Below, piece after piece: positions 1 to 64,000 of a stretch of 64,000 nt of DNA. Positions within the stretch are counted from its first letter, which is position 1, and each line of letters starts with the position of its first letter. A model generated the notes under the pieces. That model ran no database searches and had not been told where the DNA came from. It worked only from the letters and a program-made list of their open reading frames with translations. Source of the stretch: Vulcanisaeta moutnovskia 768-28. GTDB taxonomy: Archaea; Thermoproteota; Thermoprotei; Thermoproteales; Thermocladiaceae. The stretch lies in assembly GCF_000190315.1 (NCBI RefSeq), contig NC_015151.1, forward strand, positions 1,426,001 to 1,490,000, read 5' to 3'. A program made the position numbers and the translations under genes.

Positions 1-1
1 A

Positions 2-364
2 TGGATTAAGTATGGTGAGGAAATAACTAACGTGAGTATTAACGGCTTTATTTACGGGTTAAGATCACCACTCGTGATAAGTGGCGCAAACAACACTGCA
101 GTACTTAATGCCGAGTACATGGAATTAAGCATTAGGGATTCCCTAGGCTTACCCGAACCCTTTACTCAAGTCATTATTAAGTGCGGTGATCAGGAATTAA
201 GAAGCGTAACAAATTCCTATGGAGTAACCCAGGAATTACTCATACCAATTAGTGTTATGTGTATTGCCGAGGCGCCGCAAATTGGGTATTACAGTATTGC
301 ATTAATACTCGCCGTAATACTCACCATGGTATTAACTGCTGTGCGATTAATGAGACACCATTAA
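2..364 (+). CDS. C-terminal part of a membrane-anchored protein (5' partial)
   Basis: The reading frame is open from the left edge of the window, so the visible 120 residues are the C-terminal end of a longer gene. The GTG at position 32 need not be the start. The visible part is a polar, probably extracytoplasmic stretch followed by one hydrophobic segment near the end (about ALILAVILTMVLTAV) and a short basic tail, which suggests a single C-terminal membrane anchor. The 3' end overlaps the convergent DUF996 gene by 4 bp. I recognise no family. Confidence 0.6.
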   Translation, partial: WIKYGEEITNVSINGFIYGLRSPLVISGANNTAVLNAEYMELSIRDSLGLPEPFTQVIIKCGDQELRSVTNSYGVTQELLIPISVMCIAEAPQIGYYSIALILAVILTMVLTAVRLMRHH

Positions 365-864
365 CCCCTTAACTTACTATAACCAAGTAGTGCATATATG
401 TCGGCCACTATGTATAGTATGAAGCCGACAATTATTATTGTTAATATTGCACCAAGCCAATACCACCTAGCTGCACTACCAAAGTCCCCAACACCACTGG
501 ACCTACTCAACTCATTATATGCATTCCTCATGAATAAACCACTTATTAATATAATTATGTAGAAAACCACAAAAACCACAATAAACATGCCAAGCCTGCT
601 CAATGCACTTGGACCTAGGTAAATTAATGATAGGTATGCCGTACCGGCAAATGCGAATGCTAGGATTATACCACCAATGATGGCCGTTACCAATGCATAA
701 AGGGCATTGCTCCAAATAGCATTATTCCCATAGGCCTTAGATAACTTATTAAGTGCTATGAGTACCAGTATATCGCCAATTATGCTCACGTAGGGTATGA
801 ACATGAGTATTGAACCAACAAATCCCAAGGTACCTGCGGATTTAATATCCTCCTGGGTACCCAT
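361..864 (-). CDS. DUF996 family membrane protein
   Basis: A 167-residue protein with four to five hydrophobic segments. The N-terminal pattern (KSAGTLGFVGSIL, then a glycine-containing membrane helix and LIALNKLSKAYG) is characteristic of the archaeal DUF996 family, whose function is unknown. It probably sits in the cytoplasmic membrane. The gene is convergent with the preceding one (4-bp overlap). The ATG at 864 follows an AT-rich stretch containing likely promoter elements. The family call rests on pattern memory; the membrane topology is directly visible. Confidence 0.75.
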   Translation of the reverse strand: MGTQEDIKSAGTLGFVGSILMFIPYVSIIGDILVLIALNKLSKAYGNNAIWSNALYALVTAIIGGIILAFAFAGTAYLSLIYLGPSALSRLGMFIVVFVVFYIIILISGLFMRNAYNELSRSSGVGDFGSAARWYWLGAILTIIIVGFILYIVADIYALLGYSKLRG

Positions 865-951
865 ACATTATGTTATTTAGTATTATATTTAATAAATGTT
901 TCATTAAATATACAAAATAACCAATAAATGCCAGTGCATTAATGGAATTAA

Positions 952-1554
952 TCAAGCCCTCCACCATTCGAAGGCCACGTAGTGCATCTTACCATCAACC
1001 TCGCTCTGCGTTGCCAGGACAAACCTCTTATTAACACTGTGACTAAGCCTTGCGGCTCTCGTTATATCGAGGGCACTGACAGCCCTCCTCGGCTCAATGA
1101 AGTGCAACAGGACTGGCGCGTGGTCAATCCCTGGTCCTCTTTCGTAAACAGCGAATAATGAACCAAACTTAAGCCCGCTCTTTACGACGAAGCCCCCATC
1201 CCTTAACTCTCTATAAATAGTGTATACCTGGTCGAAGTTAGTCACGGTATTATGACCAACCTTAACCAAGTCATCCCTCGTGAGTTTATTACCATTACAA
1301 TCAAAAACCTCCAGGAATCCCTTATCCACTAGATACAGGGCCTCAATAATTGATAGTTGCAGTGGTGAATTAACGTTATTAACCTCACTGAGCTTAACCT
1401 TATCCTCATTAACGAACTTCCCATAAAAACCCATTGAGTAAAGCTTCCTAGCATCATTAATGTCCGTAACAACCACAGCACTACCTATTAAATAACCCTT
1501 GAACACATCATGACTATATAGGGGACTATTAAAAACCAAACCCCATCTATCCAT
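952..1554 (-). CDS. endA: tRNA-splicing endonuclease, catalytic subunit
   Basis: A 200-residue archaeal tRNA intron endonuclease. It cuts precursor RNAs at bulge-helix-bulge motifs, releasing tRNA introns and probably maturing pre-rRNA. The C-terminal catalytic half is intact. The block FAVYERGPGIDHAP supplies the candidate Tyr137 and His145, and SVNKRFVLA supplies Lys176, so this is the catalytic rather than the structural subunit. The N-terminal half (about 1-90) is the usual diverged domain. Crenarchaeal enzymes usually pair with a second paralogous subunit, which I do not see here. The gene is on the same strand as the next two small genes. The rRNA stems at the other end of this window carry bulge-helix-bulge-like motifs, which are its natural type of substrate. 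Confidence 0.88.
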   Translation of the reverse strand: MDRWGLVFNSPLYSHDVFKGYLIGSAVVVTDINDARKLYSMGFYGKFVNEDKVKLSEVNNVNSPLQLSIIEALYLVDKGFLEVFDCNGNKLTRDDLVKVGHNTVTNFDQVYTIYRELRDGGFVVKSGLKFGSLFAVYERGPGIDHAPVLLHFIEPRRAVSALDITRAARLSHSVNKRFVLATQSEVDGKMHYVAFEWWRA

Positions 1555-1572
1555 AAGTAATCCATTAATTAC

Positions 1573-1941
1573 TCATTCCCTTGGAGCCCTAACTGTGGCT
1601 ATGCTCATATCAGCAACGCCCAACCTCCTCATCTCCTCCTCATTGCACCAAACCTCATTCCTCGGCACATCCTCACTGGGTACTACCGCGAACACGTACT
1701 TCCTCTCCCTAGAGCCACCACCAACAAGCACCACCTCCACTCTATCCGTTATCTCGAGTTCCCTCATCACATCAGGGTTCATCTTAGCCTTACCCTCATC
1801 CACATCATTCCTACGCCTAATCCTCAACCTCCTCTCACGCCTCTCCCTCTTCTCCTCAGGCTTAATGCCACTTGGCGTTAGGAAACCTGGTATTAACAAC
1901 TTCCGCGCTGGTTTACCCTCGCTTGGCTTGCTCTCGCTCAT
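1573..1941 (-). CDS. Small basic conserved protein (WCNE motif), unknown function
   Basis: A 122-residue protein with a lysine/arginine-rich N-terminal part (about 1-45, including EEKRERRERRLRIRRR) and a compact domain (about 46-120). The domain has the pattern NPDVMRELEITDRVEV, PSEDVP and EVWCNEEE. The NPxVMxEL-I-D-VEV segment resembles the start of a double-psi beta-barrel such as the Cdc48 N-domain, but that is inference. The same domain, about 40% identical by eye, is inserted in the Cmr1 protein encoded at 38099-39607. The gene lies 18 bp downstream-side of endA on the same strand and probably shares its transcript. It looks like a housekeeping protein, possibly nucleic-acid binding because of its basic tail. 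I know no named function. Confidence 0.72.
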   Translation of the reverse strand: MSESKPSEGKPARKLLIPGFLTPSGIKPEEKRERRERRLRIRRRNDVDEGKAKMNPDVMRELEITDRVEVVLVGGGSRERKYVFAVVPSEDVPRNEVWCNEEEMRRLGVADMSIATVRAPRE

Positions 1942-1964
1942 TAATTAACCATGACTGGGCACCT

Positions 1965-2273
1965 TTATTTATGTTTAACTTCATTAATTATACCCAACTC
2001 CCTGGCACAATCAATACAATACCTACTAAGGCCAACCCTAACACTATCCCTCCTACAAACCAACCTACCGCACCTGGCGCAATGCCCAACGGCGAGCCTC
2101 TCACGGCATACCTGGCACAGGGTTGCTGAGCAGGCCTTACATGCGTTAATTGAGTGATCAAAGTCGTCACTACACACATACCTACCGCAAATACGGCACC
2201 TAGTCACTGCAGGCTTCTCCTCGCAAATATCGCAAAGTCTAATCAACTTAATACATGGGTTGGCTTTTACCAT
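1965..2273 (-). CDS. Small multi-Cys zinc-binding protein
   Basis: A 102-residue protein built almost entirely from paired cysteine knuckles: CDICEEKPAVTRCRICGRYVC, CKAC, CQVC, CARCGRLVC and YCIDCA, plus aspartates and histidines. The arrangement looks like two tandem B-box or cross-brace-like zinc modules, the second (about residues 50-95) repeating the logic of the first (about 12-45). Such small archaeal zinc proteins are usually protein- or nucleic-acid-binding adaptors; the role of this one is unknown. It lies just downstream of the HTH-CBS gene on the same strand (11-bp gap), so co-transcription is likely. Confidence 0.72.
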   Translation of the reverse strand: MVKANPCIKLIRLCDICEEKPAVTRCRICGRYVCSDDFDHSINACKACSATLCQVCRERLAVGHCARCGRLVCRRDSVRVGLSRYCIDCARELGIINEVKHK

Positions 2274-2284
2274 GTTTAAATATA

Positions 2285-3184
2285 TTAATCAAGCGACGCC
2301 AGGTACTGTAGGATGTCGGTCCTAGTTATTATTCCAACGGGCTTACCGCCACTAACCACTATTAACCTACCAATCTTGTTAACGGTCATGAGTCTCATCG
2401 CATCATATAAATCAGCCTCCTTATCAATGGTGGGTACATCCCTCCTCGCGTAATCCCCAACCTTAGCGTTTAGGTTACCCTCATAGTAAGCCCTGGCTAT
2501 TTCGCTCGTGGTTATTAAACCAACTATCCTACCCTCATCATCAATAATGGGCAAAGCCCTAATCTTCTTCTCAGCAAAGACCTTGGCTGCATCCTTAAGT
2601 AGTGAGTCATGTTTTATGGTTATCACGTTCTTACTCATCAATGCATCAACCTTAACCTTGGGTATCGCTATCAACTTGTTAATGGCCACCACCAATTCCC
2701 TCAATCCCTCATTCTTCTCCGTAATCACGCCCTCAATTATGACCCTACTATTCGCCGTAGGCCCAATCCTAACATTATCACCAATCCTAATATTCTTCAT
2801 ATCCCCAATAACCCTCACAAGCGCCCTATTACTGAATGGGTTGATGACGTCAAGAAGCTCGATACCAGTCACATAGAGGTTGGTGGACAACTTATTAATT
2901 GTTATTGGGGCTATGTCCAGGGCAAAGACCGTGTTGGTGGGCATCTTAACATACTCAAGGGCCTTTTGAGTTGGTACATAACCACCGTAGGGCCCAGTCT
3001 TAGACTCTATGTAGCCCATGGCTCTCAGTGCAACCATCGAGTTCCTGACAGTCCCCTCATTAATACTGAGCTTCTCGGCAATGTCCCTAGACTTAACGGG
3101 TCTCTTAGACATCATGTAGAGCTCAACAAGCGCATTAAGTATTGATGCGTAGGTTGATGGTAACTTCTCAATCATCATATGCAT
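2285..3184 (-). CDS. HTH domain plus two CBS domains, putative transcriptional regulator
   Basis: A 299-residue protein. Residues 1-75 form a winged helix-turn-helix (RDIAEKLSINEGTVRNSMVALRAMGYIES). A middle domain of unknown type covers about 80-180. Two CBS motifs follow (about 185-298: KVDALMSKNVITIKHDS, IVGLITTSEIA, VPTIDKEADLYDAMRLM, VGIITRTDILQYL). CBS pairs bind adenine nucleotides, so this is probably a cytoplasmic energy- or nucleotide-responsive transcription factor, a common archaeal architecture. An AT-rich stretch directly upstream (3185-3240) could hold its promoter. The target genes cannot be told from the sequence. Confidence 0.8.
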   Translation of the reverse strand: MHMMIEKLPSTYASILNALVELYMMSKRPVKSRDIAEKLSINEGTVRNSMVALRAMGYIESKTGPYGGYVPTQKALEYVKMPTNTVFALDIAPITINKLSTNLYVTGIELLDVINPFSNRALVRVIGDMKNIRIGDNVRIGPTANSRVIIEGVITEKNEGLRELVVAINKLIAIPKVKVDALMSKNVITIKHDSLLKDAAKVFAEKKIRALPIIDDEGRIVGLITTSEIARAYYEGNLNAKVGDYARRDVPTIDKEADLYDAMRLMTVNKIGRLIVVSGGKPVGIITRTDILQYLASLD

Positions 3185-3278
3185 TACCTACATTATTCCA
3201 TAATTATTTAATATTTATAATTCTTATTCACCGTAAAATTCACAGACCAACTCATCCATTATTAATAATTATCCTTAA

Positions 3279-4427
3279 TTATCTATAATTCGATAATGCA
3301 CGAAAAACCCTAACCTTCCTACTACCGTAAATCTCATAATCAAAGGAAACCAAACCCCTTTTAACAAGTGAGTTCAGCGCCTTATAAACCCCCTGAACTG
3401 TGGCCACATCTCTCAACCTCTCCCAGACCTGGTAAGCCGTTAATGGCCCAGAACCCTCCAAAACCCTCAATACGGCCTCCTGAAGCCTAGTTAAACTACC
3501 CAACTCCCTACTAACCCTATATTCCTTCAATCCAGTACCCGTAATAACGACAACATAGTCCCTGCCCAGGGAGGCGGCGGCCACATACGCCATAGCCGAC
3601 ACAGGCTTAACATACAGACCACTCCTCGCCAACTCAACCATAGACCTTATAGTCTCCTCATCACCAACATCAACTAACTTAGCCCCTGCATTCCTAACTA
3701 GCCAATAACCAATATCAGTGACCTGACCAAACCTATGCTTAACGAGTATGAAACTTGGTAAATCACCAATGAAACCCCACTCAAGTAATTCCCTAAAACC
3801 CTCATAAACCGCAAGAGCCAGGTAACCCCTCTCCATGGGTAAGACGACACCCCCAACCTCACCAACCTGCTCATACAACTCATAGGCAATTGTCTTAATA
3901 CCCTCAAGGAACAAGGGCTCACCGTAATGCACATCTAGGTCCTGACCACCCTCCCTAAACTCAATGATTACACTCCTCATTGTTGACAATCTGAGTAACT
4001 CTGGGTAGGCGCCAGGTACATTGGGATTTACGTAGACCCTAGTCCTAATTCCCGCGGTATTCGCATAGGTGGCAAGCGATAGCGTGAAATCCTCCTCAAA
4101 GGAAACCCTAACCTCATCACTTGTTACATTACTAATGAATACTGATGAGCCCCTATCCATGAATGAACCTGTTGGGTTCCTTGACTCATCCTTAATCAAC
4201 ACACCATTAATCCTCCTAATCCTCGTAAAACCCTCACCAAGCGTAACAACCCTACTGCCATAATTCAACGCCGACGCATACCTAAGGATACTCGGCTTTC
4301 CCCTATCAATCTTAAGGAAACTCCTCGGCTCCATCACCAATGGAAAACCACACCTGGGACAAAGTGGATTGTTGCTAGGTCCTATGTAACCACACCTAAG
4401 GCATCGAAACCTCGCACCACTCAACAT
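3279..4427 (-). CDS. Threonine-synthase-like pseudoenzyme with C-terminal winged helix
   Basis: A 382-residue protein. An N-terminal zinc ribbon (CLRC and CPRC, residues 9-26) is followed by a fold-type II PLP-enzyme domain resembling threonine synthase (LGEG at about 63, then KDESRNPTGSFMDRG). In active enzymes the last motif reads GSFKDRG and its lysine binds PLP; here residue 90 is Met (codon ATG, one base from AAG). The usual serine/asparagine phosphate-binding motif downstream is also not recognisable. Residues about 310-382 form a winged helix (LTAYQVWERLRD, VQGVYKALNSLVKRGLV). I infer a catalytically dead amino-acid or PLP-pathway sensor that binds DNA, rather than an enzyme. Alternatives are a degenerating gene or a lysine-independent activity; the intact 382-codon frame argues against decay. 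Confidence 0.75.
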   Translation of the reverse strand: MLSGARFRCLRCGYIGPSNNPLCPRCGFPLVMEPRSFLKIDRGKPSILRYASALNYGSRVVTLGEGFTRIRRINGVLIKDESRNPTGSFMDRGSSVFISNVTSDEVRVSFEEDFTLSLATYANTAGIRTRVYVNPNVPGAYPELLRLSTMRSVIIEFREGGQDLDVHYGEPLFLEGIKTIAYELYEQVGEVGGVVLPMERGYLALAVYEGFRELLEWGFIGDLPSFILVKHRFGQVTDIGYWLVRNAGAKLVDVGDEETIRSMVELARSGLYVKPVSAMAYVAAASLGRDYVVVITGTGLKEYRVSRELGSLTRLQEAVLRVLEGSGPLTAYQVWERLRDVATVQGVYKALNSLVKRGLVSFDYEIYGSRKVRVFRALSNYR

Positions 4428-4469
4428 TCATATTAAGGTAAATACCCGGCCTTTATATGGTATTACAAC

Positions 4470-4970
4470 CGAAAGCCTCGCCCTTTAGGGCTATGCGTAG
4501 TCTTCAAAGACTATCATGCATACACTCTTCTCTCTAGTTTCTTCATATTCACATTGTACTCATAATGCAGTGTAGTGTTGGGATTAGTTTGGTGAACTTG
4601 CTTAATGGTTTTAATCAAAGCGTTAATTACCCCATCAACCCGCACTAAGCGGGTTTGGGCGGATTAATGCCTAAAATGGGCTGATAGCTCGACATACCAC
4701 CGCAATACCCACTGGGATGTTCAGTCCGTTAGGATGGTTAGGCTTAATACTATGCTAAGGCCTAGGATAATGAGCCACCACGTAACAACCAACGGTGTTA
4801 AACCACTAAACCTCACCAGAGGACCAACACACCAGACCTCCAGGGTAAGAATTCCATCCCTTTAAGAGCGAGGGAGGGGTCATCTCATTGAGGTAATGGG
4901 TTTAATTTCATCATTAAACCGAAAGTTTTGCCCTGGTCTGCTCAAGTCCTGTCAGCATCATATTAAATAC
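4470..4970. mobile_element. Possible decayed IS200/IS605-type remnant
   Basis: This gene-free stretch holds pieces resembling IS605/TnpB element ends and their guide-RNA region. They are GAAAGCCTCGCCCTTTAGGGC near 4470, a TAGTCTT/AAGACTA hairpin near 4498, a CCCGC/GCGGG hairpin near 4637, and AGAATTCCATCCCTTTAAG then GAGGGAGGGGTCAT near 4850-4880. No transposase frame survives, although a short frame around 4735-4865 might be a TnpB tail. I see no clean terminal repeats or target duplication. The call is tentative; the stretch could instead be unrelated noncoding DNA with an RNA gene. Confidence 0.3.
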
Positions 4971-4999
4971 CCTCTAAATCGAAGAGGTGGTGCTTAGTC

Positions 5000-6922
5000 A
5001 TGGCTAATGAGGTTGGCTTCATTGTGAATGTGGAAAGCCCATTGGTGTATATAGTGTCCATAAAGAGGAATAGTGGTGTTAATCGTTATGACTATGTATA
5101 CATACCCATGAGGGATTACGTCAATGATAAGGAAGTTAGCGTTAACGTACTTGGGCAAATACTATGGATAAGGCGCGAACCCTATAGGATTGGTGTTGAT
5201 GGTTATGTTGCCGACGTCCTTGAGGACATGCCCAGGGACAGCATTGTTGAGGTCGTTCAAGCCAGGGTTATGGTGCTCGGCTATAAGTATGGAGACAAGA
5301 TATACATGCCCAGGACAACCCCAGCCGTGGGTACACCCGTGTACCTAGCCGACACAAGCATGGTTAGTGAATTCGTGAAGGTTGACCCAAAAAGAGCCCT
5401 ATGCATTGGTAGGCTATCCCTCAGGTCCGACGTACCCTACTGCATAGACATGAACGGCCTTAGGAGACACCTAGCCATAATAGCGTCCACAGGCTCTGGA
5501 AAGACATGGTCCTCAGTAATACTAATTGAGGAATTGCTTAGGAAGGGTGCGACAATACTCGTTATTGACCCACACGGTGAGTACGTACACATAAAGAATA
5601 GCATATCGAAACTAGGTCCCCAATTCCTTGATAAGGTAGTAATAATCACGGCATCCGAGGGCAACATAGGCGACTTGAGATATAAGATAAATGCAATGAG
5701 GGTGCGGCCTGACGTACTGGCTGACGTGGCTGGTGTACCGAGAGGCGCATCGAAGATTAGGTACGTAATCTACTTAGTTCACTCATTAACAAGGATTATT
5801 GTTAAGTACAGTGGTATTAAGCGTTTGGGTACTCTTGATACTATGATTAAGATTATCAATGATGTGCTTGATCATGGAACCAACGTAAACATTGAACGAG
5901 TAATAAGGCATTTGAACGTATCACTTAATGATGAGGGTAGGAGAAAGGCTGAGAAGATATTGAATGAACTAAAGGACTTAATAGATAGTAAGACCAAGAA
6001 GTCACTCCTGGTAAGCGCGAGAGTCTATCTAAGGAGGCTGAGGAGGATTGGCCTATACACCCATTGGTCATTACCATTGGGTGAAGTCCTTAGGCCTGGG
6101 TCAGTAACCATAATGAACCTAGCTGGCTTGAGTGATGAGGTTCAGGACCACGTGGTCTACCACATACTGAGTAGGGTGTTTAGGGCTAGGGTAAACCAAG
6201 TAAGAAACCTACCTGGACCTAAGTATCCATTTCCCTTGGTGATTATTCTTGAGGAGGCACATAGGTTTGCCCAGCCCAGGTCCATTGGGTCAACGCTTAG
6301 TTTGGGCATTATTTCCAGGATTGCTGGTGAAGGGCGTAAGTTCGGTGTCTACCTGGTCGTCATAACCCAGAGGCCATCGAAGGTTGATCCGGACGTACTC
6401 AGTCAATGCAATAGTCAAATAATACTAAGGCTTGTTAATCAGAGGGACATAATGGCGGTGCTCAGCGCCAGTGAGGTTCTTAACGAGGAGCTTGGGCGTT
6501 TAATACCAATGCTTGATGTTGGTGAGGGTATCGTTGTTGGCCCAGTAACACCACTACCACTCGTGATTAGGCTTAGGGATAGGATACTTGATTATGGAGG
6601 CTCGGACATAGACCTAAGCGAGGCGTGGACCATTCAAAGTGATTTAAACATTGAGGAATTGAGGAGAGAGGTCGAGAAGGCCCTAAGCACCAAGGTCAGT
6701 GCAAGGAACGTGCTTGAGGCTGTTCCATTAATTAATGAGGTTAGTGACGTAGACATGGATACTGGCGTCCTCAGCGGTAGAGTCAGTGATGCCCATGTTG
6801 AGGTTAGGCTTAACGAAAACTCCTGGAGTTGTGAGGTATGCGGTGCATCATACGAACCATGTCCACACGTAATAGCACTAACAGCAAAAGCAATTAAGGA
6901 TGGATTGCTGAGGGTTGATTAG
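5000..6922 (+). CDS. herA: HerA DNA-translocating helicase with C-terminal SWIM-like zinc motif
   Basis: A 640-residue hexameric bipolar DNA translocase that works with Mre11-Rad50 and NurA in end resection during recombinational repair. Residues 1-130 are the HAS-barrel, Walker A is ASTGSGKT at about 162-169, and Walker B is IILEEAHRFA at about 410-420, followed by a sensor/arginine region (VITQRPSKVDPDVLSQ). The C-terminal ~100 residues exceed the roughly 500-residue size of Sulfolobus HerA. They end in a CEVC then CPH pattern (residues 611-623) resembling a SWIM zinc finger. A purine-rich GAGGTGG precedes the ATG, and a TATA-like CATATTAAATA lies near 4960. First gene of a herA-mre11-rad50 operon. 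Confidence 0.92.
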   Translation: MANEVGFIVNVESPLVYIVSIKRNSGVNRYDYVYIPMRDYVNDKEVSVNVLGQILWIRREPYRIGVDGYVADVLEDMPRDSIVEVVQARVMVLGYKYGDKIYMPRTTPAVGTPVYLADTSMVSEFVKVDPKRALCIGRLSLRSDVPYCIDMNGLRRHLAIIASTGSGKTWSSVILIEELLRKGATILVIDPHGEYVHIKNSISKLGPQFLDKVVIITASEGNIGDLRYKINAMRVRPDVLADVAGVPRGASKIRYVIYLVHSLTRIIVKYSGIKRLGTLDTMIKIINDVLDHGTNVNIERVIRHLNVSLNDEGRRKAEKILNELKDLIDSKTKKSLLVSARVYLRRLRRIGLYTHWSLPLGEVLRPGSVTIMNLAGLSDEVQDHVVYHILSRVFRARVNQVRNLPGPKYPFPLVIILEEAHRFAQPRSIGSTLSLGIISRIAGEGRKFGVYLVVITQRPSKVDPDVLSQCNSQIILRLVNQRDIMAVLSASEVLNEELGRLIPMLDVGEGIVVGPVTPLPLVIRLRDRILDYGGSDIDLSEAWTIQSDLNIEELRREVEKALSTKVSARNVLEAVPLINEVSDVDMDTGVLSGRVSDAHVEVRLNENSWSCEVCGASYEPCPHVIALTAKAIKDGLLRVD

Positions 6923-6923
6923 A

Positions 6924-8162
6924 ATGCTAATTGCGCAATTAGCCGATATACACCTCGGTCATCGTCAGTACGGGCTAGAGGAGAGACTCGAGGATTATAA
7001 CAGGGCATTCCTGAACGCAGTTGATAGGCTCACCCAGCTTAGGGAGGAGAGGGGGTTGGATACCGTGATTATTAGTGGTGACTTCTTCGATACGCAGAGA
7101 CCATCACCAAGTATTTACATAACGGCGATTAGGGGATTAACAAGGCTTAGGGAGGTGGGTATTAAGGTCATAGCCATTAGGGGCAATCATGACTCATCAG
7201 TCATAAACTCCATTGAGAACCCACTTGCCGTGCTTCACCAGATGGGTCTAATCCAATACCTGGACAATGACTACGTAGATCTTGGCGGTGTTAGGGTGAT
7301 TGGTGTCGGCACGGTATACACTGACATGCAGAGTAAGTTAGTTAACTCACTAAATGCCCTGAGGAGTAATGGCATTAACATAGCCGTTATTCACCAATAC
7401 ATCGAGGGTGCACCGTACATATACCCAATGCCCAATGTCGATGTATTCATGATTAATGAAAAGCCACTGGCTCAGTTGGGCATTGACTACTTCGCTGTGG
7501 GGCATATACATGAGCATGGACTTAGGCATCCGAGGATTAACGCTGTTTACCCAGGCTCGTTGGAGGTTTGGGATGCCAGGGAGTTCGAGGTTTATGAGTA
7601 CGCTGATGGCAGGCTTAGGAAGGCCAAGGACATAGATCCAAAGGGCTTCCTATTGCTTGATGTTGGTGGTAATGGTGTGAAGGTCAGTAGCGTTAGGTTA
7701 GGTGTATCAAGGAGGCTCGTGAGGGTTAGGCTTAGGTATGATGAGGCCAAGCCCAGTGTCGTTAGGGGTGATGTATCCTACATAGCCAGTAACATAGATC
7801 AGAGGGGTTCTTTGGTGATCCTGGAGATTGAGGGTAAAGTAGCCAGTGGGTACTCCACGAGGGATTTCAATGCTATTGAACTTAGGAAACTCTTCACGAA
7901 GGCTTGGGTCGACATTAGGCTAAGTCTAGAGAGGCAGGTCAGTGAGAGACCCGTTAAGGTATTTGGTGGTATTAACGAAATCATTAGGCAAGCCCTAAGG
8001 TCAAGGTTGGGTAATGAGGAGTTGGTGAATACATTAATGGACATTATTGAGAGAGTTAGGGTGGATGATGAGGATGGCGCTCTTAAAACGCTTGAGGGCG
8101 TGGTCGGCGTACCGCTTAGGGGCGGTAAGTCAATAACTGACTGGCTGGGTGCTTCGAAGTGA
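6924..8162 (+). CDS. mre11: Mre11 DNA double-strand break repair nuclease
   Basis: A 412-residue calcineurin-type phosphoesterase, the manganese-dependent nuclease of the Mre11-Rad50 complex. All metal-binding motifs are visible: DIHLGH near residue 8, GDFFD, GNHD and GHIHEHG. A C-terminal Rad50-binding region follows. I chose the ATG at 6924, two bases after the herA stop, over the TTG at 6915 inside herA, because the protein then begins directly with the MLIAQLADIH strand. Its TGA overlaps the GTG start of rad50 (GTGA), so the three genes are translationally coupled. Confidence 0.92.
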   Translation: MLIAQLADIHLGHRQYGLEERLEDYNRAFLNAVDRLTQLREERGLDTVIISGDFFDTQRPSPSIYITAIRGLTRLREVGIKVIAIRGNHDSSVINSIENPLAVLHQMGLIQYLDNDYVDLGGVRVIGVGTVYTDMQSKLVNSLNALRSNGINIAVIHQYIEGAPYIYPMPNVDVFMINEKPLAQLGIDYFAVGHIHEHGLRHPRINAVYPGSLEVWDAREFEVYEYADGRLRKAKDIDPKGFLLLDVGGNGVKVSSVRLGVSRRLVRVRLRYDEAKPSVVRGDVSYIASNIDQRGSLVILEIEGKVASGYSTRDFNAIELRKLFTKAWVDIRLSLERQVSERPVKVFGGINEIIRQALRSRLGNEELVNTLMDIIERVRVDDEDGALKTLEGVVGVPLRGGKSITDWLGASK

Positions 8163-10570
8163 TTACCAGGGTAGAAATTGAAAACTTTAGGTCGATAATT
8201 AGGGGTAAGGCAGTCATTACTGAGGGTATTAACTTCATACATGGACCGAATGGGTCAGGTAAGACGAGCATACTGGAGGCAATAGCCATAGCCCTATACG
8301 GCTCAGAATGGGTCAGGGGTAAGTACAGGCTGGGTGACCTAGTCAGGCGCGGTGCATCCAGTGCGATTATTCGCGTTGAGTACCTGGGTATCGATGGGCA
8401 TAAGTACCTGATCCAGAGGGCCTTCAGTACCGAGAAGACCATTGAGTCCCAGACCTACATACTCGATGAGGGTGGCAGGAGAGTTGCGGCTAGGGATAGG
8501 GAGGCCACGCAGTTTGTGGTTAAGACCGTGGGTATAGACATGGAGACATTCTCGGAACTCCTCTACGTCAGACAGGGGGAGATTAGGGAGATACTTAGGA
8601 GCGGTAGAAGGGGTGAGTTTAAGCTTGATACCCTGCTCAGGCTTGATGCCATTGAGAGGGCTAGGCAGGACGTGGTTAGGGAGGGTTTTAAGGCGGTGAC
8701 GAGTATTGTGGAGGGATTGAGAGGTAGGCTTGAGGTACTCGAGCGTGAATTAAATAGTAGGAGGGAGGAGTTAATGAGACTCGAGAGGGAGGTTTCGGAT
8801 TCCGCAGGCGTCCTTAGTAATAGGGAGGCTGAGCTTAAGGTTATTGAGGATGAATTGAATAAATTAACCGCTAGGGAGCAGGAGCTAGAGAGGCTGGAGA
8901 ATGAGTACTCGGAATTAAGGCAGAGGCTATCCATGCTTAGTGAGGAAGAATTGAAAATAACCAACGAATTAAATGAATTAAGGAAGAACCTTGATCAATT
9001 AGGTAAGTTGAGGGCACGAGCCTCTGAGTTAGAGTCCGTAGTATCAAAGGAGGATGAGTTAAGAAAAAAGCTTGAGGAATTGAGGAGGAGGCGTGATGAT
9101 GTTAAGGCAAGATTAACGCTTGCCCAGGGCTATAGGCAGAGAATTGAGGAAGTTAATAGGGAGTTGAGTAGTATTGATGCCAGTGTTAAGGAGTTGAATA
9201 ATGAGTTGGATAGAATTAACGAGCTTAAGACCAAAGCCGAGGAGTTAAGGAGGAAATTGATGAGGAGGTCATCGATAGATGTCGAGATTAATAATGTAAG
9301 GGAGGAGTTGGCTAGGGTTAATGCTGAGATTGAACACATTGAACTAGAACTAAACCTGCTCAGGGGTGGTCAAGTCGAGAAATGCCCACTATGTGGTAGG
9401 CCATTGAGTAGGGATTCGGCACAGGAACTAGTTGCAAGTAGGGAGGCTAGGTTGAGGGAGTTGGGTAGGAGGAGGGAGGAGTTAATGATGAGGTTGGGCA
9501 GGTTAAGTAATGAGTATGAGGAGTTAAGTAGGTTGGAGACTGAGTTGAGGGGTATTGAGGGTGAGGTTAGTAAGGAGAGAGTCATTAAGGCTTCCCTTGA
9601 GGATCTACGTAGGAGGAGGAATTCACTTCTCGAGGAATTGGCGAAAATCAGTAATTATAATGAGGAATCCTTAAGGAGTGAGTTGAGGTCCATTGAGGAT
9701 GAGTTGAACAAGTTGAATAGGGAGCTCGATGGGCTGGGTAGGGCTAAGGTGGAGCTTGCTGAGTTAAGGGGTAGGTTGTCGAGTATTGAGGAATTGGAGA
9801 GGAGGATTAGGGATGGTGAGGCTAGATTGTTGAGCGTGCGTGGAGAGAGGACTAATGTTGAGGTGAGGATTAAGGAGCTGGAGGATAAAGTTAAGGAGCT
9901 TGGGGATGTTAGGGCGAGAATTAGGGAACTAAGTTCAAGGAGGGATTCATTGATGAGGGAGGTTGGTGAGTTAAGGGGTAAGGTTAATACCCTTAGGGAT
10001 AGGATTGAGAGGCTAAGGACTGAATTGATGAGTAGGGATTCGGAGATAGGTAGTGTTAGGGCTGGGTTGAGTAAGTACGTGGGCGCCATGGACACACTCA
10101 GTAGGCTTCAACAGGTCCTTGATGATGTTAAGCCCACGGTTAGGAAATTGTTCTTGGATTCGGTTAATGAGGAGTTGAATGTAATGTTGAAAGAACTAAT
10201 GCATAAGGCCTCATACGCATTCATGGAGATTAATGAGGACTATGACGTAATAGTGAAGAGGAATGATGGAGTAGTACTACCTATTGATGCACTGTCAATT
10301 GGTGAGAGGAACCTAGTCTCCCTAATGCTTAGGTATGCGATTGCCAGGGTCGTCATGGGCCTAATACCAATACTAATACTTGATGAACCCACGGAGCACC
10401 TGGACGAGGAGCATAGGCGTAGGGTTGGTGACTGGATAAGGAGCCTGAGTAATGGCGTTAGGACTGTGATAATAACATCACACGTGGATGCCCTGGAGAC
10501 TATTGCTGATAACGTTATTAGGATAGGTTTCGTGAATGATAGAGGCGAGTCAATGTTCGCAAATTCATGA
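8159..10570 (+). CDS. rad50: Rad50 ATPase
   Basis: An 803-residue SMC-like ATPase that forms the DNA-binding and tethering part of the Mre11-Rad50 complex. The N-terminal Walker A (GPNGSGKT, residues 29-36) and the Q-loop region (YVRQGEI) are followed by two long coiled-coil arms. These flank a zinc hook CPLCGRPL at about 409. The C-terminal lobe has the ABC signature LSIGERN, with Ile at the third position of LSGGE, Walker B LILDEPTEHLDEE and the switch His in ITSHVD. The GTG start overlaps the mre11 stop. Unlike many archaea, no nurA follows; the nearest nurA is at 27352. Confidence 0.93.
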   Translation: MITRVEIENFRSIIRGKAVITEGINFIHGPNGSGKTSILEAIAIALYGSEWVRGKYRLGDLVRRGASSAIIRVEYLGIDGHKYLIQRAFSTEKTIESQTYILDEGGRRVAARDREATQFVVKTVGIDMETFSELLYVRQGEIREILRSGRRGEFKLDTLLRLDAIERARQDVVREGFKAVTSIVEGLRGRLEVLERELNSRREELMRLEREVSDSAGVLSNREAELKVIEDELNKLTAREQELERLENEYSELRQRLSMLSEEELKITNELNELRKNLDQLGKLRARASELESVVSKEDELRKKLEELRRRRDDVKARLTLAQGYRQRIEEVNRELSSIDASVKELNNELDRINELKTKAEELRRKLMRRSSIDVEINNVREELARVNAEIEHIELELNLLRGGQVEKCPLCGRPLSRDSAQELVASREARLRELGRRREELMMRLGRLSNEYEELSRLETELRGIEGEVSKERVIKASLEDLRRRRNSLLEELAKISNYNEESLRSELRSIEDELNKLNRELDGLGRAKVELAELRGRLSSIEELERRIRDGEARLLSVRGERTNVEVRIKELEDKVKELGDVRARIRELSSRRDSLMREVGELRGKVNTLRDRIERLRTELMSRDSEIGSVRAGLSKYVGAMDTLSRLQQVLDDVKPTVRKLFLDSVNEELNVMLKELMHKASYAFMEINEDYDVIVKRNDGVVLPIDALSIGERNLVSLMLRYAIARVVMGLIPILILDEPTEHLDEEHRRRVGDWIRSLSNGVRTVIITSHVDALETIADNVIRIGFVNDRGESMFANS

Positions 10571-10616
10571 TGCGAAGCAATTATATATTATGGCTAATCC
10601 ATAGTAATTACTGGTT

Positions 10617-11480
10617 ATGAGGAGGGGAATACCTGCCTACATGCTTGGTGGTTTGATAATACTCGTGGGATTCATTGTATCCCTAACCCTCATACTCTCA
10701 ATACCATCACCACTAACAACAGTGACAGGCTACCTAAACCTAACCGCAAATGCATACCTGGGCTTTGGAAATAACCTGCTTGTTATTATTGGTACTAATA
10801 ACTTCAACTTCCCAATAAAAGAACTAAACATTTACATACCAAGGACTGGGACAAACATAACCATAGGCAGTAGTATACCCAGTGGCTCATACTTCCTGGT
10901 AATGATTTACCAGGAACCGAATAACACAGTCATCATAGCCCCAGGACTAAGCATTACTGGGAGTCCAGGGAACCTAGCCAACCTAATGAAGTCTGGGGTT
11001 GCCTACAGCCTCAATACCACTGCGATGGTGTATGACGTAGTAAAGAACAGTGTATTCCAATTAACAACTCAGGACTCAGGCATTATATACGCAGTGCCTG
11101 TGATAACAAACCTATCAAAACCGATACTGGGGATCTACGTGTTTCAAATGGCCCCAATGGGTAGTGCCGAGGTTATGGGCTTTAACCTAATATCCCTGGG
11201 GCAGCAGGTAATTGGTGAGGTTAAGTGCAACGTCAGCGAACCAATACCAGTACTGCCGAGTGGACTTACGTACTTCGCAATAAACATATCCTCAATAAAC
11301 GGCACATTGACACCACTGGGCATTTGGTACACCTGCAATGCAACACCGACCTCATCACTACCATCACTACTCTACCTAAACCTAGCCCTTAAGTATGTCT
11401 ATACATATAATAGCATAGTGATTAATAGGGAGGATTGGTTTTCAGTATATATAGTACCCATGCAAATGAGTAATACGTAA
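10617..11480 (+). CDS. Putative surface-exposed, membrane-anchored protein
   Basis: A 287-residue protein with an N-terminal hydrophobic segment (about residues 8-30, GGLIILVGFIVSLTLIL) preceded by arginines. This suggests an uncleaved signal anchor with the rest outside the cell. The exterior part carries many N-X-S/T sequons (for example NLT, NNT, NTT, NVS, NIS, NGT), as expected for a glycosylated archaeal surface protein. The low-charge, beta-rich composition fits an extracellular fold. The ATG at 10617 is followed by AGGAGGGG, but that lies inside the gene. No family is recognised. It is not obviously linked in function to rad50 upstream. Confidence 0.65.
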   Translation: MRRGIPAYMLGGLIILVGFIVSLTLILSIPSPLTTVTGYLNLTANAYLGFGNNLLVIIGTNNFNFPIKELNIYIPRTGTNITIGSSIPSGSYFLVMIYQEPNNTVIIAPGLSITGSPGNLANLMKSGVAYSLNTTAMVYDVVKNSVFQLTTQDSGIIYAVPVITNLSKPILGIYVFQMAPMGSAEVMGFNLISLGQQVIGEVKCNVSEPIPVLPSGLTYFAINISSINGTLTPLGIWYTCNATPTSSLPSLLYLNLALKYVYTYNSIVINREDWFSVYIVPMQMSNT

Positions 11481-11504
11481 TAAGCCCAGTGTCATTACCA
11501 ATCC

Positions 11505-12899
11505 GTGAGTGTAGGCCTCGACTACTTACTTAATCCCAGGTCAGTAGCCATAATAGGCGCCACGGCCAGGGAGGGAAGTGTAGGCGGTGTAATAACCAGG
11601 AACCTACTTACGAAGTTCAGGGGTAGGATCTACCTGGTCAACCCAAGTTATAATGAGTTGCTTGGCCATAGGGTTTACAGGTCAGTGCTTGAGATTCCTG
11701 ATGAGGTTGATTTGGCCGTGATAGTTACGCCAGCACCCACAGTACCGAAGGTAATGAGTGAGTGCGTTGCTAAGGGTGTTAGGGTTGCTGTAATAATTAG
11801 TGGTGGTTTTAGTGAGGTTGGTGAGGACGGCACGAGGCTTGAGAGGGAGGTTAAGGAGGTGGCGCAGGGAAGGGTTAGGATATTAGGCCCTAACTGCATT
11901 GGTATCTATAATGCGTTTAATGGCTTGGATACATTCTTTATACCACAGGTCAGGATGGAGAGACCTAGGCCGGGACCAATAGCCCTCATAAGTCAGAGTG
12001 GTGCTGTTGCGGCTGCGATCCTTGATTGGGCTGCAAGGAGGAGCATCGGCGTTGGATTAGCCGTGAACTATGGAAACAAACTGGACATTAGTGAGGTTGA
12101 GTTGCTCGGGGCGTTGGCAAGTAATGAGAATGTGAGAGTCATCGTGATATATATTGAGGGTTTGAAATATGCAGATGAAGGCAGGAAATTACTCGAAGTA
12201 ATGAGGCAGGTTACCAGAATTAAGCCAATAGTCGTTTATAAGGCAGGTAGGTCGAAATCCTCGAGTAGAGCCGTTAAGTCCCACACCGCCGCCCTTGCGG
12301 GTAATTACGAGATTTATAGGGCAATGCTTAGGCAAGCCGGTGCAATAGAGGTTAATAATCTAATGGATGCCCTCGAGGTGGCCAAGGCCCTGGCAACACA
12401 GCCGCTGCCCAGGGGCAACAGGGTGTTGGTAATCACAGATAGTGGCGGGGCCGGTGTTCAGGCTGTTGATAATGTAGAGACAGTCGGCTTGGTAGTCCCT
12501 GAACTACCACAAGACCTACGGAACACGCTGGCTAAGTCATTACCGCCATTCGCAAGCACTGCAAACCCTATTGATCTGACGGGTAGCGCCACTGACGCCA
12601 TGTATAAGTTCGTGCTAGATACAGTACTACCAACGGATCACATAGACATGGTGCTCATCCTAGCCCAAATGCAGTTGCCTGGCATGACACCTAAACTCGC
12701 GGATTACATAATTGAGGTCAGGAGGTTTGGCAAGCCAATAGTTGTTTATGGCATTAGCGCCAATGAGGAAGCTAGGACCTTCAAGGCTAGGCTTGAGGAG
12801 GGTGGCGTGCCCACTTATGATAGGTTGGAGACCGCGGCTAATGCATTGAGGGCTTTATATGAATATGCGGTGATTAGGGGTTTAGCGCGTCCTCACTGA
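11505..12899 (+). CDS. acdA: Acyl/acetyl-CoA synthetase (ADP-forming), alpha subunit
   Basis: A 464-residue alpha subunit of the NDP-forming acyl-CoA synthetase superfamily, which converts acyl-CoA, ADP and phosphate to acid, ATP and CoA in archaeal peptide or sugar fermentation. A CoA-binding Rossmann domain (SVAIIGATAREGSVGG, residues 13-28) is followed by two succinyl-CoA ligase-like domains. The phospho-accepting histidine is His260 in VKSHTAALAGN, matching the family. The beta (ATP-grasp) subunit is not adjacent, so it must lie elsewhere. The start is a GTG. The 3' end overlaps the convergent antiporter gene by 18 bp. The exact acyl substrate cannot be read from the sequence. Confidence 0.88.
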   Translation: MSVGLDYLLNPRSVAIIGATAREGSVGGVITRNLLTKFRGRIYLVNPSYNELLGHRVYRSVLEIPDEVDLAVIVTPAPTVPKVMSECVAKGVRVAVIISGGFSEVGEDGTRLEREVKEVAQGRVRILGPNCIGIYNAFNGLDTFFIPQVRMERPRPGPIALISQSGAVAAAILDWAARRSIGVGLAVNYGNKLDISEVELLGALASNENVRVIVIYIEGLKYADEGRKLLEVMRQVTRIKPIVVYKAGRSKSSSRAVKSHTAALAGNYEIYRAMLRQAGAIEVNNLMDALEVAKALATQPLPRGNRVLVITDSGGAGVQAVDNVETVGLVVPELPQDLRNTLAKSLPPFASTANPIDLTGSATDAMYKFVLDTVLPTDHIDMVLILAQMQLPGMTPKLADYIIEVRRFGKPIVVYGISANEEARTFKARLEEGGVPTYDRLETAANALRALYEYAVIRGLARPH

Positions 12900-14081
12900 C
12901 CTGAATCTACAGGCCTCCCGCCTATAGACTACGGCGCCTATTATCGTGGTTATCAACACCATGAGTATTATAACTCCGAAATCACCCATGGTAATCAACC
13001 CACTACTCAGGCCAATGGATGCCACCACAAGCCCCATCTCACCCCTGGGTATCATGCCGTAACTAACGATTATTGAGTCACGGCTATCACGAAGCCTTAG
13101 GTAGGCGAATGGGTATATACCAATAACCTTACCAATGATTGCCGCGAGGGAGACCACGATAGCCATTACCAAGACCTCAATGTTAAGTATATACTTGAAG
13201 TTTAGTTGGAGGCCCATGACTATGAAGAAGATGGAGCCGAATATGGCGAGTAGCACGTTCACGGTCTCCCTAACCCTCTGCGAGAACCTGCTCTCGGCAA
13301 CAGCAACGCCGGCTATGAACGCAGCAATGACATCAGAGAAGCCCAGCGTTGTCATTATGAGGACGACGCCGAAGAGGACAACCAGGGATGCATACACAAT
13401 GGTCTCCTCACCAACCCTGTTTAGGATCCTTGGTATGAATAAAACGGAAAGAAGGAATATCAGTACCCAGAGAATGACGATCTTTACTGCCGTGATTAGG
13501 GTGCCGTATGTAAAAACACCGGCGACTATCACCGCAGTAGCCATGGACAGGAGTATTAGGGCAACGACATCATCAATGGAGGCAGCCGTAATCAAAACCT
13601 TAGTGCTGGGTAGCCCAGTCAAGCCCTCGCGCTCTATGATCCCAGCAACGACCGCCAGGCTTGTGGGCGCCGTTGATAGGGCAATGATTGTTGATTCCGC
13701 AAACGGCAAACCCATACTCACTAAGGCCCAGTATACCAGGGTATAAGGGACTATGGCGCCGAATACTGCGGCTAATATGCCATAGATACCACCCTCCCTA
13801 AGCGTGGATAGGCCATGCTCAAGGCCCGAGGCAAATAATAGTAGTATCACCGAGAGGTTCGTCAGGAATAATAGGTAGTCATTAATAGTGAATAACTCCA
13901 TGTGGAGTATCGCGTTCAATAAGGAGCCCAGAGCGTATGGGCTTAGGGTAAGCCCTATAAGGAGCTCAGCCACGACCCTTGGAAAGCCATACCTAGCGAG
14001 AACACTACCTGCTAAGTCAGCCAGTAATACCAGTATACTAACCTCAAGAAGCGTGAGGAAAATAACCTCCTCGGCAGGCAT
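12882..14081 (-). CDS. Monovalent cation:proton antiporter, CPA2 (Kef/NapA-like) family
   Basis: About 399 residues with some twelve membrane segments and the CPA2 pattern: LARYGFPRVVAELLIGL near the N-terminus, LLFASGLE in the third helix, and AESTIIALSTAPTSLAVVAGIIEREG followed by ASIDDVVALILLS, which carries the paired acidic ion-binding residues. It should exchange Na+ or K+ for protons across the cytoplasmic membrane. I start at the ATG at 14081, which gives a normal membrane-protein N-terminus. An in-frame TTG at 14126 would add 15 residues. AAGGAGG lies about 16 nt upstream of the chosen ATG. No C-terminal TrkA-N domain is present. Confidence 0.83.
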   Translation of the reverse strand: MPAEEVIFLTLLEVSILVLLADLAGSVLARYGFPRVVAELLIGLTLSPYALGSLLNAILHMELFTINDYLLFLTNLSVILLLFASGLEHGLSTLREGGIYGILAAVFGAIVPYTLVYWALVSMGLPFAESTIIALSTAPTSLAVVAGIIEREGLTGLPSTKVLITAASIDDVVALILLSMATAVIVAGVFTYGTLITAVKIVILWVLIFLLSVLFIPRILNRVGEETIVYASLVVLFGVVLIMTTLGFSDVIAAFIAGVAVAESRFSQRVRETVNVLLAIFGSIFFIVMGLQLNFKYILNIEVLVMAIVVSLAAIIGKVIGIYPFAYLRLRDSRDSIIVSYGMIPRGEMGLVVASIGLSSGLITMGDFGVIILMVLITTIIGAVVYRREACRFRSVRTR

Positions 14082-14271
14082 AGAGCTTTGCGTAGGCAAC
14101 CTCCTTAAAAGAATAACTCGAGGCAAACCTTAACATGAGTTAATCTTTAGCAATACCTATATTGGGGATTTAGACATGCAGTGCTGCATGACACTACCAA
14201 GTATTACTTCACCCGTATATACAGTCATAATTTATCCTGATGGTGATGACATTACAACCAAGCAAATTAGA

Positions 14272-15087
14272 TTAATTATGAGGTTTAGGTCCCATAAGTA
14301 TAGATAGCGCCCTAAACCCACCAATGAAGATTAGGATGGCTATTATAATTACGGTAATGAAGTAAATAGTAGATATGAATATAACCAGTGAGGAGTTAAT
14401 TAGGCCAAGGACAATAGCACTGTCTAGGTATTCAACGAATGAGTCCATGTAGGCGTGAGCAAGAATCATGAGAATTAAACCCCTAAGGCCCTTATTCATG
14501 AATTGATAAGCCCTGAGCAGCATTGATGAACCTGGATGGAATAGGAAGGAGACAACGGGCTGAATGGCAAGGCCGACTAGGCTTATGATGGGCGCCACGG
14601 CAATGTACTGGTATTGAATATCGAGATTTACCGACACAGGTATCAGCAATGACATAACCACACTCGCAATAGCAAATGCAATATCCACAAGGGCGAAGCC
14701 GTAACCAATGTACAGGGCTGGCTTGAGTTCACGATCCCTAACAGCCAGGTACTTGAAAACCTCTTGAAAGACCCCAGCCATTAACCCCATGTAAATGGCC
14801 ACTAGGTAAATATTCGATTTAACAAAGTCCAGGACTAAGTCTATGATTGATGATGCACTTCCAATCAGAACCTCCTTAATGTGGATTAAGACAACAATGA
14901 GTATTGGTACCTCCTGAGCAATCACCTGCAGTGTTAGGGCGAGGACCATGAAACCAATACCCATTAAGACCCATGAAGCCCTACCACACCATGTAAATCG
15001 GTTAAGCATTACGTAAGCGATAACAGAGGATGCGATTAGGTAGGCGATCGTCAACAACGCAGTCATTAACTGCGCCATTAGGTTCAC
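14272..15087 (-). CDS. Multi-pass membrane protein, possible YhfC-type intramembrane metalloprotease
   Basis: A 271-residue integral membrane protein with seven to eight hydrophobic segments. Polar residues inside the membrane segments (FQEVFKYLAVRDRE, FLFHPGSSMLL, LAHAYMDSF) recall the Glu, His and His/Asp clusters of the YhfC/CAAX-protease-like families. That assignment is tentative. The gene is divergent from the ClC gene with a short gap (15088-15106), and the ATG at 15087 is preceded by a purine-poor stretch without a clear ribosome site. It could equally be an uncharacterised transporter-like protein. Confidence 0.55.
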   Translation of the reverse strand: MNLMAQLMTALLTIAYLIASSVIAYVMLNRFTWCGRASWVLMGIGFMVLALTLQVIAQEVPILIVVLIHIKEVLIGSASSIIDLVLDFVKSNIYLVAIYMGLMAGVFQEVFKYLAVRDRELKPALYIGYGFALVDIAFAIASVVMSLLIPVSVNLDIQYQYIAVAPIISLVGLAIQPVVSFLFHPGSSMLLRAYQFMNKGLRGLILMILAHAYMDSFVEYLDSAIVLGLINSSLVIFISTIYFITVIIIAILIFIGGFRALSILMGPKPHN

Positions 15088-15106
15088 TTGATGCAGTTCA
15101 TCCTAC

Positions 15107-16495
15107 GTGAGTAATGCTTTTAAGGTTTTCGTAATCTTCATGAGCGTTATGGACGTAGCCAGGCAACCCTACACCGTTAAGTGGCTCATACTCGGCATAC
15201 TGATTGGGTCGGCCGCAGGCGCCTCAGCACTAACGTTCTACCTAATGCTTAGGTTAACCACATACATATTCCTAAACCTACTGGTTGGTTATGAGCAGCC
15301 TGAGCCCATTGGGCTTGGCGGCTCACTAATGTACGCACCACGCATTGAGAGACCTTGGTTAATACCCGTGTCCACGGTGATTGGCGCAGTGATCGTTGCC
15401 TACCTCGCCAGGGAATTCCGCGAGTCCAGGGCCGGCCTCGACGCAATCATTGAGGCGTACCACGGTAGAAGGAGGCCCTTCAGTAACCCTGTTCTTCACG
15501 GCTTTATTAATGTGGTGCTCTCGACAATAACAATAGGCTCAGGAGGCTCCGCGGGGCCCGAGGCACCCACCGGGAACTTCGGAGGTAGCTTATCGCACTT
15601 CATTGCCAAGAGGCTTGGGCTCGATGAGGAGGATAAGGCCCTGGCGATGATTGTTGGTATGGGCGCGGCCCTAGGCGCAATATTCAAGGCGCCAATAGGC
15701 GGTGCATTACTCGCGGCTGAACTACCCTATAGGAGGGACCTGGAGGTTAGGGCCCTATACCCAGCCCTCGTGGCCTCGCTGGTGGCCTACGCAATCTTCT
15801 GCCTAGTAACTGGTTTCAAGCCTTACCTGGGCCGGGTAATGATGAGCACACCCACAGCATCAATTCCACTTTACGTTGTTTTGGGGTTTGTTGATGGCGC
15901 CGTAGCCATAATATACATTGAGTCGTTAGATGGCGTCCGCAGGCTATTCAGTGGGTTGGGGGTTAATGACGTGGTCAGGACCGCCATTGGCGGCTTAATA
16001 ATTGGCTTGATCGGCCTCGCAACACCCCAGGTACTTGGTGCCAGTGAGGGTTGGATGGACTTGGCGATTTACGCAAGACTAAGCGCCTTCTCCTCACAGG
16101 TAATACCGCTTATAATACTCCTAGCCCTGCTCCCACTCATTAAAATAATCTCCACATCAATAACCCTGGGCTCGGGGGAGGTTGGCGGCGTCTTCGCGCC
16201 AGGCCTCGTAATCGGGACCTTCACGGGGCTGGACATGGGCCTACTCTTCCACAGCCTATACCCCGCGCTCACGCCTAGCGTTGCCCCATTCGTCGTAGTG
16301 AGCTCCCTGGCGATGTTCGGCGCAGCCTCAAATGCGCCATTAGCTGTCATGGTGATGCTCCTCGAAATGACCAGCAACTACCAAATACTTCCCGAGGCAG
16401 TCATTGCATCAGCAATAGCCTACCTAATGACGACCTGGAGGTTCACGGTATTTAAGGCCCAGAGAATCAATAAAAGACATGCTAGGCACGAGTGA
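15107..16495 (+). CDS. ClC-family chloride channel or H+/Cl- antiporter
   Basis: A 462-residue ClC protein with the full set of membrane helices. The family motif around the gating glutamate reads GSGGSAGPEAP (about residues 145-155), equivalent to GREGP, so the gating Glu is present. A second conserved block, GMGAALGAIFKAPIGGALLAAE, follows at about 185-206. No C-terminal CBS domains are present. It moves chloride, perhaps coupled to protons, across the cytoplasmic membrane. The annotated GTG at 15107 adds a short N-terminus; the in-frame ATGs at 15140 and 15149 are alternative starts. Confidence 0.87.
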   Translation: MSNAFKVFVIFMSVMDVARQPYTVKWLILGILIGSAAGASALTFYLMLRLTTYIFLNLLVGYEQPEPIGLGGSLMYAPRIERPWLIPVSTVIGAVIVAYLAREFRESRAGLDAIIEAYHGRRRPFSNPVLHGFINVVLSTITIGSGGSAGPEAPTGNFGGSLSHFIAKRLGLDEEDKALAMIVGMGAALGAIFKAPIGGALLAAELPYRRDLEVRALYPALVASLVAYAIFCLVTGFKPYLGRVMMSTPTASIPLYVVLGFVDGAVAIIYIESLDGVRRLFSGLGVNDVVRTAIGGLIIGLIGLATPQVLGASEGWMDLAIYARLSAFSSQVIPLIILLALLPLIKIISTSITLGSGEVGGVFAPGLVIGTFTGLDMGLLFHSLYPALTPSVAPFVVVSSLAMFGAASNAPLAVMVMLLEMTSNYQILPEAVIASAIAYLMTTWRFTVFKAQRINKRHARHE

Positions 16496-16772
16496 GCACT
16501 GGACATAACTATTACATAATAATTACGGCAGGTGAGCGAGTAACCCTTTGGTAATGATAACCGCCGGGGTCCTTTTATAGAATGCATTTAAGACTTATTC
16601 AGAAAGATTGAGGAAATCTAAGGAGCTGGCGCTCAACCGGGAATTACATGGTGGGCCGGTTGTGGTAGGTTGACAGGTTCTTAGGCCTATCAACAATGGA
16701 GGCCATGAATAAGGCGTACACGGGGCAAGGGAATTAAACCTAGGCGCTTAACTAACCATGGACATAGCCACC

Positions 16773-17327
16773 TTAACCCGCACTAAGCCTATCCTTGAGC
16801 TCCCTAAGCGCCTTCTCCAGCTCATCGCTCCACTTTACCCTTGGCTTTAGCTCCTCCACCCTCCTCACCAACTCATTAACCAATTCAATCACGGCAATAG
16901 ACGCCTCCTCCCTATCTCTAAACTTACTCAATGCCATGTCTGGGTCTGGACCATTGTACTGGTAGTCATGCAGGCTCAGGGCCAGTGCCGTGTCGGGTAA
17001 TAAGCCGGCGTACCCAACGTCACTGAGCATCTTGGACAAACCCATCATCCTACTTGTTGGAACCCGAGGCACCGCCCTCTCCATGAGCCACCTGCGTTCC
17101 TCGTCGGTTTTTACCACCTGCATTAGCTTATCAAGTTCAAGCCTAAGTAATGCCGCTAGAAAGGCCCTCCATGCTTGAAAGGCCTTGCCGGCCGCGTTTC
17201 TGACCAAGCCTCTACTTAGGAAGTCAAGGGCTAGCCTAGCCTCTATTAACGCCTCAAGTAGCCTCGCACTTACGTAGTCCTCGATGGTTGGTTTAGGCAG
17301 TGGCTTCTCTAGGGTTTCTGCGCTCAT
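16773..17327 (-). CDS. PaREP1-family protein
   Basis: A 184-residue, largely alpha-helical protein. The N-terminal half (VSARLLEALIEARLALDFLSRGLVRNAAGKAFQAWRAFLAALL) matches the PaREP1 pattern, a multicopy family of unknown function typical of Thermoproteales such as Pyrobaculum. The family fold resembles HEPN-like helical bundles, but I see no RNase motif of the RX4-6H type. The C-terminus is a charged helix. The 277-bp gap upstream of its 3' side (16496-16772) contains no gene that I can support. PaREP genes are often strain-variable. Confidence 0.8.
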   Translation of the reverse strand: MSAETLEKPLPKPTIEDYVSARLLEALIEARLALDFLSRGLVRNAAGKAFQAWRAFLAALLRLELDKLMQVVKTDEERRWLMERAVPRVPTSRMMGLSKMLSDVGYAGLLPDTALALSLHDYQYNGPDPDMALSKFRDREEASIAVIELVNELVRRVEELKPRVKWSDELEKALRELKDRLSAG

Positions 17328-17456
17328 TCAATGTTGTTTTGTTTGACTTGCTTAAATACTTTCAGCCTAAGCCCTCCCAATCCCCTGGCCCCTCCATCCC
17401 TCAACACCCTAATCACCTCCTCAGAACCTATTACTAAACCACCAACTGGCACTGCA

Positions 17457-17915
17457 TTAAAAACTATGAAAAATCAAGCGCCTAATCAACTCATTATCCA
17501 CAGCCCTAGGCGACACCGCATAGACGTGGGCACCGAGGCTCAGGGTCTCTCTAAGCACCTGCTCACCATCGGCCTCCACATTAACGACGTTAATCAGCAG
17601 AGCGTAGTCTATGGAACCAGGCCTAATGGGTAGTAAGGCCGCGTCTGCGCATACCACGTCAACGTTTGGCAGGTGATTAGCGTACCTAAGCACACCGCAG
17701 GCAATGTCCAGGCACACGTACTGCCCAGCCGAGCCAGACAGAAGGCCGGCCCCAATGCCAACCCCACAACCAACATCCAACACCCTCGCACCCCTAACCC
17801 CCAGCGCCTCCGCGGCGCCTAGGTAGCCAAGCACGCTATCCCTAAGGTAAAGCTCCAGGTACCTAATGCCCAAGGCCTCGTAGTAATCACGTACATAAAG
17901 CTTGTAACTTAGCAT
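17457..17915 (-). CDS. Small SAM-dependent methyltransferase
   Basis: A 152-residue class I methyltransferase. Motif I is VLDVGCGVGIGAGLL (about residues 44-58), an acidic ribose-binding Asp follows in YVCLDIA, and a motif II-like DVVCADAALLPIRPGSIDYALLINVV comes next. The C-terminal part of the fold is short (typical proteins exceed 180 residues), so the gene may be a minimal or C-terminally shortened member. The substrate is unknown. It lies alone on the minus strand between the PaREP1 gene and a noncoding stretch. Confidence 0.75.
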   Translation of the reverse strand: MLSYKLYVRDYYEALGIRYLELYLRDSVLGYLGAAEALGVRGARVLDVGCGVGIGAGLLSGSAGQYVCLDIACGVLRYANHLPNVDVVCADAALLPIRPGSIDYALLINVVNVEADGEQVLRETLSLGAHVYAVSPRAVDNELIRRLIFHSF

Positions 17916-18262
17916 GATAAATATAATTGATGCAGAACTTCCTTTAATTCTTTAATGCAAGGCATCGTCACTATCGCGTTTAATGATGCCGTACTGAACC
18001 AAGGCATTTGCCTGCTTTTCCGATGCGCGTGGAGCAAGTATTTTAAGTAAAACCATTGGTTCTTGAGCCGATGGATTAGGATACAACGACTAGGCTTAGT
18101 CATCTCGATGTGCGCCTGACCTTCTCGTCATTATTTCGATGTAATGCTGGGTTATGCGTATCCTCAGCTTAGAAATGCCTTAGTATCAAGGGTATTAATA
18201 CAACAGTTTAAGTATGAAGTCATAGACCCGCATAAAAAGACTTATATTTCCTGTTGATTTTT
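17916..18262. other. Gene-poor intergenic region
   Basis: About 350 bp without a gene that I can support. It holds a short inverted repeat GACTA/TAGTC near 18089, and a TATA-like ACTTATATTTCC near 18240 that fits a promoter for the Lrp-type regulator starting at 18263. I see no tRNA or other RNA gene in it. Confidence 0.4.
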
Positions 18263-18722
18263 ATGGTCGAATTTATGAGACGTGGGCATGGGAATGACTC
18301 CCTACTGCTTGATGATTTAGATCACGAAATACTGAGGATCCTTGAGGAGGATTGTACACTTACTTATCATGAGATTGCGAAGAGGGTTGGTAGGAGCCCG
18401 TGGACCGTTAGGCATAGAATTGAGAGACTCAGGCGTATGGGTATTATTAAGGGGTGCAGGGCTGTGGTTGATTATAAGGCGCTGAGTTACAGTGAGGTTA
18501 TCCTGTTCTTTAATGTACCTCCGAGAACGTGGAGGAGGCTTGGACTTCATGAGGTCTCAGGAAATGGTCAAGGAATTATTCATAATTAATGGTGATAAGT
18601 GTATTGCAGCTGTTATAGTGGGTAGGGATTTGGATAATATTAGGAGGCTCATATTGAATAATCTCACTAAGTTTAAGATATATAACACGGAGCTTGATGT
18701 TGTGATTGATAAGGTGAAGTAA
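18263..18722 (+). pseudogene. Lrp/AsnC-type transcriptional regulator, frameshifted
   Basis: The first frame encodes a standard Lrp-type helix-turn-helix (LDDLDHEILRILEED, YHEIAKRVGRSPWTVRHRIERLRRMGII) and the start of the ligand-binding RAM domain (EVILFFNVPPRTWRR). It then runs off into an unrelated tail ending at 18589. The rest of the RAM domain continues in another frame from about 18545 (MVKELFIINGDKCIAAVIVGRDLDNI, then VDVVID-like strand) to the stop at 18722. A single-base indel near 18535-18555, in a GGAGGAGG stretch, reunites them. It is a recently broken gene, a sequencing error, or a gene making a DNA-binding domain only. The ATG at 18263 follows a TATA-like box near 18240. Confidence 0.7.
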
Positions 18723-19070
18723 ACGGTTACGGCGAACATCGAAAAATCATTGCTTATTCGAAGGTCTCTGCATAATGAGTTTTTACGCATGTCTCACAAT
18801 ATGGTCAATGATTATCCATGGAATTCATTTTAAGAAAGTATTAAGGATTGCATATGCATAGCCAAATTATTTAGTGGCAATTTTTGCCGCCATCCCTACT
18901 TTGATAATCTAATTATTACAACTATATTTCATTACTATCCAAAGTTTTGTCAGAGAGACTTATTAGCTCGATGTGTTTTGTCGTGCTTCGTGACGTCAAA
19001 CACACTTGAAGTAAGTAAAGGTAATAGCCCAAGTAAAGTAATAAAAGTGGGTGTGTTAGTGTTTGATTGA
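18723..19070. other. Intergenic region with ABC-operon promoter
   Basis: About 350 bp of AT-rich DNA with no supportable gene. The only signal I can read is a TATA-like TAATAAAAGTG at about 19037-19047, some 28 bp before the ATG of the ABC ATPase, consistent with a short-leader or leaderless transcript. Confidence 0.4.
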
Positions 19071-19811
19071 ATGGGGTGTGCATTGAGAATTGAAAAACTA
19101 ACAATCAAGTACGGAAGCAAGGTCGCTGTTGACGGCCTAAGCACCTGCGTAAGACCTGGAGAGACCTACTGCCTCCTCGGGCCCAATGGGGCGGGTAAGA
19201 CATCGACGATTAAGGCGGTGCTCGGCCTCGTGAGGTATGAGGGACACATAGACATACTGGGCATGGGGCCTCCTAGACCCGAGGTCATGAACAAGGTCGG
19301 CGCAGTCCTAGAGACACCACTAGTTCTTGAGACCCTAAGCCCGAGGGACTTCCTTGAGTTCGTGGGTTCTGTGAGGGGCGTTAGGGACTCGAGGTATGTG
19401 GAGGCCTTGGTAAGGGCCCTGGGTCTTGAGGAGTTTATTGATAGGCCGATAATGTCCCTGTCCGCCGGCAATAGGCAGAAGGTGGCTATTATCGCGGCGC
19501 TAATGCATAGGCCGAGGCTTCTGCTCATGGATGAGCCCTTCAACTACTTGGATGCTAAGTCGGTTAGGGTTGTTAAGGAGTTGATGCAGAGGCACCTTGA
19601 GTCTGGAGGCTCAATACTCTTCACGACACACATAATGGAGGTTGCGGAGAGGGTTTGTTCGAGGATTGGCATAATTAATACAGGCCGATTGGTGATGGAG
19701 GGGACGCCCATGGAAATAATGAGCGCGGTTAATGCGGGTAGTCTTGAGGATGCCTTCCTGAGGGCCATTAGGGCTGAGGATGAGATTAGGGGCTTGCTCG
19801 AGGGTTTGTGA
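19071..19811 (+). CDS. ABC transporter ATP-binding protein
   Basis: A 246-residue ABC ATPase of the exporter (CcmA/NatA-like) type. Walker A is GPNGAGKTS (about residues 38-46), the Q-loop glutamate-rich region is AVLETPLV, the signature is SLSAGNRQKV (LSAGN instead of LSGGQ), Walker B is LLLMDEPFNYLD and the switch His is in TTHIMEVAE. It drives the membrane protein encoded immediately downstream, with which it overlaps. The exported substrate cannot be inferred. Confidence 0.9.
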   Translation: MGCALRIEKLTIKYGSKVAVDGLSTCVRPGETYCLLGPNGAGKTSTIKAVLGLVRYEGHIDILGMGPPRPEVMNKVGAVLETPLVLETLSPRDFLEFVGSVRGVRDSRYVEALVRALGLEEFIDRPIMSLSAGNRQKVAIIAALMHRPRLLLMDEPFNYLDAKSVRVVKELMQRHLESGGSILFTTHIMEVAERVCSRIGIINTGRLVMEGTPMEIMSAVNAGSLEDAFLRAIRAEDEIRGLLEGL

Positions 19812-19813
19812 CC

Positions 19814-21358
19814 ATGAGTGCTTGGGAACTTAGTGGCTTGGTTTATAGGGAGTTGATTGTTCAGGCAATAACCCAGGTCAGGAGGACCGGGGCTAGGCCC
19901 GTCAGGATTGAGAGGATTATTAGTGGGTATGGGATTATTAAGGCAGTGGCCTCGTTGATGATTATCTCCTACCTAGCCGCACCACTTATTATTGGCCTAA
20001 TCACGCACTGGAGAACACTGGTGAATATGTACCAATCCCCACCCTATGAGTACTTAACCATGTACTTCATGATACTACTAATCTACATGTTACTATCACC
20101 AATAGTAACCTCAGTAATGGGCTACCCAACAATAGGCGACCTGCTCAGGACCCTGAGCCTTAATGAGGACTTCATAAGGCTTATCTCAATAATAGCCATT
20201 GTAAGGGCCGTGGATGCGCCATTAGCATCCTCAATAATCACAGCCATCATTGTATCGGTAATAATACACACGCCATCGCCGGTATTAATCACAGCACAGG
20301 CATTACTCCTGGGCCTGGTGGGTCCATTAATGGGTATAGTGGCCCTGGACACCGTGGTTAGGAGAAGGGGTTCAGCGAGCGCGTTCCTGACCAGGTCCTT
20401 GATCGTCACCACAAACTCAATACCCTGGGTAATAGCACTGACGCTCCTAATGCTCAGTGAGGACTCTGCAATAATTAGCCCAGGTATTGCTCAGTACGTA
20501 CCGTTGATCAGCGATCCATTTATCACTAACCACCAAACAGCATTAATGAATTCTGTAATAACCACAATAATGCTCCTCGCAATAGACACATACCTACTGA
20601 TTAACGCTGGGCCCAGGCTATTAAGACCAAGGATACCAGGCGGCCCCGAGTCCCTAATCACCATTAACAAGCCATTCAGGGGGTTCAGGTTTAGGGGTGT
20701 ATTCACGGGCTTGGTCAGGTACTACATGAGGCAGGTACTCAGTGCCAGGGGCTCCCTGGGCATGTTCATTGGCGGGTTACTAATGGCCGTGTTCCTATAC
20801 ACATCCCTAGCCACCTCAATGAATGAACTAACGCAGTTTGAGCTCATGATTGGGATCATGGCTTACGCCGCACCACTCGCCTTCATAACGTCCTTCCTAC
20901 CAGTCATGATGTACAACGCAGAATACTCAGCACTACCCATAATACTCACAATACCCATAACACCGATCAGGAGGATGCTGGCTAAAATACCCATGGCACT
21001 AATGACCTACTACATACTTACTGCACCAATAATCGTAATACTCACAGCCCTAGGCCACGTAATGACCATACCACCAGTCCTGGCCCTAGCCGTATCCCCC
21101 CTCGCCTCCACCGTGATGTCCGCCGTAATATTCCAACTGGAGGTCAGGGACTACCTAAACGGCTCCCAAGCCCTGGCAATACTAAACCTAGTTAATACAA
21201 TACTGATAGTAATAACAACGGCGGTACCGATGATGACCTTCATAGTGGTCCAGGTAATTACAATGAACATAACCTACTCAACAACAACCCTAGTAATAAC
21301 AGGCACGGCAGAAACAGCAGCACTAACCCTGCTACTAATTGGTCTGGTAAAACGGTAA
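19814..21358 (+). CDS. ABC transporter membrane (permease) protein
   Basis: About 514 residues with roughly twelve hydrophobic segments and a soluble stretch near the middle (about residues 280-300). It is the membrane partner of the ABC ATPase ending at 19811. I use the ATG at 19814; a GTG at 19808 overlapping the upstream stop is equally possible and adds two residues. The coupling shows a two-gene export operon. No recognisable substrate-specific family motif is seen. Confidence 0.8.
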   Translation: MSAWELSGLVYRELIVQAITQVRRTGARPVRIERIISGYGIIKAVASLMIISYLAAPLIIGLITHWRTLVNMYQSPPYEYLTMYFMILLIYMLLSPIVTSVMGYPTIGDLLRTLSLNEDFIRLISIIAIVRAVDAPLASSIITAIIVSVIIHTPSPVLITAQALLLGLVGPLMGIVALDTVVRRRGSASAFLTRSLIVTTNSIPWVIALTLLMLSEDSAIISPGIAQYVPLISDPFITNHQTALMNSVITTIMLLAIDTYLLINAGPRLLRPRIPGGPESLITINKPFRGFRFRGVFTGLVRYYMRQVLSARGSLGMFIGGLLMAVFLYTSLATSMNELTQFELMIGIMAYAAPLAFITSFLPVMMYNAEYSALPIILTIPITPIRRMLAKIPMALMTYYILTAPIIVILTALGHVMTIPPVLALAVSPLASTVMSAVIFQLEVRDYLNGSQALAILNLVNTILIVITTAVPMMTFIVVQVITMNITYSTTTLVITGTAETAALTLLLIGLVKR

Positions 21359-21399
21359 TAATACTCAAGGTATAGTGCCAGTAATATTTAGAGACAAAC

Positions 21400-21993
21400 C
21401 TACTGCTTCTGCTGAGCCTTAGCCTGCGCAGTCTTCTTACCACCACTGAGCTCCTCCTCAATCCACTCAAGCTTACCAAGCATTGGCTGCCTAAGGGTTA
21501 GGCTAACCCTAACCACGTCCCTGTTACCCGCCGTCACGTAGCTCACCCCCACCACCCTAGCCCTAACCACATCACCCCTACCAAGCCTACGCCTACTACG
21601 CTCACCAACGAAGGCACCACTCTGCTTGTCATAAAGAACCACGTTATCCTCCATCATCTGAGTCCTATGTATGAGAGCATCAATAGGCCCAACCCTCACG
21701 AAGGCCCCGAAGTCCTCAGTCCTAACCACCTCACCCTCAACAACCTCATTAACAAGCGGTGTATAGACCAAGGCCTTAAAACGAACCCTGTTATACGTGG
21801 CACCATCACCAAAGATAACCACACCCCTCCTACTGACCTCAACGTCGAATATGGCCACGTAAACACCCACATCCCTCTCAACCCTACCCACGTACTCACC
21901 CCACAGGACCTCGAAGGCAACCCTCTCCAGAGGCTCCCCAAACCTACTAGGTGGAATCCTAATGTGGTCCTCAAGGGTTAAAACCCTGAACAT
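21400..21993 (-). CDS. rpo7: DNA-directed RNA polymerase subunit Rpo7 (E')
   Basis: A 197-residue RpoE1/Rpo7 subunit, which with Rpo4 forms the polymerase stalk that binds emerging RNA and aids open-complex formation. The N-terminal RNP-like domain (MFRVLTLEDHIRIPPSRFG, residues 1-80) is followed by the S1/OB domain (EGEVVRTEDFGAFVRVGPIDALIHRTQM, about 85-180). The C-terminal tail is lysine/glutamine-rich and low-complexity (GGKKTAQAKAQQKQ). A TATA box (TTTTTTAAAG on the minus strand, about 22014-22026) lies 25 nt upstream of the ATG, suggesting a leaderless transcript beginning inside the 3' end of the preceding gene. Confidence 0.92.
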   Translation of the reverse strand: MFRVLTLEDHIRIPPSRFGEPLERVAFEVLWGEYVGRVERDVGVYVAIFDVEVSRRGVVIFGDGATYNRVRFKALVYTPLVNEVVEGEVVRTEDFGAFVRVGPIDALIHRTQMMEDNVVLYDKQSGAFVGERSRRRLGRGDVVRARVVGVSYVTAGNRDVVRVSLTLRQPMLGKLEWIEEELSGGKKTAQAKAQQKQ

Positions 21994-22013
21994 GCAGGGT
22001 TCGGTTTTAAGAA

Positions 22014-22026
22014 GACCTTTAAAAAA
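22014..22026 (-). promoter_or_regulatory. TATA box for rpo7
   Basis: A TTTTTTAAAG-type element centred about 26 nt before the rpo7 ATG at 21993, the usual spacing for leaderless crenarchaeal transcripts. Confidence 0.6.
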
Positions 22027-22437
22027 CTAATCACTTAATCCATAGGTCTCCCTCCACGGCTTACCAACCTCAACCATTTTAAGGACCAAGACCCTGATCT
22101 TCTCAATACACGTAAGCAAGTCCCTACTGAGCATGTCAATAATTACTGGGCTTGCCCTGGATGCTATGAACTCGGAACTAACGACAATGGCCATGTACCT
22201 CGCCAGGACAAACTCATTACTCAAACCAATAATCCCCTCAAGAACCCTCCAGGCATTACTAACCTCATCACCAACGCACTCAATCCCAAGGGCATTACAG
22301 GACTTATTAAGGGTCTCAATGCATAGTTTGGCCAGTCCGTTAATTACTGATGAACAATCACCACTAAGCACATCACTAACCCTACTGGGCAACTCATCCC
22401 TTAGGTACTTAATTAACGCCTCATCCCTCCTAATCAT
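22027..22437 (-). CDS. Hypothetical helical protein in the aIF1-rpo7 cluster
   Basis: A 136-residue, mostly alpha-helical protein with four cysteines (GDCSS, KLCIE, NKSCNALGIEC) and no motif that I recognise. It starts two bases after the SUI1/aIF1 stop on the same strand and ends just before the rpo7 promoter, so it is probably translated from the aIF1 transcript. The position between a translation factor and an RNA polymerase subunit hints at a role in gene expression, but that is only context. Confidence 0.65.
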   Translation of the reverse strand: MIRRDEALIKYLRDELPSRVSDVLSGDCSSVINGLAKLCIETLNKSCNALGIECVGDEVSNAWRVLEGIIGLSNEFVLARYMAIVVSSEFIASRASPVIIDMLSRDLLTCIEKIRVLVLKMVEVGKPWRETYGLSD

Positions 22438-22439
22438 CC

Positions 22440-22793
22440 CTAGGTCTCCACAATAGTCTCATCAATTAGTATATTCTCCTCCCTAAACCCCATCTCCACA
22501 AGCAACTTCTTAACCCTCTGCCTCTGGTCACCCTGAACCTCAATCGAGTTCTCCCTAACAGTACCGCCAGCCGCAAGCCTACGCTTAAGCTCCTTGGCAA
22601 TACCATTTATATCCAGGCTCTTAACGTCAGAGCTATCAAACTCAATAACAGTAACCAAATGCCTCTTCCTCCTCTCAACCCTAACCCTAACCAACGCCTG
22701 CTCCTTCGCAATCTCCGCCTCATTACCACTCTCACCACCAAGCACCGACGAAAGCAACTCATCAACTATATCTCCCTGATCCTCCCCACTCAT
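22440..22793 (-). CDS. Translation initiation factor aIF1 (SUI1 family)
   Basis: A 117-residue SUI1-domain protein. It binds the 30S subunit and helps start-codon selection. The core pattern is visible: LVRVRVERRKRHLVTVIEF, DINGIAKELKRRLAAGGTVRENSIEVQGDQRQRVKKLLVEMGF. I start at ATG 22793, not at the far upstream ATG of the open frame (22973). The upstream 60 residues are unlike the family, and a TATA box sits at 22819-22832, 26-30 nt before this ATG. The acidic N-terminal extension (about residues 1-30, GEDQGDIVDELL) is typical of archaeal members. Confidence 0.88.
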   Translation of the reverse strand: MSGEDQGDIVDELLSSVLGGESGNEAEIAKEQALVRVRVERRKRHLVTVIEFDSSDVKSLDINGIAKELKRRLAAGGTVRENSIEVQGDQRQRVKKLLVEMGFREENILIDETIVET

Positions 22794-22818
22794 GGACCAA
22801 AGAACTAACCCAGGCATG

Positions 22819-22832
22819 TATTTATATCTTTT
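22819..22832 (-). promoter_or_regulatory. TATA box for aIF1 gene
   Basis: AAGATATAAATACA on the minus strand, about 30 nt upstream of the ATG at 22793. It decides the start of the aIF1 gene and lies just downstream of the preceding gene's stop. Confidence 0.65.
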
Positions 22833-22860
22833 GCGTCCAGGAAAGACGCGAATAAGGACA

Positions 22861-23439
22861 TCACGAAACAAGCAAGGAGGAACCACTGAGGTCAATAAAC
22901 AACCTACCACCAACACTAACAAGCCCCGTATAAACAAGGAGGAAACGAGTCGACTGACCAGGACTAAGCCCAAGCCTCACCAGGCAATCCATCGGAACCG
23001 AAACATCAACAACACCGCCGGTGACCTCCCTCGTGACTGCAACAAGCCTCGGAAACTCAAGACCCCTGGGCAAGTCCCAAAGATCAAGCGGCGGATTAAG
23101 CGGGCGTGACCTACAACCCACGGCTCTACGGCCGACCACCGAGACCCCAACCACGTAATCACCAACGAGAAAACCGAGGACCAGGTCAAACCAGGGCTTA
23201 TCAACAGGCCCCTCGATCATCACACCCCTAACAACCAGTCCGTTTACTGGGTACTCATGGCCTAGGTCAACCAGGGTGAACCACGGAACAGCCTGAATGG
23301 GCAGTAGGTACTTATCACCAACCCTCCTAGCCCCAAACCTCCTACCCAACTCAACACTCGAAGCCCTAAACAAGGCCTCCAACTCATCCAGGGAAATAAC
23401 GGGAAACCTACCACCAAACTGCCTAACAACCATGGCCAT
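22861..23439 (-). CDS. Conserved hypothetical protein downstream of MTA phosphorylase
   Basis: A 192-residue beta-rich protein with no membrane segments and no catalytic motif that I recognise. The ATG at 23439 overlaps the MTA phosphorylase stop by one base (TGATG), so translation is coupled. A TTG one codon earlier is less likely. Sequence such as GLVVRGVMIEGPVDKPWFDLVLGFLVGDYVVGVS suggests a compact beta fold, perhaps nucleic-acid or cofactor binding, but nothing firm can be said. Confidence 0.65.
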   Translation of the reverse strand: MAMVVRQFGGRFPVISLDELEALFRASSVELGRRFGARRVGDKYLLPIQAVPWFTLVDLGHEYPVNGLVVRGVMIEGPVDKPWFDLVLGFLVGDYVVGVSVVGRRAVGCRSRPLNPPLDLWDLPRGLEFPRLVAVTREVTGGVVDVSVPMDCLVRLGLSPGQSTRFLLVYTGLVSVGGRLFIDLSGSSLLVS

Positions 23440-24296
23440 CAAACACAGGCATTCTTCAAAACCTCCTCACACTTAACATGCACGTCCCTGGGCATCCTGG
23501 GCACCACATTAAGAAGGACCCTACGAGCAAGCTCAAGCTTCTCATTCATCACCCTCTCCACGAGCTCCGCAGTCACCGGCTGATGCGGAACCCATACGTC
23601 GTAGTCAGTAACCAGGGCAAGCAGTGAGTAACACATACCCAACTCACGCACAAGGTTTATCTCCGGGACCAATGTCATACCAATTATGTCACAGCCATAT
23701 ACATCCCTCCAAACCCTAGACTCAGCCTTGGTACTAAACCTCGGGCCCTCAATACACACATAACAACCACCGAGGTGCGTCCTATTCACCCTGCTAGCCT
23801 CCTCAAAGAGCAGTTGATTAATGACCGGGTTAAACGGCTCAAGACCAATCTGTATATGGCAGGTCCTCGGCCCATCAAAGAACGTGTACTCCCTACCCTT
23901 CGTCGCATCGAAAAACTGATCAGGAATCACGAAATCCCCAGGCGCGAAGTCCTGCCTAAGACTACCCACGGCACTAACACTAATCACGACCTTAACACCA
24001 AGGGCCCACAAAGCCCAGACATTAGCCCTATACGGAATCCTGTGCGGCGGGTACCTATGCCCACGACCATGCCTAGGCAAAAACGCAACCCACTCATTAC
24101 CAACCCTACCAATCACAACATTATCACTGGGCAAGCCATACGGCGTATGAAGCTGAACCTCAAAATACTCACTAAAGAAACCAGCCTCATAAAGCCCACT
24201 ACCACCAATAACACCAACGTAGGGCAGGGCGTCAAGGCCCAACTCACGCGGGTCAACGGGCGCCCTAGTAACCGTCAACTTCCTAACCTCAACCAC
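23439..24296 (-). CDS. mtnP: S-methyl-5'-thioadenosine phosphorylase
   Basis: A 285-residue purine nucleoside phosphorylase of the MTAP type. It cleaves methylthioadenosine (from polyamine synthesis) with phosphate to adenine and methylthioribose-1-phosphate. Visible motifs are [12 protein letters not shown] (phosphate loop), [31 protein letters not shown], and [14 protein letters not shown] followed by [15 protein letters not shown] and TDYDVW. I place the start at GTG 24296. A TATA box (GCTTTTATAG, 24314-24327) lies 25 nt upstream and would sit inside the gene if the longer frame to 24395 were used. The resulting length fits the family. Confidence 0.88.
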
Positions 24297-24313
24297 GGTA
24301 AAGCCGGGAAGAG

Positions 24314-24327
24314 AAACTATAAAAGCG
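24314..24327 (-). promoter_or_regulatory. TATA box for MTA phosphorylase gene
   Basis: GCTTTTATAGTTT on the minus strand, about 25 nt before GTG 24296. It supports a leaderless start and argues against the longer reading frame. Confidence 0.6.
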
Positions 24328-24443
24328 TTACCTACCCAATCCATGAAGAGGCACGGCACCCCGGGAATTAAGGAACTGACCGAAACCGCATGCATGGACC
24401 CCTAGAAATGCGTGAATGCCTAATGTGGCGAGTATTTTTGTAA

Positions 24444-25472
24444 ATGCCGTGGATGGCCGTATTCCTTTTTGTGTTAATAGGTAGGTCTGTTAATGCACTT
24501 CAGCTTGAGTACCTTAAGGATGCGGCATTGATGATTAGTAAGGCGAGGAACATTATAATCACCGGGTCTGGGACATCGTATCACGCGGCATTAATTGGTA
24601 GGCATTACTTAAGGGCTCTTGCCGATGCTAAGGCTGATGTAATACCGGCCGGGGAATTCCTATATGAGGGGCTCGACATGGTTGAGCCAGGTACATTAAT
24701 AATAGCTATTAGCCAGTCCGGGGAGTCCGCTGATATTATTAGGGCGGTTAGGATGGCTAAGAGGAGGGGGGCCGCAATACTTGGTATAATTAATAGGCTT
24801 GGTTCAACATTGATGAGGGAGTCAAATGTGTACTTACCCGTCAGTACTGGTCCGGAGATGGCAGTACCAGCAACGAAAACCTTCACAGCGACACTATCAG
24901 TGCTTCTACAGTTATCAGCGGTAATACCCAATAGGCTCAGTGAGTTTCAAGCTAAGATTCTTGAAGTCTCAAAATTACTAACAAGTAGAGTCGACAGTAT
25001 TAGGGATAACGTTAAGAATATCGCTGAGGAAATTAAGGACTCTGGCAATGCCTACGTGATTTCCGGAGGTCCGTTAGGGTACCCACTAGCTCTCGAGACA
25101 GCATTAAAGCTTAAGGAGGCAGCTCACATGCATGCCGAGGCGTATAACTTCAGGGAGTTTAAGCATGGACCAATGACGCTAATCACGAGTAAATTCCCCG
25201 TAATAGCAATAATGCCCTGTGGGGAGATGAACAATGATATGGAGCCCGTCATTGTTGAGTCTTGGCATAGGGGTGCAACGACAATAATCATATCGAGCAA
25301 ATATAGGCATAAGATTGGGGATTTCATGATATCGCTTAATGGGGATTTCGATGAGTTAATAATGCCGATAATATACGCACCAATAATTCAACTGCTAGCT
25401 TATGAATTGGGCGTCGCCAAGGGGATCGATGTGGACAACCCACCACACATAACAAAGGTCGTAACAACCTAA
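24444..25472 (+). CDS. SIS-domain sugar-phosphate isomerase (GlmS isomerase-like, no GATase domain)
   Basis: A 342-residue protein with two SIS domains like the isomerase half of glucosamine-6-phosphate synthase. Visible motifs are ITGSGTSYHAALIGRHYL, ISQSGESADIIRA, PATKTFTATLSV, a second SIS with LKEAAHMHAEAYNFREFKHGP, and the C-terminal DNPPHITKVVTT (family form is D-PRNLAKSVTVE). The N-terminal glutaminase domain is absent, so it is an ammonia-dependent or deaminase/isomerase type enzyme, or a partner of a separate amidotransferase. The first 20 residues are hydrophobic and unlike the family, so the N-terminus may be eroded or the start misplaced. It borders the CRISPR island. Confidence 0.78.
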   Translation: MPWMAVFLFVLIGRSVNALQLEYLKDAALMISKARNIIITGSGTSYHAALIGRHYLRALADAKADVIPAGEFLYEGLDMVEPGTLIIAISQSGESADIIRAVRMAKRRGAAILGIINRLGSTLMRESNVYLPVSTGPEMAVPATKTFTATLSVLLQLSAVIPNRLSEFQAKILEVSKLLTSRVDSIRDNVKNIAEEIKDSGNAYVISGGPLGYPLALETALKLKEAAHMHAEAYNFREFKHGPMTLITSKFPVIAIMPCGEMNNDMEPVIVESWHRGATTIIISSKYRHKIGDFMISLNGDFDELIMPIIYAPIIQLLAYELGVAKGIDVDNPPHITKVVTT

Positions 25473-25595
25473 TTTAAGCTATTAGACATAAGCCTGTTAT
25501 TAATAATGTACGTTGCATATCGAATCATTAACATTTTTAATATCATGATTAAGATACGTTTTTATTCCTCCCTGCTTCCTTTTATCCTTGTACTT

Positions 25596-26010
25596 GTTGA
25601 TGCCTCCAGTGAGGTTGTTCCATATGCCTTTAGGGTTTTGTTAATGAAGCTGTTAAGCTAATCAGCGATTTCGAGGGCTTAATCAAGGCGCCTGTAATCC
25701 CAATATTGATGTCGCCTCGTTTCATCGATGATGGGGTAATTAATGCCTTATACACCGTGCTTGAGAAATCGGGCAGTCAAGGCGATTTAATGGTTATTCT
25801 AACCCTATTGGTGGTGATGAGACGTACCTAATGGTCAGGTACCCTCAGGGCGTGGCTAGCGGTAGGTTGGTTATATACGTGCGAGGTTGCAAAGAGCACC
25901 GCTACACTACTGGCGTTGAACGGTAATGAGCTTATCATGACGCTGATAGCCAAGCTCAGCCCAATAGACCCAGTGATTTACAACTCAAAAACCAGGGCCA
26001 TTCAAGTCAC
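25596..26010 (+). pseudogene. Decayed ClpP-class (SDH_sah/SppA-like) serine protease gene
   Basis: Fragments of one protein lie in shifting frames. One is VNEAVKLISDFEGLIKAPVI and FIDDGVINALYTVLEKSGSQGDLMVIL from 25640. Another is NPIGGDETYLMVRYPQG in the next frame from about 25802. A third is VAKSTATLLALNGNELIM then AKLSPIDPVIY from about 25885. The AKSxxTLLAL-G-EL-M...LSPIDP pattern is the nucleophile-serine region of membrane-associated ClpP-class proteases. At least two frameshifts and missing ends make it a pseudogene. The region 26010-26160 contains further short protein-like scraps (ENVRGMISNPHIGALPQ) that may be the remains of it or a neighbour. Confidence 0.6.
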
Positions 26011-26273
26011 TTGGCATGTGTTGCGAAGACAACGCCAACCCTCCCAACCCAACCAAGCTTAATGATCCTATTAGTCATCGTCTCAACAAGCCCCGAAACC
26101 GACAATCATTGAGAATGTCCGCGGCATGATTAGTAATCCACACATTGGCGCATTACCTCAATAATGACCCCTATTGAACTCGATCATGGATTAAATCACG
26201 GAACCACCACACAACTAGCCCACCAGCTATCTAACTATTGTGAAACCAACTTCCTAAAACACTCATCGCACTT

Positions 26274-27135
26274 CTTTCAACATTCTATTGAAATCAACAA
26301 GCCCTACCAGGCGGAGCAAATGAGGGTAGAGGAAGTAGTGAGGACTTTCAATATTCTATTGAAATCAACAAATTGGGATGCGATTATGGTGATGGTGAAT
26401 GAAACTAAAGTGTGTAGACCCTTTCAATATTCTATTGAAATCAACAAGTGGCAATGGCATCGCCACTTTCAAGACCGTCAGCGTTCACTTTCAATATTCT
26501 ATTGAAATCAACCATTATTTTGATAAAGACCCTGTAAGTGACGGTTACATAGACATCTTTCAATATTCTATTGAAATCAACTAACCACGAGATTATTTTT
26601 CAGATTGCTAGTTTATTTCCGTAGCTTTCAATATTCTATTGAAATCAACTATTGAACCGTCAGCGTTGTTGTAGCCGTGGATAATGATTGCGTTCTTTCA
26701 ATATTCTATTGAAATCAACTACAAAAACGAAGTCAACGAATTTTGGGAACTGTGTAAAAATAATCCCTTTCAATATTCTATTGAAATCAACTGGGTAAGT
26801 AGCATCACCAGCCACAACACAAGCAGGTTCACGCTTTCAATATTCTATTGAAATCAACAAGGAGGAGCACGGTGACGACCCAAGGGGCGAGCTCTTCATG
26901 ATACTTTCAATATTCTATTGAAATCAACATGGAGAGCTGTTTGATAAGGCGTTGAAGTGGTGGAATTCACGCCTTTCAATATTCTATTGAAATCAACCTC
27001 AACAATCTCCTTACACGGGAGTCATAAATCCTGGATCATATCTTTCAATATTCTATTGAAATCAACAATGTTTTCAGCCTCGTTGTACGTGGGAATCACC
27101 GTACAAAGATCTTTCAATATTCTATTGAAATCAAC
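26274..27135 (-). CRISPR. CRISPR array 1: 13 repeats, 12 spacers
   Basis: Thirteen 25-bp repeats of plus-strand form CTTTCAATATTC...GAAATCAAC, separated by 42-51-bp spacers. The left-most repeat (26274) has a T-to-C change (CAACATTC), marking the leader-distal end. The leader is on the right, so transcription is on the minus strand. The transcribed repeat ends in ATTGAAAG, the usual 8-nt crRNA 5' handle. Translations of this stretch into peptides with repeated FQYSIEIN are artefacts. The repeat sequence is shared with array 2. Confidence 0.98.
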
Positions 27136-27325
27136 TGATTCGCCACTTTATTAGCCCATTTATAAGCATTACCCATACCCTCGGCTTGGCATTAATAAGA
27201 ACATAAATCCACATGGACATCTATGATGCGGATTTGTTCTGACGGTATTTATTGGGTGTTATTTTTTGTTCTGGTGATGACGTTCAATTTTGCATGAACG
27301 TAGATGTTCCAACGAGCCTTGCTTA
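27136..27325 (-). promoter_or_regulatory. CRISPR leader 1
   Basis: The leader adjoins the right end of array 1. Its first ~53 bp (ATTCGCCACTTTATTAGCCC and following) are identical to leader 2. A TATA box on the minus strand (GCTTATAAATGG, 27157-27170) lies about 25 nt from the first repeat, so array transcripts would begin at the repeat edge. A distal motif GTTCCAACGAGCCTT starts at 27306, 171 bp from the array. A second TATA-like GTTTATTTCC near 27331, on the plus strand, faces nurA. Confidence 0.8.
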
Positions 27326-27351
27326 GTTAGGTTTATTTCCCTGGTTTTCTA

Positions 27352-28434
27352 TTGCAATTCTGTGTGAGGGAGTTATTCGGCTTTGTTAGGGCTTTAGAGC
27401 GATTGAGGGATTTCGTTGGTGAGTTCATACCTGAGGATTCCATCGACTTGTCCGAGGGCGATCAATTCGAGGTTTCATGCAAGGGCGAGCTCACGACAGG
27501 GAGGGTTGAGGCCCTGGGCCAGGTTGGCAGTGTGGGTGTGGTTCTCGGCCTAGACTCCCAATCCTCAAGGCTTAGGTTTGAGGGTGTCGATGTTTACGTA
27601 GTCACCGGCGCGTTGGTGGGGCCCAGGAACGCCCTGGTTCCCGGCTTGCCCAATGCGCATTGGCTTGGTCTTAGGTTTCGATTTAGGGCTAATGAAGAGG
27701 CGTTGAAGGGTCTTGAGGGGGAGATTGGGGGCTTCGCCCTGGTTAGGTCCAGGGTTCTTGGTCGGGTGTTTGATGGTGCGTATAATGAGGAGGCGGTTAG
27801 GGATGAGGTTAGGACTGAGGTTGAGACTAGGCTTGTGGAGGAGTTCAGGGGCTTGGGGCTTGGTGATGCCCTCCTCATGGTTGATGGCCCGATATTCCCA
27901 ACGCCGAGGGTCCTAACAATGAGTGATAACCCATACGCGGAGCTCTACATGAGCTTCATCCAACGTAGGGTGGAGGCCCTACGCGGGGTGAGGGCTGTGG
28001 GTGTTGTTAAGAGGCTTGGCCAGTCAACGTACCTAGCCAAGTGCCTTGGGTTTGGCGTTGATGATGACACACTGGTGAAGAACCAGGTCACTAGGTCTTT
28101 GGGTGGTGGCGTCTACACGGCCGTTGTGGGGCCAATCACGATTAGGGTGGGTGACTACACGAAGTATTGCTGGTACGTTGCGTCGAGGCTCGGAAACTCG
28201 ATGAGCGTCGTTAGGGTTGAGGCCCTTGACAGGGATTTGGCAATGCTCGGCGCCGTGTATGTGGCGAGGACAATGGGACTCGATGGGGTCCCAATACCGA
28301 TAAGGCTGGCCGACAGGTTGGCGAGGAGGTTGAACGCGGGTATTACGAACCTACTCGCATCACTGGCGCCGCTTAGGCTTACATACGAGGGCCTCGAAGA
28401 ACTCAATAAGGCATTGAGGGAGTTGGGTGGTTGA
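27352..28434 (+). CDS. nurA: NurA-family nuclease (CRISPR-linked copy)
   Basis: A 360-residue NurA-like 5'-3' nuclease, an RNase H-fold enzyme that sits on the HerA hexamer. Recognisable blocks are VVLGLDSQSSRLRFEGV (first catalytic Asp), a middle acidic helix region, LLMVDGPIFPTP (second motif) and GVVKRLGQSTYLA. It is coupled to a herA-like gene (8-bp overlap). It begins right after CRISPR leader 1, while the housekeeping herA-mre11-rad50 operon at 5-10.6 kb has no nurA. The start is uncertain: TTG 27352 or GTG 27364, both 20-32 nt after a TATA-like GTTTATTTCC. This could be the cell's only nurA or a defence-associated second copy. Confidence 0.8.
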   Translation: MQFCVRELFGFVRALERLRDFVGEFIPEDSIDLSEGDQFEVSCKGELTTGRVEALGQVGSVGVVLGLDSQSSRLRFEGVDVYVVTGALVGPRNALVPGLPNAHWLGLRFRFRANEEALKGLEGEIGGFALVRSRVLGRVFDGAYNEEAVRDEVRTEVETRLVEEFRGLGLGDALLMVDGPIFPTPRVLTMSDNPYAELYMSFIQRRVEALRGVRAVGVVKRLGQSTYLAKCLGFGVDDDTLVKNQVTRSLGGGVYTAVVGPITIRVGDYTKYCWYVASRLGNSMSVVRVEALDRDLAMLGAVYVARTMGLDGVPIPIRLADRLARRLNAGITNLLASLAPLRLTYEGLEELNKALRELGG

Positions 28435-30157
28435 GGTGGGTCTTGGGGGAGTTGACTGCGTTAGTTATGTGGGCTTGATAACGAGGTTGATGCCCAGCTC
28501 CGTCTCTCTCGAGTCCGCAGAGGTACACATGGTGACTGAGTGCGATAGGGAGTTCCACGTCGGTGAGTACCTCGTTGTTGAGTCCAGGGGCTCCAATTAC
28601 CTGGCTAGGATTGCGGAGTCCAGGGTCGAGGACATATACTCAATAGCCAAGACCCCGGTACTATCCCTAGACCAGGAGTTGGCCATGGACGTGAAGTACG
28701 TGCCGAGGCTAATAAAGCTCGAGTTAATCTCAGAGTGTAGGAATAGCGATTGTGGACCGCCCACGAAGCCACCCGAAATACACTCCAGGGTTAGGGTCCC
28801 AGGCCCAGGCGAGGTCTCTAGGATGCTCTCCCTACCCAGTGCCGGGGTCGTCATTGGCGCCCTCGCGCTACCCAACGGCTCCTCCCTACCCGACAACCAA
28901 GTCCTGCTGCCCCTGGATGCCCTTAGGCACCACGTCCTCGTTGTTGGGACTACGGGCAGCGGCAAAACAACGCTCCTCAAGAACCTGGCGCTGGAGTTGG
29001 TTGGTAACTACGGTAAGGTTACCGTGGTGTCCCTGGACGCGGTTGGGCACTACCACCACCTACTGCTCAACAATGTCGATGTTAGGGTCCTAATGCCGGT
29101 GACCAGGGGTATGCTCAGGAGGTACCTGGGCAGTGGCGGTGATGTTAAGGACCTGGCCCACGCCCTGGTTAGGGACTACGTAAACAGCGCCTTCAAGTCC
29201 TTCGGCATAAGGCTTGGTAGGGCCAGGGTTAGGGCTAGGTTCGCGAGGAGGCGCAAGGGCGGTGTAAGCGTGGTTAGGGAGGTCAGGGTAATGCCGGGTA
29301 ATTTGAGGGCCGGCGTAACCATCATACCCTGGGCTCTGAGGACCAGGGCTATACTGTATAGGGTTAATGACGTGACTGGGATGCTCACGGAGCAGGCCAG
29401 GATGTTCTACGGGAGGGTGATCAAGGCGGTGAGGGATAAGGTGCCTGGCGAATTAACGTTTAGGAAAATATACAATCACTTGATAAGCCCCAGCGAGGTT
29501 CAGGAGCGCGGTAGGAGGCTGCTTAATTACGAGGTCATTGCCAGAGACCTCGGGATTCACGAGAGCACCCTCCAGAACATAATTAGGACTATACTGGCGA
29601 TTATTGAGACGGGGGTAGTCGACGTTAAGCGCGGAAACGTGGTCGTCCCAGAGCCTGACTACAGGGAGGCCCTGAGGCCGGGCTACGTCGTGCTTCACTT
29701 AGCCAATGTGTTGCCCATGGCCCAGAGGGTCATGGTTTACAGGGTGTTGGACGTGGTCTATAGGTTCATGGGGCTCGAACACCTGAGGGATAGGGAGAGG
29801 ATGAGTGCGGTACTCGTCGATGAGGCACACCTATTCTTCCCACAGACCAGGAGTGAGGATGAGAAGGCGATGCTCGAGAGGCACCTCACGAGGCTCACAA
29901 GGCTCGGTAGGGGTAGGGGTATAGCCGTTGTCTTCGCGACCCACATGCCCACAGACCTAAACGACGCGGTGATACAGCTCACGAACACAAAGATTGTGCT
30001 CAGGAGCGACGAGAAGGTCCTGGAGAGGTTGGGAATACCCAGCAGTGAGAGGAGGTTCCTAACCACCGCAACCGCCGGGCTCGCCTACGTAACCACCTTC
30101 GCCTATAGGTACCCGGTGTACGTGAGGATAACCCCAAGGGCGTACCACGTGGGTTAG
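28427..30157 (+). CDS. HerA-like DNA translocase (CRISPR-linked copy)
   Basis: A 576-residue HerA/FtsK-superfamily ATPase. Walker A is GTTGSGKTT (about residue 174), Walker B is AVLVDEAHLFFPQ (about 460), and a downstream sensor is FATHMPTDLN then NTKIVLRSD. The N-terminal ~110 residues form a HAS-barrel-like beta region (HVGEYLVVES). It differs from the operon HerA at 5000: no SWIM-like tail and a Cys-containing N-terminal insertion (ECRNSDCGPP). It overlaps nurA by 8 bp, so the two should form one DNA-processing machine. Its 3' end overlaps the convergent CARF gene by 4 bp. Confidence 0.83.
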   Translation: MVEVGLGGVDCVSYVGLITRLMPSSVSLESAEVHMVTECDREFHVGEYLVVESRGSNYLARIAESRVEDIYSIAKTPVLSLDQELAMDVKYVPRLIKLELISECRNSDCGPPTKPPEIHSRVRVPGPGEVSRMLSLPSAGVVIGALALPNGSSLPDNQVLLPLDALRHHVLVVGTTGSGKTTLLKNLALELVGNYGKVTVVSLDAVGHYHHLLLNNVDVRVLMPVTRGMLRRYLGSGGDVKDLAHALVRDYVNSAFKSFGIRLGRARVRARFARRRKGGVSVVREVRVMPGNLRAGVTIIPWALRTRAILYRVNDVTGMLTEQARMFYGRVIKAVRDKVPGELTFRKIYNHLISPSEVQERGRRLLNYEVIARDLGIHESTLQNIIRTILAIIETGVVDVKRGNVVVPEPDYREALRPGYVVLHLANVLPMAQRVMVYRVLDVVYRFMGLEHLRDRERMSAVLVDEAHLFFPQTRSEDEKAMLERHLTRLTRLGRGRGIAVVFATHMPTDLNDAVIQLTNTKIVLRSDEKVLERLGIPSSERRFLTTATAGLAYVTTFAYRYPVYVRITPRAYHVG

Positions 30158-30921
30158 CACAAACCCCTAGCACCAAGTAACTCCCTGAGCCACCTGGGAA
30201 CCCTATAACCACCGCCATCCCTAACCACAAACCCAAGCCTAAGCAACTCACTGAGCATTTCGGCACTGGGCATGATGCCCACGTCAATACTACACAACGC
30301 CCTAGCAACCTCAGGCCTTAGGGTTATGGGGAGCCTCGGCAGGACAATCAATGGGCCACCCTCCACTAGGTATACGGGCCTCGCATCCGTCAACCACGCA
30401 ACCATGGAGGCGAGCACAGCCTCGAGCTTAGTACCGCCGGTTATAACCACGTAGGTCTCGAAACCCCTCGAGGAGTAGTTCAGGAGTCTCCTACCCATTA
30501 CGTCGACGAAGGACGACAAACCACCCTCGAGATCACCACCAAAGAGGGAGACCTGCGTCGCGCCCAGAACCCTAACGCCGCTCAATACGCCTTTGCTCAC
30601 ACAGTTAGCAATCACCATGGCACAAAACCAACTGGTCTTAGTATCCGTGTAGAAGAACTCAACGTCAAACCCACCAACCAATTCCCTAAGCCGAACCAGG
30701 CTACCGAGCTCCGCACAACAACTAGCCAAGTCACCACAGGCGTAATCCACCAACTCCCTGAACAGACCACTGCCAAGCCCGAGCATGCCAAGCGCGACAT
30801 CAGCCCTGGAGTCGCCGAGCAGGGCCTTGCTTACTACGTCCACGTGAGACTTAATGGCGCCCCTATCAAGGGCATTCCTAAGCAGTGAAACACCAACAAT
30901 CACAGCAACGTAAGCACCCAC
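30154..30921 (-). CDS. CARF-domain protein, ring-nuclease-like (APE2256/Crn1 type)
   Basis: A 255-residue protein resembling the APE2256/Crn1 family, whose known members bind and cleave cyclic tetra-adenylate. The N-terminal strand and loop (VAVIVGVSLLRN, Ser12) match the nucleotide-binding loop of the CARF fold. The second hallmark is VVITGGTKLEAVLASMVAWL, with Lys165 in the position used for cA4 cleavage. The C-terminal ~60 residues look like a winged helix (SAEMLSELLRLGFVVRDGGGYRVPRWLRELL). It lies at the outer end of the Cmr minus-strand block, 57 bp downstream of csx1. It may be a signal-off enzyme or a cOA-responsive regulator. Confidence 0.72.
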   Translation of the reverse strand: MGAYVAVIVGVSLLRNALDRGAIKSHVDVVSKALLGDSRADVALGMLGLGSGLFRELVDYACGDLASCCAELGSLVRLRELVGGFDVEFFYTDTKTSWFCAMVIANCVSKGVLSGVRVLGATQVSLFGGDLEGGLSSFVDVMGRRLLNYSSRGFETYVVITGGTKLEAVLASMVAWLTDARPVYLVEGGPLIVLPRLPITLRPEVARALCSIDVGIMPSAEMLSELLRLGFVVRDGGGYRVPRWLRELLGARGLC

Positions 30922-30978
30922 AGAGTTAGAAACAGGAACTCATTAATAAATAAAGCACGCCAACAAAACACAACCACC

Positions 30979-32304
30979 TCAAGCCTGCTTATACCTCAAG
31001 CCCAGCTTATTAAGCACGACATCATCAACATCCAAGCAGTAATCATCGTCGCATTTCTCTACATACGTGCAATCCTTAAGCAGCCCCGCATGAGCAATGG
31101 CATTCCTCTCGAAAACCTCATCCCTCTCCCCCGAACCACACTTGATAAACTCCTCCCCCAACAATTCCGCGTAGAGCACCTTATCCTTTACCAATTTACC
31201 ACTCCTCTGGATAGCATTGCCCAGGTTATTCAGCTCGTTTATTACCAACTTGCCAACTACTTCATTCACCTTACTGTACAGTTTAGACGCATCACTCATC
31301 AACGCGTACAGCTTATTCCTCGATTTACCACATATTAAGTCCTCAAGGGCTTCCTCGTAATAATCCATGTACTTACCACGCACGCCGCTGTAGTCAACCC
31401 TCATCACCTCCTTACCGCCCTCATCGTCCCTTCTTACCTCAATTCTTACATTAACCCCTTGTAAATGCCCCTTACCCTTCGATCTTTGACCACACAGTTT
31501 ATGCACAATTATCGGCAGACCCATACTGAAGGCCTTGACTACGGGCGATGAGGGCCCTTCAGGCAATACTATGGTCCTCACCCGCTCACTAAATACCTTT
31601 ATGTAATTCCATGTCTGCGGCATCGCGTTAAACACCTTTATGATGACTTCATCGACGCCCTTGAGCAGTGCCAGCGATGCGGCGAGTCTGGTGGCGAACA
31701 ACGTCAGTGTTGGCATGAAGTTTATTCCATGCGTCACGTCGAGTATTACTTTCACGTGTTCGTCTTCATTGACGACGTCATTAATGGCGCTCCACAGCTC
31801 GTGTATGAGCTCCATCATCATTAGGTCAGGGTAACTGTTGTAAATCCACGTATTTATCCCGTAGTACTTGCCCATGGTTGACGTTATAACAACCCTAAGC
31901 TTATCATCATTAATACCCCACCTATTGGCTAGCCTTCTTACGTATTCCTCAACAATCGATCTCCACACTTTATCATAATTACCGCTGGTTGGCTCAACCA
32001 TAACCGTCAATTTACCCTCCCCACCTCCCTCCTCCCTTAACTGCACCTTTCCGTCTTGTTTCAGGCTCTTGAGCACTTCATAAGCATCATTATTCTTTGG
32101 CTGCGTACTAACGGTTATGACGCTGTCAACCACGTATATTACGTACCTATCGACCTTATCCCTATTAATACACACCATTGACGAGTACCCACGCGCCCTA
32201 CCGCTTCTCACAGCATCATCCTCACCGTCGCAGGCGTACTCAACATTGTCCCAACTTAGTGGGTTTCCCCAGGTCGCTATGTATATAGTCTTTGTACTGG
32301 TCAT
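30979..32304 (-). CDS. csx1: Csx1 family cyclic-oligoadenylate-activated RNase (CARF-HEPN), intact
   Basis: A 441-residue type III ancillary effector. The N-terminal CARF domain (about 1-240) starts IYIATWGNPLSW and contains VKVILDVTHGINFMPTLT, the cOA-binding signature. The C-terminal HEPN domain carries RNAIAHAGLL near residue 405, the catalytic RX4H motif. It would be switched on by cyclic oligoadenylate made by Cas10 and cut RNA non-specifically in the cytoplasm. The start overlaps the cmr3 stop by 4 bp, so it is part of the cas10-cmr3-csx1 operon. It is the only one of three csx1 genes in the window with an unbroken frame. Confidence 0.88.
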   Translation of the reverse strand: MTSTKTIYIATWGNPLSWDNVEYACDGEDDAVRSGRARGYSSMVCINRDKVDRYVIYVVDSVITVSTQPKNNDAYEVLKSLKQDGKVQLREEGGGEGKLTVMVEPTSGNYDKVWRSIVEEYVRRLANRWGINDDKLRVVITSTMGKYYGINTWIYNSYPDLMMMELIHELWSAINDVVNEDEHVKVILDVTHGINFMPTLTLFATRLAASLALLKGVDEVIIKVFNAMPQTWNYIKVFSERVRTIVLPEGPSSPVVKAFSMGLPIIVHKLCGQRSKGKGHLQGVNVRIEVRRDDEGGKEVMRVDYSGVRGKYMDYYEEALEDLICGKSRNKLYALMSDASKLYSKVNEVVGKLVINELNNLGNAIQRSGKLVKDKVLYAELLGEEFIKCGSGERDEVFERNAIAHAGLLKDCTYVEKCDDDYCLDVDDVVLNKLGLRYKQA

Positions 32305-33266
32305 AGCGACACCCTATATATGGATCCATAGCCAAGCTCCGAAAGCAGCCCTATCGCCAACGCATCCCTGCACTCATCCTTAAGCCTCACCACAGTCCCC
32401 TGAGGCAATGCCTGAAGTATGGGCCTCCTAAACCTGCAGACCTCGCTAAACCCAAGCCCAATGTTAATCACCCTAACCTTAAACTTCTCCCCATCAAAAA
32501 CCCCATAAACCTCCTCAACACACTTCAAGCCCCTTACATTACCCACATCAGCCGTGGGGTCTTCGCTACTGAAGAGAATAGGCTGCAGGGCCACTGCGTA
32601 TTTGCCAGCCCTGGGTGGTTCAACGTTATTACCACCTTCAATTAATGCAAACCTACCCTCACCCCCAAGTCTAATTACTATATCTGAGGTTAGGTTAAGG
32701 TTCTTTAATAGGTATATGAACTTAACATCGTGGTCCCTATAGTTTACGTACGATGACTTAAACATGGCTTCAGTAACATGGGCATCGCCTATGTCTACCC
32801 CAACCCTAGTATTTATACTAGCGTATTGGATAAACATTTTATTAAGCTCATCAATTAGTTTCTTCGCCTCATCCTGACCCCTCATGGAGGCGTTTACGTA
32901 TGCTTTAAGCCCATCGACCCCTATGGCCCTTATACCCATAGGCGCGTAATACTTGCCGTCAATGAGCAGTAGAGGTCCCCATAGGCACGGCTCCTGGCTT
33001 AGTAAATCACCTAGGTTGGGGCTACAGTTGAGGAGCTTATGAGCCAGTTGCTTTAGGTCATCAAAATCGTACACGCCGCCTTTAACCTTACCGCAATCAA
33101 TGCTAAGCGATATATCCATGGCATTACCTAGGGCACCTAGTATGGTGCTCGGTGGCGGTACTGCGGTTGATTCGTCTGTGAAGAATTCCTCAGCGGTTCC
33201 TAGATTCCTAACACCGAGGTGTAGTGGCTCCAGGGGCCTTACCTGAACCACCCTATATGCGCTCAT
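32301..33266 (-). CDS. cmr3: Cmr3 (type III-B Cas5-group subunit)
   Basis: A 321-residue Cmr3, the RAMP subunit that caps the 5' handle of the crRNA and contacts Cas10. The N-terminal family pattern is clear: VVQVRPLEPLHLGVRNLG, then TDESTAVPPPSTILGALGNA and the CLWGPLLLIDGKYYAP region. The C-terminal LLSELGYGSIYRVSL includes the glycine-containing loop. It overlaps cas10 upstream (4 bp) and csx1 downstream (4 bp). Size and order fit a III-B locus. Confidence 0.87.
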   Translation of the reverse strand: MSAYRVVQVRPLEPLHLGVRNLGTAEEFFTDESTAVPPPSTILGALGNAMDISLSIDCGKVKGGVYDFDDLKQLAHKLLNCSPNLGDLLSQEPCLWGPLLLIDGKYYAPMGIRAIGVDGLKAYVNASMRGQDEAKKLIDELNKMFIQYASINTRVGVDIGDAHVTEAMFKSSYVNYRDHDVKFIYLLKNLNLTSDIVIRLGGEGRFALIEGGNNVEPPRAGKYAVALQPILFSSEDPTADVGNVRGLKCVEEVYGVFDGEKFKVRVINIGLGFSEVCRFRRPILQALPQGTVVRLKDECRDALAIGLLSELGYGSIYRVSL

Positions 33267-36200
33267 GGGTACCCCCTCAACACCCTGTAAGCCTTTACTA
33301 ATTCATTAATCAGGTAGCTGCCGCTGGGGGAGGCCTTAATCTCTAATCTAGCTGCCGCATCAATGCCGGTAATGTTGGCGAGATTGCTTAGTGAGAATAG
33401 TTCAGCAACCTTAGATTCATACTCACGAGATTCAGCGTTCCTCCTAATTATGAGGCCCCATACATCGTTAAGCACATCACCTCTATTACTTACTACTAAT
33501 TGGTTTATTAACTGCAGGTATTCATCAAAGTCCTCAGGTAGGTTACCGCTAAGTACCTTACCTAACCTAGCTATGAATAACTGATTCAGGGCGTCAATCA
33601 TATTGGCGACGCTTCCCTGTTTACCATCACTAAGCGGTATGACCGCCCTCATGCCTGTTCTGGATTCGCTTATCGTTAAGGTATCTTTCTTAAGACGCAC
33701 TTGGTTAAGTGACCACTCGGCCTTTTTACTAATGCCCTCAAGCAATTCAATGGTCTCCTTCACCTCCTCATTCATGTTATCCATAATGTTTACGAACCTA
33801 ACGGAAAAACTTCTACCAAAACCCCCAATTACGGGGGCCGCTATGTGGTAGCCATCACCGATTCTATGGAATCCGCCATCACCCCAATAATTCCTACGCA
33901 TATCCCTAACAGTGGTGAGGGAGGTCTCCACGGGGGTTAAGGCTAATACATCATCACCACCGCTGAATATTAGGCCTTTAACCGCGTATTTATACTCTGT
34001 TATGTATATGTCCCTGAGGGCCGTAATCATTAGGGCCATTGATAGGGTAGCTAGGTAAGTTGGGCTCACTATTAACCCGCCTAACCCATGCATGACAGAA
34101 CTTAACTTAGCATAAGCATCGCTTAACTCACGTGCGCCAGCATTCTCAGCCACCTTAGATAACTCTGTGAGTAGCTTATAGTAGCCATCTAGTGGTATAT
34201 CACCCTTACTTAATTCACCGATATTATCCGCATCACCCTTAATTATTGCGTAATAGGATCTAAATTTGAGTAACGAATCGTCAACTCCCTTAATTAATGC
34301 CCTTAGAGAATCGTCAATGTCTAGATCACGGCTAAGCTCATTAATGAGTTTAACCTTATCATCATGGCTTATGGATGCTTTATCGATGCAACTATTAAAT
34401 AACCTGCGCGCCACCTCTAGGGTGCATTCTAAGCCGCATATCTTCGTAATGTCCTTAGGCGGCTCACCGACAATATAATCCTTAACATTCCTGCACTCCC
34501 TGTGCTCATCAGAATTAGGTAATTTACTAACGACATAGCCGCTTATTCTCATATCGTACCATGCGAAGGCCACGTCCTCCGTGCTATCAAATGACGTATA
34601 TCTACCTCTCTTAAGCCTATAGTATAGTGTCCTCTTAAGCAGGCAAAGTGGCCCCAGGGCCTCGCCGGGCTTCACCCTGAATCTAAGGTTACCAATTTCA
34701 TCATCTGTTGTAAGTTCTAGTGATTTTTTAAGCATATCAATGGTGTCGTCTGCGTAATTAAGGCCCCCTGGCGCTTTCCTTAAATGCACTATTGCAGGCT
34801 CCTCACCGCATATGGAACAGTATATGAACCCCACATCCTCCCTATTAGCCTTCTTAAACACATACTCACTATACGCATCCACATTATCTGCAGTAATAGG
34901 TTTCTTAATAGTGGAGTCGTTGTAGTGGAACCATGCCTTACCCACCGTGAGCCTCTTCCTAGCCCTTACCTGGGCCACCTTGTTTAGGATTCGTAGACCC
35001 ATATGCATTATTAAGAACTTTGCCAACTCCTCATCACTCACCTCCACACCCTTCTCCCTAAGCGTTTCCCTGAGTTCACGCGGTAATCTTAACTTACTGG
35101 ACCTGTCTTCGCTAAACATCTTTAAGTCATCCCCCGTTAACTCAACTCCGCCTATTAGGCATTTGTCGGAGGCACCCCTTATGTGGCTTAGTAAGCATTC
35201 ATACACGTCATGGAGGTTTACCGCATTGATCCTTACGCTTATTAAATCTTTGAAAACGCCACTTTTATTAAGCATGCTATATAGTTTTCTTGAGATTTTA
35301 AGTAACGTATCGCCTCCATCGTCTATTTTCCGGGGCAGCACATCTGTGCAGTATTTGTCATTAACCTCACCATTAAATGCTAAGTTTAATAAGCAATTAT
35401 ATGCTCTTTCAAAGTTCCCACTAAGGATCTCCACCACCTTGCCTTCATCCGATGCGGCAATGCTCGGCATTATAAGCGTCATTGTTCCAGGTATGATGGG
35501 TTCCCTAATGAATTGTTGGGTAATATCCGTTTCCTTAACATCTATATTAATCATTGTTTTAAGGTAAAACCTAGATGTGATGTTCTTAATGGTATCAATA
35601 ATGTTATCCCTTTCTAACGTTCTTGGTAATGTTCTTGATAATGCCCCGATTAGGGTTGCGTGGTATATTGGGTTAAGCCTAAGTGTGGGCCTTATGACTA
35701 GGTCAGGTCCGTACTCCCACACCAGTGGCCACACGGTGAGCCAGGCGAGCATGGATACGAGCCAACTACCAACCCAGAAGTCGCCGGCCTTCCTGGCTGA
35801 ATTAACTATCCTCTGTATGCCCGGTATGTCAACCTCCACCAGATAGCCATTAACCTCACCATCGGACCACAGCATGTTGATGGTTAAGGCGGTGGCGTAG
35901 CTGTGGTCAAACACAGTATGCGTAGGCATTCTAGTGTCCGCTAAACTTGGCGGCAACCCCTCATTAATCCACGTTAACTCGTAAAGCGCGTAAAGCGCAT
36001 GGTACTTCACCCTAGCTTTTTCAACATTATCATTGAAGTTGGAGAGGCTGTTCATTACGCTACGTAAAGTCTCGACGTGGCGTGAAACCGCCCCGCAGTC
36101 CACGTTATTGGGGAGCTCTATTGAATAGCTTGGGTTGAAGATGTTATGCAACTTACTATACCTGAAGACACCCCCCTGGCTCACCGCTTCGCCAAGTAGC

Positions 36201-36469
36201 CACCTATCCATTGACGATGCGACAGCGTCGGCGTGTTTAACAAGCCTATAGGCTGGGTCGTTAACGTCATGCATGTCTCCGAGGGGGTCTGTTAAGCCTA
36301 GCTTATACCAAATGGCCGCCGCCTCATCCTCATGGGCCCCCGTTCTTAGGTATTGCTCATGAAGGCACCTACCCTTACCCATAATGACCCACATCTTGTT
36401 GGATGGATCGTGGAGCAGCGCCCAGGCCTTCGCCTTGAAGTACTTAAGCCAATCAAAGCCACTACTCAT
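33263..36469 (-). CDS. cas10: Cas10/Cmr2 (type III-B large subunit)
   Basis: A 1068-residue large subunit. Near the N-terminus ALLHDPSNK (His20-Asp21) is the HD nuclease motif. A zinc site CSIC is visible at about 568. The first Palm domain has IIKGDADNIG near 745, and the second Palm has SGGDDVLAL at about 836, the intact GGDD cyclase motif. It should therefore sense target RNA, make cyclic oligoadenylate and perhaps cleave single-stranded DNA. First gene of the minus-strand block. A TATA box (36488-36500) lies 25 nt before the ATG and is back to back with the cmr4 promoter. Confidence 0.92.
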   Translation of the reverse strand: MSSGFDWLKYFKAKAWALLHDPSNKMWVIMGKGRCLHEQYLRTGAHEDEAAAIWYKLGLTDPLGDMHDVNDPAYRLVKHADAVASSMDRWLLGEAVSQGGVFRYSKLHNIFNPSYSIELPNNVDCGAVSRHVETLRSVMNSLSNFNDNVEKARVKYHALYALYELTWINEGLPPSLADTRMPTHTVFDHSYATALTINMLWSDGEVNGYLVEVDIPGIQRIVNSARKAGDFWVGSWLVSMLAWLTVWPLVWEYGPDLVIRPTLRLNPIYHATLIGALSRTLPRTLERDNIIDTIKNITSRFYLKTMINIDVKETDITQQFIREPIIPGTMTLIMPSIAASDEGKVVEILSGNFERAYNCLLNLAFNGEVNDKYCTDVLPRKIDDGGDTLLKISRKLYSMLNKSGVFKDLISVRINAVNLHDVYECLLSHIRGASDKCLIGGVELTGDDLKMFSEDRSSKLRLPRELRETLREKGVEVSDEELAKFLIMHMGLRILNKVAQVRARKRLTVGKAWFHYNDSTIKKPITADNVDAYSEYVFKKANREDVGFIYCSICGEEPAIVHLRKAPGGLNYADDTIDMLKKSLELTTDDEIGNLRFRVKPGEALGPLCLLKRTLYYRLKRGRYTSFDSTEDVAFAWYDMRISGYVVSKLPNSDEHRECRNVKDYIVGEPPKDITKICGLECTLEVARRLFNSCIDKASISHDDKVKLINELSRDLDIDDSLRALIKGVDDSLLKFRSYYAIIKGDADNIGELSKGDIPLDGYYKLLTELSKVAENAGARELSDAYAKLSSVMHGLGGLIVSPTYLATLSMALMITALRDIYITEYKYAVKGLIFSGGDDVLALTPVETSLTTVRDMRRNYWGDGGFHRIGDGYHIAAPVIGGFGRSFSVRFVNIMDNMNEEVKETIELLEGISKKAEWSLNQVRLKKDTLTISESRTGMRAVIPLSDGKQGSVANMIDALNQLFIARLGKVLSGNLPEDFDEYLQLINQLVVSNRGDVLNDVWGLIIRRNAESREYESKVAELFSLSNLANITGIDAAARLEIKASPSGSYLINELVKAYRVLRGYP

Positions 36470-36487
36470 TATACTTGGGACTTCCTT

Positions 36488-36539
36488 ACGCTTTTAAGCA
36501 TTAAGCATGGTTGCGTACTACGTAAAGCTTTAAAATTTA
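36488..36539. promoter_or_regulatory. Divergent promoters of the two Cmr blocks
   Basis: On the minus strand a GCTTAAAAGCG box (36488-36500) is about 25 nt from the cas10 ATG at 36469. On the plus strand an AAAGCTTTAAAATTT box (36527-36539) is about 24 nt from the cmr4 ATG at 36557. Both spacings fit leaderless transcripts and a shared regulatory gap of under 90 bp. Confidence 0.65.
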
Positions 36540-36556
36540 CGTTGGGTATCTATGCA

Positions 36557-37612
36557 ATGAGTCAGCAAGCGCAGAGACAGGGGGTACAAGAGGCTAGGTC
36601 CTTATTATTCATTGAGGCCTTGACACCAATGCACCCGGGCCTTGGTAGGGGTGGTGAGGGCTTCGTAGACCTGCCGATACAGAGGGATGAGTTCGGATTC
36701 CCAACGATATGGGCGAGCAGCCTTAAGGGTGCCATTAAGTCCTCACTACTCCTATCCTGCAATAACGAGGCTGATAATGTTGAGAGGGCTGTGTGTAGGA
36801 GGAGGGTGCTGCTAGCCTTCGGGCCCGAGACTGAGGAGGCCTCTGAATACGTATCATCAATCTCGATACTCGATGCCAGGCTAGTGCTGGTACCGGCCAG
36901 GTCGCTGAGGGGTGTGTGGACCTACGTAACGTCGCCACACCTCCTCAATTACCTAGCGACGTATCTTGAGATTGTCGGTGATAAAGAAAGGCTTAGTGCC
37001 CTAAGGGAAGTGCTTAACCTCGTTAGGGGTAGGAATGCGGTGACCAGCAGGAAGGAGGTTTTGGTGGGTTCTGGTGGGCAGAGCTACGTGGTACTTAACG
37101 AGCAGGAGTTAGCCGCGGAGCATTCGGATGCGCTTACTAAGCTAGGTGAATTACTTCCACGTGAGGTATCTGATCTCGTTAAGGAGAGAGGAGTCACAGT
37201 GATTAGCGATGAGCTTGTGAACAATATAGTTAGGAGGAGCCTCGTGATTCAGCCCAGGATAAGGCTAGACTACGCGAGCAAGACCGTGGTAAGCGGTGGA
37301 TTGTGGGAGGAGGAGTACCTACCACAATTTACCGTGCTAGCATCCGTAATCATATGTAGAAGGATTAGACTTGCAGGATTGCCCGACAACGAGTTGAAAG
37401 AGAGGCTAAATCAATTAGCTGATAATGACTCTAAGAATAAGAAATATGGTAATGTTAGCAAAGATGAATTGATTAAGGCATACGACGACTTAATTCACAA
37501 TAAATTAGTAGATGCAAACAGCGTATGCAGCGATGTTAAGTCCCTGAGATCCATGGCGTTTGGAGGTAAGGAGACCGTGGGTAAGGGATTGGCGAGGCTC
37601 ATGTGGGTTTAG
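36557..37612 (+). CDS. cmr4: Cmr4 (type III-B Cas7, backbone and RNA cleavage subunit)
   Basis: A 351-residue Cas7-group RAMP that forms the filament along the crRNA. In active complexes it cuts target RNA at 6-nt intervals. The N-terminal block FIEALTPMHPGLGRGGEGFVDLPIQRDEFGFPTIWASSLKGAIK has the family motifs, including the Asp-containing loop and SSLKG. The C-terminal FGGKETVGKGLARLMW supplies the glycine-rich loop. I start at ATG 36557, which fits the TATA box 24 nt upstream; the longer frame to 36353 would overlap cas10 antisense. The cleavage Asp is probably in FVDLPIQRD. Confidence 0.88.
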   Translation: MSQQAQRQGVQEARSLLFIEALTPMHPGLGRGGEGFVDLPIQRDEFGFPTIWASSLKGAIKSSLLLSCNNEADNVERAVCRRRVLLAFGPETEEASEYVSSISILDARLVLVPARSLRGVWTYVTSPHLLNYLATYLEIVGDKERLSALREVLNLVRGRNAVTSRKEVLVGSGGQSYVVLNEQELAAEHSDALTKLGELLPREVSDLVKERGVTVISDELVNNIVRRSLVIQPRIRLDYASKTVVSGGLWEEEYLPQFTVLASVIICRRIRLAGLPDNELKERLNQLADNDSKNKKYGNVSKDELIKAYDDLIHNKLVDANSVCSDVKSLRSMAFGGKETVGKGLARLMWV

Positions 37613-38098
37613 GTGAAGCCTATGCAGGCCCAAAACAACGCCCTTGACTTAGCAATCAGGTGCATGGACACGGTTAAGCAAGTCTTCGGCAATAAGGGCG
37701 ACATACCGGAGGGCTTTAGGTCAAGGGCCAGGGACATCCCATCAAGCCTCTATTACGGCGGTGTGCTCTATACGTTAGCCTACGTAGCCTCAAAGGCAAG
37801 CAAGGACAAGGCCTCCGGCGACGACCTGCTCATGCAAGCCTTCCAACGTGATGACATGGTGACCCTCTTTAAGGAGTGGTTTGAGAAAAAACTTGTCGAG
37901 GATGAGGCGTATGAACTGTACGGTGCCTGCCTAATGAGGGCGATCAGGGAGTTGGTGGGGATTGGTAAGGCAAACTCCCTGACGGACATCTTGAGGATGC
38001 TGAACGAGCCGGGGATGGGCATAATCGCCGAGAGGAGGCTCCTAGAGTTCGCCGAGTGGCTTAAGAGGTTGGCGGAAGCCGTGGTGCAGAAGGGGTGA
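37613..38098 (+). CDS. cmr5: Cmr5 (type III-B small subunit, Cas11)
   Basis: A 161-residue all-helical small subunit. The family hallmark is FRSRARDIPSSLYYGGVLYTLAYVASKA (about residues 35-62), contacting target RNA along the filament. The GTG start follows the cmr4 stop with no gap; ATG 37622 is an alternative. Order cmr4-cmr5-cmr1-cmr6 with zero or negative spacing shows one transcript. Confidence 0.85.
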   Translation: MKPMQAQNNALDLAIRCMDTVKQVFGNKGDIPEGFRSRARDIPSSLYYGGVLYTLAYVASKASKDKASGDDLLMQAFQRDDMVTLFKEWFEKKLVEDEAYELYGACLMRAIRELVGIGKANSLTDILRMLNEPGMGIIAERRLLEFAEWLKRLAEAVVQKG

Positions 38099-39607
38099 TT
38101 GGCCTTGGCCTATGTGGAACTAAGCCTAACCCTGGACACCCCATTCCTGCCAGGCTCAGCGGACCCAAACAGGGTTGACCCGGACTGGCCATTGAGGCCC
38201 AGTGAGGTTAAGGGGATTTGGCGCTGGTGGGCTAGGGCATTGGTGGCCGGCGCACTCTTCGAGAGGGGACTACTGCACGGCGAGCCAACGTCAAGCATAG
38301 TTAAGGTCCCCACTAGTGAGGAAGCATCGTGCATCTCGAGAATTGTTGGCTTAAATCTAGAACTCGGCTATGCCGGTAAGCGTGACTCGAGGGCTTCATG
38401 CATTAGAATCATAATTAACCCTGATGATCAACAACTCTTACCCTCTCAATTAATTACTGATGAATTAATTAATATATTTCAAAGAATTAAGCTATTAACT
38501 TTGAGAAAGAGCAAAAAGGTAAAGGTCAAGTATAGAAGCGATATCGATAGGGGTAAAGTTAAAGTGAACCCTGAGGTTATGAAAGAGCTTGATATTGAGG
38601 ATAAGATTGAGATTATCATAAAAAGTAAGTTCAAAAGAAAATCAAGGAAAAACATATTCATTGCAATACCTAGTGATGATGTTCCTAAGGGTGAAATTTG
38701 GTGCAATGAAAACGATGCGAAAAAATTAGGCATTAACAATAATACTGTCATTATTAGAGCACCGATATCGCTTGAATATATTGCCGTTAATAGGACAATA
38801 AAGCTCATAATTGATAAGAACCCATTCTGTAAACTTAATGGAGCGGCTGTAGAGGCATCACTGAGCGCCCTGGCCCTCGCCCTAAAGTATTCATGCTTTG
38901 GTAAGGGTGGTAGAAGAGGCCTTGGATGCTTTAGCATCAATGCTTCTGGTCCTTATTCAAAATTATTCATGATGGATGCTAAGGAATTAATAAACTACGC
39001 AGTTGAGAGAGTGAGTAAAGTCGTGGATTCCGCGATCAAGGACTGCAGGTTGAAGGAGAGTAAGTTGGATAAGTGCGAGTTGCCACCAATGCCCGTCATT
39101 AGTAAGGGCATTAATTACATAGACTGCGTCGAAAATAGTGAGGTAAGGAACTCAATAAGCAAGGCCCTAAACAACGCTCTACACCCATACATGCTTATTA
39201 AGGTGACTGGGCCCAACGTGTTGGACACGCTACATAACTTCTTCCTGAGACCCCGCAGGACTATTGCGCTCCTCGGCAGTCATCACCGGAATGATGATCT
39301 AAGGGCCACGTACAACGCTTGGGTGCTGGGCCTACCTAGGGAGCAGAAAAATACTGGCTACATGATTAAGTCCAGCGATGTGAGCAGGAGGGCGTCGCCG
39401 TTCATTGTCTCGGTCCACGGCGATAGGGCCTACGTGAGCGTATTCACGTCTGCCGACTGGCCCACGCAGCTTGAGTGGCGTGGCGCTGGTTCGCAAAGTA
39501 TAAGTGTAAACCAGGGTAGGGTCATAAATGCCATAGCCATAGCACTTAAGGAGCTGATCGACTATTCAAGTAAGAGCGGGCTTCAGGTGGTGAGGGTATG
39601 GCCGTAG
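38099..39607 (+). CDS. cmr1: Cmr1 with an inserted WCNE domain
   Basis: A 502-residue Cmr1, the RAMP at the 3' end of the crRNA. The N-terminal half has the diagnostic SEVKGIWRWWARALVAG (about 35-51). The C-terminal half has FGKGGRRGLGCF (about 262-275), the glycine-rich loop. Between them, about residues 137-222 form a foreign-looking domain (KVNPEVMKELDIEDKIEI, IPSDDVPKGEIWCNENDAKKLG, IIRAP). It aligns with the free-standing 122-residue protein at 1573-1941. DNA of the insert and its flanks is visibly more A/T-rich than the rest of the gene. The start is TTG 38099. The rest of the protein looks functional and overlaps cmr6 by 10 bp. Confidence 0.83.
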   Translation: MALAYVELSLTLDTPFLPGSADPNRVDPDWPLRPSEVKGIWRWWARALVAGALFERGLLHGEPTSSIVKVPTSEEASCISRIVGLNLELGYAGKRDSRASCIRIIINPDDQQLLPSQLITDELINIFQRIKLLTLRKSKKVKVKYRSDIDRGKVKVNPEVMKELDIEDKIEIIIKSKFKRKSRKNIFIAIPSDDVPKGEIWCNENDAKKLGINNNTVIIRAPISLEYIAVNRTIKLIIDKNPFCKLNGAAVEASLSALALALKYSCFGKGGRRGLGCFSINASGPYSKLFMMDAKELINYAVERVSKVVDSAIKDCRLKESKLDKCELPPMPVISKGINYIDCVENSEVRNSISKALNNALHPYMLIKVTGPNVLDTLHNFFLRPRRTIALLGSHHRNDDLRATYNAWVLGLPREQKNTGYMIKSSDVSRRASPFIVSVHGDRAYVSVFTSADWPTQLEWRGAGSQSISVNQGRVINAIAIALKELIDYSSKSGLQVVRVWP

Positions 39608-40461
39608 ATTTACTGAGGGGCCTATCACCTTCACCGACCGTTAACGTATCGAGTTACCTAAGGCTTGGGCTCATAAACCTAGTCATGAGTAGACGCCAGG
39701 GGCAAAGGGTGGGTAAGGGACGCAGCGGTGAGAACCTTAAGGACGCACTTAATGAGTATAATAGGGACGCAATGAGGCTCATAACTGAGGTCTACAGGTG
39801 CGACAATGTTGGTGAACTGCTCAGGAGGGTTGATGATTGGGTTAAGGAGGAGGTCGAGGCGCTGGAGGACTTGGGGTATGGGGTCGTGTTTAACGCCGTG
39901 ATACCGCTAATGACCAGGTTGGCCATTGGGTTGAGGCACCCTTACACGGAGCCCCTTGAGCCAGCAATAGCCTGGGACCCGTACTGGAACCTACCCTACA
40001 TACCGGCCTCATCGCTTAAGGGCGCCATGAGGTCTATAGCGGAGACGAACAACCACCCGTGCGCAAAGGCGCTCGGCGAGCGAAATGAGGCGTCTACCGT
40101 GGTGGTCCTAGACTCATACCCAACGTACTGCCCACCGGGTAGGGGCCTACTCACGCTCGACATAATAAATCCACACTACAAGGAGGTAAGTGGTGAAATA
40201 AGCGAGGCCGAGTCAAACCCAACACCGCTGGTTTTCCTAACGGTATCAAGGGGCGTGGGATTCAGGGTAGTCATACTCACAGCCAGGAATAGGCTCAGGG
40301 AGAAATGCGGTGGCGCGGTTGCGGAGGACTACGTATACGCAGACGCCAAGTGTAATAAGGCATGTACAGTGAAGGAGTTGGAGTGGCTAATCAATAAGGC
40401 CCTCCAAGGCGGCATAGGCGCGAAGACGGCCTTGGGCTACGGAGTGTTCAAGGTGCAATGA
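39598..40461 (+). CDS. cmr6: Cmr6 (type III-B RAMP subunit)
   Basis: A 287-residue Cas7-like RAMP near the 3' end of the crRNA. Conserved features: a helical N-terminal half, then AVIPLMTRLAIGLRHPYTEP, the hallmark LPYIPASSLKGAMRS (about residues 140-154), DSYPTYCPPGRGLLTLDIINPHY, and the C-terminal GGIGAKTALGYGVFKV glycine-rich loop. It closes the cmr4-5-1-6 block. Downstream, a very AT-rich 50 bp separates it from the ATPase cassette, which has its own promoter. Confidence 0.87.
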   Translation: MAVDLLRGLSPSPTVNVSSYLRLGLINLVMSRRQGQRVGKGRSGENLKDALNEYNRDAMRLITEVYRCDNVGELLRRVDDWVKEEVEALEDLGYGVVFNAVIPLMTRLAIGLRHPYTEPLEPAIAWDPYWNLPYIPASSLKGAMRSIAETNNHPCAKALGERNEASTVVVLDSYPTYCPPGRGLLTLDIINPHYKEVSGEISEAESNPTPLVFLTVSRGVGFRVVILTARNRLREKCGGAVAEDYVYADAKCNKACTVKELEWLINKALQGGIGAKTALGYGVFKVQ

Positions 40462-40477
40462 ATAAAATAATAAAATT

Positions 40478-40492
40478 TTTAATTATATAATG
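40478..40492 (+). promoter_or_regulatory. TATA box for the Cmr-linked ATPase cassette
   Basis: TTAATTATATAATG, about 27 nt upstream of the ATPase ATG at 40513, in a 50-bp stretch nearly free of G and C. It suggests the cassette can be transcribed independently of cmr4-5-1-6. Confidence 0.55.
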
Positions 40493-40512
40493 AAAATTAA
40501 AATAAACGTCCT

Positions 40513-41496
40513 ATGGTTTCTATCGAATTAACGCTTATAGGCATAGGCCCCATAGCGGAAGAGGCGACAATAAGTATTACAGATGGGATCGTACTGCTCT
40601 ACGGCCCTAATGGCGCCGGCAAGTCAACGATAATGAGGGCGCTGGCGTATGCGTTAAGTGCGTTGATGGGTTATGAGGTGCAAGTAGGGGAGTTAATGGA
40701 AATGGTGAATAAGGAGAGGAGAGTAGGTGAGATAAGGATCAAGATTGACGGTTCGCGGTACTCAATAAGTATTGACGCTAGTAATAAGGAAATAATAGTG
40801 AAAAGAGGCGATGAGGAGTTAACGAGGATCAAGATAACGACGTCTGTAGGCATCGTATCAATACCAAGCTTACAAAGAATATACCCAATACTGCAGGTTA
40901 AACCGATGGGTGTAATAAAAGTATTAGGGCTTACTGATGAGATACGCTCTCAAATCGAGTCCTTCAGAGACTTACTCCTGCCAGGTACGGTGGAGAAGGT
41001 GCTGTCTTCGCGACTCATCATCAGTAGTAGTGAGATAGCTAAGGTGTATAGTGAGTACCTTGACGCAGTTAATACTGCACTCAATTACGTGGTTAATTAT
41101 GACCTAAAATTAGTCGGTGACGTGCCTTACTTCGTAGATCTAAGCCGTAATTTAACCCACTACATTAAATATGAGTATGTTGCCGACGGCGTTAAACAAG
41201 CCCTCACAATAATTACGGCCGCCGAGTTTGCAGAATTACTTCGCAGGTATGGTTCAGCACCAATACTACTCATTGATGATGTAGAGACCGCACTACACTA
41301 CGACTACTTAATATCGCTGCTTCAATACCTCGCCAAGAGACAGTACCCAGTGATCCTAGAGACCCACAACAGCTTAGCGTTGAGGTACGTATATGACAAT
41401 AAACTTAGATTCTACGTGGTGGAGGGTGGCAAGGCCTTCACGGACATAAAATCAAGCTCATTATTCAAGAGGGAAGTAATCGTATATAGCATGTGA
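40513..41496 (+). CDS. AAA/ABC-type ATPase, Cmr-linked accessory protein
   Basis: A 327-residue ATPase of the AAA15/AAA21 (OLD/RecF-like) group. Walker A is LLYGPNGAGKST (about residues 28-39). There is a signature-like VADGVKQALTIITAAEFAELL (about 235-255). Walker B is PILLIDDVETALHYDYL, with Asp-Asp where Asp-Glu is usual. The switch His is in VILETHNSLALRY. There is little room for a coiled coil or effector domain, so it probably powers a separate partner. Its stop overlaps the GTG of a PD-(D/E)xK nuclease-like gene (GTGA). I infer a type III-linked accessory cassette acting on nucleic acid; the exact role is unknown. Confidence 0.75.
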   Translation: MVSIELTLIGIGPIAEEATISITDGIVLLYGPNGAGKSTIMRALAYALSALMGYEVQVGELMEMVNKERRVGEIRIKIDGSRYSISIDASNKEIIVKRGDEELTRIKITTSVGIVSIPSLQRIYPILQVKPMGVIKVLGLTDEIRSQIESFRDLLLPGTVEKVLSSRLIISSSEIAKVYSEYLDAVNTALNYVVNYDLKLVGDVPYFVDLSRNLTHYIKYEYVADGVKQALTIITAAEFAELLRRYGSAPILLIDDVETALHYDYLISLLQYLAKRQYPVILETHNSLALRYVYDNKLRFYVVEGGKAFTDIKSSSLFKREVIVYSM

Positions 41497-42013
41497 TCTT
41501 TATGGATTGCGGTTTCGCCACATCATGTTGTAATAATACGAACATCACATCACACAAAATAGTTGATATAGTTGATGATGCGGAATGTGGTAGGCTTTGC
41601 GGGAGCTCGAATAGTTTAATACAAGATGAGGATTTTAAGAAATATTTTGTAGAACACCTCGGGCAGACGCTTCGTGATATAACCTTTGCATTTTGCAGAT
41701 ATACCGAATTAAGTGGGAGGATTTATAATCCACAGAACCAAGCCAAACGGTGCAAGCCCCCGCATAACGCGAGTAGTGGAGGTCCAGACATATGCTTATG
41801 CCTAATTAGAAACGGAAATCCTGTATTGCCTATAATGATTGAATGTAAATGTGGTCTTGAAAGTATAAGGGGTATAAAACAAAAATACACGAATTAATTA
41901 ATGAATACATAAAAAATAGAAATTCGATATTACTAGTACCTGCGGGATTTTTAAGGACGTTTAAGAGCTTCACTTCTAAGTATGCATCGCAAATAATGAG
42001 GTGTCATGTATGA
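41493..42013 (+). CDS. PD-(D/E)xK nuclease-like protein, read through a frameshift
   Basis: The first frame gives 134 residues ending at 41897, with a textbook nuclease signature: PD at residues 98-99 (SGGPDICLCL), then IECK at 116-119. The N-terminus is cysteine-rich (DCGFATSCC, ECGRLC). After a run of five A (41881-41885) the protein sequence continues sensibly in another frame (KIHELINEYIKN, SILLVPAGFLRTF, KYASQIMRCHV). It ends with TGA at 42011-42013, overlapping the next ATG as ATGA. That coupling argues that the second frame is the true 3' end. The cause may be a slippage site, a recent mutation or a base-calling error. Partner of the upstream ATPase. Confidence 0.62.
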
Positions 42014-42651
42014 TGCTTTTCGAATTACATAATGTTAACATTGATGATGTGATTAATATGGTAGGAAAGGTTATGGAGGTTAAATATGGACCCGAGAGAC
42101 TTGAAGGTAATATTGCGAGAATTAGGCCCAACCTCACGTATTTTGGTAATGATGAATACCATGTACATGCCTTTAATTATGCAGATAACGTAATAGTGCA
42201 CGTGTTCTTACATAAATTCATAGAGGATGGTTTCCTCTACGATGTTAAGGCTGTGACGGAGTATATACGTGATAATTTAGATAATGCAATTACAATATTC
42301 AGGGATTGGATTAATGCATTACACCCAATAATAGGCATTGTTACGCCATATGATTGGCCATTAACTGAGACATTGCCTGAGAGCGATGTTGATAATACAT
42401 TGTTGCAAAAGGTTAGGGAGGATGTGTGCGGAAGCATTGCCATTATGTACATAACGAATGAACCTTCTATAATATCGACAATGATCATCAAATTACTTGA
42501 GAATCCACTGCCATTTATAGTGGGGGACATCAGCGTATTGGGGGGTACGGAGTACCTAAAAACTCCTAAGGAATTGCTGGAAAAACTAAGTAATAGATGC
42601 AGAGTCGAGGTGAGGGGTGAATTTGCGATTATCCGCGGTCCCCAGAGGTAA
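42010..42651 (+). CDS. Unknown protein, third gene of ATPase-nuclease cassette
   Basis: A 213-residue soluble protein (FELHNVNIDDVINMVGKVMEVKYG, YFGNDEYHVHAFNYADNVIVHVFLHKF, then a C-terminal IIGIVTPYDWPLTE region). I recognise no family. It has an alpha/beta composition and no membrane segment. The start is ATG 42010, overlapping the TGA of the shifted nuclease frame; a GTG at 42001 is less likely. Being the last gene of the cassette, it could be a specificity, immunity or nucleic-acid-binding subunit, but there is no direct evidence. Confidence 0.6.
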   Translation: MMLFELHNVNIDDVINMVGKVMEVKYGPERLEGNIARIRPNLTYFGNDEYHVHAFNYADNVIVHVFLHKFIEDGFLYDVKAVTEYIRDNLDNAITIFRDWINALHPIIGIVTPYDWPLTETLPESDVDNTLLQKVREDVCGSIAIMYITNEPSIISTMIIKLLENPLPFIVGDISVLGGTEYLKTPKELLEKLSNRCRVEVRGEFAIIRGPQR

Positions 42652-42670
42652 TGATGAATGTGCACGTAAT

Positions 42671-42680
42671 GCTTAAATGA
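42671..42680 (+). promoter_or_regulatory. TATA box for ring-nuclease-like gene
   Basis: TGCTTAAATGA, about 25 nt upstream of the GTG at 42700, the usual leaderless spacing. It suggests separate expression of the signal-clearing gene. Confidence 0.55.
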
Positions 42681-42699
42681 TTGTTGTCTTTTCTTCACT

Positions 42700-43581
42700 G
42701 TGCTTAGGATTGCGATCCTATCAACGGTGGGCACTAGCCTACTCGGCAACATTGAGAGGAATATCAACAGGCTAGGCCTGAGTCAAGTGTCGAGGGAGGT
42801 GTTTGGTAGGCAGCCTAGTAGGTTGTCCATCAATGACGAGTTGCAGGGGCAGTTCGAAAGGTGGGCTGAGGAGGGTGGTGATGTCCTTGAGGATGCGGTT
42901 AAGGCATTAAGCACCGACCCGGCTGGCTTCAGTGCGGAGCTCAACTCAATAATTGCGTTCCTAAGGTCCCTACCGGCTAGGCACGTTATCAATGAATTAA
43001 GGCTTCAATTCTACCCAACAGACACAGGCACGTCCAGGTTCTGCGCGAGGGCGATCACGGAGTACCTGAGGAGATATGGGAATGAGTTCAGGGGGTTGAC
43101 CGGGATACCGACGAGCGCGGCGTTGGTGGTTGATGATTCCGTGACGCTCAAGGGCTTTGGTAGGGATGTTGATTGGTTTAGGGAGGGCTTGGTCGACCTA
43201 ATGGACAAATTCGTGGGTAGGGTGATTGAGCTTAGGAGGGGTGGTTACAGGGTCGTTGTAAACCCGACAGGGGGCTTCAAGCCTGAGTCCGCGTACCTAA
43301 CCCTCATGGCGATGCTGGCAGGGGCGTGGAGGGTGATATACATACACGAGACGTTCAGGGAAATAGTCGAGTTGCCAATGCTTCCAATAACCATAGACCC
43401 CAGGTACGTAGACGCACTCACGCAGATAATGAAGGGCAAGGGAACAAGCAAGGGCATACTCCAGCAATTGGGTATTGACGTTGAAGACCTCGCGGATAAG
43501 GAGTTAGTAGGCATAACCGACAGCGAGGTACACGTTAAGGAATGGGTAAAGAAACTACTCGAAATACTCACAAACAAGTAA
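42700..43581 (+). CDS. CARF ring nuclease (APE2256/Crn1 family)
   Basis: A 293-residue member of the APE2256 family, of which Crn1 degrades cyclic tetra-adenylate to switch off type III effectors. The N-terminal loop is AILSTVGTSLL (Ser13 in GTS). The second hallmark is VVVNPTGGFKPESAYLTLMAMLAGA, with Lys194, followed by YIHETFREIVELPMLPI. These are the two active-site elements known for the family. A C-terminal winged-helix-like part follows (SKGILQQLGIDVEDLADKELV). It stands alone with its own TATA box between the ATPase cassette and array 2. Confidence 0.83.
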   Translation: MLRIAILSTVGTSLLGNIERNINRLGLSQVSREVFGRQPSRLSINDELQGQFERWAEEGGDVLEDAVKALSTDPAGFSAELNSIIAFLRSLPARHVINELRLQFYPTDTGTSRFCARAITEYLRRYGNEFRGLTGIPTSAALVVDDSVTLKGFGRDVDWFREGLVDLMDKFVGRVIELRRGGYRVVVNPTGGFKPESAYLTLMAMLAGAWRVIYIHETFREIVELPMLPITIDPRYVDALTQIMKGKGTSKGILQQLGIDVEDLADKELVGITDSEVHVKEWVKKLLEILTNK

Positions 43582-43787
43582 CCGCAAGGCACCTCTTAGG
43601 AAAATCAGCCTCATTACTAACCCCCACACTCACTCTCCCAAGAACCAAGCTAGCCCAGCTTTTTTCATAACCCTAAATCAACAGAACCCCCGAACTTACT
43701 ACAGGCAAAGACAATACCACATCAAAATTCCTCGGAAATCAACATACCCTAAGCAATCGCAGAGAAATACCTAACTAAGCAATCAAT

Positions 43788-44870
43788 CCTTCAACATTCT
43801 ATTGAAATCAACTTGATAATAATCAAGCCCGATGGTTCACTACTTGTTCATACTAATGACTTTCAATATTTTATTGAAATCAACCTGTTTGAGCTTGTGC
43901 CTGCTATTTTGGCGCGAGACATACATAAGGCTTTCAATATTCTATTGAAATCAACTCTACACGGCGTACACTCTCGACCCGACGAGCGTCAAGGACTGCG
44001 AGAACTTTCAATATTCTATTGAAATCAACGAAGAATTGCGTGAGGTGATGGTGCGTGGCACAAAACAATTGGACTTTCAATATTCTATTGAAATCAACAC
44101 GAATTGAACGATATTGTAGCAAATATGCGCGACATTGCAACTTTCAATATTCTATTGAAATCAACACCCAGAGGAAAGCATTGAGGAATACTGTGATTGT
44201 GAGTGTAGCTTTCAACATTCTATTGAAATCAACCGTGATAGTTATGTCAGAGGGAAAGGCAAGCGTGAAGGAATGCTTTCAATATTCTATTGAAATCAAC
44301 TTAAGACTTATTCAAAAGCAGCGCTGCCTGATGGGAGAGTCCTTAATCTTTCAATATTCTATTGAAATCAACACGAAGAACCACGGTTTTCCAATATCCG
44401 TTGACGACTTAATACAGTACCTTTCAATATTCTATTGAAATCAACAAGGTACATAATAGTGATGTCAGAGCAGTACCTGGACTTCTTGCTTACTTTCAAT
44501 ATTCTATTGAAATCAACGAAACGTGATAATTGAAATATACCAAAATGAATCATGTGTGTGTAACTGCTTTCAATATTCTATTGAAATCAACCGTACTGCT
44601 CATTAACCGCCGCAGGCTGTGTACCTATTGGCGCTTTCAATATTCTATTGAAATCAACCCGAGGACAATATGGGTACCGACCTAGGTGGTGGAGCCACAA
44701 TGTATGCTTTCAATATTCTATTGAAATCAACTGAAAACACATGACCACAACCCAAACCGAAAACCTTGGGGAAACCCACTTTCAATATTCTATTGAAATC
44801 AACTCCTGGGAATCCACATTACATTGCAAGTGTGCAGATTATAGACTTTCAATATTCTATTGAAATCAAC
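43788..44870 (-). CRISPR. CRISPR array 2: 16 clear repeats, 15 spacers
   Basis: Sixteen 25-bp repeats of the same type as array 1, spacers 41-50 bp. Variants occur at the left end (CCTTCAACATTC at 43788; TTTTATTG at 43860) and at 44209 (CAACATTC). The degenerate left end and the leader on the right give transcription on the minus strand. A further, heavily decayed repeat is likely at 43719-43743 with a normal-length spacer between (see findings). Shares repeat and leader with array 1. Confidence 0.98.
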
Positions 44871-45060
44871 CGATTCGCCACTTTATTAGCCCATTTATAA
44901 GCATTACCCATACCCTCGGCTTGGTATTCATCAGAGCGGGTATTCCCACGATCATTCACGGTGTGGGCTTGTTCCAACGGTGTTTATTAGGAATTGATTG
45001 GTATTCCCACGTTAACATTCAATTTTGCAATAATGTGGGTGTTCCAACGAGCCTTATTTA
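44871..45060 (-). promoter_or_regulatory. CRISPR leader 2
   Basis: The first ~53 bp after the initial base equal leader 1. The TATA box on the minus strand (44892-44905) would start transcription at the array edge. Further out it has GTTCCAACGG at 44971, ATTAGGAATTGATT at 44988, CCCACG, and GTTCCAACGAGCCTT at 45041, 171 bp from the array exactly as in leader 1. A TATA-like GCTTTTAAATCC near 45078 on the plus strand serves cas6. Confidence 0.8.
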
Positions 45061-45091
45061 AGGTTGTTCTCACTTAGCTTTTAAATCCTTA

Positions 45092-45937
45092 GTGCGCCTT
45101 GGCTTTGTGGGTGTTGTTTTTGTTTTCCGCATTGCCCTTAGGCCCTCGTCAGCTCTCGTTTTAACCAACTTCACAGGCTCCATAGCCATGTCCGTGACCC
45201 TGAACATACTGGGCACGGTGGATGCCGAGCTGGCTAGGCGTATTCACGACTCGAGGGGTCCAAAGCCCATGAGCGTCACACCACTCACGCTTAGGGGCAA
45301 GGTACTGTGGAGAGGTAGGCACATCATCGCTCCTGGCGAGGCGGTTCAATTCAGGGTATCGGCGCTAGGTGATGTGGGCGTTAAGCTCCTGGACGCACTG
45401 GATAGGACCAATGAGGCGAGGCTCTTCGGCGTCAATGCAAGGGTCGAGGTGTTGGGTGCGGAGGTGGTTAGGCTGGGTGAGTTGTTCAGCCCTGGGCCCA
45501 GCTCCTTCGGTGTTGAGTTCCTATCGCCGATTAGGTTTGCTAGGAGGAGGACCATGAGGCGTAGGAGGGTTAAGTATGAGTTCTGCCCAAACATTGAGAA
45601 CATAATCAAGTCAACACTGAACTACTGGCTTAGGACCATCGGCGATGGAGAGTTCAGGGACTGGCCCAGGCTCCTGAGGTGGGTCTATAACTACGTCTAC
45701 ACGAGGGATATATACGGCAGGGTGGTGTCCACGAAACTACCAAACAGCGACCAACCGCAGCTGGGCTTCATCGGTAGGGCCGAGTACGAGATAAGGAGCA
45801 AGAGGGAGGGCAGGATAAGGCAGTTCTGGGCATTGATGAGGCTCGCCGAGTTGATGAACACGGGGACCACGAGGTCGATAGGCTTCGGACACATAAAAAT
45901 AACAAGCACAAAGACAAAACAAGCACCAAGGCAATAA
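45092..45937 (+). CDS. cas6: Cas6 CRISPR RNA endoribonuclease
   Basis: A 281-residue Cas6 of the ferredoxin-fold RAMP type. It cuts the repeat RNA to release crRNAs with an 8-nt 5' handle, serving all three arrays. The N-terminal strand is VFVFRIALRPSSALVLTNFTG. The C-terminal glycine-rich loop is TTRSIGFGHIKI (about residues 258-270). The start is uncertain: GTG 45092 or GTG 45107; the second lies 25 nt after the TATA-like CTTTTAAATCC and begins nearer the conserved strand. It is the only cas6 that I find in the window and faces away from array 2. Confidence 0.82.
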   Translation: MRLGFVGVVFVFRIALRPSSALVLTNFTGSIAMSVTLNILGTVDAELARRIHDSRGPKPMSVTPLTLRGKVLWRGRHIIAPGEAVQFRVSALGDVGVKLLDALDRTNEARLFGVNARVEVLGAEVVRLGELFSPGPSSFGVEFLSPIRFARRRTMRRRRVKYEFCPNIENIIKSTLNYWLRTIGDGEFRDWPRLLRWVYNYVYTRDIYGRVVSTKLPNSDQPQLGFIGRAEYEIRSKREGRIRQFWALMRLAELMNTGTTRSIGFGHIKITSTKTKQAPRQ

Positions 45938-46087
45938 ACACATGCATTTTACACCCTCTTATCGAAACCAGCCACAACCAACATCGGATACGGAGGAACT
46001 AAGATCAACGTCGCGATAGACATTGGGGATGGTGAAGTAATCGTGAGAGAGCGGTTCAGGAAATTAGTAGAATTAATGATTTAATTA

Positions 46088-46916
46088 GTGATTAGTATAT
46101 GGAATAAAATCGAGGATGTTGTTAATGAGGGGTCGGACCTACACGTATTTCTTGATGTCACGCATGGTATTAACTTCATGCCGACGCTCACGTATCAGGT
46201 CGTGAAGTACGTAGCCACATTGGCCTTAGTAAAAGGTGTTAGTTTATAACGCATTACCAGGTAGTTATGAGATTGTAAAGTTGATTTATGACAACGTTAG
46301 GCAATTAATATTACCTCAAGACACCCGCAGCAAGGCTGTTAAGGCGCTGGCGTATGGGGCATTGGCAGTAATACCAAAGATCCTGAGTAAAGAGAACGCA
46401 TGCGGTAAGAACGCTCATTTAGATGTTAAGGCCAGGGTAGATCATGCAGCGAAGAAGGTTGAGTATGAGTTCGAAGGCGGCATTAAGCCGAGTGACGTAT
46501 ATTCTGAACTTATTGAGGAGTTGCTATGTGGGGATAAGGTGTTTAGTGAGGCGGTAAGTAGAGGGGGTGTGGTGAAACTTGACGATTTAATGAGGCATAG
46601 GTTAATTAATAAACTTGGTGATATGGTGAAGGTCATAATTCAGGATGAATTAAATGATATGCGTAATGTAATCGATAAAGCCGCGAGGCTGGGCTTGAGA
46701 GTTGATGGCAATTACTACTCGGATATTAAAGCCATTATACATCACGAGGACTTCCCAGGCCAATGTATATGTAAGGGGGAAAATGATAAGAGGAATTTCA
46801 TTGCGCACGCAGGGTTATTAAAGAATTGTACTAAGATAGTGAGGTGCATTGGTGATCAATCTAATGAATATTGCATCGATATAGATGAAGAAGAGTTAAA
46901 GTGTTTAGGAATTTAA
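46088..46916 (+). pseudogene. Broken csx1 (CARF-HEPN), N-terminally truncated and frameshifted
   Basis: The CARF core VFLDVTHGINFMPTLT (about 46148-46195) runs into a stop at about 46245. The rest (LVYNALPGSYEIVKLIYDNVRQLILP to the end) continues in another frame from 46236. By alignment with the intact Csx1 at 30979, about six residues plus the frame are lost at the junction, and the N-terminal ~170 residues are missing. The HEPN motif RNFIAHAGLL is still intact. The downstream frame from 46236 could still yield a CARF-less HEPN fragment. It sits between cas6 and the Csm operon. Confidence 0.75.
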
Positions 46917-46919
46917 TAC

Positions 46920-49172
46920 CTAAGTTTGCCTGCTTATTTTGCGGTATAGGTCTATCTTCATTATTGCCTTCGCCAGCGATTTCATCAACTCCGTTAATTC
47001 CCTCGACCTTACATACTCACTGCAGTCCCTGATCCTCAGTATTGGCATTAGCGCATTCGTTAGTCTCCCTGGCTCTACATTACTTGAGATTTCGTTTATT
47101 ACCGCATAAGCCCTATCCCTATTCCTATTGACCAGGTATGTGTAGTTGACCACGCCCCTAACCAGCTCCCTGACCAGCTCATTCCTTGATCCGCACCGAC
47201 CCTGCCTAGCTAATGCGTACAATGCGTACAGCATGTTATAGATGTTGGTTAGTTCCTCACCCACCTTAAACATCAACGACTTACCAATCACGTCACCTTC
47301 GTACTCGCCGGGTGGTGCCGCGGTATTCGCATTTACGTAGTCTACGACCTCTAGCACATCGCTTGGTGTCAGTATTATCGGCGCACTACCCGTGTGTGCC
47401 AGGTATATCAGTGGCTCATCCCTACTTACGTCCTTCACAGCCTCAAGCCTCTCATCGGTCTCATCCCACACTAGGTACATTGGCATCTGTGGCTCGTGAA
47501 TCAACGCACCTGCGGCAACGCTTATCCCGAAGTCCAAAGCCCTCCTCATGACCCTCGCGATGTAGTCCAAGGCTCTGTGGTCACCCGCTATGAATATGTC
47601 ATCGCCGCCGCTGTAGATTATGAAAACGTTGTTCCCGTACCTACCCAGGTTTTGCGTAAAGAGCCAGGGGCCGTAGGCGTCGAATACGGTGGTCAATAAC
47701 GTACTGAAGAATAGGTACGCCGCCGCGCCGCGCTCGGCAGCCCCCTTCTTGAAGATGCCCATCTTGTTTGCGTCGGCCTTCACCGATATGGCGTAGTTAC
47801 CGATGTCCTCCAGCGTGAGTAGGTCGCCGGTGTCCTGGCTGATGGGCATCCTAGTGTTTAGGAATAGTACTGAGTAACCCACGTTGCTTGCCCTGAGTAT
47901 TGGGTTTTGAAACTCGTTAATGCCGTAATGAATGTACTCCCTCCCCAAATCCGCACGGGCGTTATCGGGGCACACTGCGTACCTTATGCCAAGGAGTTCA
48001 ATAACTTCGCAACCCCCATACCCGCCAGAGTCCCTAAGCTCCGCCATGAAGCCGAGTCTCCTACTCGCTGTACCAACCCTGTGCGAGTAATGACAAAATG
48101 GGCATAGCCTAAGTTCCTCACCGCCAATGGTCTCTACACTCAATTTACCAGTGGGCATACCACACATACTGCACAGGTGCTTACCACCGACGGAGAACCT
48201 CCTCCAGATACCGTACCTCCTCCTTCCCAGGGCTGCCACAAGCTCCCTCAACACATCACCGAACCTGTTACCGATGTCGTGGATCCCCGTGTACGCGACA
48301 ACCACCCTAACCCTACCCTCGAACTCCTCATTTACTTTGGACTCAATGTCATTTATCACGTAATCCAGGACATTGCTGTCCAGACCGGGTATTAGCATTA
48401 CCACCTCGCCGCCCGTGTTCACGAGCACATTAATCGGGCTAAGGACGTCACTCCCCACCCTCCTATTCACATCCCTAATTATCCTAACAGCCACCGCATT
48501 CTGAAAGAGGTTCACGAGGACGGACCTACCCCTCAACTGCCTCATCGCCTGCCCAGTCCTCTGTATCCTACCTATGACCTCCTGAATTCCCAGGATATCC
48601 ACCCCGAGAAGCCTAAAACGGCCGTAGGGCTCGGTCGACGCGTAAGCCGCCGCCGTGTGCATCACGGCATACGCCGAGATCCCACTACCAACGCCACAGG
48701 TCGAGTAAGGCACATAGGAAAGGACCAACCTACCTATGGTCAGTAGGGTCGTCATTAACTGCTCCTTATCCATAGACAACGCCCCTAACCTAGCCACATA
48801 ATCATCCAAGGCGCTGACGATGGTTTTGTAACCATCCCTCGCACTTACGCCACCCTCAACAACACTACGCATTAGGGCTGGGCCGACCCTAACCTCCTTA
48901 CCGAAGAGGTCTATGATTAATTGACCATCACCACACCCATCGCTGGGCTCCGGACCCTGTATCGCAGCCTCTATATAACTCCTAAGCCCTGCGGCTCCAT
49001 TGGCCAGGGCCTTACGAACATCACCCACATTGACCCCGGCCGATGTGAATACATTACTTAACTGCTCGAGGTATTTGTTGGCGTGGTCCCTGGGCTCGCC
49101 GCCGAGTGCCCTCGACCTGACCCTACCCATCACTAGGAGCATCACGGACAACACGCTGGGCCACGCGCTCAT
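46920..49172 (-). CDS. cas10: Cas10/Csm1 (type III-A large subunit) without visible HD motif
   Basis: A 750-residue large subunit of the Csm complex. The N-terminus (MSAWPSVLSVMLLVMGRVRSRALGG) lacks the His-Asp pair that begins HD domains. A zinc site CSMC with CPFC is visible at about 335-360. The first Palm motif is KADANKMG near 466, and the second is YSGGDDIFIAG at about 519, so the cyclase site is intact. It should signal by cyclic oligoadenylate but probably not cut DNA. Last gene of the csm2-3-4-5-cas10 operon (4-bp overlap with csm5). Confidence 0.88.
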   Translation of the reverse strand: MSAWPSVLSVMLLVMGRVRSRALGGEPRDHANKYLEQLSNVFTSAGVNVGDVRKALANGAAGLRSYIEAAIQGPEPSDGCGDGQLIIDLFGKEVRVGPALMRSVVEGGVSARDGYKTIVSALDDYVARLGALSMDKEQLMTTLLTIGRLVLSYVPYSTCGVGSGISAYAVMHTAAAYASTEPYGRFRLLGVDILGIQEVIGRIQRTGQAMRQLRGRSVLVNLFQNAVAVRIIRDVNRRVGSDVLSPINVLVNTGGEVVMLIPGLDSNVLDYVINDIESKVNEEFEGRVRVVVAYTGIHDIGNRFGDVLRELVAALGRRRYGIWRRFSVGGKHLCSMCGMPTGKLSVETIGGEELRLCPFCHYSHRVGTASRRLGFMAELRDSGGYGGCEVIELLGIRYAVCPDNARADLGREYIHYGINEFQNPILRASNVGYSVLFLNTRMPISQDTGDLLTLEDIGNYAISVKADANKMGIFKKGAAERGAAAYLFFSTLLTTVFDAYGPWLFTQNLGRYGNNVFIIYSGGDDIFIAGDHRALDYIARVMRRALDFGISVAAGALIHEPQMPMYLVWDETDERLEAVKDVSRDEPLIYLAHTGSAPIILTPSDVLEVVDYVNANTAAPPGEYEGDVIGKSLMFKVGEELTNIYNMLYALYALARQGRCGSRNELVRELVRGVVNYTYLVNRNRDRAYAVINEISSNVEPGRLTNALMPILRIRDCSEYVRSRELTELMKSLAKAIMKIDLYRKISRQT

Positions 49173-50131
49173 GGTACCACCCTAATACATGCCACACCAA
49201 CGACCTGCCCCTTCGCAAGCCTTATCGTTGAGTCTCCCCAGGGCTTACCGAGGTAACTGCTCATAAGTCTCGTGACCTCCTCGTACAGTCCCCTATCGAA
49301 CCTCTCCAGCAGGGTTATCACGGTCTTCCACCTCCTGCCGGCGCCATAGCCTATCCTAACCACGAAGCCGTTGTCACAGCTAGGGAGCTTGACATTCCTA
49401 CCGATCTCAAAGGCCGAGATATCGCTACTAAACTCACTAAGGGCCTTGACCAGGGCATTCTCAAGGGCCTCATCCTTCCTCACGATCCCGACCTTGATCT
49501 CGTAACTAACCTCTACACCGGGCCTAAGCCCTATCGCCATTACCTGGTACCTACCCTCCAAATCCCTGATGCAATACACCCCATAATCACTGGTGCTCGG
49601 CTTAGTGAGTTGCCTAACGAGGACCTTATTGAACACATCCCTCTCAAACACCCTCTCCTCCTCCTCGAAGGTCCTAACAACCCTCTCCCTCATTACCCCA
49701 GCCTCGGCATTTACCGAGAGCCTATTTAACCTACGTGGACTAGCCCCACCAACCGCCTCCCTAACCTCTTCAAAGAACAGCCTCCGCCTCTCGGCATCAC
49801 CCTTAAGCAGCCAGTATAGGTACGCCGTCCTCAGCATGCCCTTAACCTCACTCGCAGGAATACCCTCAGGGTTGTGATCAAGGACCTCGCCCGTACCACA
49901 CCCCTCCTCAATTGAGTAGCTACGGCTTGAGTAAGCCCCTGGATTCCTCATCACTAGATTCTTCATTACATAGTCGTAATCGACATGGGCACCGCCGAGA
50001 ACACCAGCATTGACCCTCCCCAGGTCTATAACGTACAGTGCGCCCCCCGAAACCACCGCATCAACACCAAGCACTAGCTTGTTTCCGCTCAGTACGAAGG
50101 TTGGCGACTTAACAAGTATGGTGAGCCTCAT
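49169..50131 (-). CDS. csm5: Csm5 (type III-A RAMP subunit)
   Basis: A 320-residue RAMP matching Csm5, which binds the 3' part of the crRNA and helps its final trimming. Recognisable parts are an N-terminal beta strand (TILVKSPTFVLSGNKLVLG), the IPASEVKGMLRTAYLYWL block (about residues 95-112), and the C-terminal GFVVRIGYGAGRRWKTVITLL with its glycine-rich loop. It overlaps csm4 by 23 bp and cas10 by 4 bp in a tight operon. Confidence 0.82.
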   Translation of the reverse strand: MRLTILVKSPTFVLSGNKLVLGVDAVVSGGALYVIDLGRVNAGVLGGAHVDYDYVMKNLVMRNPGAYSSRSYSIEEGCGTGEVLDHNPEGIPASEVKGMLRTAYLYWLLKGDAERRRLFFEEVREAVGGASPRRLNRLSVNAEAGVMRERVVRTFEEEERVFERDVFNKVLVRQLTKPSTSDYGVYCIRDLEGRYQVMAIGLRPGVEVSYEIKVGIVRKDEALENALVKALSEFSSDISAFEIGRNVKLPSCDNGFVVRIGYGAGRRWKTVITLLERFDRGLYEEVTRLMSSYLGKPWGDSTIRLAKGQVVGVACIRVVP

Positions 50132-50987
50132 AGGGCACCCACAGCGGGCTAAACCTCTTTATACAGGTGCTTGTTTTCAAATCCTCAAACTCAACGCCGC
50201 TGGGTATTACGGAGCCGTCCATGAGCACGCTCATGGGCCCAACCACGTGGAATGGACTACACACCCAACCCCTAACCATAGTATTTAGGCAGCCGCTCAG
50301 GTCATCACGCCTCGGCAATGCGGTACCCAGGAGTAGCATGTGCTTTCCAGACTCAACGCCGTAGTTTATGATCCCTACATCAACAACCCTGAAGTGCCCA
50401 AGCCCAACACTCCTCTCGCCACCAATGCCAAGCTCGCCGATGATTGAGAACGCCCTCTTGGCGTCATTAATGTCCACCGCATCGCCTTGCCTGAAGTATA
50501 TTATGTAGTCCACGGTTGGTGAGAAGGCGACCACCCTGTACGTATCCGCATTACCCAATGCCCTACTAACCACGTTCCTCTGTATACTCACATAATGACC
50601 AAAGCCAGCCCTGGGCACCCACCTTCTGCCACCGCACCTAATTGCCACGGTATCACCGTCGAGCTCAAGCCCGTCAATGCCCGAGTAAACACAGTCAAAA
50701 GGCACGTACTGCATCCTCTTGATGGTCCTCGACCACCTCGGATCCTCAGACCCCTCCAGCAGCTTGAGCTTGAGGTCCATGGGTATTGGGAATACCTTGG
50801 CTTCGCCAAAGATCATTGGGTACGCTGAGGATACTTGGGCTACCCCATGCTCAATACCCATAAACCTCAGGTTATCCAGGGCTGAGTATATCGTGTCGGA
50901 GGGCACGTAGTTGAGGGAGTCAAATAACCCAGAGAATCCCACCCTGAAGGGCCCATCAAACCTAATGACAACAAAGCCTATTTGCAT
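50109..50987 (-). CDS. csm4: Csm4 (type III-A Cas5-group subunit)
   Basis: A 292-residue Cas5-group RAMP that holds the crRNA 5' handle and contacts Cas10. The N-terminal FDGPFRVGFSGLFDSLNYVPSDTIYSALDNLRFMG is the family signature. GELGIGGERSVGLGHFRV (about residues 187-204) is the glycine-rich loop. The C-terminal SPLWVPYEA follows. It overlaps csm3 by 10 bp. Confidence 0.84.
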   Translation of the reverse strand: MQIGFVVIRFDGPFRVGFSGLFDSLNYVPSDTIYSALDNLRFMGIEHGVAQVSSAYPMIFGEAKVFPIPMDLKLKLLEGSEDPRWSRTIKRMQYVPFDCVYSGIDGLELDGDTVAIRCGGRRWVPRAGFGHYVSIQRNVVSRALGNADTYRVVAFSPTVDYIIYFRQGDAVDINDAKRAFSIIGELGIGGERSVGLGHFRVVDVGIINYGVESGKHMLLLGTALPRRDDLSGCLNTMVRGWVCSPFHVVGPMSVLMDGSVIPSGVEFEDLKTSTCIKRFSPLWVPYEAHHTC

Positions 50988-51955
50988 AAGAGATCACGTA
51001 ACTCATTGAAGACATCCGTCTTATCCACGAAGTCCCTAACATCAAGGAGCCCATCGGCTTTGTGGATCTCCCTAAACCCGACATCACCCTTAACCAGGTT
51101 CTGGAACTTGAGGACCAAGTCCCTAAACTCCACATTACCGTAGCCCCTAGTCCCCGAGCCGCCGATGTACGTCTCCTCAACGAGGATTAAGGAATCAATG
51201 AGACTCGACAGGTAGTAACGGGCCGGGTAATCCTTTATGAACTCCTTAAACCTGCTATGCTCATCACACTCCCTCCTCCTGCATATGTCCACGTCGTAGA
51301 CCAGGAGGGTTATCGAGCCCTCGAACTCCACGTCAGCCCTAACCCTAAGCACGGTCCTTGGATCCGCAGCGCTTGTCACCCTATCAATCCTATTCTCACC
51401 CTTCTCCTCCAGAAAGTCCTCGAAGTAGACGTTGTCACAGCCACCCTTTAGCTGGCACAGTCTCTCGATATAGCCCTGCGATGGGTACATGTCCCTAAAG
51501 ATTGCCCTACTCGGCGCCCAGCACCTCTCGAAGAACCAGGAGTATGGGCTACTACCCTCCTCACTAGGTTGGAAGTAAAGCGGCTGCATAGACATAGACC
51601 CAAACACATTATCCACCGGGCAGTATGGGTCGTCATGAACTATGTTATTACTAATGACCCTGGAGTGGTAGTAGATCTTGCCGTCAGTCGTGTGAAGGTC
51701 CAGACCGAGGGCGAGCTCCAGGAGCGACCTAGCCTTACCCTTCAGGGAACTACCAGGTATGTAAGGCACCTTGAGTAAGTACGTGTTCTTGCCTACGGCA
51801 TAAGCCCTAGTTATCGATAGGGGCTCTATGTCTGCCGCGCCCATGATCTCCTTAGCCCTACCACTCCTAATCAACAAACCACTCCTGGCCACGAGCTTAA
51901 AGCCCAACTCAAAGGCACCAACAAGCCTAATCTTAGGCGACAGGTACTGGCTCAT
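50978..51955 (-). CDS. csm3: Csm3 (type III-A Cas7, backbone and target-RNA cleavage)
   Basis: A 325-residue Cas7-group subunit forming the filament. LLIRSGRAKEIMGAADIEPLSI (about residues 27-48) aligns with the loop that holds the catalytic Asp in Csm3 (form GG-DNPVI); Asp42 is the likely cleavage residue. YIPGSSLKGKARSLLEL follows (about 65-82), and the C-terminal GGSGTRGYGNVEF is the glycine-rich loop. A Cys-rich insert (QLKGGCDNVYFED, CRRRECDEH) is larger than in minimal Csm3. It overlaps csm2 by 4 bp. Confidence 0.87.
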   Translation of the reverse strand: MSQYLSPKIRLVGAFELGFKLVARSGLLIRSGRAKEIMGAADIEPLSITRAYAVGKNTYLLKVPYIPGSSLKGKARSLLELALGLDLHTTDGKIYYHSRVISNNIVHDDPYCPVDNVFGSMSMQPLYFQPSEEGSSPYSWFFERCWAPSRAIFRDMYPSQGYIERLCQLKGGCDNVYFEDFLEEKGENRIDRVTSAADPRTVLRVRADVEFEGSITLLVYDVDICRRRECDEHSRFKEFIKDYPARYYLSSLIDSLILVEETYIGGSGTRGYGNVEFRDLVLKFQNLVKGDVGFREIHKADGLLDVRDFVDKTDVFNELRDLLCK

Positions 51956-52377
51956 AGCTCCTCCTCACCCCTCTTGGCGTAGATCACGTATGCGAGGAAG
52001 GCATCGAGCGAATCCCTAAGCGCCCTAGCCAACTCCCTGGCCTGATCAACCCCCTTAGGATTACCCAAGCTTCTTCTGATTTCATCAATCGCGGTCTTAA
52101 TACCATCAGCCAAGTCATCATCAATCATACCCCTCCTCTTCTGATACTCAAGGACTATGTTCAACCTAACAAGCAACCTAACAAGGTCTGGATTAACCTG
52201 GGGCTGTACCGTCATTACCTTATCCAGAACAGGGATTATCAAGTTGTATATCTTCCTAAACGCCGACGGCGTCGTCCTATAAACGCTGTATTTCATCACG
52301 TTATTAAAGCCATCATCGTACCTACCCTCGTAGAAGTTGCGGAACACCATGGAGTAAAACTTCGGGAGGTACGGCAT
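51952..52377 (-). CDS. csm2: Csm2 (type III-A small subunit, Cas11)
   Basis: A 141-residue all-helical small subunit at the head of the Csm operon. It matches in size, composition and position. I use ATG 52377 (MPYLPKF) because a TATA box at 52398-52409 lies 26 nt upstream; the earlier in-frame ATG at 52395 is too close to it. Recognisable family sequence is weak (LVRLLVRLNIVLEYQKRRGMIDDDLADGIKTAIDE), so the assignment relies partly on context. Confidence 0.75.
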   Translation of the reverse strand: MPYLPKFYSMVFRNFYEGRYDDGFNNVMKYSVYRTTPSAFRKIYNLIIPVLDKVMTVQPQVNPDLVRLLVRLNIVLEYQKRRGMIDDDLADGIKTAIDEIRRSLGNPKGVDQARELARALRDSLDAFLAYVIYAKRGEEEL

Positions 52378-52397
52378 ACCTTTTATATAAGTCATAA

Positions 52398-52409
52398 ACT
52401 TTAAAATAT
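52398..52409 (-). promoter_or_regulatory. TATA box for the Csm operon
   Basis: AATATTTTAAAG on the minus strand, 26 nt before ATG 52377. The same AT-rich stretch read on the plus strand (CTTTAAAATATT) is about 35-40 nt from the ATPase ATG at 52443, so it may serve both divergent transcripts. Confidence 0.55.
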
Positions 52410-52442
52410 TACGCCCTAACTATACATGATTAGTGAGTAAGT

Positions 52443-53519
52443 ATGGCAAATCACCAACTAAGCATAACGGGCAAATTAAGCTACGGAAATAAAGAAGTAA
52501 GCATTAACATTAACATAGACGAGATAAAGCCATTGACCATACTCATAGGACCAAACCTAACCGGCAAATCCCTAACCCTCATATGCCTAGCAATGCGCAC
52601 CACTAAACGTAAGCCCTTTATGAGGAGGTACACATTAGATAGAATTGAGAAGATGCTAGGTAACCTAAGATGCGAGACAAGCCTTCAATTCGACTATGGC
52701 GTCTTTGTTGATTCGTACAGGGTGTCTATTCAACCGCTTGAGGGTATCCGTGAGAAGCTTAGCAACATAAAGACTGCGGTGGAGAGCCTTAAACCGCCAA
52801 GGGAGGAGGAGGTACCGCGAGGCTTAATTGCAATAGAAAATAATGTGAAGGATATCGAAAATATGCTATACGAGGATCGTGTAATCGATGATTTAAAACA
52901 CGTTGCAAGTATTAAGAGTTTAGCTGATGCATACAGGACATTTGATGAAGTTAGAGATGAATTCAGTAAACTTATCGAAGAGACTGCCAAGGAGCTTGAG
53001 AAGACCTCTGAGGAGTATAGAAAGCGGTTGAGCCGCTTCATGCCGCTATTCATAGATAGGACTGCGGAGGGGTGGCTGTGGTCTGACTTAGAACTGAATG
53101 TTTATGGTGAAAATATTGAGCAGCTCTCTAGTGTTTATGCACCATCCCTCGTGGTTCTATACGCGTTGCTGACATACGCGATGCCGGGCATTAAGATCTT
53201 AGCTATTGAGGAGCCGGAGGTACATGCACACCCAAGCATGGCGTTATTCCTAGGGTACCTCCTAGCTCAACTAGTGAGGAGGTCAGGCGGTAAGCTCTAC
53301 GTTGTGGCGTCAACACACAGTATGGAGTTCTTACGTGGCGCACTGCTTGTTAATGAGCTTACTAATGAGAATATAATTGGTGCATACGTATTCGATAGAA
53401 TCAATAACGAAATCACAGCGGGGAAGTGGGAGCCTGCCTCGATAATCCCAGGCTTCACCGAGCCGGGTCTCTTTTCATATCTAGCGAAGGTCAGGGCAGG
53501 ACAAGCGTCAGGGGGTTAA
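52443..53519 (+). CDS. AAA/ABC-type ATPase, Csm-linked accessory protein
   Basis: A 358-residue ATPase of the AAA21/RecF-like group. Walker A is ILIGPNLTGKSLT (about residues 37-46, with LTGKS instead of the usual GSGKS). A charged helical middle (about 95-200, VKDIENMLYED, EFSKLIEETAKELEKTSEEYRKR) probably forms a short coiled coil. Walker B is ILAIEEPEVHAHPSMALFL, and the switch His is in VASTHSMEFLRG. It is divergent from csm2 and followed after 3 bp by a Cys-rich protein gene. It is analogous to the ATPase cassette beside cmr6 but not closely similar. I infer a second type III accessory module. Confidence 0.75.
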   Translation: MANHQLSITGKLSYGNKEVSININIDEIKPLTILIGPNLTGKSLTLICLAMRTTKRKPFMRRYTLDRIEKMLGNLRCETSLQFDYGVFVDSYRVSIQPLEGIREKLSNIKTAVESLKPPREEEVPRGLIAIENNVKDIENMLYEDRVIDDLKHVASIKSLADAYRTFDEVRDEFSKLIEETAKELEKTSEEYRKRLSRFMPLFIDRTAEGWLWSDLELNVYGENIEQLSSVYAPSLVVLYALLTYAMPGIKILAIEEPEVHAHPSMALFLGYLLAQLVRRSGGKLYVVASTHSMEFLRGALLVNELTNENIIGAYVFDRINNEITAGKWEPASIIPGFTEPGLFSYLAKVRAGQASGG

Positions 53520-53522
53520 GCC

Positions 53523-53978
53523 ATGCCGCAGACAGTCGCCATAAATATAGTCGATCTTTATTACTCGCGTGAAGATGATTATGATAAGGCGAAAATTATA
53601 GAGTTGGCGGAAATTATAAAGTTTATTTATGATAACTTCCCTCGGGACAAAATATGTATAGCGGATGAGAAGGACATTAAGAAGAAGAAGTATATGAAGG
53701 CAATACAAGATCTTTTCAGCCCAGAAATTGAATTGAGCCCCTGTAATTGTAATTACGAATCCTTCATGAAGGATGACAGATGCACGAACTGCATCAGCGT
53801 CGAAAAGCATGAATCCCACTACGTGGTATGTTGCCTAGGTAAAGGCGTTGATGCTGTTTTAACCGTTAAGTGCGGCTGCGATAAATTCAGGGAGGGCATT
53901 AAAAATGAGTGCATCGCAAACGGTATATTTAATTGTAAAGATATCGAGAGTACTAGGTGCTGGGTCCTATGCACATAG
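53523..53978 (+). CDS. Cys-rich unknown protein, partner of Csm-linked ATPase
   Basis: A 151-residue protein with 15 cysteines (CNCNYES, CTNCISV, YVVCCLG, VKCGCDKF, ECIANGIFNCKD, CWVLC), which suggests zinc binding or disulfides. It starts 3 bp after the ATPase stop, so the two are coupled. The segment DAVLTVKCGCDKFREGIKNE loosely resembles the nuclease core of the Cmr-linked partner (IECKCGLESIRGIKQK), but the acidic residue of the PD-(D/E)xK motif is not evident. That resemblance may be chance. No family recognised. Confidence 0.62.
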   Translation: MPQTVAINIVDLYYSREDDYDKAKIIELAEIIKFIYDNFPRDKICIADEKDIKKKKYMKAIQDLFSPEIELSPCNCNYESFMKDDRCTNCISVEKHESHYVVCCLGKGVDAVLTVKCGCDKFREGIKNECIANGIFNCKDIESTRCWVLCT

Positions 53979-53986
53979 CGGTAATT

Positions 53987-54403
53987 TCACAGCACCAGGT
54001 TTTTCCCATTTAACCTGACCTTAATTACTATTGGCAACCTAAGCCTGAACCTCTCTATGTCGAGCATAGAGACGTCGCCCCTAAAGATGCACTCACCGCC
54101 CTTGCAGTTAAGCCTTGAGGCTAGATGAAACACATAACGTACCAGGCCTAGGCTACCTACCTTCACCACGGCCTCGTTGACATTATCAAGCCTTGCGATC
54201 AACCTAGCGTTGAGGTTTCTATCGATTACAAACCTGGCTATGCCTGGTACATGAATCATCGGCAGGACTCCACACCTACTAAACAGCCCTAGGAGGTCTG
54301 CCGCGAAGTCCTCGGCATTGATGGTTATGAATGTGAACGGTCCTACCGTGAACTCCCCAACGCACTTGCTCGGTACGACCCACAGTGGGCTCCACACCGT
54401 CAT
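53987..54403 (-). CDS. Unknown small protein beside broken csx1
   Basis: A 138-residue protein convergent with the ATPase-partner cassette (8-bp gap) and divergent from the broken csx1. Text such as PFTFITINAEDFAADLLGLFSRCGVLPMIHVPG and FRLRLPIVIKVRLNG suggests an alpha/beta RAMP-like or CARF-like fragment, but I cannot assign it. It may be a truncated cas gene or an independent accessory gene. ATG 54403 has an AT-rich stretch (CTTTATTAATG) immediately upstream. Confidence 0.5.
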   Translation of the reverse strand: MTVWSPLWVVPSKCVGEFTVGPFTFITINAEDFAADLLGLFSRCGVLPMIHVPGIARFVIDRNLNARLIARLDNVNEAVVKVGSLGLVRYVFHLASRLNCKGGECIFRGDVSMLDIERFRLRLPIVIKVRLNGKNLVL

Positions 54404-54461
54404 TAATAAAGCACCGATGCAGCACCTAGATGGTAAGCCATTAGTTAAGCCTTACCTATAT

Positions 54462-55937
54462 ATGGCGTATATTAAACCCGTGGGCTCCACACTCATCATA
54501 GGCTGCTGGGGCGACCCGCGTTACGATGCCGCCAAGTACGAGTACGGCGGCCGCGTAATTAGGTCACACACCCATATTCGCAGTGGCGCAGAGCCGGGCG
54601 ACCAACGGCGACGTTAAGGTCCTGGTCCTAATACCATCAACCCTATACCTACACCCATCGATATACGGCGGCGAGGAGTTTGCACACGGCGAGCTTAGTT
54701 ACGCTGAGTTCGCTAATAAAATTAGGGAGAGGGTCCTGAACTACTTACGTAATGCTTGGGCCGATACGGAGTTCGACAGTAAATGGCTAAACAAAGATGA
54801 TGCCACATTTGTAGTTGCACCAGCAACAATGAAGTATAGGGGTTTCGGCAATGTTTACGTGGATATGCAAGCCCCGATAAACCTTTACGGGGCTTTACGT
54901 ATATGACCGTGCTCAGGAAATTGAGGGAGTTAGGCAACGTCAGTGAGGTTATCATGGACATAACGCACGGCCTTAATTACATGCCAACCATGATGCTTAG
55001 GTACGCAAGCCTCGCCGTATATACATACGTCACAACAAGCAGTACGGAGAAGCTGACGGTGAAGGTCGTAGACTCAGAACCATACACACCGCAGTTAAGG
55101 GATTACGACATCACGCTAGGCATACGCGACGTGTCCGCGGAGAACCTGGGCAAGGCATACTCACTATACAAGACCCTCTCAATGCCGAGCATAAATACGG
55201 TGGGCACGCTCAACAAGACTGTCAGGAAGAGCAGCCTAGTGGCCTTGGACGCACTCCACAACGGTACATACACACTACTACCACTACTGCCCATAAACGA
55301 GGCACTGGACTGGCTTGATAAGGCCCTGGACCTCAACAGGGCTCTCAGGGTGGTCATAGATGGCAATGAGGCTAGGCGCACGGTCATGATAAGCCACGCC
55401 GAGGCGCGCGGCATTGGTAGAGAGGCTTGGCTGGAGACCGTGGTATCAATGCACTCACTACTCACGATAGCGGCGCACATACGCAATGAATTAACCAGCG
55501 ATGTAGAGGCAAAACCGCCCAGTGATAAATACGTGGTCATCACAAGCCTTAGAAGGCTTAGGGAGGTTACGAATAAGTACACGTACATAAGCGGAATCCG
55601 GGAGTTGGTGAATACGGAGATTAACAACGCAATAGGCACAGTCAGGGAGGTGCTGGACAAAGGCTACGCGAAACAACTCACGAATAAGTGGATCAAATAC
55701 TCAAAGTTAAAGGATTTCATACAGGGAAACATGACGATCAAGCCTCCACTTGAGGAGCAATGGGATGTGATGCAAGGCTCCGATTATAGGAACGTAATAG
55801 CCCACGCAGGCCTTGATAAAGAAAACACGGCACTGCAGATAGACAGGGATAACCCAGACCCACATAACGCCAAAATAGCCATACATAAAGAACTAACAGA
55901 CATAGTCTATAGGAGCATAAACCACAAACCATCGTAA
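54462..55937 (+). pseudogene. csx1 (CARF-HEPN) with two frameshifts
   Basis: Three consecutive frames together spell a Csx1. The first, from ATG 54462, has STLIIGCWGDPRYDAAKYEYGG and ends at 54617. The second (about 54577-54906) has VKVLVLIPSTLYLHPSIYGGEEF, KDDATFVVAPATMKYRGFG and a stop at 54906. The third (54903-55937) has VIMDITHGLNYMPTMM and, near the end, the HEPN motif RNVIAHAGL. Both breaks need a single indel each (near 54570 and 54895). The last frame, 344 codons with ATG 54903, may still be translated, giving a partial CARF plus HEPN. The gene adjoins array 3. Confidence 0.75.
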
Positions 55938-56072
55938 AACACCACACATTTCAAACAAGCACGATCATTAAGGCGCAAGGCAGGCAAATTTTGAGCATAA
56001 TTCATCAATGATCCCATCAAAATTAACGGGCAATAATGATAAGCAACGCACTAGGTCAGCAATGGTTTATGA

Positions 56073-56364
56073 CTTTCAACATTCTTTTTAAAAATCAACG
56101 TATAGACACGTCACACATCGAAATTCTCCTGAAACATGATACGTTTCAACATTCTTTTGAAATCAACGAAAATGGGTAAGGCGCTATTCATGACCGCAGA
56201 CGAATTCAAGGTTTCAATATTCTTTTGAAATCAACCTGGCAGTAATTAAGGAATCCATTAACGCGGTTGTGCATCTTTCAATATTCTTTTGAAATCAACA
56301 ATATGTTGATGTACCACCGCCCCAAGTCCTTGAGGTTGTCTTTCAATATTCTTTTGAAATCAAC
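56073..56364 (-). CRISPR. CRISPR array 3: 5 repeats, 4 spacers
   Basis: Five repeats of a variant differing at one position from arrays 1 and 2 (ATTCTTTTGAAATCAAC). The left-most (56073-56099) carries a 2-nt insertion and changes, and the second and third begin GTTTCAA. Spacers are 39-43 bp. The leader is on the right, so transcription is on the minus strand. Repeat decay increases from right to left, as expected for the leader-distal end. The same Cas6 could process it. Confidence 0.95.
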
Positions 56365-56560
56365 CGTTTCGTTGCCTTATTTGCCCCTTTATAAGTTTTT
56401 CCTCTTCGTGGTTTTGGGTTTCGTTGGGACATCTTTCTACCCCTAATCACATCGACACGTGCCTGTTCCCACGATCTCCATTAGGAATTGAATCCTTGTC
56501 CCCACGGAATTTCTACTCCAAATAAACGAAGGTGTTCCAACGGTGATTTATAATTTGCAA
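56365..56560 (-). promoter_or_regulatory. CRISPR leader 3
   Basis: Similar in plan but diverged in sequence from leaders 1 and 2: TTCGTTGCCTTATTTGCCCC, with the TATA box at 56386-56397 about 25 nt from the array. It then has CCCACGATC, ATTAGGAATTGAAT at 56491, and GTTCCAACGGTG at 56534, 170 bp from the array. The remaining gap to 56871 holds nothing else I can name apart from a TATA-like GTTAATAAAGTAC near 56852 for the next gene. Confidence 0.75.
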
Positions 56561-56871
56561 AACGAAAGGAGTGCACGAAATGCGCACTCAAGCCGTAACC
56601 TAAAGCCCCAAGCCCTAACAGCCAAAATGCCGCAATAAGGGCTAGGAGCATTTACAATAATGGCTCAACCACCAGGTCATTAATACATATCAAGAATATG
56701 AAGAGACAGTGAACAATCAAGGTCAAGACACGTGGGAGGGCGATGCAGGGTAAACCCTAAACCACAACTCCACACCCAGCCATAGCAGGGAGTAACGAAA
56801 CCACAGACTTATAGAGATAACAAACCAATCAAGGAAATACGTAAATACTGCGTTAATAAAGTACTTAACAC

Positions 56872-57432
56872 ATGGCCCAATCACCACAGCACAGCGAAGT
56901 TAGTCATTGGGTATTCGCGACTTCACCTCAAAACCTCATTACCTGCCTCAAGTATTGCGTGTTCGGGGTTGATAATGCGAAGTATGGGATCACAGCAACA
57001 AGACTTGTGGGGCCTGGCGACCTGGCGTTGTTTTACGTGAGGTCACTGAGGAGGGGAGGTACGTCTAACGCACCCAGTAAGTGTCAGAGGGTGTTCCTAG
57101 GGCCATATAGGGTTAAGAATAGTGGCGCTTTGAATCCCAATCATCCAGCGGTTAATCAATGGTCACCCCCAGGGCAGTACCAGGTCTTGATAGAGATCGA
57201 GAAACTAACAGACAAAATAGGCGCAGTTGATGTAAATGCATTATTGAATGCCCTCTACTTCATCACGAATAAGGCGAGGAGCGGTCGTGGTGGTTGGCAA
57301 GACCACATGCAGTTCTCAATAATATCAATTAGAGGTGAGGATTATAACACAATAATCAACAAACTAAACCCAAACCACCCATGCATAGGCCAATTAAGGA
57401 GATCGCTAGGTACCCCATCCCAATGCGTATGA
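56872..57432 (+). CDS. EVE-domain protein
   Basis: A 186-residue protein of the EVE (PUA/YTH-like) fold, which binds modified bases in nucleic acids. Family features are HWVFATSPQNLITCLKYCVFGVD (about residues 12-34), GPGDLALFYVRS, VFLGPYRVKNSG (about 78-90), and a C-terminal GGWQDHMQFSIISIRGEDY. EVE domains occur in restriction and other defence systems and in RNA modification recognition. Its place directly beyond array 3 makes a defence role attractive but unproven. The last 15 residues are basic and flexible. Confidence 0.75.
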   Translation: MAQSPQHSEVSHWVFATSPQNLITCLKYCVFGVDNAKYGITATRLVGPGDLALFYVRSLRRGGTSNAPSKCQRVFLGPYRVKNSGALNPNHPAVNQWSPPGQYQVLIEIEKLTDKIGAVDVNALLNALYFITNKARSGRGGWQDHMQFSIISIRGEDYNTIINKLNPNHPCIGQLRRSLGTPSQCV

Positions 57433-57905
57433 TTAGTAACGCCGCACATCAACACCTTAACGCCATAATTCGAGTTAAGGTAGGTTTCATACCCAACACG
57501 AACAATGCATGCTGCCAATCCCACCACATCATCGACCCCACCAGGCTAAGACATTCCGTACCCAGCCCATGACATGACCGCACAAGCCCCCAGACCAACT
57601 ACAGCCCCTGATCCTAACGAACAAATCAACCAACCCCCTCAAGACCCCAACCACCCACATCCACACTAAAAAACACACCAAACCGTACCTAGGCCCCTAC
57701 AACCCAATAACCACCATCAAACCACCGAACACCAGCAACAATAGCAACCCAATAACAGGAACAACACAAAACCCAGACCCAACCACATAGCAACACCACT
57801 ACCCCACCCTCAACTCCCCAACACAATCAACGACCCAAAACCACTAACACCAACACTCAACACAACATAAACAGAAAAATAAAACCAACCCCAACCACAC
57901 CCAGA
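57433..57905. other. G- and T-poor tract downstream of the 23S rRNA gene
   Basis: No gene is visible. From about 57575 to 57905 the plus strand is nearly all A and C, so on the rRNA transcript (minus) it is G/T-rich with many GGTTGGGG-type blocks. It immediately follows the 23S 3' processing stem and may belong to the pre-rRNA tail and termination region. Confidence 0.6.
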
Positions 57906-57930
57906 CACCCACCCATTAGACCCCACCACC
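57906..57930 (-). other. 23S rRNA processing stem, 3' strand
   Basis: On the rRNA strand, GGTGG then GGTC then TAA then GGGTGGGTG pairs with 60989-61010 (CACCTACTC, GACT, AAA, CCACC). It gives two helices flanking a 4-bp helix with a 3-nt bulge on each side, a bulge-helix-bulge-like site for the splicing endonuclease. A U-U mismatch lies beside one bulge. Confidence 0.65.
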
Positions 57931-60900
57931 CGCACCTGGGGCCATTGGGAGTGGCGGGCTCCCCCCTCGGGAAAACCCTCGGGGGTTACACCCCCACCCC
58001 ATCAACCCCGTCTTCTACGGGGACCCTCACCCGGCACCCGGCGGGTTTCCCCACCGGGCACCGAGCGGCCGCCTCTTTTCGGGGAGGGCTTCCCGCTTAG
58101 ATGCCTTCAGCGGTTATCCCCTACGGCGTGGCTGCCCGGCTCTGCCCTGTAGGGCAACCGGTAGACTAGAGGCCGCGGCGCCCCGTTCCTCTCGTACTGA
58201 GGGCACCTTCCCCTCAGGCGGCCAGCACCCCCGACAGGTAGAGTCCGACCTGTCTCACGACGGTCTGAACCCATCTCACGTTCCCCTTTAATGGGCGGGC
58301 AGCCCCACCCTTGGGGGCTGCTGCACCCCCAGGATGGGAAGAGACGACGTCTGGGTACCAAACCGCGGGGTCGATGGGAACTCTCACCCGCGACGAGCCG
58401 GTTACTCCTGGGGTAACTTTTCTGTCATGCCCGGCCCCCACTGGTGGGGGCACGAGCGTTCGTTAGGCCCGGGTTTCCCCCCTGCGCCCCTTGCGTTCAA
58501 GGGCGCAGTCAGCCCGGCATTTGGCCTTACCCTCTACGGCGGAGTTCTGACCCGCCTGAGCCGAGCTTTGGGCACCCCTGATATCCTTTCAGGGGTGTGC
58601 CGCCCCAGCCGAACTGCCCACCCGCCGCTGTCCCCCGAGTGCTACCCGAGGTTAGGGGTGCGGGAGAGAGTGGGTGGTGTTTCATTGGCGCATCCGCGCG
58701 GCCCGGAGACCGCGCTTCATTGCTCCCACCTACACTATGCACCCCCTCCCGCACCCCAACGACGGGCTGCAGTAAAGCTCCACAGGGTCTTCTCGCCCCG
58801 TCGGGGGTCCCAGGACTCTGCACCCGGAGGTGGGTTCGCCGGGCCCCGGGCCGGGACAGTGGGGACCTCGTTGATCCATTCATGCACGCCGGAACTTACC
58901 CGGCAAGGCATTTGGCTACCTTAAGAGGGTCAGAGTTACCCCCGGCCTTCAGCGGCGCTTCGCCCGGTTGTACCCAGGTTTCACGTACCGCCAGTGGCCA
59001 GGATTCAGCCCCCGTACACACCCTTACGGGCTAGCGGGGACCTATGTTTTTGTTAAACAGTCAGGTCCCCCTTGTCACTGCGACCCGCGGTTCCAGTGGG
59101 AAAACACCAGAGCCGCGGGCACCCCTTCTCCCGAAGTTACAGGGCTAATTTGCCGAGTTCCCTGGCCCGGGGTCACCCGAGCCGCCTTGGGCTTCTCACC
59201 CAGGAACACCTGTGTCGGTTCTCGGTACGGTCGTGGAGGCTCGTTCCCCATCTCCTTTTCATGGGCCCCAGGAGTCGAGTGGACCAGGCTCAAGGCCCGG
59301 CTATTCCCGCCTTCAGCCGGTTCTCGCCATTACGGCACTCCCCGGCCTTCAGCGGTTAAGCGGGGTATTCCCCCGCCCACCCTATCCCGAGGCGTCGGAG
59401 ATGGGGCTTGCGTTACCGCGAAACCTACCCCCACGGCACGGGAATATTAACCCGTTTCCCTTTCGGCAGGTACCAATTAGGCCCCACCTTAGGACCGGCT
59501 AACCCATGGCTGATTATCGTTGCCATGGAATCCTTGTCCTTTCCGGCGGAGGGGGTTCCCACCCCTCTTCGCTGCTACTACCACCGGGATCTGCATCGGT
59601 CACGGGTCCACCGGACCTTACGGCCCGGCTTCTGCCCCATGGCCGCGCCCCCCTATCCCACGCGGATCAACGATCCGCGGGCCGAGGTCTCGGCGGCGGG
59701 CTTGAGTCCCTAGACATCTTCGGGGCCCCCCGCCTCAGCGGGTAAGGTGTTACCCACTTCTTAGCCGATGGCTGCTTCTAGGCCCACGGCCCCGCTGTCT
59801 TGGGCGGGGGACACCCTTCTAGGTTGACACTTAGCCCGCACTTAGGGGCCTTAACCTCGGTCTGGGTTGTTTCCCTCTCGGCCCTCAGGCTTACCCCGAG
59901 GAACCCGCCTCTCCCCTTCTTCGGAGCCCACAGGTTCGGAGTTTGACCGGGGACCGGGGCCTTTCGGCCCCTGCATCCCCGATCAGTACTCTACCCCGTG
60001 GGCCTCCTCCAGGGAGGCCGGGCTGGGACCCGCTTCGGGGGGAACCAGCTATCACCGGGCTTGATTGGTCTTTTGCCCCTAGCCCCAGGTCATGGGAACG
60101 AATTGCACATCAGAACCCTTTCGGGCCTCCACGGGGCTTTCGCCCCGCTTCACCCTGCCCAGGGCTAGATCGCCCGGTTTCGGGTCTCCCGCCCGTGACT
60201 ACGGGCCCATTAAGACCCAGCCCCTCACGGGGTCACCCCCGCTACGGGCTTTTCGGTTTCCCTAAGCCTTCGGGGTTTAACCCCTTAAGCTCGCCACGGG
60301 CGGGAACTCCCCGGCCCGTGTTTCTAGACGGAAGGGGCGACCTTGGACCTTCCTCCTCGTACTCCCGGGTTCACCCCGGTTTCCTTCGGAGGAAGGCATC
60401 CTTTCAGGCCGCCCCTCCTTTAGCCGCCCGGTTTCAGGCTCTTTTCACTCCCCTTTCGGGGTTCTTTTCAGCGTTCCCTCACGGTACTAGTGCACTATCG
60501 GTCTCAGGACGTACTTAGCCTTAGAGACCAGTGGCCCCCGGCTTCCCACGCCAAAACCAAGGCGTGGTACTCTGGGACACCGGGACTCCGCCAGGCGGCC
60601 TTTAGCCTACGGGGCTATCACCCTCTACGGCGGGGCTTTCCAGCCCACTTCGGCTAGGTCGCCCCGGCGATACCCGGGCCCTCAACCCCACATCTCCCCA
60701 CGGTTATCCCGCAGGGATTTGGTTTGGGCTAACCCCCTTTCGGTCGCCCCTACTCAGGGGGTCCCTGTTGGTTTCCCTTCCTCCCCCTACTAAGATGTTT
60801 CCGTTCGGGGGGTTCCCGCTCCGAGAAAACCCCGGAGCACCTAGGCCTATTCGGCCCAGGTAGGAAGCCCCATTCAGGGATCCCGGGTTCAAGGGCTGCC

Positions 60901-60999
60901 TGCGCCTACCCCGGGCTTATCGCAGCTTGCCACGCCCTTCCTCGGCGCCTGAGCCGAGCCATCCACCGAGCGGCTTGCTGGTGCGGATGGTGGTTTAGT
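57918..60999 (-). rRNA. 23S ribosomal RNA
   Basis: Complete large-subunit rRNA on the minus strand, about 3.08 kb. The 5' end carries the conserved AAGCCGCTCGGTGGATGGCT region near 60975-60955. The 3' end closes helix 1 (GGTGCGGGTGGTGG near 57922-57936 with CCACCATCCGCACC near 60980-60994). Conserved core text is seen throughout. The length leaves no room for a large intron. Ends are estimated to within about 10 nt. The many open frames on both strands here are artefacts of GC-rich rRNA. Confidence 0.95.
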
Positions 61000-61010
61000 C
61001 AGAGTAGGTG
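60989..61010 (-). other. 23S rRNA processing stem, 5' strand
   Basis: The 5' partner of 57906-57930. Read on the rRNA strand it is CACCTACTC, T, GACT, AAA, CCACC. It occupies the 23S-proximal half of the spacer and the first bases of 23S helix 1. Confidence 0.65.
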
Positions 61011-61014
61011 CCAA

Positions 61015-61042
61015 CCCAACTCCCTTTGAACACCCCATCCCC
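61015..61042 (-). other. 16S rRNA processing stem, 3' strand
   Basis: On the rRNA strand this reads GGGGATGGGG, T, GTTC, AAA, GGGAGTTGGG. It pairs perfectly in blocks with 62561-62587 in the 16S leader, with a 3-nt AAA bulge on this side and a 2- to 3-nt A bulge on the other, separated by 4-5 bp: a bulge-helix-bulge. Confidence 0.8.
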
Positions 61043-61044
61043 AG

Positions 61045-62556
<1,512 letters not shown>

Positions 62557-62560
62557 TCTT

Positions 62561-62587
62561 GGGGATGGGGTTTGTTCGGGAGTTGGG
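62561..62587 (-). other. 16S rRNA processing stem, 5' strand
   Basis: On the rRNA strand this reads CCCAACTCCC, GAAC, AAA, CCCCATCCCC, pairing with 61015-61042. It lies 5 nt before the 16S 5' end and brings both ends of pre-16S together. Confidence 0.8.
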
Positions 62588-62603
62588 GTTGGGTATGGTT
62601 GGG

Positions 62604-62665
62604 GTTGGATCATCCCCAACCTTCCGCCCGGGCTGTTCCCGGGTGGTTTGGTTGGGGACTCATTG
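62604..62665 (-). other. Hairpin in rRNA leader
   Basis: In the leader RNA CCCCAACC (near 62660) can pair with GGTTGGGG (near 62610), enclosing an inner CCCGGG-AACAG-CCCGGG hairpin. It is an upstream leader hairpin of the rRNA operon. Confidence 0.6.
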
Positions 62666-62687
62666 TGCGGTTGGTTTCCTTGTTTTT

Positions 62688-62715
62688 GTGTTTTATAAGT
62701 TTTTTCTTCGTAGTT
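62688..62715 (-). promoter_or_regulatory. rRNA operon promoter
   Basis: On the minus strand CGAAGAAAAAAC (BRE-like, purine-rich) is followed by TTATAAAAC (TATA, 62693-62699). Transcription would start near 62668, giving a ~110-nt leader before 16S. The promoter lies within 40 bp of the upstream helicase stop codon. Confidence 0.7.
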
Positions 62716-62725
62716 TTTGGTGTTG

Positions 62726-64000
62726 TTATTCGTTCCAGAAGGGTTTTGTTTTTTGGTATTGTCGTTCTGCCTCTAGTATTTGTTGGTAGAGTTCCTGTTC
62801 TGTCTTTGCTTTTGGTAGGACCTTTCGTATTGCTGTTGTTGGTCCTACTCCGTGTGCTGCTAGGGCTATTATGGCTTTTTTGCCGTATTGTAGGACTGCT
62901 AGAGCTGTTTGTGTTAGTTCTTGCCATTTTTCCTGTTCCTCCTTTGTTAGTCTTTGGTTTCTCCTGGCTTTCTTGGTTATTTCGTATGCTCTTGTTGGGT
63001 CTTCTCCGTGCTTTAGCACGGCTATTTGTCTCATGCCGCACCTTGGGCATTTGACTTGTTCTGGTATGTACTTGACCTTGGTTGTGGTGTGCCACCCGCA
63101 GTTTAGGCATAGTAGTGTTACTTCTCTTTCCTCGATTCTCTTCTTTAGTAGTTGTAGGATTGTGGTTGTTGGTATTCCCTGGATTGCGGTGTCGTATTTG
63201 CTTGCTTGGTTTATTATGTGTTGGGCTGTTGGTGTGTATTGTTCGACTTTAGTGATCTTTATGTTCATCCTCCCCTCCCTGATTTTGCTTATCAATTGCT
63301 TGAGTGGTGTTGGGTTTATTTTTTCGGTTAGTATTTCCCTGATGACCTCCCTGTCTACAACCGTGTCCCTAAGAGCCGTGGTTAGTCTCTCGATGTTCAC
63401 GTCCACGGATTCTCTCGGCAGCACCCCAAATCTCCTCGCCACGTGTATGAACCTGTACTTATACAGTCTCGTGCTTCTTATGGCATCTCTCAATTCCCCA
63501 TCAACGTAGTCCGGGCTTTGGTTTAGGGCCTCGGTGATTGCCTGGGGCGGTATGCCTATTGGTGTTGTTATGAGTACCCTGTATGGGTCGGTCACGTAGG
63601 TCACGGCAACCCTATACCTCTGCCCAATGTACTTGGCCAGGTATAGGGCTAGTGCCTGGTTTCCCTTGGTGCCTAGGCATGCGTGGATCACGGAATCCCT
63701 ACCCCTCCACTCAATGTTTATGGTGTTGGTGAACTCCGTGATCTCGGTACCTGCCTGCTGTCTTGACTCCTCGATGAGTGGGTTGGGGGTTTCGTCTGTT
63801 GGGTAGTTTCTCAGTACCGTGGTTGGGTCTGCACCGTTTGTCATGGTACTTATTAACTCATCCCTTAGTCTGCATACTTCCTGGGCTACCTCGGTTGGTA
63901 CTGGTATTTCCTCGCCGATCCAGGTGGGTACTGCGTTTAGGATTTGATTCAGTGGTTCTAGGACTACCTCCCTCTTTTCGTGGTCTATACTGACTATTCT
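62726..64000 (-). CDS. Lhr-type DEAD/H helicase, C-terminal part (5' partial)
   Basis: The frame is open through the right edge (RIVSIDHEKREVVLEPLNQ...), so the visible 424 residues are the C-terminal region of a long Lhr-type helicase rather than a 372-residue protein starting at 63844. Family features are VPTWIGEEIPVPTEVAQEVCRLRDEL and KYRFIHVARRFGVLP, followed by a helical beta-barrel/winged-helix region, a C4 zinc finger CLNC and CPRC (near residues 302-320) and a helical tail. Archaeal Lhr2-type enzymes unwind DNA-RNA hybrids and remodel forked DNA. The rRNA promoter follows its stop directly. Confidence 0.85.
   Translation of the reverse strand, partial: RIVSIDHEKREVVLEPLNQILNAVPTWIGEEIPVPTEVAQEVCRLRDELISTMTNGADPTTVLRNYPTDETPNPLIEESRQQAGTEITEFTNTINIEWRGRDSVIHACLGTKGNQALALYLAKYIGQRYRVAVTYVTDPYRVLITTPIGIPPQAITEALNQSPDYVDGELRDAIRSTRLYKYRFIHVARRFGVLPRESVDVNIERLTTALRDTVVDREVIREILTEKINPTPLKQLISKIREGRMNIKITKVEQYTPTAQHIINQASKYDTAIQGIPTTTILQLLKKRIEEREVTLLCLNCGWHTTTKVKYIPEQVKCPRCGMRQIAVLKHGEDPTRAYEITKKARRNQRLTKEEQEKWQELTQTALAVLQYGKKAIIALAAHGVGPTTAIRKVLPKAKTEQELYQQILEAERQYQKTKPFWNE

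What the first reader, a model, noticed from the sequence alone, without database searches (positions are those of the whole stretch)
27136..30157. A NurA-HerA pair placed directly behind a CRISPR leader, while the repair operon lacks nurA
nurA and a second herA-like gene begin at the outer edge of leader 1 and are transcribed away from the array. The housekeeping herA-mre11-rad50 operon in the same window has no nurA. The two HerA proteins differ in length and termini. Either the only nurA has moved into the CRISPR island, or this is a separate DNA-processing machine linked to defence or spacer capture. NurA-HerA end processing could produce fragments for adaptation.
Basis: partly seen in the sequence, partly recalled or inferred. 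Interest (0 to 1): 0.7.

Follow-up and report, generated by a model that had tools for sequence, protein, structure and literature searches.

The report
CRISPR-linked NurA-HerA-CARF DNA-degrading module
A DNA-pumping motor and a DNA-cutting enzyme sit beside a CRISPR array together with a third gene that resembles sensors of CRISPR alarm molecules; the cluster was described in 2012 and looks more like a weapon of type III CRISPR immunity than a helper for storing new memories.

Summary
The genes are as described: nurA (27352-28434) and herA (28427-30157) overlap by 8 bases, start at the outer edge of leader 1, and the herA-mre11-rad50 operon (5000-10570) has no nurA. But this is not the only nurA: the closed genome holds five. 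The pair is the published Thermoproteales nurA-csm6-herA cluster (PMC3396285) and matches PADLOC's "Type III coevolved" NurA and HerA models over nearly their whole length. Such a gene lies inside or beside the pair in 21 of 22 assessable loci, whereas an array lies within 1 kb of nurA in only 4 of 11 near-closed genomes. In near-closed genomes the pair always occurs with Cas10 (12 of 12), but Cas1 is missing in 2 of 12, which also lack Cas2. This favours a type III effector role over spacer capture. In one genus, however, the module sits in a row with cas4, cas1 and cas6. Best mechanism: HerA feeds invader DNA into NurA, with CARF7 sensing cyclic oligoadenylate; that last step is inference. 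Largely known; modest interest.

The parts
26274..27135 (-). CRISPR array 1, 13 repeat copies; leader side at the right (degenerate repeat at the left end)
   Evidence: orientation from the degenerate distal repeat and the shared leader
27136..27327 (-). leader 1, alike to leaders 2 and 3
27352..28434 (+). nurA, type III-linked NurA nuclease
   Evidence: PF09376 54.7 bits; PDLC01056 422.6 bits, residues 5-358; D68 and D178 invariant in 19 sequences
28427..30157 (+). herA, type III-linked HerA translocase
   Evidence: PDLC01055 810.9 bits over residues 4-576; Walker A residues 176-181 and E466-A467-H468 invariant in 17 sequences
30154..30921 (-). CARF7/APE2256 protein, third member of the module, convergent with herA
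   Evidence: PF09651 65.8 bits; CARF7 model 211.2 bits; AlphaFold2 mean pLDDT 89.4; best fold match SSO1393 3qyf, TM 0.83
30979..32304 (-). csx1 (CARF-HEPN ribonuclease)
32301..33266 (-). cmr3
   Evidence: TIGR01888 48.8 bits, below its cut-off of 100.4; PADLOC Cmr3 53.6 bits
33263..36469 (-). cas10/cmr2 (type III-B) with a GGDD motif
   Evidence: TIGR02577 169.7 bits; GGDD at residue 837
36353..40461 (+). cmr4, cmr5, cmr1, cmr6 (the listed cmr4 start is probably too early)
42700..43581 (+). second, stand-alone CARF7 with a GTS motif (ring nuclease-like)
43789..44870 (-). CRISPR array 2, same repeat
45092..45937 (+). cas6, the gene outside leader 2
   Evidence: TIGR01877 54.5 bits, below its cut-off of 58.65
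46920..52395 (-). type III-A cassette: cas10a (GGDD), csm5, csm4, csm3, csm2
5000..10570 (+). housekeeping herA-mre11-rad50 without nurA

Best explanation
The pair belongs to the CRISPR-linked nurA-csm6-herA cluster of Thermoproteales and works as an accessory DNA-degrading arm of type III CRISPR immunity. Shown here: the unit is a triad of NurA, HerA and a CARF7 protein; NurA and HerA keep their motif residues; the triad goes with Cas10 somewhat more closely than with Cas1; both local Cas10 proteins keep the GGDD motif of the nucleotide cyclase. Inferred: target RNA recognition makes Cas10 produce cyclic oligoadenylate; the CARF7 protein binds it and licenses or loads the HerA-NurA complex, or switches the signal off afterwards; the HerA hexamer pumps double-stranded invader DNA into the NurA dimer, which cuts both strands.
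For: PADLOC 'Type III coevolved' models match NurA (422.6 bits) and HerA (810.9 bits) almost end to end. PDLC01056 matches at E<=1e-15 in 23 of 45 genomes of the order; in 398 phylum genomes every match of 200 bits or more is in this order, the best one outside it being 97.9 bits. A CARF7 gene lies within 400 bp of, or between, nurA and herA in 21 of 22 assessable loci of 23. In 11 near-closed genomes the linked NurA is within 31 kb of Cas10 in 11 of 11 (the twelfth, G025, lies about 11 kb from Cas10 on its contig); the 46 other NurA hits of the 15 genomes in that table are within 30 kb of Cas10 in 1 of 41, of Cas1 in 0 of 38 and of CARF7 in 0 of 38. Near-closed genomes: triad NurA with Cas10 12 of 12, with Cas1 10 of 12; the two without Cas1 also lack Cas2. 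GGDD in both window Cas10 proteins. Thermococcus kodakarensis HerA-NurA cuts both strands of dsDNA with ATP, and its authors suggest an antiviral role and cite the nurA-csm6-herA cluster (PMC12977600, passages).
Against: No complex, no cOA binding and no nuclease activity was tested. Five draft genomes carry the NurA without a Cas10 hit by either model (G004, G005, G007, G014, G039), and G005 shows no Cas gene other than CARF7 recognised by the 17 window-derived profiles in the 20 kb fetched. In G007 the module stands in a row cas4, cas4, cas1, CARF7, cas6, nurA, herA, CARF7, as an adaptation link would predict. The window CARF7 keeps Ser12 and Lys165, so it may simply be a ring nuclease. In this genome the CARF7 gene is on the opposite strand and cannot share an operon with nurA-herA. 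Association numbers are small and not corrected for kinship (Cas10 p = 0.05 in 16 genomes, 0.016 in 45).
Confidence: 0.55

Rival explanations
1. Adaptation factor: NurA-HerA makes or trims pre-spacers, or repairs the array after spacer integration (proposed by Bernick et al. 2012).
For: nurA starts 217 bases from the last repeat; the 2012 paper proposes it; in G007 the module is in line with cas4, cas4, cas1 and cas6; Cas1 within 6 kb of nurA in G028, G030, G035.
Against: Near-closed genomes G002 and G025 keep the module with Cas10 but have no Cas1 or Cas2 hit; in G000 and G015 Cas1 is 72 kb and 515 kb away; G018 and G032 have Cas1 and no such NurA; an array lies within 1 kb of nurA in only 4 of 11 near-closed genomes.
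Confidence: 0.2
2. A spare DNA-repair NurA-HerA pair that merely sits in a defence island.
For: Fold and motifs are those of ordinary NurA and HerA; four other nurA genes show that this family multiplies in the genome.
Against: One ortholog group stays with CARF7 across six genera of two families, and near type III genes in near-closed genomes, while other NurA paralogues do not. It is absent in both near-closed genomes that have no Cas10 hit, G018 and G042.
Confidence: 0.12
3. The CARF7 neighbour is only a ring nuclease that resets type III signalling, and NurA-HerA acts without any cOA control.
For: Closest solved structures are SSO1393 and the ring nuclease Sis0811; Ser12 and Lys165 are kept; partner CARF7 proteins keep GTS in 6 of 25 readable rows.
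Against: 19 of 25 partner rows depart from the GTS motif that PMC10018336 calls a signature of cOA cleavage, against 5 of 18 other CARF7 rows; in family f3 relatives a short CARF7, lacking the motif II lysine in 7 of 9 rows, overlaps the nurA end by 4 bases in most loci; the gene stays with the pair even where no other Cas gene was recognised nearby (L063, L065).
Confidence: 0.25

Closest known systems
nurA-csm6-herA CRISPR-associated cluster of Pyrobaculum, Thermoproteus and Vulcanisaeta (Bernick et al. 2012, PMC3396285)
   Same: Same three protein families, same order of archaea, near a CRISPR array; the paper names the Vulcanisaeta distributa pair.
   Different: In Pyrobaculum csm6/APE2256 lies between nurA and herA and appears co-transcribed with nurA; here it is convergent and follows herA. 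The paper predates cOA signalling (recalled) and favours adaptation.
PADLOC models PDLC01056 (NurA) and PDLC01055 (HerA), 'Type III coevolved'
   Same: Almost full-length matches of 422.6 and 810.9 bits.
   Different: PADLOC gives no mechanism; its likely source paper (Shah et al. 2019, recalled) is not held.
Archaeal HerA-NurA end-resection complex (Sulfolobus, Pyrococcus, Thermococcus)
   Same: Fold and motif residues.
   Different: A separate paralogue with no mre11-rad50 beside it; 25% identity to the housekeeping HerA of the same window.
CARF7/APE2256 proteins SSO1393 and Sis0811 (ring nucleases)
   Same: Closest fold of the third member, TM 0.83 and 22% identity.
   Different: GVS instead of GTS in motif I; tied to nurA-herA.
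Bacterial Sir2-HerA and HerA-DUF4297 anti-phage complexes
   Same: HerA motor paired with an enzyme partner in defence (passage in PMC12977600).
   Different: Other partner enzymes, no CARF partner, no CRISPR link (recalled).

Membership tests
nurA-csm6-herA CRISPR-associated cluster | adjacent nurA and herA of the CRISPR-linked ortholog group | tested here: met
nurA-csm6-herA CRISPR-associated cluster | csm6/APE2256 gene in the cluster | tested here: met
   30154-30921, PF09651 65.8 bits
nurA-csm6-herA CRISPR-associated cluster | near a CRISPR array | tested here: met
   217 bases
nurA-csm6-herA CRISPR-associated cluster | csm6 co-directional with nurA (seen in Pyrobaculum; not stated as required) | tested here: not met
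   opposite strand here and in L052, L053
HerA-NurA nuclease-translocase complex | Walker A and Walker B of HerA, RNase H-like acidic residues of NurA | tested here: met
   the ten closest folds of NurA are NurA structures, though the model has mean pLDDT 65.9
HerA-NurA nuclease-translocase complex | physical 6:2 complex | not testable with these tools
   needs protein
Type III CRISPR accessory effector | co-occurrence with Cas10 | tested here: met
   12 of 12 near-closed genomes; 18 of 23 of all
Type III CRISPR accessory effector | cOA binding by a CARF domain controls the effector | not testable with these tools
   CARF fold predicted; binding untested
Adaptation module | occurs only with cas1 and cas2 | tested here: not met
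   G002 and G025
Ring nuclease (Crn1) | GTS motif I and lysine in motif II | tested here: inconclusive
   GVS with Ser12, and Lys165 kept

The most novel reading that the evidence does not exclude
A second-messenger-gated DNA shredder: a CARF7 protein that has lost ring-nuclease activity senses Cas10-made cyclic oligoadenylate and switches on a HerA-NurA motor-nuclease that destroys invader dsDNA processively. This would be a three-protein, ATP-driven class of type III effector; in Pyrobaculum and Thermoproteus relatives a degenerate short CARF7 fixed to the nurA operon would serve as a non-binding partner subunit.
Probability: 0.3. Interest if true: 0.75.

Novelty: already known. Interest (0 to 1): 0.4.

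Why it matters
The pair and its CRISPR link have been in print since 2012 with an adaptation model for which my searches showed no test. The comparison here turns it into a sharper, testable question: does the CARF7 partner make HerA-NurA a cyclic-oligoadenylate-controlled DNA-degrading arm of type III immunity? The cOA-activated DNA cutters Can2 and Card1 (named) are single proteins with a fused nuclease (recalled); a motor-driven version built from separate subunits would be a new design.

Tried and rejected
'Only nurA in the genome': rejected, five PF09376 loci. 'HAS-barrel missing as a mark of difference': dropped, the Pfam model finds no HAS-barrel anywhere in this genome, the housekeeping HerA included. 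Spread on viruses: a scan of viral contigs with alignment A1 matched 71 stretches, none encoding a relative. Named relatives: the one scan of genome contigs gave only 4 loci. Clean motif-I split between partner and other CARF7: not clean (6 of 25 versus 13 of 18 with GTS, p = 0.002 without correction for kinship); three of the five non-GTS 'other' rows (L070 2760, L099, L100) are one group near cas1 in the genus of L070. Rows left out of the 25: L055, L059 (motif column gapped), L057 10564 (start unsure), L067 12531 (fragment). Left out of the 18: L097 (two), L098 520, L101, L102 (no readable N-terminus). The NurA AlphaFold2 model is weak (mean pLDDT 65.9), so its fold matches only back up the Pfam hit. 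Missing arrays in draft genomes (1 of 12 loci with an array) were not used as evidence, since arrays are often lost in such assemblies.

Full report
What is there. The window lies in a closed 2,298,983-base archaeal chromosome. nurA (27352-28434, TTG start) and herA (28427-30157) overlap by 8 bases and run away from array 1, whose 13 repeat copies span 26274-27135. The three leaders in the window align over about 190 bases, so leader 1 fills almost the whole gap between array and nurA; leader 2 is followed in the same way by cas6. The repair operon herA-mre11-rad50 (5000-10570) has no nurA, but the genome has five PF09376 loci. By the coordinates, only the CRISPR-linked nurA has a DUF87 (HerA-type) hit within 20 kb; PMC3396285 reports the same singular pairing for V. 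distributa.

What it is. Pfam calls NurA (54.7 bits) and HerA (DUF87 37, HerA_C 36.9). PADLOC's 'Type III coevolved' NurA and HerA match at 422.6 and 810.9 bits over almost the whole proteins. Bernick et al. 2012 (abstract, one whole section and passages read) describe a CRISPR-linked nurA-csm6-herA cluster in Pyrobaculum, Thermoproteus and Vulcanisaeta, report three or more paralogues of the gene pair in most Pyrobaculum, and propose a role in adaptation. The finding is therefore known.

The missing third member. herA overlaps by 4 bases the end of a convergent gene at 30154-30921, a CARF7/APE2256 protein (PF09651 65.8 bits, CARF7 211.2 bits). Its AlphaFold2 model (mean pLDDT 89.4) is closest to SSO1393 (TM 0.83) and the ring nuclease Sis0811 (TM 0.72 to 0.83). 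Around 22 homologous nurA loci of other genomes plus the window (23 in all), a CARF7 gene lies between nurA and herA or within 400 bp of them in 21; in L066 the contig ends, and L073, the most distant NurA (67.6 bits), has none. In contrast, an array lies within 1 kb of nurA in 4 of 11 near-closed genomes and within 6 kb in 10 of 11. L063 and L065 show the triad with no other Cas gene recognised by the 17 window-derived profiles in the 20 kb fetched. So the constant partner is the CARF7 gene, not the leader.

Type III or adaptation. The NurA group is found in 23 of 45 genomes of the order and, at 200 bits or more, nowhere outside it among 398 phylum genomes. In 16 near-closed genomes (at most 10 contigs, about 99% complete) the table of NurA against Cas10 (both, NurA only, Cas only, neither) is 12, 0, 2, 2 and against Cas1 10, 2, 2, 2. 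In all 45 it is 18, 5, 9, 13 for Cas10 (p = 0.016) and 17, 6, 10, 12 for Cas1 (p = 0.07); these p values ignore kinship. The five NurA-bearing genomes without a Cas10 hit are drafts of 50-90 contigs. G002 and G025 lack Cas1 and Cas2 and keep the module; the G002 triad is full length, while the G025 contig ends about 2 kb beyond nurA without a HerA call. Other NurA paralogues serve as control: 46 hits in 15 genomes, 1 of 41 within 30 kb of Cas10 and 0 of 38 within 30 kb of Cas1 or CARF7. Against this, G007 has cas4, cas4, cas1, CARF7, cas6, nurA, herA and CARF7 on one strand in about 8.6 kb, and Cas1 is within 6 kb of nurA in three near-closed genomes. The balance favours type III; an adaptation link is not excluded.

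How it may work. NurA keeps invariant acidic positions (D68, E152, D178, D321 among 29 invariant columns of 19 sequences); that D68 corresponds to the catalytic Asp49 of T. kodakarensis NurA is inference from motif order. HerA keeps Walker A and a Walker B of the form DEAH. T. kodakarensis HerA-NurA degrades both strands of dsDNA using ATP and may be antiviral according to its authors. Both window Cas10 proteins keep GGDD. PMC10018336 (discussion section read in full) treats the GTS triplet of motif I as a signature of cOA cleavage. The window partner has GVS, the stand-alone CARF7 at 42700 has GTS; overall GTS is kept in 6 of 25 readable partner rows and 13 of 18 others. Ser12 and Lys165 are retained in the window partner, so loss of cleavage is a guess. 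In family f3 (Pyrobaculum and Thermoproteus relatives) a short CARF7 of about 150-190 aa overlaps the nurA end by 4 bases in most loci and lacks the motif II lysine in 7 of 9 rows. From this I infer cOA sensing that controls, or shuts down, a DNA-degrading HerA-NurA machine.

Literature limits. Searches for NurA, HerA and CRISPR, for type III accessory proteins, for APE2256 and ring nucleases, for the CARF superfamily and for cyclic oligoadenylate listed no paper whose title, abstract start or read passages propose cOA control of NurA-HerA; most subscription papers are not held, and Shah et al. 2019 and the CARF classification paper could not be read. A 2023 clustering study lists NurA and HerA among putative CRISPR auxiliary genes (figure legend passage).

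Noticed in passing
window 5000-6922: The housekeeping HerA has a C-terminal tail absent from the CRISPR-linked HerA, with a cluster of Cys and His that recalls a small zinc finger (CxxC...CxH).
   Followed up: no
window 40513-41496 and 52443-53519: Two AAA ATPase genes beside the type III-B and III-A cassettes, weakly like AriA-type defence ATPases (61.6 and 46.8 bits), each followed by a small open frame.
   Followed up: no
window 56144-56364: A short third array with a variant repeat and a diverged leader; all three arrays share orientation and nearly the same repeat.
   Followed up: partly
G002 and G025 (loci L053, L066): Near-closed relatives with type III Cas10 but no Cas1 or Cas2 hit: immune systems that apparently cannot acquire spacers on their own.
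   Followed up: partly
L070 91-8663: A cas4-cas4-cas1-CARF7-cas6-nurA-herA-CARF7 gene row on one strand in one genus; its first CARF7 carries GIS instead of GTS.
   Followed up: partly
L067 3634-18695: In draft genome G012 the type III-B locus with nurA, herA and CARF7 is broken into many frames (Cas10 in three pieces).
   Followed up: no

Follow-up and report, generated by a model that had tools for sequence, protein, structure and literature searches.

The window analysed here, a stretch of 64,000 nucleotides (positions 1426001-1490000) of the complete 2,298,983-base genome of the hot-spring archaeon Vulcanisaeta moutnovskia 768-28, contains a type III-B CRISPR locus. The set around cmr1 is complete, with Cmr3, Cas10, Cmr4, Cmr5, Cmr1 and Cmr6 (Table 1), and the order of the Cmr operon is identical at a second locus used for comparison (L120). 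The cmr1 product was recognized by PADLOC as Cmr1 (2e-29) and matched the RAMPs family of Pfam (1e-8; 36 bits, over the cut-off of 22), while the NCBIfam model TIGR01894 gave 22.8 bits, below its cut-off of 28.65. It was 44 to 59% identical to four Cmr1 proteins of the same family, and the part of it outside the inserted domain described below also matched Cmr1/RAMP models. By its sequence, its RAMP fold and the context of the Cmr operon, this protein is Cmr1.

Several other features of the region were recorded. A gene encoding an AAA-type ATPase (40513-41496) follows cmr6, as it does in V. distributa and Caldivirga RSNS23. The type III-B locus is adjoined at 46920-52395 by another type III cas cluster, which encodes a Cas10a-like protein and has additional RAMP-like ORFs. 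An ORF at 26164-26505 is built of CRISPR-like repeats, which suggests another array. Among the relatives, the V. distributa JCM 11216 contig has frame-split Cmr1, Cas10 and Cmr6, and the Cmr1 of genome G012 has an in-frame TAG (loci L124:1-9200 and L103); both may be assembly errors.

Table 1. Features of the window; positions are counted from its first base. DPBB, double-psi beta-barrel.
Feature	Position	Strand	Evidence
tRNA-splicing endonuclease EndA, conserved neighbour of the free DPBB gene	952..1554	-	Pfam PF01974, 9e-25
Free DPBB protein, 122 aa, single copy in the class	1573..1941	-	
DPBB domain of the free protein, residues 34-122	1576..1842	-	
Cmr3	32301..33266	-	NCBIfam TIGR01888, 5e-13, below the curated cut-off
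Cas10/Cmr2	33263..36469	-	PADLOC
Cmr4, start uncertain	36401..37612	+	PADLOC
Cmr5	37613..38098	+	PADLOC
Cmr1, 502 aa, TTG start, with inserted domain	38099..39607	+	PADLOC, Pfam, relatives
Low-GC block, wider than the insert	38380..~38830	.	
Inserted domain (predicted DPBB), Cmr1 residues ~139-223	38513..38767	+	Absent in sister Cmr1s; predicted fold
Core of homology to the free protein, Cmr1 residues 147-222	38537..38764	+	BLASTP
Cmr6, head partner of Cmr1	39598..40461	+	PADLOC
CRISPR array, 16 repeat copies of ~25 nt, spacing 67-74 nt	43780..44877	+	
Cas6	45092..45937	+	PADLOC

The original prediction, made from the DNA sequence, was that a domain of the small protein encoded at 1573-1941 has a copy inside Cmr1, at 38507-38764. 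This was borne out. In a BLASTP comparison, residues 147 to 222 of Cmr1 matched residues 45 to 120 of the free protein with 43% identity over 77 amino acids and 75% positives (E 5e-23). A profile of 14 free orthologues found the insert with a probability of 99.5 and an E value of 1.8e-22 over 83 columns. Against a profile built without the insert, the insert scored 84.4 bits and Cmr1 minus the insert gave no score; the reversed insert scored 3.0 bits, which excludes chance similarity. The predicted coordinates were also right, since relatives without the insert placed its limits at 38513-38767: the sister Cmr1 of genome G004 (59% identical) aligns to residues 4-138 and continues directly at residues 224-491. 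When seven close Cmr1 relatives of the same family were compared, two had a long insert, and the others joined residue 138 to residue 224 directly or nearly so. The loop concerned was 12 to 15 residues long in 17 of 19 aligned Cmr1s, 98 in the window Cmr1 and 109 in that of Caldivirga RSNS23. The segment is absent from nearly all compared Cmr1s and therefore lies outside the ordinary Cmr1 fold. Ordinary type III-B Cmr1 proteins share all other regions and the operon context with the window Cmr1, but 17 of the 19 have no long insert at the loop, and the alignment with relatives agreed with the prediction that Cmr1 outside the insert has retained its conserved motifs. What was copied is the globular domain, ending no more than 2 residues from the end of the free protein, and the 33-residue N-terminal tail was left out. 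These comparisons confirmed that the insert is a clean, in-frame copy of the domain of a conserved free-standing protein, and showed that the insertion site is a loop of the N-terminal RAMP domain of Cmr1. A search restricted to open-licence papers found no description of a Cmr1 with such an insert. Searches of viral contigs with the free-family profile and the insert, of plasmids with Cmr1 and of phages with the insert gave zero matches; therefore, no mobile-element source is known for the insert.

The free protein was present in exactly one copy in 43 of 43 good genomes of the class and was found in 147 of 349 good genomes of the phylum. The only second copy in 81 genomes was the one inside Cmr1. 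Its gene belongs to a recurrent glyS-DPBB-endA cluster in Thermoproteales and Sulfolobales, located after the gene for glycyl-tRNA synthetase and before or near that for the tRNA-splicing endonuclease. The Vulcanisaeta gene retains the endonuclease gene as a neighbour, without the synthetase gene next to it; a gene for a small B-box-like zinc protein lies upstream of the free gene there (1573-2273). Neither a solved structure nor a named family was found for the free protein.

The insert is up to 47% identical to the free Thermoproteota proteins across the whole domain. Among the free copies it was nearest to those of Vulcanisaeta, both by identity and by path length, and AU tests rejected neither a placement inside the free copies nor one outside them. 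It keeps the fold-related signature of the free family (RGK, NPEVM, VPKGEIWCNE and LG). In contrast to the free proteins, it is more basic and lacks the ADN...T motif, the GGGSRE loop, which is a trait of the Thermocladiaceae-type copies of the free family, and the N-terminal tail (KLLIPxFLxP; nothing in the insert corresponds to residues 1 to 33 of the window's free protein, which include KLLIPGFLTP). Because the tail and the GGGSRE loop are absent, the insert is a derived domain, not an orthologue. These losses bear on the possibility that the insert keeps the partner of the free protein and docks the Cmr complex on the ribosome, GlyRS or EndA, near translated viral RNA. Such tethering would fit a free protein that all good genomes of the class have and that is encoded within the glyS-DPBB-endA cluster, and the nearest solved relative of the insert is a ribosomal domain (see below). 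However, about 8 of the 15 near-invariant columns of the free family, including the GGGSRE loop and ADN...T, were lost in the insert along with the tail, and the distance between the insert and the free protein is about 1.4 changes per site. We therefore consider tethering unlikely.

The fold of the insert was modelled with AlphaFold2. The isolated insert, modelled with the window's free copy, gave two beta-beta-alpha-beta units with a pLDDT of 84.6. The best PDB match of the model in Foldseek was the Saccharolobus ribosomal protein eS6 (9fhl chain G; E 2.5e-7, TM 0.80), followed by CDC48-type and designed DPBBs. In Pfam, the insert and the free protein gave matches below threshold to two DPBB families, and an orthologue of the free protein from another order exceeded the Molydop_binding cut-off. 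The N-terminal DPBB of CDC48/VAT has the same fold as the insert (TM 0.7-0.76), but its sequence match to the insert is weak, with 18.8 bits for CDC48_N (PF02359) against a Pfam cut-off of 35.1. The insert was thus predicted to be a complete DPBB that has kept its fold. The profile matches of the free family pointed to a DPBB as well, so that neither this comparison nor that of the Cmr1 loops refuted the original prediction. The main further fold matches, the CDC48-type DPBBs, are protein-binding domains. The insert could accordingly be a protein-protein module in the Cmr head that stabilizes Cmr1-Cmr6 or recruits an accessory protein of the locus, and an AAA-type ATPase gene does follow cmr6 both here and in Caldivirga RSNS23. 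However, that gene is also found near the insert-less Cmr1 of V. distributa and therefore does not track the insert; we regard a role of this kind as quite improbable.

The insert had also been described as clearly A/T-rich. Its GC content was indeed 32.5%, compared with 52.6% for the free gene, but the low GC is not specific to it: the low-GC block starts about 110 to 130 bases ahead of the insert, and residues 101 to 138 of Cmr1, with 27% GC, are low as well, so that low GC does not mark the insert alone. Low GC as a sign of foreign origin was rejected. The net charge was +8 for the insert, +1 for the free domain and +7 for the Caldivirga insert; the lysine content of the insert is partly due to its low GC.

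We next compared the insert with the free domain residue by residue. Over 83 residues, 34 were identical and 31 were conservatively replaced. Conservative changes thus made up 31 of the 49 replacements, against a mean of 10 and a maximum of 19 in shuffles. The identities with the free gene at the three codon positions were 0.64, 0.69 and 0.43, the third positions being the least alike. The branch lengths were 1.39 for the insert and about 0.07 for the free protein, most of the divergence being on the branch of the insert. With nearly all the divergence on this branch and the replacements conservative, the insert has therefore been retained as a protein domain that folds. It could still be an ornament, inserted in frame by chance into a permissive loop, tolerated because it can fold and at most stabilizing. 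The loop is variable, with about 23 extra residues in SisCmr1 (6s6b_J), sister Cmr1s do without the insert, and in type III-E a comparable Cas7 insertion could be truncated with activity unaffected (PMC11026444), a result that also counts against the RNA-contacting role proposed below. However, replacements that stayed strongly conservative despite a long divergence, and two Cmr1s with DPBB-family inserts at the same loop, make a tolerated ornament somewhat unlikely.

The second of these Cmr1s, that of Caldivirga RSNS23, means that the window Cmr1 is not unique, in contrast to the original prediction, which knew of no Cmr1 with such a domain. A profile that left out the window insert gave the RSNS23 insert 15.5 bits, a value reached by 0 of 1979 shuffles. 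With the window insert included in the profile, the RSNS23 insert had an E value of 0.0057 among the 2888 ORFs of the fetched loci; the hits shown in this set beyond the free proteins were the window Cmr1, domain 2 of eS6 and the RSNS23 Cmr1. The model of the RSNS23 insert was poor (pLDDT 54), with a DPBB-like order of elements and no fold match under E 0.001. Judged by its sequence, the RSNS23 Cmr1 probably carries a diverged insert of the DPBB family at the same loop. In the Cmr1 tree, the window Cmr1 is sister to the insert-less UBA161 Cmr1 (support 100/99). A topology with the two insert-bearing Cmr1s as sisters was rejected (p 0.008). A clade of both insert-bearing Cmr1s and UBA161 was not rejected and had weak support (55/89). 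Since this three-member clade was not rejected, a history of the Cmr1 insert with a single gain and a loss takes as many steps as one with two gains.

The best fold match pointed to eS6. According to PMC11698992, eS6 has an inserted DPBB, "domain 2" (residues 12 to 115), in Sulfolobales and related orders; this domain is absent in Thermoproteales and is located near the rRNA helices h6, h10 and h44. When 16 genomes were searched with the free-family profile, the free gene was found in all of them, and a second ORF of the size of eS6 was found in 15, where it was the sole other target at E<=0.01. Those whose sequences were inspected (L142-L155) were eS6 with an insert, one of them backed by Pfam. 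A Sulfolobales eS6 scored 20.7 bits against a profile free of the window insert. The window genome's own eS6 ORF, at no more than 159 aa, is too short for domain 2. Domain 2 of eS6 is thus distantly related to the free DPBB protein, a connection not made in the passages of PMC11698992 used here. Like the Cmr1 insert, it is a DPBB that is found with the free-family profile and sits inside an RNA-binding host, and it is the top fold match; unlike it, it resides in a ribosomal protein, in Sulfolobales and related orders, and the identity is about 20%. The DPBB family may have been captured repeatedly in Thermoproteota as an RNA-contacting module, into eS6 in one lineage and independently more than once into Cmr1, at the same loop. 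We hold this to be possible, though doubtful; if true, the ribosome and a CRISPR effector would share a plug-in domain.

Two roles had been suggested for the insert, nucleic-acid or protein contact at the crRNA 3' end and a tie to the process that the free protein serves. The second was weakened by the loss from the insert of the tail and of about half the near-invariant residues. Contact with nucleic acid near the crRNA 3' end is the likelier one in view of the charge of the insert and of the literature. The exposed 3' end of the crRNA, or seed, where target binding begins, is held by Cmr1 and Cmr6 (PMC8376896), and in the Cas7-insertion subunit of type III-Dv the inserted domain has a positive pocket that cradles this end (PMC11026444). 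This Cas7-insertion subunit is likewise a Cas7-like subunit with a large domain at the crRNA 3' end; it belongs to a different system, and its likeness to the Cmr1 insert is one of architecture, with no homology claimed. The predicted fold, the charge of +8, the position at Cmr1/Cmr6 and the type III-Dv parallel therefore favour an RNA-contacting surface. In the proposed mechanism, target pairing would start at the crRNA 3' end under a cap formed by Cmr1 and Cmr6, and the strongly basic insert would add a second RNA-contacting surface there. This surface may give a further hold on the exposed 3' end of the crRNA or on the target RNA as it arrives, working like the positively charged type III-Dv domain and like the inserted DPBB of eS6. 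Only one close copy of the insert is available, and conservation over its surface is therefore unreadable. The likeliest of the readings, with a probability of roughly 0.42, is that the insert is a captured module that may contact RNA at the Cmr1/Cmr6 seed end.

A module of the translation type is built into a subunit of an RNA-targeting CRISPR complex, with counterparts beside tRNA-related genes and in eS6. A type III-B Cas7-like subunit is thereby documented to have acquired, at the end where the complex begins to recognize its target, an intact domain of a conserved family of cellular proteins. The inserted domain of Cmr1 is tied to a DPBB recently seen in crenarchaeal eS6. The finding also draws attention to the uncharacterized protein of the glyS-endA cluster, which all good genomes of the class encode.
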